Below are positions 1-32,199 of a DNA stretch of 32,199 nt, piece after piece (the stretch's first letter is position 1; the number at the start of each line of letters is the position of its first letter). Location: positions 1 through 32,199 of the forward strand of contig NZ_KB890606.1 in the NCBI RefSeq assembly GCF_000373145.1, given 5' to 3'. The DNA is from Thermus oshimai DSM 12092 (GTDB lineage: Bacteria; Deinococcota; Deinococci; Deinococcales; Thermaceae). The position numbers and the translations under genes were made by a program. A model generated the notes under the pieces. It saw only the letters and a program-made list of their open reading frames with translations. It did no database searches and was not told the DNA's origin.

Positions 1-273
1 GTTTTGGACCGGGCGGGGTGGCACACGTCTGGGCGGTTGGAGGTACCGGAGGGGATCCGCTTGGTCTTTCTGCCACCTTACAGTCCTGAGCTGCAACCGG
101 CGGAGCGGGTGTGGCCGTTGGTGAACGAGGCGGTGGCCAACCGGTACTTTGCGACCCTGGAGGAGATGATGGGGGTGGTGGCCGAGCGGTGCCGGACCCT
201 TGAGGAGGACCCAGCCACGGTGCGCAGGCATACCCTCTTTCACTGGTGGCCTAGGGTGAAGGAATCTACGTAA
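1..273 (+). CDS. IS630-family transposase, C-terminal fragment (cut by window edge)
   Basis: The frame is open from the first base and ends at a TAA at 271-273, giving about 90 residues. It carries the signature of the C-terminal half of an IS630-type DDE transposase: a V-L-D-R-A-G-W-H strand, then L-P-P-Y-S-P-E-L-Q-P-A-E-R-V-W, where the final Glu belongs to the DDE triad. The N-terminal part lies outside the window, so I cannot say whether the gene is intact. No inverted repeat could be recognised just downstream. It marks the left border of an accessory region that ends with another insertion sequence near 15.2 kb. Confidence 0.85.
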   Translation, partial: VLDRAGWHTSGRLEVPEGIRLVFLPPYSPELQPAERVWPLVNEAVANRYFATLEEMMGVVAERCRTLEEDPATVRRHTLFHWWPRVKEST

Positions 274-676
274 AGGGGTATGAAAAGGTTGAAGGGTCAG
301 ATCACATCAGGAGGAGGCTAAAGGTGTACAAGCCTAGGGGCGCGGCTCAGACCGGACCCTGCCCTGGGGGAGGGGCGGCGGTTGCTGTGGCCTTTTGGGG
401 TGGCTTCTGGAGGGGGATACACGCCGGATGGTCGGTTGGGGCGGGAAGCGTTGGGGGTGTTCCGTCCCCGGGGGGGCGTGTTGCTGGCGGGTGTGGGGGG
501 TATTTGCAGGAGAGGAAGGCGCTTACGGCCATGAGGCGGGCGTTTTTGGAGCTGGTGGCCTATGGGCTGCGGGTCCTCCTCAGCCTCCTTCCCCCTCCGG
601 AGGGGCGTAAGGCGATTTATCAGCCAAGCCCCTCTGGCCTTGACCGTGCGAATGATCTTCGGTTATTCGACCCTTG
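274..676. other. Gene-free stretch, no feature recognised
   Basis: About 400 bases lie between the transposase tail and the end of the HerA operon. Several short open frames exist on both strands. One rightward frame from about 531 (ATG AGG CGG GCG) would encode a hydrophobic segment around L-E-L-V-A-Y-G-L-R-V-L-L-S-L-L, but it has no clear ribosome binding site and no family I recognise. The stretch is G-rich on the top strand, unlike the coding regions beside it. It may be eroded sequence between the insertion sequence and the operon. Confidence 0.4.
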
Positions 677-701
677 CATCCCCCTACACTAGGGGTAAAC
701 C
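677..701 (-). repeat. Degenerate CRISPR-like inverted repeat / stem-loop directly after the herA-like stop codon
   Basis: On the top strand the element begins CATCCCC and ends GGGGTAAACC. On the bottom strand it reads GGTTTACCCC, seven middle bases, then GGGGGATG, which matches both arms of the type I-E-like repeats at 12215-12240 and 12276-12301, but in opposite orientation. The part next to the stop codon also forms a TAGGGG-TTTA-CCCCTA hairpin, so it could serve as an operon terminator, although no T-run follows. Seventeen of 25 positions fit the repeat arms. The relationship may be real or a product of convergent palindromic GC-rich sequence. Confidence 0.4.
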
Positions 702-702
702 C

Positions 703-2532
703 CTACGAGCCTTTCCCCCAATGGGAGAGTTCTGCAACCACCTCTTCCAGAAGCCTCACCTTCAGCGGGACCACGAAGGGCTGATAGGGTTCAAAATACA
801 CGTACGAGTACCCCACGATGGGCTCGGAAAGCAAAAATCCCGTCACCGGGGCGAAGGCTACCTTGACCTTATGGAGAACCTTGGCATCCTCCTCGCTGGA
901 AACGTGCTTGACAAGGAAGTTCTCCGTTTGCGCGAGGATCTCCTTGGGGATATCCGAGGGGGACTGGGTAGAGTAAAGCATGCCCATGCCGTACTTCCGC
1001 CCCTCTTTGGCCACGCGGTAGAAGGGCCCCGCCTCGTCCCTAAGGAGATTATGGGCCTCTTCGATGACCACGATGAAGTCCGCCTGCCTCTCCCCATAAA
1101 GCTCCACGGCCTCCTGGAAGAGTTCGGCCATGAGGTGCTTGGTGAAGAAGTCCGCCATCTCCCCCAGGGAGGGAAGGTCCAGGATGACCACCTTTCCCCG
1201 CTCCTCAAAGAGGTCGGCCTTTACACGGGCCACCAGGTCCTGTTCCTCTCCAGGCGCATGTAACCTGTTGAGGAAGGAAAGGCGGTTCTTAAAGCGGTAT
1301 AGGTCCCGGGTACCCCCGGAAGCCTTTTTGCTCTTCCTCCTCTCCCCTTCCTGATCCCCTTCTTCCTCTTCCTCGTCCTGGGACCCTATGTCGAGCCTGG
1401 CCCTCAACTCCTCCCACCCTTCCCGCGAGTCAAGGCGGTAGGTCTGCTTGCCAAGGCGAACGGTAAACCCTGGGGAGGAGGCTAAACCCACACCCCTTAG
1501 GGCTCCGTAAACGTAGGCCATCCGGTTGGGGACGGCTTCCACGTCCTCCCAACCGAAGTAGACCCCCTCCAGGTACTGCGGGGGTTTTTCCCCAAGGAAG
1601 ACCGACCGGTGGTAGGCCAGCTCCACCGCCAGGCGGGGGTGCTTGTAGAAGTCCACCTTGAGGGGGCGCACCTCCACGTACTCGGCCAAGTCTTCAAGGC
1701 CCTTCCCGTGGCGGTTGGTGTAGAAGACGATGCGCCCCTTGAGGCCAAGCCGGGCAAAGGCCTGCACCAGGCCCATCTCCGTAGTACTAGTGGTCTGAAC
1801 CGCGTACTCCCCGTTGAGGTCGAAGATAAGGAACCCCGTTTCGGGGAAGGCGTGGGCCACCAGGGTGATGATCACCTTGTTCTCGTTGCTCTTGCCGAAG
1901 CCCGTCTTGCCGAAGTTGGCCGTCCTCCGCCCGCGGAAAAGGGCGGGGTCCACGGTTTTGCCCGCATCTTTATGCTCGGCCCCGGGCTCGTAGCCGCTCC
2001 CGTAGCAAAGGTACCCCAACCGGACCCTTCCCCCTGCATTTCCCTCCCCACCGCCTTGGGGAACCCCCACCGTGAGGTCCACCACCCGGGCCAGCTCGGC
2101 CTCCGTAAAGGGGTAGACCTCCACCCGGGTGATGGGCGGGATGGTACGGGTGGAGGGGTAGAAGCGGAGATGCCCTTCCTCCTCCCCCAGGGCCCCGAGG
2201 ATCACCAACACGAAGTGGAGGAAGTTATGCTCCTTAGCAGTCCAGACATCCTTCTTCAGGAAATCGGGGTCGTTCATGTGGCCGAGGCCCATCTCCCGAA
2301 GGTAGTCCCGTCCGGAAAGAGGGGCATAGTAGGCATCCCGTACCATGGCCACATAACGTCTCCGCCCCCCCCTTTCCTCGAAGACCACTTCCAGGAACTC
2401 CCCCAAAAGGGGCTTACGCTCCGCCCCAATCTCCTTGGGGGTGATGAGGAGCACCAGCTCCGTCCAGTACTCCCTCCGGCGGGACTCCACCACCACCCCC
2501 AGCTTTTCTTTGGCCGGCACCTGGCCCGTCAT
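703..2532 (-). CDS. HerA-like (FtsK/HerA superfamily, DUF87) P-loop ATPase
   Basis: A 609-residue protein with a Walker A loop (G-K-T-G-F-G-K-S-N, about residues 208-216) and a Walker B (F-I-V-V-I-E-E-A-H, about 486-494), followed by an S-T-Q sensor strand typical of HerA translocases. HerA proteins form hexamers that pump DNA and pair with NurA nuclease; the NurA-like gene is directly upstream. The ATG at 2532 overlaps the nurA stop as ATGA, so I prefer it to the GTG nine codons earlier. An acidic then basic low-complexity stretch (about 384-403) lies between the two Walker motifs. It is the last gene of the five-gene operon. The family is clear; the role in defence is inferred from neighbours. 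Confidence 0.85.
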   Translation of the reverse strand: MTGQVPAKEKLGVVVESRRREYWTELVLLITPKEIGAERKPLLGEFLEVVFEERGGRRRYVAMVRDAYYAPLSGRDYLREMGLGHMNDPDFLKKDVWTAKEHNFLHFVLVILGALGEEEGHLRFYPSTRTIPPITRVEVYPFTEAELARVVDLTVGVPQGGGEGNAGGRVRLGYLCYGSGYEPGAEHKDAGKTVDPALFRGRRTANFGKTGFGKSNENKVIITLVAHAFPETGFLIFDLNGEYAVQTTSTTEMGLVQAFARLGLKGRIVFYTNRHGKGLEDLAEYVEVRPLKVDFYKHPRLAVELAYHRSVFLGEKPPQYLEGVYFGWEDVEAVPNRMAYVYGALRGVGLASSPGFTVRLGKQTYRLDSREGWEELRARLDIGSQDEEEEEGDQEGERRKSKKASGGTRDLYRFKNRLSFLNRLHAPGEEQDLVARVKADLFEERGKVVILDLPSLGEMADFFTKHLMAELFQEAVELYGERQADFIVVIEEAHNLLRDEAGPFYRVAKEGRKYGMGMLYSTQSPSDIPKEILAQTENFLVKHVSSEEDAKVLHKVKVAFAPVTGFLLSEPIVGYSYVYFEPYQPFVVPLKVRLLEEVVAELSHWGKGS

Positions 2533-3710
2533 ACCTGGAGGATCCTCATGTACTTCCACCAGCGCTCCTCAGGAAGCCTTTCTCTTAACCGTTCCATGAT
2601 GGCCCTTCTCAGCTTTTGCGAGAGCCCCTCTCCAATGGAGGCCCGGCCGTGGGCTTCCTGCAGATACCCCACAGAGCCTCCGAAAAGGGCGCTCCTGGCC
2701 TCCTTTAGGACAGCGCCTATGGTCTTTACGCCTTCCTCGTCCACCCTCTCGGGAATGTCCAGAACCGCCACCGCCTGGCCCGGTTCCAGGGTTTCCTCAA
2801 AGAGGCGCAGGACATACCGCCTGCCCAGGCTGAAGGTCTGCTCCGCTTCCGCGTTCCATTGGCGCTCGTACTTGTAGGCCTCTTTCATGAGTTCCTCAGG
2901 CACACGGATGAGGAAGCGGCCATGCCCCAGCCGGTTTGCCTGGTCTTCCAGCCACTCCGAGATGACCAGGGAGATAAGGCCCTCCTGCACCATCCGGGAG
3001 CGCTTGGAAACACCCACGATAAGGGCCCCGCTTTGGGCAAAGTAGTCCTTCAGCTTCTTCCTGAAGCTGTTCTCCACCCCGGTCTGGGCCAGGCGGCCGT
3101 CCTTGATGAGGAGAAGCCGGGAAGGCCCCACAGCCCCGGAGAAGCCTTCCAGTATCCAGACCATATACGCCCACTCCAGGACCTCTCTCAAGACCCGGGT
3201 AAAACCTTCCAGATCCTTCTGGTAGTACGTCCCGAGGTCCTGGAGCCCAATCTTCGTCCTCCGGGAGAAGACCTGGAGGATCTCCCCTACAGCCCCCCAT
3301 TCCCCCGAAAACCGGGCCCTCATGGCCTCCCGGGCCCTCTCCCGAAACCCATCCGCTTCTCCTAGGCCTAAGAGGGCCGGAGGGGCGATCTGATCCTCGA
3401 CGGGAGGGAAGCGGAGCTCCTTTCCGCGCCCTCCCCAGGGAAAGGGCGAGGCGGAAACCCGCACCAACCCTATGGAGAGGAAGGGGTGTTCCCGGAAAAG
3501 GATGGACTGCCCTCCATCTACGGCTATGGCCACGGGGATCGGAGGATCTTGGGGGAGGTCAAAGGGGATGACATCCTCCTCCTTCAGGGTCTTTGAGAGA
3601 TCCTCTACCTTGTCAAAGAACCTGCAGTAAGCATCCACCACCCCTTCGTCTATCCGCTCCAAAAACCTCTCTACCCCGAACGGATTGGAGGGCTCTCCCG
3701 CGTAGGGCAT
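2529..3710 (-). CDS. NurA-like nuclease
   Basis: A 393-residue protein with the hallmarks of the NurA nuclease domain: a strand ending A-V-D-G-G-Q (Asp65) and a later strand L-L-L-I-K-D-G-R-L-A (Asp204), with acidic residues in the helix between (about 177-179), consistent with a two-metal RNase H-like active site. In archaea NurA and HerA together resect DNA ends. Here the gene ends in an ATGA overlap with the HerA-like gene, so the two are almost certainly translated together. The start at 3710 lies 27 bases after the stop of the DndC-like gene; the ribosome binding site is weak. In bacteria, HerA-NurA pairs are often found in defence islands. Confidence 0.8.
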   Translation of the reverse strand: MPYAGEPSNPFGVERFLERIDEGVVDAYCRFFDKVEDLSKTLKEEDVIPFDLPQDPPIPVAIAVDGGQSILFREHPFLSIGLVRVSASPFPWGGRGKELRFPPVEDQIAPPALLGLGEADGFRERAREAMRARFSGEWGAVGEILQVFSRRTKIGLQDLGTYYQKDLEGFTRVLREVLEWAYMVWILEGFSGAVGPSRLLLIKDGRLAQTGVENSFRKKLKDYFAQSGALIVGVSKRSRMVQEGLISLVISEWLEDQANRLGHGRFLIRVPEELMKEAYKYERQWNAEAEQTFSLGRRYVLRLFEETLEPGQAVAVLDIPERVDEEGVKTIGAVLKEARSALFGGSVGYLQEAHGRASIGEGLSQKLRRAIMERLRERLPEERWWKYMRILQV

Positions 3711-3737
3711 TGTCCACCCAAGAACAGGGTAGCACGT

Positions 3738-4778
3738 CTAGCCGTACCGGTTCCCGTATTTGGGCATCCGCCAGTAGCGCCCGATGAGGGCCCTCTCCTC
3801 CTCCGAAAGGAGGGGAAGCCCGGTGGAAGCCTGCAGGGCCTCGAGGCGCTCCAGGATGGCCCGCCTGGCCCCTAGGGTCAGCCTGCCCGGAACCCCATTC
3901 GGGCGAAGAACCCGGTTTTCGGGCCGGGCGCAGAACTCCAGGAGCCAGGTTCTGAACTCCAGGAGGGGGCGGTACCGCTCCCCATCCCGGGTGGCCGCGA
4001 TTCTGGCCAGGGCCTTCTCCTGGCGCACCACCGTGCAGGCCCAGCACCCGAAGCGGGTGTCCCGGCCCCCGTAGACCCCCTCGAGGCCCCCCGTGGGGTA
4101 GCCCCAGGAGGGGGCCACGTAGTTGAGGAAATCCCACACCTGGCACTCCCGCCAGAAGGCGATGGGGGCCAGGTAGAGGGCCCCGAGGCGATGGCTCTCC
4201 TCAAACCAGACCCCCTGGCCGCACTCTCCACCCCGGGAGCAGGAGAGGTGGAGGCGGGCATCCCGCGCGTCCGACTCCCCGAACCGCACCCCCGTGAGGA
4301 TGACCGGTTTCCCCCCAAGCCCCCGGACGATGCCGTCCATGGGGGCCACCTTGAGCCGCTTGGTGCACCACCGGAACCGGTTGTGGGGTGGGGGGTAGCC
4401 CTTCCCGATGACCTGCACCCAGAAGCTCTCCTCGGGGCGGGGCCGGGCGATGTGCACCCTGAGGGGCGGGTGGAGCCTCCCGAGGGCCTCGAGGAAGGAG
4501 AGGGCGTGGGCGTGGAGGGTGGGGATCTCCAGCCCCGTGTCCGCGTAAATCAGGTGGGCCTCTCCAGGATAACCCTTGCTCTTTAGCCATTCAAGTGTCA
4601 AAACGGCAAGGGCGGTGGAGTCCTTCCCCCCGGAGTAGGTGAGAACCCAGCGGTCCACCCCCCGGGAGAGGGCCCCCTCCAGGGCCCGGTGGGCCAGGGC
4701 CACCGCCTCCTTGAGATCCCCCCCAGACAGGGCCTCCAGGGGAGAGGGGAGGAGGGCCTCAAGGGGAATCGCGCTCAT
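3738..4778 (-). CDS. DndC-like PP-loop ATPase / PAPS-reductase-family sulfurtransferase
   Basis: A 346-residue protein with an S-G-G-K-D-S PP-loop at residues 49-54, the ATP-pyrophosphatase motif of PAPS reductases and DndC. Later come N-R-F-R-W-C-T-K-R-L-K (Cys138), T-G-V-R-F-G-E-S (about 162-169), and four cysteines at about 180, 186, 245 and 248, the last two in G-C-W-A-C-T-V-V, the pattern of the Fe-S cluster region of DndC. DndC takes part in replacing a DNA backbone oxygen by sulfur. Known DndC proteins are usually longer, and no DndB, DndD or DndE is present. It overlaps the upstream type ISP gene by ATGA. A role in DNA sulfur modification is likely from context but not shown; tRNA or nucleotide thiolation is the alternative. 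Confidence 0.75.
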   Translation of the reverse strand: MSAIPLEALLPSPLEALSGGDLKEAVALAHRALEGALSRGVDRWVLTYSGGKDSTALAVLTLEWLKSKGYPGEAHLIYADTGLEIPTLHAHALSFLEALGRLHPPLRVHIARPRPEESFWVQVIGKGYPPPHNRFRWCTKRLKVAPMDGIVRGLGGKPVILTGVRFGESDARDARLHLSCSRGGECGQGVWFEESHRLGALYLAPIAFWRECQVWDFLNYVAPSWGYPTGGLEGVYGGRDTRFGCWACTVVRQEKALARIAATRDGERYRPLLEFRTWLLEFCARPENRVLRPNGVPGRLTLGARRAILERLEALQASTGLPLLSEEERALIGRYWRMPKYGNRYG

Positions 4779-7700
4779 GCCCCTTCTCCTAGGGTGCCGA
4801 AGACCCTACTCAGGGTAGGCTCCACCTCACGGAAGACCCCCACCGTTTCCACCGCCGCCCGCACCGCCCGCCCGATGTGCTCCAGGAGCCAACGGGGATT
4901 CCCCTCTTCCCTTAGAAGCTTGTTGGGATCCCAGACGATGGCGGGGCCCTTGCCCTGGGGCACCTTCTCCTCCACCTTGAAGTACCGGACGATCCAGGTG
5001 AGGGGGTCGTACCCCCCGGGTTGCCAGAGGAAGGCCTCCTGGGGAATCCCCTTGAGTTCCACCCACTCGTTATACTGGAGGGTTCCCTTCTCCCTGTCCA
5101 GCCTCATTCGCTCCACCCGGTAGCGGTCGTAGGGATCCTCGGGGGCCTTGGGATCCACCTCCTCCACCAGGGGGTAGGGGTCAAGGCCCTCGTACTCTGC
5201 GTGGAGCTTCAGGAGCTTCTTCCCCGCCTCGACCAGGGCCCGGAAGTCTTCAGGGGCCCCGGGAAGGGGGAGCCGGGGCAGGCCGCCCTGTTTGAGGTCC
5301 TCCGCGAAGGTTTCCGCGTAGAGGGGGTGGGAAAGGACGGCGTAGACAAAGGCGAAGAGATCCTCAGGGGACACGTCCCCATAACGTTCCTTGAAGAGCT
5401 TTAGGGCTTCTGCCTTGATGTTGGAGCGCTTTTCTAGGGTTGGGTTTGAGGCATCCCCAAGGGTAAAGGCGGGTTCGTAGACGTAAAGGGGGAAGAGCTG
5501 GGTGCGGGTGACGAAGTCTAGGCTAACAACCACCTTTGTAGCCAAGGCAATGCTCCCTTGGGCTGTTCCTTGGCTGACCCCTATGGCTACGTTCTCCACT
5601 TCGGGGGTGGGCCACATGCGGGGGGTTTGGTAGACGCTGTTGTTGAATAACTCGCTGAAGTAAAGCCAGAGGGGCACGAAAGGTCGGTAGTTTGACCGAT
5701 AGATCCTTTCCCGTTCGTAAGCTTCGGCTTTGCCCCTCAAAAGATCTGCTTTGAGAAATCCATCCCACTTGATGAGGCTTTCGTCTTTCTTATCGGTTTT
5801 ATCGTTCTCAATCTTCTCTTCTAGATTCTTCTCGGTGATCTCTCCCCTCTTTACCCTCTCCAGGTAGGCCTCGTAGGTGGCGATGAATCGCCTCATATGG
5901 CGCTCCAGCTCCGCCCTAGAGGGGTTGAAGGTGTAGGCATCACGGTTAGTTTTCACTCCACCAGATCGCACCTCGAACACCTTCTCCGCCGGTACCATTT
6001 GCTCCCATGCCCCGCTGGCCTGCCCCAGCCACTCCTCCAGGGGTACCTCCCGCCAGGGGGTACCAAGGACGGAGCCGCGCTCTTCGACCTCCTTCAGTTT
6101 GGCCTCCGCCGAAAGCCTGTCCCTCACCCGGTAGAGGAAGACCTTACCCCGCTCCTGGTGGTCTTTGCGTTTGACCAGGAGGAGGAGGCAAATTCCCGAA
6201 CGGGTCAGGTTGCCAAATGGGTTTCCCCCCTCATTTCTCCGTTCCTCCCCTTTGGTTCTCGCATCCCCCCGAAGATCGTAGACATAGACCTCGGCGAACT
6301 CCTCCACCAGGGAGGCCCGCAAGCCCCGGGCCGCCTTCCCCGCAAGCCAGCCGTTGTTGGTCACCAGGGCGACGACCCCCTCCTCCACCCGGTCGGTGGC
6401 CATGCGCAGGGCATGGATGTAAAGGTCGTAGAGGGAGTTCAAAAGCTTGCCCTGTCTGGACTCCCCAGGGGGGAGGAGTTCCCAGAACCGCCGGACGTAG
6501 GTCTCCTCTATCCGCTTCCTGATCTTGGGGTAGCGGGCATTCCTCCCCTGCCCCTCTCGTTCGGCCCAGGCTCGCCACGGGGGGTTGGAGAGAACCACCT
6601 GGATGGGGCTTTCCACCTGCCGCTTGATGCGGTCGCTGTAGGTTTCGGGGAAGAGGGGGATTTGCGGGAGCCCGCCCTTCTCGTAGGCGTACTCCGCCAG
6701 CCGGAAGGAGTCCGCCAGGAGGGCCCCCTCAAAAGGGCGGTACTCCCCGGTGAGATCCAGGGCCTCCGCCTCCACGTTGGCCCGCATCACGTGGTAGGGC
6801 AGGAGGAGGATCTCGTTCCCGAACACCTCCCCCCGCTCCAGCTTGGCCCGGGTGCCCTCGGCCCCCAGGTGGTGGAGGAGGCGCACCAGGAAGGTGCCGG
6901 TGCCCGCGAAGGGCTCCAGGACGTAGACCCCTTCCCCCTCCAGGCCCCGCCCGAAGTGCTTCTTCAGGAGTTCGTCCGCGCTCCGCACCAGGTAGTCCAC
7001 CAGCTCCACCGGGGTGTAGGCGATCCCCATCTGATCCGCCACCCGGGAGAAGGCCTTCTTGAAGAAGGTGTCGTAGAGCCTGCGCAGGAAGTCCACCCGC
7101 TCCCCCCGGTCGGTGAGGCCCTGGGCTTTCAGGCGCACGCCCTCGTAGAAGCTCTGGAGGGCCTCCGTTTCCCGGGCCACCAGCCCCTCAAAGGTCTGCC
7201 AGAGCCCGTCCAAGGCCTCCGTGACGGGGTCCTTCCGGGCCTGCCTGAGTTCCCCGAAGAGGGCATCGAACACCGGCCCGGTGAGGAGGTGCTGCACCAG
7301 CATGAGGAGGGCCTCCTCCTCCCCGATCTCCTCGTTCACCACCTGGCGGAGGGCCTGGAGGAGGGCCTCCATCCCCTTCCGGGCCTCGGGGTGTTCCCGG
7401 ATCGCCCCCCGCAGGACCCCCTGGAGCCGCTCCGCGATCTTGGCCACCTCCTCCGCCCAGTCCTCCAGGTACCTCTCCCCCAGGCCCAGGCGCTTTACCA
7501 GCTTGCCCTTGATCACGGGGACGATGGCCCTTAGCTCCTCCCTCTCCAGGAGCCCGTCGAAGAGGAGGGGGGAAGACCCCTGGACATCCACCCTCACCGT
7601 GTCCCCGCTCTCCCTTTGGCCCTCGCCCTCCCCGGAAGCCCCCCTCACCAGCACCGCCCGGGTGCGGGCATCGAAGGTCTTGTCCACCGCCCGGAGGGCC

Positions 7701-9589
7701 GAGAGCACCTGCCACACCGTGCGGTAGCCCGCCCGTTCCAGCTCCGCCCCCTCGTCCTTCCCCCGCACGATGACCGGGAGGATCACGTAGCCGTAGGTCT
7801 TCCCCGGAGCCTTGCGCATGGCCCGGCCCACCGCCTGGATCACGTCCACCACGCTGTCCCGGGGGTGCATGAACACCACCCCGTCCAGGGCGGGCACGTC
7901 GATGCCCTCGGTGAGCACCTTGGCGTTGGTGAGGACGTGAACCGTGTCGGGCTCCTCTTCTGCAAGCCACCCGAGGAGCATCCGGCGATTGTAGGCAGAG
8001 TGGCTTCCGTCGATGTGCCGGATCTCCACCCCCTTGGGATCCTCCTCGGGGAAGAGGCCCGCCTCCCGGGCTGCTTGGGCCACCTTCACCAGCTCCGCCT
8101 CCAGGTCTTTGGACTTACGGATGGAGGGGTTGAAGACGATGACCCGCTTGAAGTCCACCTCTTCCCCCTCCACGTGCCCCTGGAGGACCCGCCAGAGCCC
8201 GATGGCCTTCAGGGTTTCCTCCACAGGGAGGGCCTGTGCCCTAAGCAGGTAGTGCGAGAGCTTTTCCTGAGCCTCCTCGGGAATGCCGAAGACGATGACC
8301 TTGTAGTCCGAGAGGTACCCCGCCCTCACCGCCTCCGCGAAGGTGTACTCGAAGAGGGTGGGCCCGTAGACCTCCTCGTTGTCCATGGAGAAGATCTCCA
8401 CCTGCACCTCTTCCTGGGGTGGGGCGAGAAGGGCTCCTCTCCTCCTGCCCGAAGCCGCCTCCCCGTTCCCCCCACCCCGCACCTCGTAGACCCTAGGGGT
8501 GGCGGTCATGTAGAGGCGGCGGTGGGCCCGGATCCGCTCGTCCTTGTGCACCGCGGCGAAGGGGGACTCCTGTCCCCTGAGCCCGGCCACCGCCGTGCGG
8601 TGGGCCTCGTCCATGACCATGAGGGCGAAGGGCCCCACCCCGTGCGCCTTCTGGGCCTGCTCCAGCACCTCCGAGGACTGGTAGGTGGAGAGGAGCACCA
8701 CGATCTCCTCGGGGTGCCGGGCCCGGATCTCCTTCAGGGCAGAGGCCAGCTCCTCCGCGCGGGTGGTAGGGGGGATGTGGAGGAGGGAGAGCTTAGAGAG
8801 GGTGTCCTCGTCCGTCCGCCCTACCCCCTGGTCCGAAACCACCGCCAGGTAGCGCAGGGGCTTCAGGGCGTTCTCCTCAAAAGCCCGCAGGGTCTGGTCC
8901 AGGAGGGCGATAGAGGGGGCGAAGAAGACCGCCACCTCCCCGGGGGAAACGAGGGCCTCGATGGCCCGGAGGGCCACCAGGGTCTTCCCCGTGCCCGGGG
9001 GCATGATGAGCTTGCCCCGGCCCCCCGCCTTCAGCTTCTCCTGGATCTTCTCCAGGGCCTCCTCCTGGTAGGGGCGGAGGGCCCTCGGCTCCTTCTTCTT
9101 CAGGGCCTCCAGGTTCTCAGGATCCAGGGAGTCGGGGTCCAGCCCGGCGAGGAGGTCCTCCTCCTTGAGAACGACCACCCGCCGGGGGAGCCCCGAAAGC
9201 TTGTTCTCCGCCTCCGTGGTCACCCCGCTCGGGGCCACAAGGAGGCCCCCTTTGAACCCATAAAGGTCCAGGCTCCCCACGAAGGTGCCCAGGGCCTTCC
9301 ACCCCAAGGGCTCGTCCCAGAGCTTGACCTGGATCCCCCAGGCCTCCCCGGTTTCCTCCACCCCCACCAGGTCTATCCCCGTGTCCTTGGAGGCAAGACC
9401 CCTCTCCCGGGCCCACTCCCCCCACGGGAGCACACGGGTAAAGGTGCGGCTCCACTCGGGGTGGAGTTCCTTCAGAACCTTGCGGACAAAGCGCTCGAAG
9501 AGCTTAGGGCCCTCCTGGCCGTACTTTTGGAAGCGTTCATGTAGGAAGCCCTTTGCTGAGGGCTTTAGGGGAAAGAGTTCTTGGAACAC
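4775..9589 (-). CDS. Type ISP-like restriction-modification enzyme (Mrr nuclease-SF2 helicase-N6-adenine methylase-TRD)
   Basis: A 1604-residue single polypeptide with the layout of LlaGI/LlaBIII-type enzymes. Residues 1-140 hold an Mrr-like nuclease (T-G-I-D-L-V, Asp73; G-I-Q-V-K, Gln87/Lys89). Residues 170-600 are an SF2 helicase (M-P-P-G-T-G-K-T at 196-203, DEAH at 327-330, T-A-T-P-R at 362-366, Q-A-V-G-R-A-M-R at 585-592). A helical spacer follows, then a methylase core (E-P-F-A-G-T-G-T-F at 892-900; N-P-P-W at 1002-1005). The C-terminal third should recognise the target site. All key residues are present, so it appears active. The GTG start has a strong AAGGAGGT site and sits 21 bp after the helicase gene. 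The family length (about 1570-1600) fits. Confidence 0.88.
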   Translation of the reverse strand: MFQELFPLKPSAKGFLHERFQKYGQEGPKLFERFVRKVLKELHPEWSRTFTRVLPWGEWARERGLASKDTGIDLVGVEETGEAWGIQVKLWDEPLGWKALGTFVGSLDLYGFKGGLLVAPSGVTTEAENKLSGLPRRVVVLKEEDLLAGLDPDSLDPENLEALKKKEPRALRPYQEEALEKIQEKLKAGGRGKLIMPPGTGKTLVALRAIEALVSPGEVAVFFAPSIALLDQTLRAFEENALKPLRYLAVVSDQGVGRTDEDTLSKLSLLHIPPTTRAEELASALKEIRARHPEEIVVLLSTYQSSEVLEQAQKAHGVGPFALMVMDEAHRTAVAGLRGQESPFAAVHKDERIRAHRRLYMTATPRVYEVRGGGNGEAASGRRRGALLAPPQEEVQVEIFSMDNEEVYGPTLFEYTFAEAVRAGYLSDYKVIVFGIPEEAQEKLSHYLLRAQALPVEETLKAIGLWRVLQGHVEGEEVDFKRVIVFNPSIRKSKDLEAELVKVAQAAREAGLFPEEDPKGVEIRHIDGSHSAYNRRMLLGWLAEEEPDTVHVLTNAKVLTEGIDVPALDGVVFMHPRDSVVDVIQAVGRAMRKAPGKTYGYVILPVIVRGKDEGAELERAGYRTVWQVLSALRAVDKTFDARTRAVLVRGASGEGEGQRESGDTVRVDVQGSSPLLFDGLLEREELRAIVPVIKGKLVKRLGLGERYLEDWAEEVAKIAERLQGVLRGAIREHPEARKGMEALLQALRQVVNEEIGEEEALLMLVQHLLTGPVFDALFGELRQARKDPVTEALDGLWQTFEGLVARETEALQSFYEGVRLKAQGLTDRGERVDFLRRLYDTFFKKAFSRVADQMGIAYTPVELVDYLVRSADELLKKHFGRGLEGEGVYVLEPFAGTGTFLVRLLHHLGAEGTRAKLERGEVFGNEILLLPYHVMRANVEAEALDLTGEYRPFEGALLADSFRLAEYAYEKGGLPQIPLFPETYSDRIKRQVESPIQVVLSNPPWRAWAEREGQGRNARYPKIRKRIEETYVRRFWELLPPGESRQGKLLNSLYDLYIHALRMATDRVEEGVVALVTNNGWLAGKAARGLRASLVEEFAEVYVYDLRGDARTKGEERRNEGGNPFGNLTRSGICLLLLVKRKDHQERGKVFLYRVRDRLSAEAKLKEVEERGSVLGTPWREVPLEEWLGQASGAWEQMVPAEKVFEVRSGGVKTNRDAYTFNPSRAELERHMRRFIATYEAYLERVKRGEITEKNLEEKIENDKTDKKDESLIKWDGFLKADLLRGKAEAYERERIYRSNYRPFVPLWLYFSELFNNSVYQTPRMWPTPEVENVAIGVSQGTAQGSIALATKVVVSLDFVTRTQLFPLYVYEPAFTLGDASNPTLEKRSNIKAEALKLFKERYGDVSPEDLFAFVYAVLSHPLYAETFAEDLKQGGLPRLPLPGAPEDFRALVEAGKKLLKLHAEYEGLDPYPLVEEVDPKAPEDPYDRYRVERMRLDREKGTLQYNEWVELKGIPQEAFLWQPGGYDPLTWIVRYFKVEEKVPQGKGPAIVWDPNKLLREEGNPRWLLEHIGRAVRAAVETVGVFREVEPTLSRVFGTLGEGA

Positions 9590-9610
9590 ACCGACCTCCT
9601 TTTGGGGATT

Positions 9611-12106
9611 CTAAACCTCATATTCGAGACCTAGGCGCTGGGCAAGTCGAGGCCCATTGAGCCAGGTGCAGGTAATAGGATCCACCTCACCAGAAGAAAG
9701 CGCTTCGTATAAAGCCTGGAGTCCCTTGACCCCATAGTGCTTCTTGAGGTAGCGTATCCGCCGGTGAAAGATATCTTCCCGACCTCTAGTCAGAGGAGCA
9801 TAAGCCCGAAGCGCCGCCTCTAGTTGGGCAAGGGAGGAGGGCTGAGGAAACTTATCCTTTCGGTAACTTAGATCCTGGAGCGGGGGAGCACCCGACCTGA
9901 AACGTACATCGCTAGGGCTAGTAAGCCTTTCATGAAAATGGCTTTTGGCCCAAGCGTACCAACCGACGAGGGTACCTTCTGCTGTGTGGGCCACCGCTTT
10001 CCACTTGCGACCAATATCGAGAGCTTCCCCCAAAATCTCCATCCGTCGAGCCCTTGCAGCAAAGAAAAAGGCTTCTCGCACACGCCCTGGATCTTCCCCT
10101 GCCATGATCTTACGGTACAGGAGTTTCCCCGTACCCATGTAGATTGCCACTGCTTGAAGAAACCAAAGAAAAGCCAAAAGGGTTTCTCGGGAAACCCCTT
10201 CCAATAGGGAACCTGCTTTCACAGGAATGGCTCCTAGGTGAGCTTCCTCTTCCAGGAAGTCCCATGCAACCCCTTCGACGCCTGCTTCTTCAGAAATACG
10301 AGTCATGGAGTCTAACCACCTTTGCATTTCCTGGGTTGTCGGGAGATAGGATGGAGGAACAGGGGCAGTAAAACCTGGGGGAAGAAACGGGCTTAGCTTA
10401 AGGATATCCTCATAAACCAGGTAGGCCTGAAAGCGGATAGATCCATCCCTATCCCTAAGGTAGCGAAGGATAAAATCCCATGCCCCATCGGCTTCAGCCA
10501 TCGTTTGAAGCCCTAAAGGCGCTTCCTCAGGAGGGAGGGAAACCACTTTTTGGCCTTCATGGCTACTGGGGCTAGAAACTTTTGTTTTCAAGGGAAAGAT
10601 CAGAGCTGGAGAAAGGTCTTCCTCTTCCTCCTCCACATTCCCGGAAAGCTTCTCTAAACTCAGATGCTCCTTGGCTCGGGTAATGGCCACATAGAAGAGG
10701 TTCTCCTCCTCCTGGAGCTCAGGGGAAACTTTTGCGGGCGGACCCTCACCCCTAAGCCAGCGCCCTGCGCCTTTCCAGAGGAAGTCCCTCCAGAGGAGCA
10801 CTCGGTCCCATTCCCGCCCCTTGGCCTTATGGGCCGTAGATAGAACAAGGGAAACCCCCTCTTCCTCAAAGGCGTGCATGGCTTTCACCCGGTCAGCCAA
10901 CCCCCGGAGGTCGGGGTACTTGCGAGCTAGCTTCAGGAGTCCCTTCAGGAAAGGGTTGACTTGGGCCAACTCCCATGCTTCTTTCCAAGACTCCACAATT
11001 AGCAGATCGGGATGTGGGTGCCGCCTTGGAACCCCCTCCTTGAGATCTGCCAGATCCTCTAAAAGCTGAACCACCTCCTTCACACCCCCCACCACATGGG
11101 CCTTTCCCCTGGGAAGGTCTTGCCCCAGCTCCAGAAGAGCTTCCAGAAGGCCTAGGTTGGTGCGGGTTAGGACGGTAAAGGGGTAGGAGGGCCTGGCGGA
11201 GTTCACCTCCGTGGGCCAATTGGCCTTCCCCACCACCCCCACCGGCCCCTGGCTTTGCCTAGAGGTCACCTCCCGGACAAACCGGGCCAGCCCCTCACCA
11301 AATCGGAAGCTCCAGCTCAGCTGGCTTTCCGGCAGGTTTACCCCCGCCATGGCGTTTACCGCCCCTCTCCAGGCGTAGATCTGCTGGCGAGGGTCCCCCA
11401 CCAGGACCAGCTGGACTTTCCCCTTCCAAGCTTGAAGTATGGCCTGGAAGTTAGGATCTAGGTCCTGCGCCTCATCCACCAGGACCGCATCCACGGAAGG
11501 GGGACGATCCCCAGCCCCCCTCTCCCTCCAGAGGCGCACGTATCCGTCGTGGGAAAGGGGGAAGGGATCGTTTTCGTCCACCATGGCCTGCCAGAGTTCC
11601 CATACCCCATCGAGGATGTTTTCTATAAGCTCTTCCGCTACCTGTTTCCTTTGGGCCCACTCGCGGGGAAGGTGGTGGGGTTGGGGCCAGGGATCGGTGG
11701 AGCGGATAAAGCGTTCCAAGGTCTCCCGCAGCACGTAGGCTAGGACGGGATCCTCTGGGTCTAGACGCTCTTGGACATCGGCGATGCTGACCTTGCCGTC
11801 CGACCTCCTCACCTTTTGCTCATAGGCTCGGTTACCTTTTACCACATGGTCGTGGGCAAAGCCGTGTAGGGTTTTCACATAGGTGTTGCGGGGAAACCTG
11901 ATCTCAGCCTCCTCCCGCACAGCCCGGTTAAAGGCCAGATAAAGGAGACTTTCCCGCAGGCTCTCCTGGGCCAGGTAGCGCAGGGTGGAGGTCTTTCCCG
12001 AGCCCGCCACCGCCACCAGCTTGAAGGACGCCCCCGAGCGGAAGCGGCGGAGGGCCGCCTCCTGCTCCGGCGTGGGGGAAAACCCCTTTGGGCCTGACAG
12101 CCGCAT
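9611..12106 (-). CDS. UvrD/Rep-like SF1 helicase with long unassigned C-terminal extension
   Basis: An 831-residue protein. Helicase motifs: Walker A A-G-S-G-K-T-S (34-40), D-E-A-Q-D (211-215), G-D-P-R-Q-Q-I-Y-A-W-R-G (237-248), S-T-A-H-K-A-K-G-R-E-W (423-433), and Y-V-A-I-T-R-A-K-E-H (472-481). The helicase ends near residue 490. The remaining 340 residues show no motif I know, and their DNA is less GC-rich (a 60-base count at 10141-10200 gave 45 percent). The UvrD-like core should unwind DNA 3'-5'. It is the first gene of the leftward operon, so it is expected to work with the type ISP enzyme and HerA-NurA. The ribosome binding site before the ATG at 12106 is weak. Confidence 0.85.
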   Translation of the reverse strand: MRLSGPKGFSPTPEQEAALRRFRSGASFKLVAVAGSGKTSTLRYLAQESLRESLLYLAFNRAVREEAEIRFPRNTYVKTLHGFAHDHVVKGNRAYEQKVRRSDGKVSIADVQERLDPEDPVLAYVLRETLERFIRSTDPWPQPHHLPREWAQRKQVAEELIENILDGVWELWQAMVDENDPFPLSHDGYVRLWRERGAGDRPPSVDAVLVDEAQDLDPNFQAILQAWKGKVQLVLVGDPRQQIYAWRGAVNAMAGVNLPESQLSWSFRFGEGLARFVREVTSRQSQGPVGVVGKANWPTEVNSARPSYPFTVLTRTNLGLLEALLELGQDLPRGKAHVVGGVKEVVQLLEDLADLKEGVPRRHPHPDLLIVESWKEAWELAQVNPFLKGLLKLARKYPDLRGLADRVKAMHAFEEEGVSLVLSTAHKAKGREWDRVLLWRDFLWKGAGRWLRGEGPPAKVSPELQEEENLFYVAITRAKEHLSLEKLSGNVEEEEEDLSPALIFPLKTKVSSPSSHEGQKVVSLPPEEAPLGLQTMAEADGAWDFILRYLRDRDGSIRFQAYLVYEDILKLSPFLPPGFTAPVPPSYLPTTQEMQRWLDSMTRISEEAGVEGVAWDFLEEEAHLGAIPVKAGSLLEGVSRETLLAFLWFLQAVAIYMGTGKLLYRKIMAGEDPGRVREAFFFAARARRMEILGEALDIGRKWKAVAHTAEGTLVGWYAWAKSHFHERLTSPSDVRFRSGAPPLQDLSYRKDKFPQPSSLAQLEAALRAYAPLTRGREDIFHRRIRYLKKHYGVKGLQALYEALSSGEVDPITCTWLNGPRLAQRLGLEYEV

Positions 12107-12147
12107 GGCCTCGGGACCATTCTAACGGCCAGAAGGGGGCCCGAACA

Positions 12148-12183
12148 GGAAGGCCCCCGGGGGACATCCCCCGGGGGCCTTCC
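12148..12183. terminator. Perfect 16-bp hairpin with ACAT loop in the operon leader
   Basis: Two 16-base arms (GGAAGGCCCCCGGGGG and its complement) flank a 4-base loop. No T-run follows on either strand. It lies between the CRISPR-like repeats and the helicase gene, so on the bottom strand it is part of the predicted leader transcript. It may be an attenuator, the terminator of an older CRISPR transcript, or an mRNA-stabilising structure. Confidence 0.6.
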
Positions 12184-12213
12184 CTAACCCGCCGTTCTCC
12201 CAGCCCTTTTCTC

Positions 12214-12303
12214 CGGTTTACCCCCACTGCCGTGGGGATGATTCTCAGGCAATGTTCTGTACCGACCTTCACCTTGGTTTACCCCCACCTGCGTGGGGAT
12301 GTG
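12214..12303 (-). CRISPR. Two-repeat type I-E-like CRISPR remnant
   Basis: Two 26-base cores at 12215-12240 and 12276-12301 share GGTTTACCCCCAC and GTGGGGATG and differ in only three loop bases. The repeat period is exactly 61, which equals 29 + 32, the standard type I-E spacing, leaving one 32-base spacer. On the bottom strand they read CATCCCCACG...TGGGGGTAAACC, like known type I-E repeats whose palindrome makes the Cas6e hairpin. No cas gene is in the window. Bottom-strand orientation is favoured because a promoter lies upstream on that strand. Two repeats are below the usual calling threshold, so it is a remnant or a solitary mini-array. Confidence 0.6.
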
Positions 12304-12335
12304 GCCCGGACCGGGAGAACGTTGTCAAGGTGCAC

Positions 12336-12351
12336 AGCCTCCTAGGAGGCT
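12336..12351. promoter_or_regulatory. Perfect 16-base palindrome at the predicted start of the operon transcript
   Basis: AGCCTCCTAGGAGGCT is a perfect palindrome without a loop. It starts next to the transcription start expected from the promoter at 12359-12387, a common place for a repressor to bind. No repressor gene lies in the operon itself. It could also fold as a small hairpin in RNA. Confidence 0.4.
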
Positions 12352-12358
12352 CAAGGGT

Positions 12359-12387
12359 AATCTAACTCGAAGGATGGTTTTTGTCAA
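12359..12387 (-). promoter_or_regulatory. Sigma-A promoter for the CRISPR remnant and the five-gene operon
   Basis: On the bottom strand a perfect -35 TTGACA (12382-12387) is followed after 17 bases by TAGATT (12359-12364). Transcription should start near 12352 and run left through the two repeats, the hairpin and the helicase gene. This is the only good promoter I see in front of the operon. Confidence 0.65.
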
Positions 12388-12527
12388 GAGACCAGGGTGG
12401 ACCCGTCCCTCTCGGGAGGGCGGCTGCTCTTAACCCCCCAAACGCAGAACAAAAGGGACGGTAACGGGCACTTGTGTTGGAAAAAGTTTGATCGCCTCCC
12501 CCCGTCCGTGTTACCCTGAGGATAGCC

Positions 12528-12945
12528 ATGCACGGGATTCCTGGAATAAGGGGAACGGCTGGGGTATCTGTGGTCACCGGTGCGGTCGTCTCATTACCCC
12601 GTTTTTTTGGAAGAGAAGTTTGTACATAGGAACCTGGATGGGCAGTTTGCGCTGGTTCTGTTCGAGAGCGGGGCCTTCCGTATCGGCACCCTGACCAACC
12701 AACGGATCCTCTACCCGGCGTTGGAGGAATACGCGCACCTCCTCCACAGGGGGTAGGTCACCAGGGAGGAGATAGAGCGGATGGGCCGACCCACAGGGTT
12801 TATTGATCTCATCCCCGGCCCCTACTGGAAACCCGACGGAGAGGGAGGGTATGAGCCCGTCCCCGTCGAGGAAATCGGTGCCCCGTTTGACCCTGTATTT
12901 CTTCTGAACAAGGAGGCGTTTGAACGGGCATTGGGGCCAATCTAG
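12528..12945 (+). pseudogene. Broken small gene of unknown function (T7 frameshift plus in-frame amber)
   Basis: An ATG at 12528 with a GAGGAT site opens a frame that stops after about 30 codons. Shifting one base in a T7 run (12602-12608) joins it to a frame reading L-E-E-K-F-V-H-R-N-L-D-G-Q-F-A-L-V-L-F, which continues to a TAG at 12754-12756 and then, in the same frame, for 62 more codons (V-T-R-E-E-I-E-R-M-G-R through F-E-R-A-L-G-P-I) to the TAG at 12943. The text after the amber is clearly protein-like, so TAG probably arose from GAG. I do not recognise the family. The stop codon overlaps that of the next gene on the other strand. Confidence 0.5.
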
Positions 12946-13208
12946 GCCGGCTCCTCCAGAAGGGCCTCCTCCAGGTGGTAGCTGTGCGCCTCCCGCTCGG
13001 GGGCGGTCAGCATCCAGTCCAGGAGCTCCTCCAGGGTGGGGAACCCGGGCAACGCCTGGATGACCCGGTAGGCCAGATCATCGATGGGTGCCAGGGTGCC
13101 GTAGCAGCCCTTGTACCCCGTGGTGAAGGAGAAGAGGGTGAAGTGCCCGTCCGCGATGGCCTCGGCCCGCCTCCTGACCAACCGCAGCTTGTCCGCGATG
13201 GGGTTCAT
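12942..13208 (-). CDS. Small hypothetical protein (88 aa)
   Basis: The frame starts at the ATG at 13208, which has a good GGGAGGAACA ribosome binding site 7 bases upstream; an upstream extension to 13274 is possible but lacks one. The protein starts M-N-P-I-A-D-K-L-R-L-V-R-R-R and ends in an acidic helix rich in Glu and Leu. There is no signal peptide or membrane segment. I recognise no family. It converges with the broken gene, their stop codons sharing CTAG. Confidence 0.55.
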   Translation of the reverse strand: MNPIADKLRLVRRRAEAIADGHFTLFSFTTGYKGCYGTLAPIDDLAYRVIQALPGFPTLEELLDWMLTAPEREAHSYHLEEALLEEPA

Positions 13209-13250
13209 CCCTGTTCCTCCCAGAGAGGGAGTATATCGGCCTGGGGTTTT

Positions 13251-13297
13251 CCCCCCGGAGCTGCCGGGGGGCAATACAAATTCCCCCCTTTGGGGGG
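13251..13297. other. Two adjacent GC-rich hairpins between divergent genes
   Basis: The first hairpin pairs CCCCCCGG (13251-13258) with CCGGGGGG (13264-13271) around AGCTG. The second pairs CCCCCC with GGGGGG around TTT (13283-13297). They lie between the leftward 88-aa gene and the rightward membrane protein gene, so they are not obvious terminators. They may be regulatory structure. Confidence 0.35.
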
Positions 13298-13320
13298 TAC
13301 CCTCCTAAAATGCCCCTGTG

Positions 13321-13800
13321 ATGAAGTGGAACCGGAGCGTTTGGATCTGGATGGCGGTTTTGATGGCGGCGGTGGGCGCTCTCGGCGCCTACGGGGTGGT
13401 CCCGGGGGAGGTCCTCGGGGCCGGGTGGGTGCTGTTTGGACTGGGGGTTGGCCTCAGGCCATACTGGGCCCGTCTCTGGAGCCACTGGGGGAGGTATGTG
13501 ATGGCCAGGAGGCGCAACAGAATGCTGGATGGGATCTACTTCCACTTCGATGAGGGGATCAACAGGGCGTTTTTTAACGTTGGGTTTGGCATCGTGCAGA
13601 GCCTCGATGGTGCCGTTCCCAAAGAAAAGCTCGTTGCGCGTCTGGCCAACGTTTATCGGAACCTGATCCAGGTTCTGGCCGATTCGTTTGTTGAGGAGGC
13701 CACCCAATCTGTGGAACAGATCGCAGAAAAAGTGATCGCGGATCTGGAGCGGCGTGGGCACGTGCGTCTGGAGGAAAGGGGGCGCGCGCACAGGCGGTAA
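13321..13800 (+). CDS. Small membrane-anchored hypothetical protein (159 aa)
   Basis: The protein begins with two hydrophobic helices (about residues 7-24 and 30-46) separated by a short turn, then a basic stretch (M-A-R-R-R-N-R) and a soluble, mostly helical C-terminal part of about 100 residues ending in a charged tail. This suggests a hairpin anchor in the inner membrane with a cytoplasmic domain. The ATG at 13321 and a GTG one codon earlier are both possible; no clear Shine-Dalgarno sequence precedes them. I recognise no family. A terminator-like hairpin follows at 13817. Confidence 0.55.
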   Translation: MKWNRSVWIWMAVLMAAVGALGAYGVVPGEVLGAGWVLFGLGVGLRPYWARLWSHWGRYVMARRRNRMLDGIYFHFDEGINRAFFNVGFGIVQSLDGAVPKEKLVARLANVYRNLIQVLADSFVEEATQSVEQIAEKVIADLERRGHVRLEERGRAHRR

Positions 13801-13816
13801 GTACGGACATAAACTG

Positions 13817-13846
13817 AGGGCCCTGGGCCAACCTGCCCAGGGCCCT
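13817..13846. terminator. Terminator-like hairpin, 12-bp stem
   Basis: AGGGCCCTGGGC (13817-13828) pairs perfectly with GCCCAGGGCCCT (13835-13846) around a 6-base loop, 16 bases after the stop of the membrane protein gene. There is no long T-run, as is often the case in Thermus. It may serve both directions. Confidence 0.6.
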
Positions 13847-13978
13847 GTAACCTTTGGCCCAGCCCCTACCAGACCTCCTCAGGACCCTCCCGCTCCGGCA
13901 GGGCGAAGGATCCTCAAGGGCACATCCCGCCAGAAGTCCCGGCTCTCCCAATACTGCAGGCTCCCGTAGGCGCAGAGC

Positions 13979-15234
13979 GGTCGTGTCAAGAGGTTTGTGT
14001 AGAAGTTTGTGTACGAGGGGCATACCGCTCCCGTAGCATCCTTTCCAATACCTCCCGCACCTCAGCAAAGCCCTTCAGTCTGCGCTCCGCCCACCTCCCC
14101 TCCTGGCGTTCCCCCTCCAGGTACAAGAGCTTGTACACCGCCTCAGGCCGGGGAAACTTATGGCCCCGCACCTTCGTCCCACGCCTCACCTCCCGGATAA
14201 ACCGCTCCATCAGATGGGTGCTCCGCAAATACGGCCAAAGAACCTCCGGGTACTCGTAAAACCGCAAAAGACTCCGGGAGTCCTCCCACCATCCGGCCAC
14301 CACACCAGGGTATCTGCTCCCCACGCCTCCCTAAACCCCCCCAGGGCCCTCAACGCCTCCGCCCGGGTCCCCGCCAGGTACACCCCCTTCAAAGCCTCCG
14401 CCACCAAGCCCCTGTCCCGCACCCGCACCCCGGCTAGGCTGGAGCGCACCATGTGCACCACGCACCGCTGCCATCCGGCTAGGGGGTACACCCTCCGGAT
14501 GGCCTCCTCCATACCCGGAAGGCCATCGGTCACGAAGAGCAGAACCCGCCGTAGGCCCCTCTCCCAAAGCTCCCGCAGAACCTCCTCCCACCCCGAGGCC
14601 CCCTCCGTGGGGAGGAGCCAAAACCCCAGCAGCATCCTCTCCCCACCTGGGGTGAGGCCTAGGGCCACGTACACCGTCTCCCGCTCCATCCCAAGCCCCT
14701 CCCTCAGCACCTTCAAGGAGAAGCCATCCAGGTAGACGAAAGCCATCTCCTCGGGTAAAGGCCGCCTCCGGAAACCCTCCACCCTCTCCAGCACCCCGTC
14801 CGTGATGGCGCTGACCGTCTCGTGGGTGTACCGGTGCCCCAGAAGGAGGCTCAGGACCTCGGCCGCCTTGCGCTGGCTGAGGCCTGCGGCGTAGAGGGCG
14901 ATGGCCACCTCCCCCAGGTCCACGGTGCGGCGGGCGTAGGGTTGGAGGAAGCTGGGGTGGTACCGGCCTTCCCGGTCCCTGGGGACGGCCAGCTCCACCT
15001 GGCCGAAGGGGGTTTCCAGCTTGCGGGGGTAGTGGCCGTTTTTGCGCCCGCCGTGTTGCTGTAGGAAGGCTTCCCGGTCGGCTTCCAGGAGAACCTGCAA
15101 GACCTCGGTTACCGCTGCCGTTAACACTTCCTTCAAGAGCATCTGCAGGGTATGCTGGTCCATGGGGTACCTCCTCTTGCATCTGGTACCCCCCATTCAT
15201 ACACAAACCTCTACACAAAATTCCTTACACGACC
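13979..15234 (-). mobile_element. IS256-family insertion sequence, about 1.26 kb
   Basis: The ends are imperfect inverted repeats of about 36 bases. The left end starts GGTCGTGTCAAGAGG and continues with TTTGTGTAGAAGTTTGTGTA. The right end, read on the bottom strand, starts GGTCGTGTAAGGA and continues with TTTTGTGTAGAGGTTTGTGTA. Between them lies a single, frameshifted transposase gene. I could not find a clean target duplication next to the ends, so the exact ends may be off by a few bases or one flank has changed. Confidence 0.8.
13986..15163 (-). pseudogene. IS256-family (mutator-type) transposase, frameshifted
   Basis: The ATG at 15163 has a strong GAGGAGG site. The first 277 or so residues carry the family text, including Y-L-D-G-F-S-L (Asp146) and F-V-T-D-G-L-P-G-M (Asp213). 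Near F-R-E-A-W-G the frame leaves the family pattern. A -1 shift at a GGGG run (14319-14322) restores it: S-R-Y-P-G-V-V-A-G-W-W, then H-L-M-E-R-F-I-R-E-V-R-R-G-T-K with the final Glu, to a stop at 13986 inside the left inverted repeat. The shift is either a one-base deletion (inactive enzyme) or, less likely, programmed -1 frameshifting. Confidence 0.85.
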
Positions 15235-15277
15235 TGCTACACCGTACTTCACACCCCATCGCGGTCAAACCGGTGAC

Positions 15278-15532
15278 TCAAAACTCGCACCTCCCGCATA
15301 CCCTGCATAAACCCACGCCGCTGCCCTCCCCCGGGGGCCACAGGCCTAGGGCATGGAGCTCCAGCAGGAGGACCCGGACCACCAGGTCCGGCAGCAAGAC
15401 CCGGGCGGCCAACACCCCTGCCCCCCCACCAGGTGAGCCCTTCCTCCACCCGCACCCAGCGGGCCAAGAGGTAGGCCAAAAGGGGAAGCACCAGAAACCG
15501 ATGTGCCCCGGCACTCTTCGCTCTCTGAGCAA
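15278..15532 (-). pseudogene. Decayed reading frame beside the IS, possible transposase remnant
   Basis: Two overlapping leftward frames each look coding over half their length. One gives A-H-R-F-L-V-L-P-L-L-A-Y-L-L-A-R-W; the other gives V-L-A-A-R-V-L-L-P-D-L-V-V-R-V-L-L-L. They join at a C7/G7 run (15421-15427), which suggests one frameshifted gene. The hydrophobic text resembles the C-terminal tail of IS4/IS701-type transposases, but I cannot confirm this. The 313 bases between the IS256 end and the SecB-like gene hold nothing else I recognise. Confidence 0.35.
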
Positions 15533-15547
15533 GGGGAGGGCGAATTT

Positions 15548-16006
15548 CTAGATCCGAAACACCGGCAGGACCAGCCGGGGTAGGCCCATCCCCCCGGTGA
15601 GGAGGTCCAGGTACACCCTCAGGTAGGGCCAGAGGTTGAGGGGCAGATTGCGCTCGGCAAAGACCCGGAAGGTGGCCTCGTCGGGGAATAGGGGAGAGGC
15701 GTAGACCCCCTGGATCTCCAGCGCCATGCGTCCGAATGACCCCTCGGCGTCCTTCAGGTTTAGGTCCAGCCTGAGCCCTGCCCGGAATCCCCCTTCTTCC
15801 TCCTCGGGCCCCAGGGGCTTAAGGACCATCTCCACCGCCAGCTCCCCCGGGTGGGGCTTGCGATGGAGTTCCGCCTCCACCCGGGAGAGGAACACCTGCC
15901 GGATCTCCAGACCCCCGATGAAGCGGCCGTAGGCCTCGGGGTCTACCTCCGGAACCGCCTTGGCTTTGCTGGTCTTCTGACTTCTGCCCTTACCCTTTCC
16001 AGCCAT
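15548..16006 (-). CDS. SecB-like chaperone of a toxin-antitoxin-chaperone (TAC) module
   Basis: A 152-residue protein with a basic N-terminus, then the SecB-like pattern L-E-I-R-Q-V-F-L-S-R-V-E-A-E-L and near the end F-A-E-R-N-L-P-L-N-L-W-P-Y-L-R-V-Y-L-D-L-L-T-G-G-M-G, which corresponds to the C-terminal helices of SecB. In TAC modules such as Rv1955-Rv1957 of M. tuberculosis a SecB-like protein protects the antitoxin and so controls the toxin. Its start lies 2 bases after the stop of the HigA-like gene, in the same order as known TAC operons. A housekeeping SecB role is less likely in this context. Confidence 0.75.
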   Translation of the reverse strand: MAGKGKGRSQKTSKAKAVPEVDPEAYGRFIGGLEIRQVFLSRVEAELHRKPHPGELAVEMVLKPLGPEEEEGGFRAGLRLDLNLKDAEGSFGRMALEIQGVYASPLFPDEATFRVFAERNLPLNLWPYLRVYLDLLTGGMGLPRLVLPVFRI

Positions 16007-16008
16007 GA

Positions 16009-16419
16009 CTAGGCGGCGTGGGAAGCTTCGGAAGAGGCCTCACCCTTCCCCTCAGACCAGGAGAGGTGCACGGTCCAGACCCGAGGCAGGCCGGGGATCG
16101 CGCCCACGGGCAGGTAGGCCACCTCCCCCCCTTCCCGGTCCTGGAAGCCCAGGAGGAGCCGGTATCCCAGGGCGTCCGCGTAGCGGGCCAGGCTCTCTAG
16201 GGACATGGCCAGGCCCCCGTAGGCCTCCATCTGGGCCACCCGGCTCCGGTGCACCCCCATGCGCCGGGCCACCTCCTCCTGCTTGAGCCCCCGCTTCCGA
16301 CGGAGCTCCTTGAGGAAGTGGCGGAGCTCCTCCTCCAGGCTCTCCCGGTAAAGCTCCTGGAAGGTACGGTCTTCCAGATCCTCCTGGAAGAACTCGTCCA
16401 CGCTGGTGAGCTTGCGCAT
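16009..16419 (-). CDS. higA: HigA-like XRE-family antitoxin with C-terminal extension
   Basis: A 136-residue protein. Residues 30-66 hold a helix-turn-helix (R-K-R-G-L-K-Q-E-E-V-A-R-R-M-G-V-H-R-S-R-V-A-Q-M-E) of the XRE/HigA type. From about residue 92 a tail with Trp115 and Trp121 extends beyond the usual DNA-binding domain. In TAC systems such a tail is the chaperone addiction region that makes the antitoxin depend on SecB; that assignment here is inferred. The ATG at 16419 is 14 bases after the toxin stop, with an AGGG site. It should bind its own promoter at 16809-16837. Confidence 0.8.
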   Translation of the reverse strand: MRKLTSVDEFFQEDLEDRTFQELYRESLEEELRHFLKELRRKRGLKQEEVARRMGVHRSRVAQMEAYGGLAMSLESLARYADALGYRLLLGFQDREGGEVAYLPVGAIPGLPRVWTVHLSWSEGKGEASSEASHAA

Positions 16420-16433
16420 CGTGCGACCTCCCT

Positions 16434-16796
16434 TCACGGTTTTTCCTTTCTCCCCTTGGCCTTTTGGTTGTACTCCTCGTAGGCCCTCAGGGCGTACTCC
16501 ACCAGGCTGGGGTCGGCCTTGCTCCTGGACTTCACCTCCCCTGCCGCCGCTACGAAGAGCTTTTCCTCCTGGCGCCAGTAGTAGATGCGCAGGCCGGAGC
16601 GGTGGCGGACCTCCCATATGGGCCCCCGGATGTGCTTCACCTGATCCGAGGAGGCCTGGAGCGCCGCGGTGGGGAGGAACTCGCGAAGGAGCCACATGGC
16701 CTTGGTGTAGAGATAGGGGTTGTCCCTCTTAAGCCTTCCGAGCCACTCCTTGATCTGGGAGCGGCCCTGGGGGTCCTGGTAGAGGACAACCTTCAA
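16434..16796 (-). CDS. higB: HigB/RelE-like toxin (phage Gp49-like family)
   Basis: A 120-residue basic protein with the RelE/HigB pattern: an N-terminal strand M-K-V-V-L-Y, a helix containing Q-I-K-E-W-L, then V-K-H-I-R-G-P-I-W-E-V-R-H-R-S-G-L-R-I-Y-Y-W and a helical Lys/Arg-rich tail. Members cut mRNA on the ribosome. The reading starts with TTG at 16796 behind GAGGTGGGG. The toxin is first, antitoxin second, chaperone third, the arrangement of higBA-type TAC operons. A ParE-like activity is possible but less likely. Confidence 0.8.
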   Translation of the reverse strand: MKVVLYQDPQGRSQIKEWLGRLKRDNPYLYTKAMWLLREFLPTAALQASSDQVKHIRGPIWEVRHRSGLRIYYWRQEEKLFVAAAGEVKSRSKADPSLVEYALRAYEEYNQKAKGRKEKP

Positions 16797-16808
16797 TCCC
16801 CACCTCGT

Positions 16809-16837
16809 ATGTTAGCTAAAAGTAACTTCTGGGTCAA
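16809..16837 (-). promoter_or_regulatory. Promoter of the toxin-antitoxin-chaperone operon
   Basis: On the bottom strand TTGACC (16832-16837) is followed after 17 bases by TAACAT (16809-16814). The expected start is near 16802, only about six bases before the TTG start codon, so the mRNA would be nearly leaderless. The HigA-like antitoxin is the likely repressor. Confidence 0.6.
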
Positions 16838-17115
16838 GTTGCCTGGATCCCTCGTCCACATAGGAAAGCGAACTGCTGTCAGTGGATATTTTACAACCCA
16901 ATCTCCTTTGTGGTGAAAGGACGGCCTTTTCAAACGCATGCCCCAATTCCTTCCCCCACCAGCCCGATGGCGGGCACCCGGTCCTTCGGGATTCCGGAAA
17001 AGAGGGCGTGAAAAGGACGCGAGGCGCAGGGACAAATCCCCCTCTCTTTAAGACCTCCCGCTGCGAGGCCTTTTCCTAAGTGTGCTTTCCAGAACAGAGA
17101 CCGACGGGGAGGATA
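16838..17115. other. Divergent intergenic region between the TAC and paa operons
   Basis: This stretch separates the leftward TAC promoter from the rightward paa promoter. It holds some short inverted sequences (for instance around the TTCG at 16984-16987) but no open frame, RNA gene or other site I can support. Confidence 0.4.
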
Positions 17116-17144
17116 TTGACTTTTAACTGACCGGATGGTTAAAT
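17116..17144 (+). promoter_or_regulatory. Promoter of the paaA operon
   Basis: TTGACT (17116-17121), 17 bases, then TTAAAT (17139-17144). The spacer is filled by the palindromic operator at 17122-17143, so a bound repressor would block RNA polymerase directly. Confidence 0.65.
17122..17143. promoter_or_regulatory. PaaR-type operator, copy 1 (paaA promoter)
   Basis: The arms TTTAAC (17122-17127) and GTTAAA (17138-17143) are exact inverted copies around TGACCGGATG. The core CTGACCGG recurs in the two sites between the aldehyde dehydrogenase and livK genes. The TetR regulator at 21014-21637 is the natural binder. Confidence 0.7.
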
Positions 17145-17165
17145 AACCTTGGGAGGTGATCCCAA

Positions 17166-18101
17166 GTGCTGGTGTCGGAAGAAGCCCTTTTGGAGAGGAT
17201 CCGCTCGGGGCGCTTGATTGAAGGGCCCGAGTACGCCACAGAGAAGTACCTGGAAGGCCTTAAGCGCACCCTGGTGGTTTCCGCGGATACAGAGCTCATC
17301 AGCGCCCCCGCCTACTTCCGTGCTGCCCAGGATGCTCCCAACATCAACGCCTACATCTCCGCTATGGGAATCATTCAGGACGAGCTGGGGCACGCCCACA
17401 TCGCCTACCGCCTTCTCCGGGACCTCGGGGTGGATACGGATGCCCTGGTTTTCGAGCGGGATCCAAAGGCCTTCAAGCACCCCTACGCCTTTGATGTGCC
17501 TCTGGAGAGCTGGGTGGAGCTGGTGGTGGCCAACGCTTTCTACGACCGGGCCGGGTTTGTCCTGCTAGGGGACGTGTACCGGTCCACCTCTTACGGCCCT
17601 TGGAAGCGGGCCCTGGTGAAGGTGGACCGGGAGGAGAACTTCCACCTGCGCCACGGCGAAAGGTGGATGGAGATCCTGGCCCAGGACCCCGAGCAGAAGA
17701 AGAAGCTCCAGCGGGCTGTGGACTGGATGTTCGTCCTGACGCTGGAATGGTTTGGCCTTCCGGACAACCTCAAGCGCCACACGGAGCAGATCACCTACGG
17801 CCTCAAGGGGAAGACCAACGACCAGCTCCGGCAGGAGTGGATGAGCACCGCTGTTCCCCTCTGCGAACGTCTGGGCCTTAAGGTTCCGGCCCACTACGAG
17901 CCCGATCTGGGGCAGTACGTCATCGACGTACCCTTCCCGGCGGAGTTTGATGCGGAGAGAAAGGAGTGGCTCTTTGATAAGGGGCCCATCAGCTGGGACA
18001 GGGTGCTGGAGCGCTGGAAAGGCCGTGGCCCGGCCAATGAGGAGTTGGTGAAGGCCATCCAGAGGGGCTACGAGCAGATCCGTAAGGGGCTCAAGGCTTA
18101 G
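17166..18101 (+). CDS. paaA: Ring 1,2-phenylacetyl-CoA epoxidase, catalytic subunit PaaA
   Basis: A 311-residue ferritin-like di-iron protein. Iron ligands are visible as Glu43 (A-D-T-E-L-I-S-A-P), Glu73-x2-His76 (D-E-L-G-H-A-H) and Glu157-x2-His160 (E-E-N-F-H-L-R-H). PaaA with PaaC forms the core that turns phenylacetyl-CoA into its 1,2-epoxide with oxygen. The GTG at 17166 follows a near-perfect GGGAGGTGAT site. It opens the rightward paa operon under the operator-covered promoter. Length matches the family. Confidence 0.95.
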   Translation: MLVSEEALLERIRSGRLIEGPEYATEKYLEGLKRTLVVSADTELISAPAYFRAAQDAPNINAYISAMGIIQDELGHAHIAYRLLRDLGVDTDALVFERDPKAFKHPYAFDVPLESWVELVVANAFYDRAGFVLLGDVYRSTSYGPWKRALVKVDREENFHLRHGERWMEILAQDPEQKKKLQRAVDWMFVLTLEWFGLPDNLKRHTEQITYGLKGKTNDQLRQEWMSTAVPLCERLGLKVPAHYEPDLGQYVIDVPFPAEFDAERKEWLFDKGPISWDRVLERWKGRGPANEELVKAIQRGYEQIRKGLKA

Positions 18102-18113
18102 GGGGAGGCGGCC

Positions 18114-18419
18114 GTGCTGAACCAGGAAACCGTTTTGGAAGCCCTTAGGGAGGTCCTGGACCCCGAGTATCCGGTGAGCGTGGTGGACTTGGGCCTCATC
18201 CGGGGGGTGGAGGTGGAAGGGGGGCGGGTTCGGGTGCGCCTCACCTTTACCAGCCTGGGCTGCCCCTGCACGGAGATCATCCGCGAGGACATCGTGAACC
18301 GGTTGAAGGCCCTGGAGGGGGTGGATGAGGTCGTGGTGGAGGAGGTCTTCGAGCCCTGGTCGGCCAAGGACATCTCCCCCAGGGGTCGCTTGGTCCTTCT
18401 CCAGCTGGGGGTGGTTTGA
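18114..18419 (+). CDS. paaD: PaaD N-terminal-type DUF59/MIP18 protein
   Basis: A 101-residue protein consisting only of the DUF59 domain: an N-terminal helix, D-P-E-Y-P-V-S-V-V-D-L-G-L-I, and the T-S-L-G-C-P-C motif with the conserved Cys-Pro. PaaD takes part in maturing the epoxidase, probably in iron or Fe-S delivery. The usual PaaD of about 165 residues carries a C-terminal zinc ribbon, absent here and found as a separate gene at 19537. Starts at GTG 18114, 12 bases after paaA. Its stop overlaps the next ATG (TGATG). Confidence 0.85.
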   Translation: MLNQETVLEALREVLDPEYPVSVVDLGLIRGVEVEGGRVRVRLTFTSLGCPCTEIIREDIVNRLKALEGVDEVVVEEVFEPWSAKDISPRGRLVLLQLGVV

Positions 18420-18634
18420 TGGGCTTGGTGGGCGGTGGCGAGAGGGTGGGGGAGTACTACGAGGTCTTCGCCCGTTACGAGCCGGAGGAGCCCCTTAGGC
18501 ACATTGGGACAGTGCGGGCCAAGACCCCAAAGGACGCGGAGGTCTTCGCCTACACCCTCTACGACGAGTGGAAGTGGCGGGAGATGTTCGTGGTGCCCCG
18601 CCGGGAGCTGGTATGGGTGAGGAGGCCGGAATGA
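18419..18634 (+). CDS. paaB: PaaB-like epoxidase subunit, copy 1
   Basis: A 71-residue protein with the PaaB core Y-Y-E-V-F-A-R-Y-E-P-E-E-P-L-R-H-I-G-T-V followed by A-E-V-F-A-Y-T-L-Y and ending V-V-P-R-R-E-L-V-W-V. E. coli PaaB is about 95 residues and reads Y-E-V-F-V-R-G-K-Q-G-L-S-H-R-H-V-G-S at the same place; the last 25 residues are missing here. PaaB bridges PaaAC units. The ATG overlaps the paaD stop. A second PaaB-like gene follows at once. Confidence 0.8.
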   Translation: MGLVGGGERVGEYYEVFARYEPEEPLRHIGTVRAKTPKDAEVFAYTLYDEWKWREMFVVPRRELVWVRRPE

Positions 18635-18822
18635 GGTACCTGGTGTTTGCCCGCAAGGCGTACGCGGAGCCCCTTCGGTACCAGGACGTTTTGGAGGCCG
18701 AGGGGAATCCTAAGGGAAAAGCCGAGCAGGCCTTTGGGGAGGAGTGGCTGGAGGTGGTTCTCGTGCCTGAGACGGCCGTCCGCTGGGTGGTGCGGGAGCG
18801 GGAGGAGGTGGCCCATGGCTAG
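18631..18822 (+). CDS. PaaB-like small protein, copy 2
   Basis: A 63-residue protein starting at an ATG that overlaps the previous stop (ATGA). It begins M-R-Y-L-V-F-A-R-K-A-Y-A-E-P-L-R-Y-Q-D-V-L and ends V-V-L-V-P-E-T-A-V-R-W-V-V-R-E, the same strand order as the gene before it and as PaaB. I read it as a diverged tandem duplicate. The alternative is an unrelated short paa-associated protein. Its end overlaps paaC by 8 bases. Confidence 0.65.
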   Translation: MRYLVFARKAYAEPLRYQDVLEAEGNPKGKAEQAFGEEWLEVVLVPETAVRWVVREREEVAHG

Positions 18823-19594
18823 CTGGCAGGAGAACGACCGGGCCCTAGCCGGCCTGGTGAACCTGGTGGTGGTGCTAGCGGACAACGAGTACTTCCTGGG
18901 CCGGCGCATCTCCGAGTGGGCCGTGGGGGCTCCAGGCCTCGAGGAGGCCGTGGCCTCCAGCGCCTTGGCCCAGGAGGAGCTGGGCCACGCCCGGGTCCTT
19001 TACCCCCTTCTTGAGGAGCTCCCCTTTCCCGGTTCCCCCGCCCCCCTGGAACGGGAGGGTGACCGCCGCCGCCGGTACAACCTGAGCTTTCTGGACCGCC
19101 CCTGGGGCACCTGGCCCGAGGCGGTGGCGGCGGCCTTCCTGGCCGACGCCGCCCTCACCACCATGCTGGAGCACCTGACCCTCTCGGCCTGGGAGCCCCT
19201 GGCCCGGCGTTCGGCCCGGATCCTCCAGGAGGAGCGCTTCCACCTGGAGTTCCTGGAGGGGCGGGTGCGGGATCTGGCCTCGGACCTGGGCCTGGCTGGA
19301 GAGCTGGAGAGGGAGCTTGGCCGTTTCCTCCCCGAGGTCCTCATGTGGTTCGGGCCCGAGGGGGAGGAAGGCGTGGTGGAGATGACCCGGGAGGGCCTCC
19401 TCCAGGGGGACAACGAGGCCTGGCGCCAGGCCTTCCTCCAGAGGGTCATGCCCCTCTTGTGGGAGGTGGGCCTGCACCCCCTGCGGGAGATCTCCTGGGA
19501 CGTGGCCCGCAAGCGGTATGAGTACGGAGCGCTGCCATGGAAAGAGTGGAACCGATTGCAGAGAAGGCTGGAAGCCTTGGCCCGGACGGGCTGA
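18815..19594 (+). CDS. paaC: Phenylacetyl-CoA epoxidase structural subunit PaaC
   Basis: A 259-residue ferritin-like protein starting at ATG 18815 behind a GGAGGAGG site. It shows L-A-D-N-E-Y-F-L-G-R-R-I-S-E-W, Q-E-E-L-G-H-A-R (Glu55, His58) and later Q-E-E-R-F-H-L-E-F. In E. coli PaaC lacks the iron centre and supports PaaA; here the E-x2-H pairs look largely kept, so metal binding cannot be ruled out. Operon position and length agree with PaaC. Confidence 0.92.
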   Translation: MASWQENDRALAGLVNLVVVLADNEYFLGRRISEWAVGAPGLEEAVASSALAQEELGHARVLYPLLEELPFPGSPAPLEREGDRRRRYNLSFLDRPWGTWPEAVAAAFLADAALTTMLEHLTLSAWEPLARRSARILQEERFHLEFLEGRVRDLASDLGLAGELERELGRFLPEVLMWFGPEGEEGVVEMTREGLLQGDNEAWRQAFLQRVMPLLWEVGLHPLREISWDVARKRYEYGALPWKEWNRLQRRLEALARTG

Positions 19595-19734
19595 CCTGCC
19601 CCTGGTGCGGCTCCTCCGAGGTGGAGCGGGTGGGCTTCTACGGCCCCCAGCTCATGGGGGAGTCCTACCTCTGCCGGCGGTGCCGCAGCCCCTTCGAGCG
19701 CATCCGGAGGCGGGGGGAGGATGGCCGCGGTTGA
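19537..19734 (+). CDS. Separate PaaD-type zinc ribbon protein
   Basis: A 65-residue frame overlapping the paaC end by 58 bases in another frame. Its core is C-P-W-C-G-S-S-E-V-E-R-V-G-F-Y-G, then L-C-R-R-C-R-S-P-F-E: four cysteines in two CxxC pairs as in the C-terminal domain of PaaD (C-P-R-C-G-S ... C-D-S-C-R-E-P-F in E. coli). With the DUF59-only gene at 18114 it completes a PaaD cut in two. The exact start is uncertain, but the zinc ribbon itself is clear. Confidence 0.8.
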   Translation: MERVEPIAEKAGSLGPDGLTCPWCGSSEVERVGFYGPQLMGESYLCRRCRSPFERIRRRGEDGRG

Positions 19735-20503
19735 GGCCTGGCGCGACGGGGGGGTCCTCTTCCTCCTCTTGAACCGCCCGGAGGCCAGGAACGCCCTGGA
19801 TGGGGAGATGCTGGAGGCCCTGGAGGGGCACCTGGAGGAGGCGGCCGGGGACCCGGGGGTGCGGGGCCTGGTCTTGGGGGGGAAAGGGGAGGCCTTCTGC
19901 GCGGGGGTGAACCTGGCCCTCCTGGAAGGGGGGGATGAGCCCGACCCCCGGGCCCGGCGCCGCTTAAGCGAGCGGCTCACCCGGCTGGTGGGGGCCCTGG
20001 AGGAGCTGGAGAAACCGGTGGTGGCGGCCGTAAACGGCCCGGCCACAGGGCTGGGCCTGGCCCTGGTCCTGGCAGCGGATCTCCGGGTGGCGGCCCCCGA
20101 GGCCCGGCTCCTTTTCCGCGAGGGCCGCATCGGCCTCCTGCCCGCCCACGGGGGGCTGGCCCGCCTGGTCCGTTACCTGGGCCTGGGCCGGGCCCGGGAC
20201 CTCCTCTTGGGAGGGGAGGAGCTGGACGCGGAGCGGGCCCAGGCCTGGGGCCTCTTCACGGAGGTGGTGCCCCGGGAACGCCTTCTGGAGACCGCCCGGG
20301 CCCGGCTGGAGCGGGCCCTGGAGCGGGCCCCCCTTTCCTACGCCCTGGTCAAGCGCCTCCTCCTCCTCTCGGGCCAGGTGGATCTGGAAAGCGCCCTCTT
20401 CCTCGAGGGCTTGGGCCAGGAGATCCTGCGGGGTTCGGAGGACCACCGGGAGGGGCTGGCCGCCCTTAGGGAAAGGCGCCCTCCCCGCTTCAGGGGGCGG
20501 TGA
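19721..20503 (+). CDS. Crotonase-family protein (PaaG/PaaF-like, probable isomerase)
   Basis: A 260-residue enoyl-CoA hydratase/isomerase fold: N-R-P-E-A-R-N-A-L-D, oxyanion-hole region F-C-A-G-V-N-L, G-P-A-T-G-L-G-L-A-L-V-L-A-A-D. The glutamate found at the first acid position in true hydratases is Ala114 here, while the second acid (Glu134 in F-R-E-G-R-I-G) is kept. Loss of one acid fits an isomerase such as PaaG, which rearranges the ring epoxide to an oxepin. It overlaps the zinc ribbon gene by 14 bases. Function by context and this residue; uncertain between PaaG and PaaF. Confidence 0.75.
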   Translation: MAAVEAWRDGGVLFLLLNRPEARNALDGEMLEALEGHLEEAAGDPGVRGLVLGGKGEAFCAGVNLALLEGGDEPDPRARRRLSERLTRLVGALEELEKPVVAAVNGPATGLGLALVLAADLRVAAPEARLLFREGRIGLLPAHGGLARLVRYLGLGRARDLLLGGEELDAERAQAWGLFTEVVPRERLLETARARLERALERAPLSYALVKRLLLLSGQVDLESALFLEGLGQEILRGSEDHREGLAALRERRPPRFRGR

Positions 20504-21042
20504 TGGCCATCCTGATAGAGCTGGAGGGCAAGCGTCCCCAGATTCACCCCTCCGCCTACGTAGCCCCCACCGCAGTCCTCGTCGGGGACGTGGTGGTGGA
20601 GGCGGAGGCCAGCGTCTGGTTCGGGGCCGTGCTCCGGGGGGATTACGACCGCATCGTGGTGGGCCCGGGAAGCTGCATCCAGGACAACGCCGTCCTCCAC
20701 ACGGGTGAGGGGCTCCCCACCCTGGTGGGGCCCTCCGTGACCGTGGCCCACCTAGCCTTTCTGGAGGGGTGCGCGGTGGAGGAGGGGGCCCTGGTGGGGG
20801 TGGGGGCTCTGGTCCTCAACCGGGCCCGGGTGGGGGCCAGGGCGGTGGTGGCGGCGGGGAGCGTGGTCCTGGAGGGGATGGAGATTCCCCCGGGCGTCCT
20901 AGCCGCCGGGGTGCCCGCCCAGGTGAAGAAACCCCTTTCCGGCTCCGCCTTGGCCTGGGTGGAGACGGCGGCCGAGGCCTACCGCCGCTTAAGCCGCCGC
21001 TACCGTACCTCGGCTAGGCTTCTGGACAGCGAAGGTACCTGA
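20503..21042 (+). CDS. paaY: PaaY-like gamma-carbonic-anhydrase-fold protein
   Basis: A 179-residue left-handed beta-helix (hexapeptide repeat) protein. Arg45, Asp47, Gln60, His66 and His83 of the gamma-carbonic anhydrase site are present, but the third metal His is replaced by Glu88 (A-H-L-A-F-L-E-G-C instead of the usual G-H-x4-H-G-C). PaaY acts as a thioesterase that removes dead-end CoA esters during phenylacetate breakdown. The ATG overlaps the previous stop (TGATG). The gene ends in a 29-base overlap with the convergent paaR. Confidence 0.8.
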   Translation: MAILIELEGKRPQIHPSAYVAPTAVLVGDVVVEAEASVWFGAVLRGDYDRIVVGPGSCIQDNAVLHTGEGLPTLVGPSVTVAHLAFLEGCAVEEGALVGVGALVLNRARVGARAVVAAGSVVLEGMEIPPGVLAAGVPAQVKKPLSGSALAWVETAAEAYRRLSRRYRTSARLLDSEGT

Positions 21043-21637
21043 GGAGGCTCCGCCGGCAGGCCTCCTTGTAGAGGGCGTGGGCGCCGCGCCAGTCCTTCTC
21101 CTGGAGCCATTGGAGGAAGAGCCCGTCGATGAGGCCCCGGACGATCTTGGCGTCTTCCTCCGGCTTTGCCTGAGGGAAGGCCCCCTCCTGGACCCCGAGG
21201 CGGATGACCTCGGCGTAGGTTTCCTCCTCGATGCGGCGGGCCTCCTCCGCCAGGGAAGCAAAGGTGGGGTTGCGGGCCACCGCCCCCACTAAGTCCAGGA
21301 AGGTAAGGTAGAAGGTGCGGTTGGCCTCCGGGCTGATGAAGATGGCCTCCACCATGGCGGCCACCTTCTCCTCCGGGGTGGCCCAGCGCCCCAGGGCTTC
21401 CTGGATGCGCCGGGCCACCCGGGAGAGCACCCAGCGCCAGGTGGCCAGGAGAAGGCGTTCCTTGGTTTTGAAGTAGTAAAGGATAACCCCCTTGCTCACG
21501 TCGAGGGCATCCGCCACGTCCTGCAGGGTGAGGCCGTGAAGCCCCTTCTCCGCCAGGAGCCGGTAGGTGGCCCGGACGATCTCCTCGTGCTTGGCGGTGA
21601 ACCGCTCCTCCTTGTTGGCGATCCTGGGCCGGCCCAT
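21014..21637 (-). CDS. paaR: TetR-family repressor PaaR
   Basis: A 207-residue TetR protein. The N-terminal helix-turn-helix reads L-T-L-Q-D-V-A-D-A-L-D-V-S-K-G-V-I-L-Y-Y-F (about 37-57), and the helical C-terminal domain is the ligand pocket, in Thermus known to bind phenylacetyl-CoA. It is the last gene of a leftward operon whose promoter carries a matching operator, so it should repress itself as well as the paaA and liv operons. Confidence 0.9.
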   Translation of the reverse strand: MGRPRIANKEERFTAKHEEIVRATYRLLAEKGLHGLTLQDVADALDVSKGVILYYFKTKERLLLATWRWVLSRVARRIQEALGRWATPEEKVAAMVEAIFISPEANRTFYLTFLDLVGAVARNPTFASLAEEARRIEEETYAEVIRLGVQEGAFPQAKPEEDAKIVRGLIDGLFLQWLQEKDWRGAHALYKEACRRSLLRYLRCPEA

Positions 21638-21648
21638 CCCCTATTAGG

Positions 21649-22419
21649 TTAGCGCCCCCGGAAGCTGGGGGGTCGTTTCTCCAGGAAGGCCCAGACCCCC
21701 TCCTGGCCGTCCTCGCTGTGGAAGAGCTCGTCCACCAGCTCCCGTTCCAAGCGGAGGCCCTCCTCCAGGGGAAGGGAGAGGCCCTGGTGCACCGCCCGCT
21801 TGATGTGGCCGATGGCCAGGGTGGCCCCCCGGGCCAGGGCCTCGGCGAAGGCCCGCGTTTCCTCCGCGAGCTTTTCCCGGGGGTAGAGACGGTTGAGGAT
21901 GCCCAGCCGGAAGGCCTCCTCGGGGGTCAGGGTCTGGCCCGTGACCATGAGCTCCAGGGCCTTCCCTGCGCCGATCAGGCGGGGCAGGCGCTGGGTGCCC
22001 CCCGTCCCAGGCAGGAGGCCCAGGGTGACCTCAGGGAGGCCCAGGCGGTACTCCCCCTGGGCCCCGAAGCGGAGGTCGCAGGCCAGGGCAATCTCCAGCC
22101 CCCCTCCTAGGGCGTGGCCCGCAATCTCGGCGATAAAGATCTTGGGGACGGCCGCGATGCCGTTCAGCACCTCGTGGGCCCGCCGGACCATGGCCATGTT
22201 GGCGTCCGGGGGGTTCTCGCTGAAGGCCTTGACGTCGGCCCCCCCGGAGAAGAAGCGTTCCAGGGCGCTCCGCACCACCACCACCTTGACCTCGGGGTCT
22301 GCGGCCGCCCTTCCCACCGCCTCCCCCAGGGCCTCCACGAAGGCCCGGTCGTAGCTGTTGGCCGGCGGACGGTTGAGCAGGATGTAGCCGATGGCCCCTT
22401 CCTTCTGGAACTCCACCAT
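21649..22419 (-). CDS. Enoyl-CoA hydratase (PaaF-like)
   Basis: A 256-residue crotonase with both catalytic glutamates in place: G-H-A-L-G-G-G-L-E-I-A-L (Glu109) and L-G-L-P-E-V-T-L-G (Glu130), plus the oxyanion-hole F-F-S-G-G-A-D. It should hydrate an enoyl-CoA in the beta-oxidation-like steps after ring opening. It follows the dehydrogenase gene by 4 bases and precedes paaR by 11, so the three form one operon. Confidence 0.88.
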   Translation of the reverse strand: MVEFQKEGAIGYILLNRPPANSYDRAFVEALGEAVGRAAADPEVKVVVVRSALERFFSGGADVKAFSENPPDANMAMVRRAHEVLNGIAAVPKIFIAEIAGHALGGGLEIALACDLRFGAQGEYRLGLPEVTLGLLPGTGGTQRLPRLIGAGKALELMVTGQTLTPEEAFRLGILNRLYPREKLAEETRAFAEALARGATLAIGHIKRAVHQGLSLPLEEGLRLERELVDELFHSEDGQEGVWAFLEKRPPSFRGR

Positions 22420-22423
22420 ACCC

Positions 22424-23878
22424 CTAACCTCCCAGATCCCCGATGACCACCGATTTGGTCTCGAAGTAGTACTCCAGCGCCTCCAGGCCGTGTTCCTTGC
22501 CGTAGCCGCTCTGCTTGACCCCTCCGAAGGGGAGCTCGTCGTAGCCGTAGTGGATCTGGTTCACCCAGGTCATCCCCGCCTCGATCTCTTGGGCCGCCCG
22601 ATGGATCCACTTCACGTTGTAGGTCCAGATGGAGGAGCCCAGGCCGTAGATGGAGTCGTTGGCCAGGCGGATGGCCTCATCCAGATCCCTCACCTTCCAG
22701 ACCGGGAGGAGGGGCCCGAAGGTTTCCTCCCGCACCACCCGGCTATCGTGGTCGGGGTCCGCCACCACGGTGGGCAGGAAGAAGTGGCCCCGTTCCCGCC
22801 CCTCGGGAGCCCGGCCTCCGTAGAGGAGCTTCCCCCCCCGGGCCAGGGCATCCTCCAGCTGGGATTGGACCTCTGCCCGTTGCTTTTCCGTGTGCAGGGG
22901 CCCCATGCGGATGCGGGGCCGCTCTGCCTTAACCCAGCCCTCCCCGGGCTCGTACCGGGCCACCCCCGCCAGGAGGCGCTCCAGGAAGGCGTCGTACACC
23001 TCCTCAAAGACGTAGACCCGCTTGGCGGCCAGGCAAGCTTGGCCCGCGTTCCAGAAGCGGCCGATGAGGATGCCCCGCACCGCTTTGTCCAGGTCCGCGT
23101 CTGGGCAGACGATCACCGGGTCCGAGCCCCCGAGCTCCAGGGTCACCCGCTTGAAATCGGGCACGGAGAGCTCGAGGATCCGCCGGCCCGTGGCCGTCTC
23201 CCCCGTAAAGGCCACCCGGCGCACGTCGGGGTGGCGGACCAAGGCCTCCCCCACCACCCTTCCCGGCCCGGTCACCAGGTTGAGCACCCCTGGGGGGAGG
23301 CCCGCCTGGTTCAGGTACCCCACCACCTTGAGGGCGGCCAGGGGGGTGGTGCTGGCGGGCTTGACCACCACGGTGTTGCCCGCCACCAGGGCCGGGCCGA
23401 TCTTGGTGCCCATGAGGGTGAGGGGGAAGTTCCAGGGCACGATGGCCGCCACCACCCCCATGGGCCGCTTGACCACCAGCCCGTAGGCGGGGCCGAAGCG
23501 GGAGGGGAGGGGCTGGTAGGCCCCGCGGACCTTGGTGGCCAGGTCCGCATAGTAGGCCAGGCCATGAAGCAGGTGGTCGAACTCCCCCTGGGCCTCGTGA
23601 AGGGGTTTGCCCTGTTCCAGGGTTAGGGTCTGGATGATCTCCTCCCGGTGGGCCTTCAGGAGCTCGATCCCCTTGCGCAGGATCTCGCCCCGTTCCTCGA
23701 AGTCCCGGCGGGACCAGTCCCCGAAGGCCTCCTTGGCGGCCCGGACCGCCTCCTCCACATCCTCGGGTCCCCCCAGGGGAACGGTGTCCACCGGTTCCTC
23801 CGTGGCCGGGTTGAACACCGTGTAGGTGGCTCCGCTCCGGGCCCCCCTCCATTCGCCTCCGATGAACATCTGGGCCAT
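22424..23878 (-). CDS. NAD(P)-dependent aldehyde dehydrogenase
   Basis: A 484-residue ALDH. Catalytic residues: Asn150 (I-V-P-W-N-F-P), Glu248 (V-T-L-E-L-G-G-S-D) and Cys282 (N-A-G-Q-A-C-L). The sequence resembles succinate-semialdehyde or phenylacetaldehyde-type dehydrogenases; substrate cannot be told from the sequence, but the paa context suggests an aldehyde leading to phenylacetate or an adipate semialdehyde. The ATG at 23878 has a GGAGGTGGGAAG site, better than upstream starts to 23992. First gene of the leftward operon with paaR. A paralogue lies at 28428. Confidence 0.85.
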   Translation of the reverse strand: MAQMFIGGEWRGARSGATYTVFNPATEEPVDTVPLGGPEDVEEAVRAAKEAFGDWSRRDFEERGEILRKGIELLKAHREEIIQTLTLEQGKPLHEAQGEFDHLLHGLAYYADLATKVRGAYQPLPSRFGPAYGLVVKRPMGVVAAIVPWNFPLTLMGTKIGPALVAGNTVVVKPASTTPLAALKVVGYLNQAGLPPGVLNLVTGPGRVVGEALVRHPDVRRVAFTGETATGRRILELSVPDFKRVTLELGGSDPVIVCPDADLDKAVRGILIGRFWNAGQACLAAKRVYVFEEVYDAFLERLLAGVARYEPGEGWVKAERPRIRMGPLHTEKQRAEVQSQLEDALARGGKLLYGGRAPEGRERGHFFLPTVVADPDHDSRVVREETFGPLLPVWKVRDLDEAIRLANDSIYGLGSSIWTYNVKWIHRAAQEIEAGMTWVNQIHYGYDELPFGGVKQSGYGKEHGLEALEYYFETKSVVIGDLGG

Positions 23879-23900
23879 CTTCCCACCTCCAGTCCCTCGG

Positions 23901-23929
23901 AGTTTATCTGACCGGTTGGAAAAAGTCAA
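23901..23929 (-). promoter_or_regulatory. Promoter of the aldehyde dehydrogenase-hydratase-paaR operon
   Basis: On the bottom strand TTGACT (23924-23929), 17 bases, TAAACT (23901-23906). The operator at 23903-23924 lies between and over both boxes. Confidence 0.7.
23903..23924. promoter_or_regulatory. PaaR-type operator, copy 2
   Basis: TTTATC-TGACCGGTTG-GAAAAA, matching copy 1 in arms and core. The 19 bases GGAGTTTATCTGACCGGTT (23899-23917) recur exactly 64 bases away. Confidence 0.65.
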
Positions 23930-23956
23930 CCCATCGGGGTTGGGGTGGGGGACGGC

Positions 23957-23986
23957 TTGACAGGAGTTTATCTGACCGGTTAGACT
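23957..23986 (+). promoter_or_regulatory. Promoter of the liv-type transporter operon
   Basis: TTGACA (23957-23962), 18 bases, TAGACT (23981-23986). The transcript should start near 23993, with a GGAGGTGA site before the livK ATG. The spacer is filled by operator copy 3. Confidence 0.65.
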
Positions 23987-23988
23987 AA
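23967..23988. promoter_or_regulatory. PaaR-type operator, copy 3
   Basis: TTTATC-TGACCGGTTA-GACTAA. It lies across the spacer and -10 box of the rightward promoter; its first half is a direct copy of site 2. Confidence 0.65.
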
Positions 23989-24030
23989 CCATCGTAGGGG
24001 CAAAAGTCCCTTCCAGGAGGTGAAGCGGCT

Positions 24031-25203
24031 ATGGATCGCCAGCGGCGCCGGTTTTTGAAGCAAGGCGTGGCCCTGAGCTTGGGCCTGGCCCTGGGGCGGG
24101 CCCGAGCCCAGCGGGAGGCCCTGCGCGTAGGGGTCGTCCTGCCCTACTCCGGGGTGTACGCCCAGCTGGGGGAGGACATCACCAACGGGATGCTCCTTTA
24201 CTTCGAGGAGGTCCGCAACCAGGCCGGGGGCCGGCCCATCCAGCTCGTCCGGGAGGACGAGACCGCCGACCCCACCGTGGCCCTGAGGAAGGTGACCAAG
24301 TTGGTGGAGCAGGACCGGGTGGACCTGCTCACGGGCTTGGTGAGCACCGCCTCCGCCTACGCGGTGAGGGACTACGTCCACAGCACGCGCAACATCCTCG
24401 TCGTGAGCAACGCCGGGGGCAACGCTCTCACCCGGGACCGGAAGAGCCCCTACATCTTCCGCACCTCTTTCACCAGCTGGCAGGTGAGCTTTCCCCTAGG
24501 GCGCTGGGTGGCGGAGCGCTTGGGCAAGCGGGTGGCCATCGTGGCCGCGGACTACGCCTTTGGCCGGGAGAGCGCGGCGGCCTTCAAGGAGAGCTTCCTG
24601 GCCGCCGGGGGTCAGGTGGTGGACGAGGTCTACACCCCTCTGGGGAGCACGGACTTCAGCGCGGCCATCGCCCGGGTGGGACGGGCCCGTCCCCAAGCGG
24701 TTTACGGCTTCCTGGCAGGGAGCGACGCGGCCATCTTCCTGCGCCAGTACGCCCAGTTCGGTCTGAAGGGGTCCATCCCCTTGGCCACCACGGGCTTTAC
24801 CGTGGAGGAGGACGTGGTCCAGGCCGTGGGGAAGGATGCGGAGGGGGCTTACAGCAGCCTGCACTGGGCGGTGCGCCTGGCCCTTCCCGAGAACCAGCGT
24901 TTCGTCCAGGCCTACCGACGCCGCTTTAACCGCGCCCCCAGCGTCTACGCCATGCAGGGCTACGATACCGCCCGGGTGATCGTGGAGGCGGTGAACGCCC
25001 TCAAGGGGGATACCGCCAACAAAGAGCGCCTGGTGGAGGCCCTGGAGGGGGTGCGCTTCCGGGGACCCCGAGGGCTCTTTGAGTTTGACCCCAGGACCCA
25101 CCAGGTGGTCCAGAACATCTACGTGCGCCAGGTGCGGGAAGTGGGTGGGGAACTGGCTAACGCGGTAGTGGCCGACCTGGGCCGCGTGCGGGATCCCGGC
25201 TAG
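24031..25203 (+). CDS. livK: Branched-chain-type ABC transporter substrate-binding protein
   Basis: A 390-residue type I periplasmic binding protein. The N-terminus has a twin-arginine-like signal (R-R-R-F-L-K, residues 5-10), a hydrophobic core to residue 22 and a probable cut after A-R-A (24-26). The mature part starts L-R-V-G-V-V-L-P-Y-S-G-V-Y-A-Q-L-G, the LivJ/K pattern. Given the paa context and the shared operator it probably binds an aromatic acid such as phenylacetate or benzoate rather than leucine; this is inference. Strong GGAGGTGA site. Confidence 0.88.
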   Translation: MDRQRRRFLKQGVALSLGLALGRARAQREALRVGVVLPYSGVYAQLGEDITNGMLLYFEEVRNQAGGRPIQLVREDETADPTVALRKVTKLVEQDRVDLLTGLVSTASAYAVRDYVHSTRNILVVSNAGGNALTRDRKSPYIFRTSFTSWQVSFPLGRWVAERLGKRVAIVAADYAFGRESAAAFKESFLAAGGQVVDEVYTPLGSTDFSAAIARVGRARPQAVYGFLAGSDAAIFLRQYAQFGLKGSIPLATTGFTVEEDVVQAVGKDAEGAYSSLHWAVRLALPENQRFVQAYRRRFNRAPSVYAMQGYDTARVIVEAVNALKGDTANKERLVEALEGVRFRGPRGLFEFDPRTHQVVQNIYVRQVREVGGELANAVVADLGRVRDPG

Positions 25204-25205
25204 CC

Positions 25206-26066
25206 ATGGAGTTCTACCTCCTCACCGCCTTGAATGGCCTGGCCTACGCGGCCGTGCTCTTCCTCCTGGCCTCGGGCCTCTCCCTGGTCTACGGGGTGGG
25301 GCGTTTCCTCCACCTGGCCCACGGGGGGTTCTACATGCTGGGGGGCTACCTGGGCTACACCGCTGTGCGGGGTCTAGGGGACTTCTGGCTGGCCCTCCTG
25401 GCCGTGGCCCTAGGGGCTTTCGTCATCGGAGGGGTAGCGGAGCGTCTGGTGGCCCTGGTCTACGGACGGGGACGGGAGCTGGACCAGGTCCTCTTCACCT
25501 TCGGCCTAGCTTTTGTCGTTTCCGACCTCACCCGGGCGGTCTGGGGCGCCGCCGTCTTAGGCCTCAGGCCGCCCCCTGTCCTGGACCGCCCCGTGGACCT
25601 CGGGCTTTTTCCCTATCCCGCCTACCCCCTCTTCCTCATCGGGGTGGGGGTTGCCGTGGCCCTGGGGCTTTGGGCCCTTCTGCGGCGCACCCGATTCGGC
25701 CTGGAGCTGAGGGCCGCGGCCGGCCATGGGGAGATGAGCCAGGCCCTGGGGGTGGACGCCCGCGGGGTCCTAAGGCGGGCCTACCTCCTGGGGGTCCTCC
25801 TGGCGGCCCTGGCCGGATTCCTGGCCACCCCCCGGATCGCCCTGGCCCCAGGCCTGGACTTCACCATGCTCATCCTGGCCCTGGTGGTGGTGGTGATCGG
25901 GGGGCTGGAGCGGGTGGAGGGGGCCCTGGTGGGCAGCCTCCTGGTGGGGCTTGCGGACAGCTTCGGCAAGGTCTTCATCCCTCAGTTCTCCCTGGCCCTG
26001 GTCTTCGGGGTCATGGGCCTGGTCCTGGTGGTGCGGCCTCAGGGTCTTCTAGGGGGTGCACGGTGA
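25206..26066 (+). CDS. livH: Branched-chain-type ABC transporter permease LivH
   Basis: A 286-residue very hydrophobic protein of LivH type, with about eight membrane helices and the early motif L-A-S-G-L-S-L-V-Y-G-V-G-R-F-L-H-L-A-H-G. Starts 3 bases after the livK stop; its end overlaps livM by 4 bases (GTGA). Confidence 0.9.
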   Translation: MEFYLLTALNGLAYAAVLFLLASGLSLVYGVGRFLHLAHGGFYMLGGYLGYTAVRGLGDFWLALLAVALGAFVIGGVAERLVALVYGRGRELDQVLFTFGLAFVVSDLTRAVWGAAVLGLRPPPVLDRPVDLGLFPYPAYPLFLIGVGVAVALGLWALLRRTRFGLELRAAAGHGEMSQALGVDARGVLRRAYLLGVLLAALAGFLATPRIALAPGLDFTMLILALVVVVIGGLERVEGALVGSLLVGLADSFGKVFIPQFSLALVFGVMGLVLVVRPQGLLGGAR

Positions 26067-26971
26067 AAGGGGGATTCTGGCCCTTCCTCCTGCCCCTGGC
26101 CCTGGTGCCCCCGGCCCTCGGGGGGTACCCCCTCTACCTGGCCACGGACGTGGCCGTGTGGGCCCTGGCCGCCACGGGCCAGGCCCTCCTCTACCGCTTC
26201 ACGGGCCTGGTCTCCCTGGGGCACGCCGCCTTCCTGGGGGGTGGGGCCTACGTGGGGGCCCTGCTCACCCGGGGCCAGCCGGAGTTTTTCCCCCTGGCCC
26301 TCCTCCTGGCCCCGGTCCTGGGCTCCGCCGTGGCCCTCTTCCTGGGGGCCCTCAGCCTGCGAAGCCACGGCATCTTCTTCCTGATGCTGAGCCTGGCCCT
26401 GGCCCAGCTCCTCTACGTCCTGGCCAAGCAGGGCTTCCCCCAGATCACGGGGGGGGACGACGGCCTGAGCGGGGTGCCCAAGCCCCCCTTCTTGGAGAGC
26501 CCCGGTGCCTACTACCTCCTGGCCCTGGCCCTTCTTCTGGGGGTCCTCTGGGCCTACCACCGCTTCGCCCAAAGCCCCCTAGGGCGGACCCTGGAGGCCC
26601 TCCGCTCCAACGAGGCCCGGCTGGAGGCCCTGGGCTACCCGGTGCGCGGGTATAAGCTCCTGGCGTTCGGCCTTTCCGGGGCCCTCACCGCTTTAGCCGG
26701 GGTCCTCCTAGCGGCCCACCGGGGGTTCGTCCACCCCCACGACCTAGCCTGGCACACCTCGGGGGCCCTCCTGGTGATGGCCGTGATCGGGGGGATGACC
26801 TGGACCCACGGGGGGCTTCTTGGGGCCGCGATCCTCATCCTGGCGGAGGCCTTGCTCAGCACCTGGACCGGGCTCTGGAACCTCTTTTTGGGGGCGGTCC
26901 TCATGGGGGTGGTGCTCCTCCCCAGGCTCCGGCGCCTAGCCTCACGGAGGTGGACTTATGGCCGCGCTTGA
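26063..26971 (+). CDS. livM: Branched-chain-type ABC transporter permease LivM
   Basis: A 302-residue membrane protein of LivM type: Y-R-F-T-G-L-V-S-L-G-H-A-A-F-L-G-G-G-A-Y and, in the cytoplasmic loop, S-P-L-G-R-T-L-E-A-L-R-S-N-E-A-R, the usual contact to the ATPase. The GTG at 26063 overlaps the livH stop; longer starts in the same frame lie inside livH. It overlaps the ATPase gene by 14 bases. Confidence 0.9.
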   Translation: MKGGFWPFLLPLALVPPALGGYPLYLATDVAVWALAATGQALLYRFTGLVSLGHAAFLGGGAYVGALLTRGQPEFFPLALLLAPVLGSAVALFLGALSLRSHGIFFLMLSLALAQLLYVLAKQGFPQITGGDDGLSGVPKPPFLESPGAYYLLALALLLGVLWAYHRFAQSPLGRTLEALRSNEARLEALGYPVRGYKLLAFGLSGALTALAGVLLAAHRGFVHPHDLAWHTSGALLVMAVIGGMTWTHGGLLGAAILILAEALLSTWTGLWNLFLGAVLMGVVLLPRLRRLASRRWTYGRA

Positions 26972-28424
26972 GGCGAGGGGGATCCACAAGGCCTTTGGGG
27001 GGTTTCTGGCCCTGGCGGGGGTGGACCTGGAGGTGGCCTCCGGGGAGCGGCGCACGGTCATCGGCCCCAATGGAGCGGGGAAGAGCACCCTCTTCCGCAT
27101 CGTCGGGGGGGAGCTCCGGCCCGACCGGGGGGCGGTCCGGATCTTCGACCGGGAGGCCACCCCCCTTCCCCCTCACCGCCGGGCCCTCCTGGGCCTGGCC
27201 CGCACCTACCAGATCGCCAGCCTCTTCCCGGAAAAGACCGCAAGGGAGCACGTCCTATTGGCCCTATTGGCCCGGGACCCCCGGCGCCGAAGCCCCTGGC
27301 CTCTTCCCCTCCCGGACCTGGAGGCCAGGGCCGCGGAGGTCCTGGATCAGGTGGGCCTCCGGGGCCGGGAGGACCTGCCCATTCACCAGCTGACCTACGG
27401 GGAACAGCGCCAGGTGGAGATCGCCCTGGCCCTGGCCCAGGAACCCCGCCTCCTCCTCCTGGACGAGCCCCTGGCGGGCCTCGGGGGGGAGGAACGGGCC
27501 CGGGTGGCCGGGCTCATCCGGGGTCTGCCCCGGAGCATTACCGTCCTTCTCATCGAGCACGACCTGGACTTCGCCTACGCCTTCGCCGACCGGGTGACCG
27601 TCCTCCACCAGGGCCAGGTGCTCCGGGAGGGGCCTCCCCAGGAGGTGCGGGCCGACCCCCAGGTGGTGGAGGTCTACGTGGGGGGCCGGTTGGAGGGGGA
27701 TCCTGCCCTCGAGGCCCCGGTAGGGGGGGATGGCCCGGCTCCGGGCCTCCTGGAGGTCCGGGGCCTCAGGGCGGGCTATGGCCAGGGGGAGGTGCTCCAC
27801 GGGGTGGACCTCGCGGTGGGGGAGGGGGAGGTGGTGGCCCTTCTGGGCCGCAATGGGATGGGCAAAACCACCCTGCTCAAGGCCCTCATGGGCCTCATTC
27901 CCGCCCAGGGGGAGGTGCGCCTGGCGGGGGAACCCTTGCCCGCGGGGGCTTTGGCCCGGGCCCGGGCGGGCCTGGCCTTGGTGCCCCAGGGCCGGCAGAT
28001 GATCCCCGGTCTCACCGTGGAAGAAGAGCTTCTCCTTGCTTGGCGGCCGGGCCGCTGGACCCCGGAGCGGGTCTACCGCCTTTTCCCCCGCCTTAAGGAA
28101 CGCCGCCAGGCCCCCTCCACCGCCCTTTCGGGGGGGGAGCAGCAGATGCTGGCCCTGGCCCGAGCCCTCCTGCGCAACCCCCGGATCCTCCTCCTGGACG
28201 AGCCCACGGAGGGGCTGGCCCCCCTGATGGTCCGCCACTTGGGGGAGGTCCTTAAGGAGGTGGCCCGGGAGGGGGAGACCATCCTCCTGGCGGAGCAGAA
28301 CGCGGCCTTCGCCCTTCCCTTGGCCCAGCGGGCCTATCTCCTGGACCGGGGAAGGATCGTGGGGGAGGAACGGGCCCGGACGCTGTTGGAGCGTCCGGAA
28401 CGGATCTGGGAAAGGATGGGGTGA
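26958..28424 (+). CDS. Fused LivG-LivF ABC transporter ATPase
   Basis: A 488-residue protein with two full ATPase domains. Domain 1 (LivG-like): Walker A G-P-N-G-A-G-K-S-T (36-44), signature L-T-Y-G-E-Q (145-150), Walker B L-L-L-L-D-E-P (165-171), I-E-H-D switch. Domain 2 (LivF-like): Walker A G-R-N-G-M-G-K-T-T (297-305), signature L-S-G-G-E-Q (390-395), Walker B I-L-L-L-D-E-P (410-416). A Gly/Pro-rich linker of about 25 residues (240-263) joins them. LivG and LivF are normally separate; the fusion fixes a 1:1 heterodimer-like motor for the LivHM pair. Confidence 0.92.
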   Translation: MAALEARGIHKAFGGFLALAGVDLEVASGERRTVIGPNGAGKSTLFRIVGGELRPDRGAVRIFDREATPLPPHRRALLGLARTYQIASLFPEKTAREHVLLALLARDPRRRSPWPLPLPDLEARAAEVLDQVGLRGREDLPIHQLTYGEQRQVEIALALAQEPRLLLLDEPLAGLGGEERARVAGLIRGLPRSITVLLIEHDLDFAYAFADRVTVLHQGQVLREGPPQEVRADPQVVEVYVGGRLEGDPALEAPVGGDGPAPGLLEVRGLRAGYGQGEVLHGVDLAVGEGEVVALLGRNGMGKTTLLKALMGLIPAQGEVRLAGEPLPAGALARARAGLALVPQGRQMIPGLTVEEELLLAWRPGRWTPERVYRLFPRLKERRQAPSTALSGGEQQMLALARALLRNPRILLLDEPTEGLAPLMVRHLGEVLKEVAREGETILLAEQNAAFALPLAQRAYLLDRGRIVGEERARTLLERPERIWERMG

Positions 28425-28427
28425 ACC

Positions 28428-29855
28428 ATGGAGATGTTCATCGGCGGACGGTTTGTGGAGTTTCCTGGGCTAGAACGCTTTCCTGTGATCAACCCGGCCA
28501 CGGAGGAGGTTGTGGACACAGTTCCCCTGGCCGGAGAGGCCCAGGTGGACCTGGCGGTGCAGGAGGCCCACCGGGCCTTCCCCGGATGGTGGGACACCCC
28601 CGCCGCCCGGCGAGGGGAGATCCTCATGGCGGCGGTGGAGCGGGTGCGGGCCAATGCGGAAGAGCTGGCCCGGACCCTCACCCTGGAGCAGGGCAAGCCC
28701 CTCCGGGAGGCCCGGCTGGAGATCCGGCGTTTCCTCCACACCATCGAGCACTACGCGGGCCTGGCCAAGAATCTCCGGGGAGGGTATGTGCCGAACCTGG
28801 ACGAGGGGACCTACGGCCTGGTCCTCAAGCGCCCCCTGGGGGTGGTGGCGGCCATCGTGCCCTGGAACTTCCCCACCACCCTCCTGGCCAACAAGCTGGG
28901 GCCCGCCTTGGTGACCGGCAACACCGTGGTGGCCAAGCCTGCGGAGACCACCCCCCTGACCACCCTGAGGATCGCGGCCCTCTTTCACGAGGCCGGCCTG
29001 CCTCCGGGGGTCTTCAACGTGGTCACCGGTCTGGGCCCGGTGGCGGGGGAGGTCCTGGTCCGCCACCCCCTGGTGCGCAAGGTCGCCTTTACCGGCTCCA
29101 CCCCCGTGGGCAAGCGGATCATGGCCCTGGCTGCGGAGGGGGTCAAGCGGGTGACCTTGGAGCTTGGGGGCTCGGACCCCATGATCGTCTGCGACGACGC
29201 CGACCTGGACGCCGCTGCGAAGGCCGCCGCGGTGGGCCGGTTTTTCAACTGCGGCCAGGCCTGTCTGGCGGTAAAGCGCCTCTACGTCTTCGAAAACGTC
29301 TATGAGGCCTTCATGGAGCGCTTCCTGCCCCGGGTGGAGCGGCTCCGCCTGGGGCCTGGCCTCTCGGAGGACTCCCAGATGGGCCCCCTCCACACGGAGC
29401 GCCAGCGGCGCCTCATCGAGGAGCAACTCCGGGATGGGCTGGAGAGCGGGGGGAGGCTCCTCCTTGGAGGGGGGCGCCCGGAGGGCCTCCAAAAGGGGTA
29501 CTTCTTTTCCCCCACGGTGGTCCTGGAGCCGGGCCTGGACAGCCGGCTGGCCCGGGAGGAGGTTTTCGGCCCCGTCCTGCCCGTGTGGCGGGTGCGGAGC
29601 CTAGAGGAGGCGGTGGAGCTGGCCAACCGCTCCCCTTACGGCTTAGGCTCCACCATCTTCACCCGGAGCTTGGAGCGGGCCTCCTACGCCCTGGAGCGGT
29701 TGGAGGCGGGATACACCTGGGTCAACTCCGTAAACCGCATCTACGACGAGCTGCCCTTCGGAGGCATGAAGGAGAGCGGCTACGGCAAGGAGCACGGCCT
29801 GGAGGCTCTGGAGTACTATCAGGAGACCAAGGCCGGGGTGGTGCGCTGGAGGTGA
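28428..29855 (+). CDS. NAD(P)-dependent aldehyde dehydrogenase, second copy
   Basis: A 475-residue ALDH with Asn147, Glu245 (V-T-L-E-L-G-G-S-D) and Cys279 (F-N-C-G-Q-A-C-L). Long stretches agree with the enzyme at 22424-23878 (I-N-P-A-T-E-E, K-R-P-x-G-V-V-A-A-I-V-P-W-N-F-P, the C-terminal G-Y-G-K-E-H-G-L-E-A-L-E-Y-Y), so the two are paralogues. It lies 3 bases after the transporter ATPase and 4 before the ligase, so it may oxidise an imported aromatic aldehyde before CoA activation. Substrate unknown. Confidence 0.85.
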   Translation: MEMFIGGRFVEFPGLERFPVINPATEEVVDTVPLAGEAQVDLAVQEAHRAFPGWWDTPAARRGEILMAAVERVRANAEELARTLTLEQGKPLREARLEIRRFLHTIEHYAGLAKNLRGGYVPNLDEGTYGLVLKRPLGVVAAIVPWNFPTTLLANKLGPALVTGNTVVAKPAETTPLTTLRIAALFHEAGLPPGVFNVVTGLGPVAGEVLVRHPLVRKVAFTGSTPVGKRIMALAAEGVKRVTLELGGSDPMIVCDDADLDAAAKAAAVGRFFNCGQACLAVKRLYVFENVYEAFMERFLPRVERLRLGPGLSEDSQMGPLHTERQRRLIEEQLRDGLESGGRLLLGGGRPEGLQKGYFFSPTVVLEPGLDSRLAREEVFGPVLPVWRVRSLEEAVELANRSPYGLGSTIFTRSLERASYALERLEAGYTWVNSVNRIYDELPFGGMKESGYGKEHGLEALEYYQETKAGVVRWR

Positions 29856-29859
29856 AAGC

Positions 29860-31419
29860 ATGTTGGAGCTGCCCGAGCGCTACAACGTGAGCACGGTCCT
29901 GGACAGGAACCTGGAGGCGGGCCGGGAGGCCAAGGCGGCCGTGTGCTGGGACGGGGGGGAGCTTACCTACGGGGAGCTCTACCGCCGGGCCTGCGCTTTC
30001 GGGCGGGCGCTAAGGGCCCTGGGCGTACGTCGGGAGGAGCGGGTCCTCCTCGTCTTGGACGACACCTGGGCCTTTCCCGTGGCCTTCTTGGGGGCCATCC
30101 GCCTGGGGGCGGTACCCATCCCCGTGAACCCCCTCCTCCGGGCGGAGGAGTACCGCTACTTCCTGGAGGACAGCTACGCCCGGGTGGTGGTGACGGAGGC
30201 CGGTCTGGCCCCCAAGATCCTGGAGGCCCTAAAGGGGCTTTCGGACCGGACCCTCCTGGTCCTGGGGGAGCCCCTCCCCGAGGCCCCTCCGGGCCTCCCG
30301 GTCCACCGTCTGGAGGAGCTCCTGGAGGCCCATGCGGGGGAGCTTCTCCCCGCGGATACCCACCGGGACGACATGGCCTTCTGGCTCTACAGCTCTGGCT
30401 CCACCGGCCGGCCCAAGGGGGTGGTCCACCTGCAGCACGACATCCCCTACACCTGCGAGACCTACGCCAAGCACGTTCTCGCCATCTCTGAGGCCGACAT
30501 CACCTTCTCCGCCTCCAAGCTCTTCCACGCCTACGGCCTAGGCAACAACCTCTCTTTTCCCTACTGGGTGGGGGCCACCACTGTTCTCCTCCACGGGCGG
30601 CCCACCCCGGAAGCGGTTCTGAGCACCATCGAGCGCTTCCGCCCCACCCTCTTCTTCACCGTTCCCACCCTCTACAACGCCATCCTCAACCATCCCGGGG
30701 CTAAGGGAAGGGACGTGAGCTCCATCCGGCTTTGCGTCTCAGCGGCGGAGCCCCTGCCCCCCGAGATCTGGCGGCGCTGGAAGGAGACCTTCGGCCTGGT
30801 GATCCTGGACGGGGTGGGTTCCACGGAAATGCTCCACATCTACTGCTCCAACACCCTGAAGGACCTGAAACCCGGCTCCTCGGGGAAGCCCGTTCCCGGT
30901 TACGAGCTCAGGGTCCTCTCCCCTGAGGGCCACCCCGTACCCCCGGGGGAGGCCGGGGACCTTTACGTGAAAGGGGACAGCGCCTTGGCCTTCTACTGGC
31001 ACCACCACGAGAAGACCAAGCGCGCCCTCCAGGGGGAGTGGTTCTATACGGGGGACCGGTACCGGGTGGACGAGGAGGGGTTCTACTGGTACGAGGGCCG
31101 GAGCGACGACATGATCAAGGTCAAGGGGCTCTGGGTCTCTCCCATCGAGGTGGAGAACGCCCTCATGGAGCACCCTGCGGTACGGGAAGCGGCGGTGGTG
31201 GGGGTCCAGGTGGAGGGCCTGACCCGCATCAAGGCCTACGTCATCCTCAAGGCCGGCCACGCCCCCAGCGAGGCCCTGACCCAGGAACTCCAGGAGTGGT
31301 GCAAGGCCCGGCTCCGTCCCTACCAGTACCCCGAGTTCGTGGTCTACGTGGAGGACTTCCCCCGCACCGCCACGGGAAAGGTCCAGCGCTTCAAGCTCCG
31401 GGAACTTCAGGAGGCCTAG
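29860..31419 (+). CDS. Benzoate-CoA ligase-family aryl-CoA synthetase
   Basis: A 519-residue adenylate-forming enzyme: L-Y-S-S-G-S-T-G-R-P-K-G (176-187), the A8 hinge D-D-M-I-K-V-K-G-L-W-V-S-P-I-E-V-E and the A10 lysine (Lys507 in T-A-T-G-K-V-Q-R). The N-terminal R-Y-N-V-S-T-V-L-D-R-N-L and the L-F-H-A-Y-G-L-G-N-N-L-S-F-P region are of the benzoate-CoA ligase (BadA/BclA) type, not of PaaK type. It may activate benzoate, phenylacetate or a related acid; no benzoyl-CoA ring enzymes are in the window. Confidence 0.85.
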   Translation: MLELPERYNVSTVLDRNLEAGREAKAAVCWDGGELTYGELYRRACAFGRALRALGVRREERVLLVLDDTWAFPVAFLGAIRLGAVPIPVNPLLRAEEYRYFLEDSYARVVVTEAGLAPKILEALKGLSDRTLLVLGEPLPEAPPGLPVHRLEELLEAHAGELLPADTHRDDMAFWLYSSGSTGRPKGVVHLQHDIPYTCETYAKHVLAISEADITFSASKLFHAYGLGNNLSFPYWVGATTVLLHGRPTPEAVLSTIERFRPTLFFTVPTLYNAILNHPGAKGRDVSSIRLCVSAAEPLPPEIWRRWKETFGLVILDGVGSTEMLHIYCSNTLKDLKPGSSGKPVPGYELRVLSPEGHPVPPGEAGDLYVKGDSALAFYWHHHEKTKRALQGEWFYTGDRYRVDEEGFYWYEGRSDDMIKVKGLWVSPIEVENALMEHPAVREAAVVGVQVEGLTRIKAYVILKAGHAPSEALTQELQEWCKARLRPYQYPEFVVYVEDFPRTATGKVQRFKLRELQEA

Positions 31420-31420
31420 G

Positions 31421-32199
31421 GTGCCCGAAGCCTGGATCGTGGAAGCGGTCAGAACCCCCATCGGCAAGCACGGGGGGGCCTTGAGCCCCGTGCGCCCCGA
31501 CGACCTCCTGGCCCACGCCCTACAGGCCCTCATGGACCGCGCCGGCGTGCCCAAAGAGGAGGTGGAGGACGTCTACGCCGGCTGCGCCAACCAGGCCGGG
31601 GAGGACAACCGCAACGTGGCCCGCATGGCCCTCCTCCTCGCCGGCTTCCCCGTGGAGGTGGCGGGCTGCACCGTGAACCGCCTCTGCGGCAGCGGCCTGG
31701 AGGCCGTGGCCCAGGCCACCCGGGCCATCTGGGCCGGGGAAGGCCAGGTCTACATCGGCAGCGGCGTGGAGAGCATGTCCCGTGCCCCCTGGGTCCTCCC
31801 CAAAAGCGAGCGCCCCTTCCCCACCGGGAACCTCACCCTCTACGACACCACCCTGGGCTGGCGCCTGGTGAACCCGAGGATGCAGGCCCTCTACGGCACG
31901 GAGAGCATGGGGGAGACGGCGGAGAACCTGGCGGAGATGTACGGGATCCCCCGGGAGGAGCAGGACCGCTTCGCCCTCCTCTCCCACCGGAAGGCGGTCC
32001 GGGCCTGGAGGGAGGGGCGCTTCCAGCGGGAGGTGGTCCCCGTGCCCGTGAAAAGGGGGAAGGAGGAGGTCCTGGTGGAGCGGGACGAGGGCCCCAGGGA
32101 GGACACCTCCTTAGAGAAGCTGGCCCTCCTCCGCCCCGTCTTCCGGGAAGGGGGGACCGTGACCGCGGGGAACGCTAGCCCCCTAAACGACGGGGCGGC
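31421..32199 (+). CDS. Acetyl-CoA acyltransferase (thiolase, PaaJ/PcaF-like), cut by window end
   Basis: The frame starts at GTG 31421, 1 base after the ligase stop, and stays open to the window end (about 259 codons). It reads A-W-I-V-E-A-V-R-T-P-I-G, has the catalytic cysteine Cys89 in V-N-R-L-C-G-S-G-L-E-A and near the end T-A-G-N-A-S-P-L-N-D-G-A, all thiolase marks. In the paa pathway PaaJ splits 3-oxoadipyl-CoA and a related intermediate. The C-terminal half, with the second Cys and His, lies outside. Confidence 0.88.
   Translation, partial: MPEAWIVEAVRTPIGKHGGALSPVRPDDLLAHALQALMDRAGVPKEEVEDVYAGCANQAGEDNRNVARMALLLAGFPVEVAGCTVNRLCGSGLEAVAQATRAIWAGEGQVYIGSGVESMSRAPWVLPKSERPFPTGNLTLYDTTLGWRLVNPRMQALYGTESMGETAENLAEMYGIPREEQDRFALLSHRKAVRAWREGRFQREVVPVPVKRGKEEVLVERDEGPREDTSLEKLALLRPVFREGGTVTAGNASPLNDGA

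Follow-up and report, generated by a model that had tools for sequence, protein, structure and literature searches.

TdpA, TdpB and TdpC are said to make up the 'Tdp machinery', a DNA phosphorothioation system that protects thermophiles against phages and was reportedly described by An et al. in 2025. In this system TdpC reportedly inserts sulfur after adenylating the DNA backbone, while unmarked DNA is said to be degraded by TdpAB. Another arrangement with partly similar gene content is that of the element ICETh1 of T. thermophilus HB27, in which genes for a restriction-modification (RM) enzyme, NurA, TdtA and a methylase are co-transcribed and all required for DNA donation; in this tdtA operon the restriction enzyme and a NurA-like nuclease work with TdtA, an ATPase of the HerA/FtsK type, to export chromosomal DNA (PMC5365140, PMC7767461). 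Here we describe a locus in the window, that is, the whole stretch of 32,199 nucleotides of Thermus oshimai DSM 12092 that was analysed (Table 1). We are highly confident that it is a tdpC-tdpB-tdpA anti-phage system, joined at its 5' end by a type ISP enzyme and an FBH1-like SF1 helicase, which are co-oriented and probably co-transcribed with it. The locus thereby receives a name and a mechanism, and a sequence-only reading that had taken all five genes for one machine is corrected to a three-gene Tdp core with two apparently recruited genes.

Table 1. Features of the locus, its surroundings and related phage genes (positions in the window unless another contig is given).
Feature	Position	Strand	Description
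IS630-type transposase fragment	1-273		flanks the region
tdpA	703..2532	-	HerA/FtsK-type ATPase-translocase, 609 aa from ATG 2532; PF01935, PF05872
tdpB	2529..3710	-	NurA-like nuclease, 393 aa; PDB 8wet_G TdpB match
tdpC	3738..4778	-	DndC-like PP-loop sulfurtransferase, 346 aa; PF01507, TIGR03183, PADLOC DndC
Type ISP restriction-modification enzyme	4775..9589	-	1604 aa; PF18135 E 6e-72, PF22240 E 5e-26
SF1A UvrD-like (FBH1-like) helicase	9611..12106	-	831 aa; PF00580, PF13361
TAGAAT, -10-like hexamer	12119-12124	-	13 nt ahead of helicase ATG; read from sequence
Inverted repeat	12148..12183	-	16-bp arms, 4-nt loop; upstream of helicase gene; read from sequence
Mutator-type transposase gene	14210-15196		flanks the region
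IN93/P23-77-like phage/prophage tdpC	L069:6031-7089; L070:8745-9944; L071:8404-9603; L082:1710-2669; L179-L181		

ORF calling recovered five minus-strand reading frames at the coordinates given earlier (703 to 12106), with the junctions that the sequence-only reading had described: a 21 bp gap between the helicase and ISP genes, a 4-bp ATGA overlap between the ISP and dndC-like genes, a 27 bp gap between the dndC-like and nurA-like genes, and a further ATGA before the herA-like gene if this starts at ATG 2532 and not at GTG 2559, to which its ORF runs upstream. The family calls of that reading also held, for UvrD, ISP, DndC and HerA through domain searches and for NurA through its match to TdpB in sequence and in an AlphaFold2 model, as did its statement that every catalytic motif is intact in the five proteins. 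HerA has its Walker A (GKTGFGKSN) and Walker B (VVIEEAHN) motifs, NurA has VDGG and KDGRL, and the DndC-like protein retains SGGKDS, RWCT and GCWACT with its cysteines. The same is true of the ISP enzyme (D-QVK, PPGTGKT, DEAH, EPFAGTGTF, NPPW) and of the helicase, whose motifs include AVAGSGKT and VDEAQD. Upstream of the helicase gene, the inverted repeat is possibly the terminator of the preceding unit and TAGAAT possibly the operon promoter with a short leader; promoter and terminator consensus scans of the window gave a signal no higher than in shuffles, and an Rfam scan of the window was empty. The transposase genes on both sides are consistent with a mobile island. Further along, positions 16000-32199 carry two PaaA_PaaC-family genes, an enoyl-CoA hydratase, an aldehyde dehydrogenase and a periplasmic binding protein, probably a phenylacetate-type catabolic cluster that is not defence-related.

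Judged by homology, and for TdpB also by its predicted structure, the last three genes are a TdpC-TdpB-TdpA operon, a described phosphorothioate-based anti-phage system; the earlier statement that the set matched no named system thus does not apply to this core. A literature search for the combination of DndC, NurA and HerA gave no match, because the Tdp papers use other names, and it was a PDB sequence search that revealed the identity. With phmmer, the window HerA matched 8wet_A, deposited as TdpA (E 5.9e-182, residues 16-611), and the window NurA matched 8wet_G, deposited as TdpB (E 1.3e-77, residues 1-383). Compared with solved structures, profiles that combined the window proteins with their relatives gave E 6.6e-141 for TdpB and 3.9e-257 for TdpA, and the matches for both proteins are the cryo-EM structures 8wet and 8wfd. 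The NurA gene had no match in Pfam, NCBIfam or PADLOC; in Foldseek its AlphaFold2 model (mean pLDDT 78) found 8wfd_G and 8wet_G as best matches (E 2e-25) and Sulfolobus NurA 2ygk more weakly (E 1.8e-6). Since a PDB search returned no deposited TdpC structure, the identity of TdpC rests on operon linkage and on homology to DndC: the protein matches PF01507, and the DndC models of TIGR03183 and PADLOC matched it below their curated cut-offs. The match to DndC models would also be expected of a degraded or classical Dnd system, with dndC left after the loss of its partners. This we regard as extremely improbable, since the TIGR03183 score is 143 against a cut-off of 290, the operon holds no DndA, B, D or E, the linkage to NurA and HerA is kept in distant phyla, and the TdpAB match contradicts it. 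Domain and model searches for DndD and DndE among the five proteins gave no match, and the neighbours of the dndC-like gene are NurA-like and HerA-like.

The conservation of the trio points to a unit of three genes. A scan of one genome per species over 84,980 species with two exact peptide patterns returned nine loci for the alignment of the window HerA, a number that is therefore a lower bound: two in Thermus, three in Fimbriimonadales, one in Anaerolineales and three on contigs of metagenome-assembled genomes (MAGs) that bear the labels Clostridiales, Brevinema and 'bacterium', of which the short ones may be misbinned. The conserved neighbourhood envisaged by the sequence-only reading was borne out for the trio, whose DndC-NurA-HerA order is kept in 9/9 loci from five phyla by record title (including Armatimonadota and Chloroflexota), and not for the ISP and helicase genes, which are found apart. 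The most diverged locus, L141, shows 37%, 27% and 27% identity for DndC, NurA and HerA, and tdpC is present in L136 and L137 too, as whole-genome search and translation showed. On the 5-kb 'Clostridiales' contig, identity to Thermus genes is 55-68%, falling to 43% for NurA. Moreover, the same order occurs in five further Thermaceae genomes, and among 111 Deinococcota genomes a HerA of the TdpA family was found only together with the trio (strong matches, E<=1e-60, in seven genomes, all seven with the trio). Four Thermus genomes share one chromosomal site for it; the window and G049 carry it elsewhere.

Some loci resemble parts of this arrangement. Genome G048 has three consecutive genes (L144:6087-10613), for an HsdM_N plus DruA (Druantia) protein, a NurA recognised by Pfam and a HerA/DUF87 ATPase, possibly another NurA-HerA module with a different partner. 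In genome G007 three contiguous genes (L153:5918-10104) encode a D12 adenine methyltransferase, a TdpA-related HerA (HMM E 4e-54) and a protein of 446 aa with no Pfam match, possibly a methylation-based cousin of Tdp. Two plasmids, one of Deinococcus (L081:9440-13074) and one of Endozoicomonas (L084:6569-9051), carry distant TdpC/DndC-like genes directly 3' of genes for DNA cytosine methyltransferases; the Endozoicomonas plasmid also has RecT and YqaJ phage-type genes.

The two outer genes look like recruited defence-island neighbours joined upstream of tdpC, which is the simplest reading of the sequence comparisons. Besides PF18135 and PF22240, the ISP protein has Mrr, ResIII and N6_Mtase domains, so that one chain comprises an Mrr nuclease, an SF2 helicase-translocase, a coupler, an N6 methyltransferase and a target recognition domain, and it matches LlaBIII (4xqk) over near full length (E 2e-208, residues 26-1586). 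Its nearest relative, with 58% identity over 1,241 aligned positions, lies on the 12.9-kb T. thermophilus plasmid pHB5002c, where the gene is unannotated and crosses the record start (NZ_AP024303.1 1-3698 and 11824-12912; L237), and a broken relative is found on contig C11 (L073) of the window's own genome. The closest solved relative of the helicase is F-box DNA helicase 1 (FBH1; E 2e-41); its C-terminal ~330 aa have no recognised fold, and its GC3 is 0.62 against 0.76-0.89 in the other four genes. In no examined locus outside this genome do the ISP and helicase genes lie beside Tdp or beside each other, and an FBH1/UvrD helicase as a Tdp subunit is absent from the other Tdp loci examined.

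These data bear directly on the proposal of one integrated five-gene machine, in which methylation and sulfur marks would be read jointly and ISP cuts would pass to the SF1 helicase and HerA-NurA for processing. The tight junctions along the operon and the intact state of all five genes speak for it. We nevertheless consider it unlikely, given that the five-gene set was found in no other genome while the trio recurs alone, that the helicase deviates in GC3, and that helicase homologues occur in other contexts in several Thermus genomes and plasmids, for example after a Swt1-HEPN/DUF499 gene. A two-mark version, in which methylation and phosphorothioation would jointly license DNA and the helicase would feed the ISP enzyme or TdpAB, appears just as improbable; if true, it would be a composite not described before. 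At the same time, the ATGA overlap and the short gaps could equally mark a real functional coupling of ISP and Tdp in this strain.

For the preferred reading of a Tdp core with two recruited genes, the gene identities, intact motifs, three-gene linkage and missing ISP and helicase genes at other Tdp loci are directly seen; activity, co-transcription and the following division of labour are what we infer. TdpC would activate the DNA backbone in an ATP-dependent manner and then insert sulfur, as An et al. reportedly describe, with the sulfur presumably supplied by housekeeping cysteine desulfurases; cysteine desulfurase-type genes are present elsewhere in the genome. TdpA may act as a hexameric DNA translocase that bears the NurA-like nuclease TdpB, and TdpB would degrade DNA that lacks the sulfur mark. 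Independently, the ISP enzyme would methylate host sites and translocate on and cleave unmethylated DNA, so that one operon may hold two stacked self/non-self systems. The earlier picture of a defence locus that marks and destroys DNA, with sulfur in the mark and NurA and HerA working together, is retained here. The earlier reading gave HerA-NurA only the task of clearing DNA ends left by ISP cleavage; the TdpAB structures and the literature on Tdp suggest instead that TdpA-TdpB is the restriction part. A natural disruption fits this assignment: in G029, about 1.2 kb of inserted DNA, accompanied by a 9-bp target duplication, interrupts tdpB at base ~545 (L067:9879-12149), and tdpC and tdpA are whole despite it. 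Loss of tdpB with tdpC kept is what one would predict for a restriction gene and its modification partner, since by restriction-modification logic a strain can do without the destroying part as long as it retains the marking part.

The order RM - NurA - HerA is similar to that of ICETh1, and one could think of a transjugation-like DNA-donation module analogous to the tdtA operon. We hold this to be very unlikely, because TdpB and TdpA are the closest matches of the window NurA and HerA, no RM enzyme accompanies Tdp at the other loci, a tRNA scan of the window found no tRNA gene, and the scanned ORFs include no integrase. When a HerA profile was used to look for tdtA homologues within the genus, no clear TdtA emerged.

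The Tdp core itself is already described, and of greatest interest is a result outside the main finding, which concerns the tdpC genes of phages and prophages. The Thermus phage Tsatsa, viral contigs L179-L181 and prophages in three genomes (G032, G034 and G038, the last being T. parvatiensis) have tdpC without tdpA or tdpB; contig L071 is a prophage, since it encodes endolysin, packaging ATPase and virion protein families. Viral scans for relatives of TdpA and TdpB found none in viral sequences. Over 926 bp, the host tdpC of G029 is 99.0% identical in DNA to the prophage copy of G034. A maximum-likelihood tree places the Thermus phage copies inside a clade of Thermaceae host copies (support 99/97 and 100/100), with one phage group among the host copies of G026, G029 and G038 (95/93), and because the phage copies nest in the host clade, transfer probably went from host to phage. 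The Tsatsa gene has been described as an insert relative to IN93, its role left open (PMC11437467). We hypothesise that phage tdpC is probably an anti-Tdp gene, with which a phage would sulfurate its own DNA and escape TdpAB, much as phage methyltransferases evade ordinary restriction; the gene would then be under selection for evasion. The 'PAPS reductase' genes of IN93-type phages fall with the Tdp modification gene of the hosts, and self-sulfuration of such phages is the direct prediction.

Compared with known systems, the window shares with DndABCDE-FGH and SspABCD-E/FGH a DndC/SspD-like PP-loop sulfurtransferase, and a HerA-like ATPase is also found in DndH (7es4), but the window lacks DndD/E or SspB/C and its nuclease is NurA-like. 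The ICETh1 tdtA operon is alike in gene content, with a restriction enzyme, a NurA-like nuclease and a HerA/FtsK ATPase adjoining, whereas its enzyme is of type IIG and not ISP, it has no sulfurtransferase, and its role is DNA donation. With LlaBIII and LlaGI the window ISP enzyme shares the single-chain architecture and differs in sharing an operon with Tdp. The 'PAPS reductase' of Tsatsa / P23-77, 67% identical in protein to the window TdpC and within the Thermus TdpC clade, is, unlike the window operon, a phage gene without tdpA or tdpB. Closest of all is TdpABC itself (PDB 8wet, 8wfd, 8y1k; An et al. 2025, Nat Chem Biol 21:1160), with which the window has in common the tdpC-tdpB-tdpA order, full-length homology of TdpA and TdpB and intact motifs; against T. 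parvatiensis, whose TdpA and TdpB sequences match the PDB letters where the alignments are printed, identity is about 53-55% for TdpA and 41-44% for TdpB. It differs from TdpABC in the ISP and SF1 helicase genes directly upstream in the same orientation, and among the loci examined this genome's is the only one where Tdp is combined with a restriction enzyme unrelated to it and a helicase.
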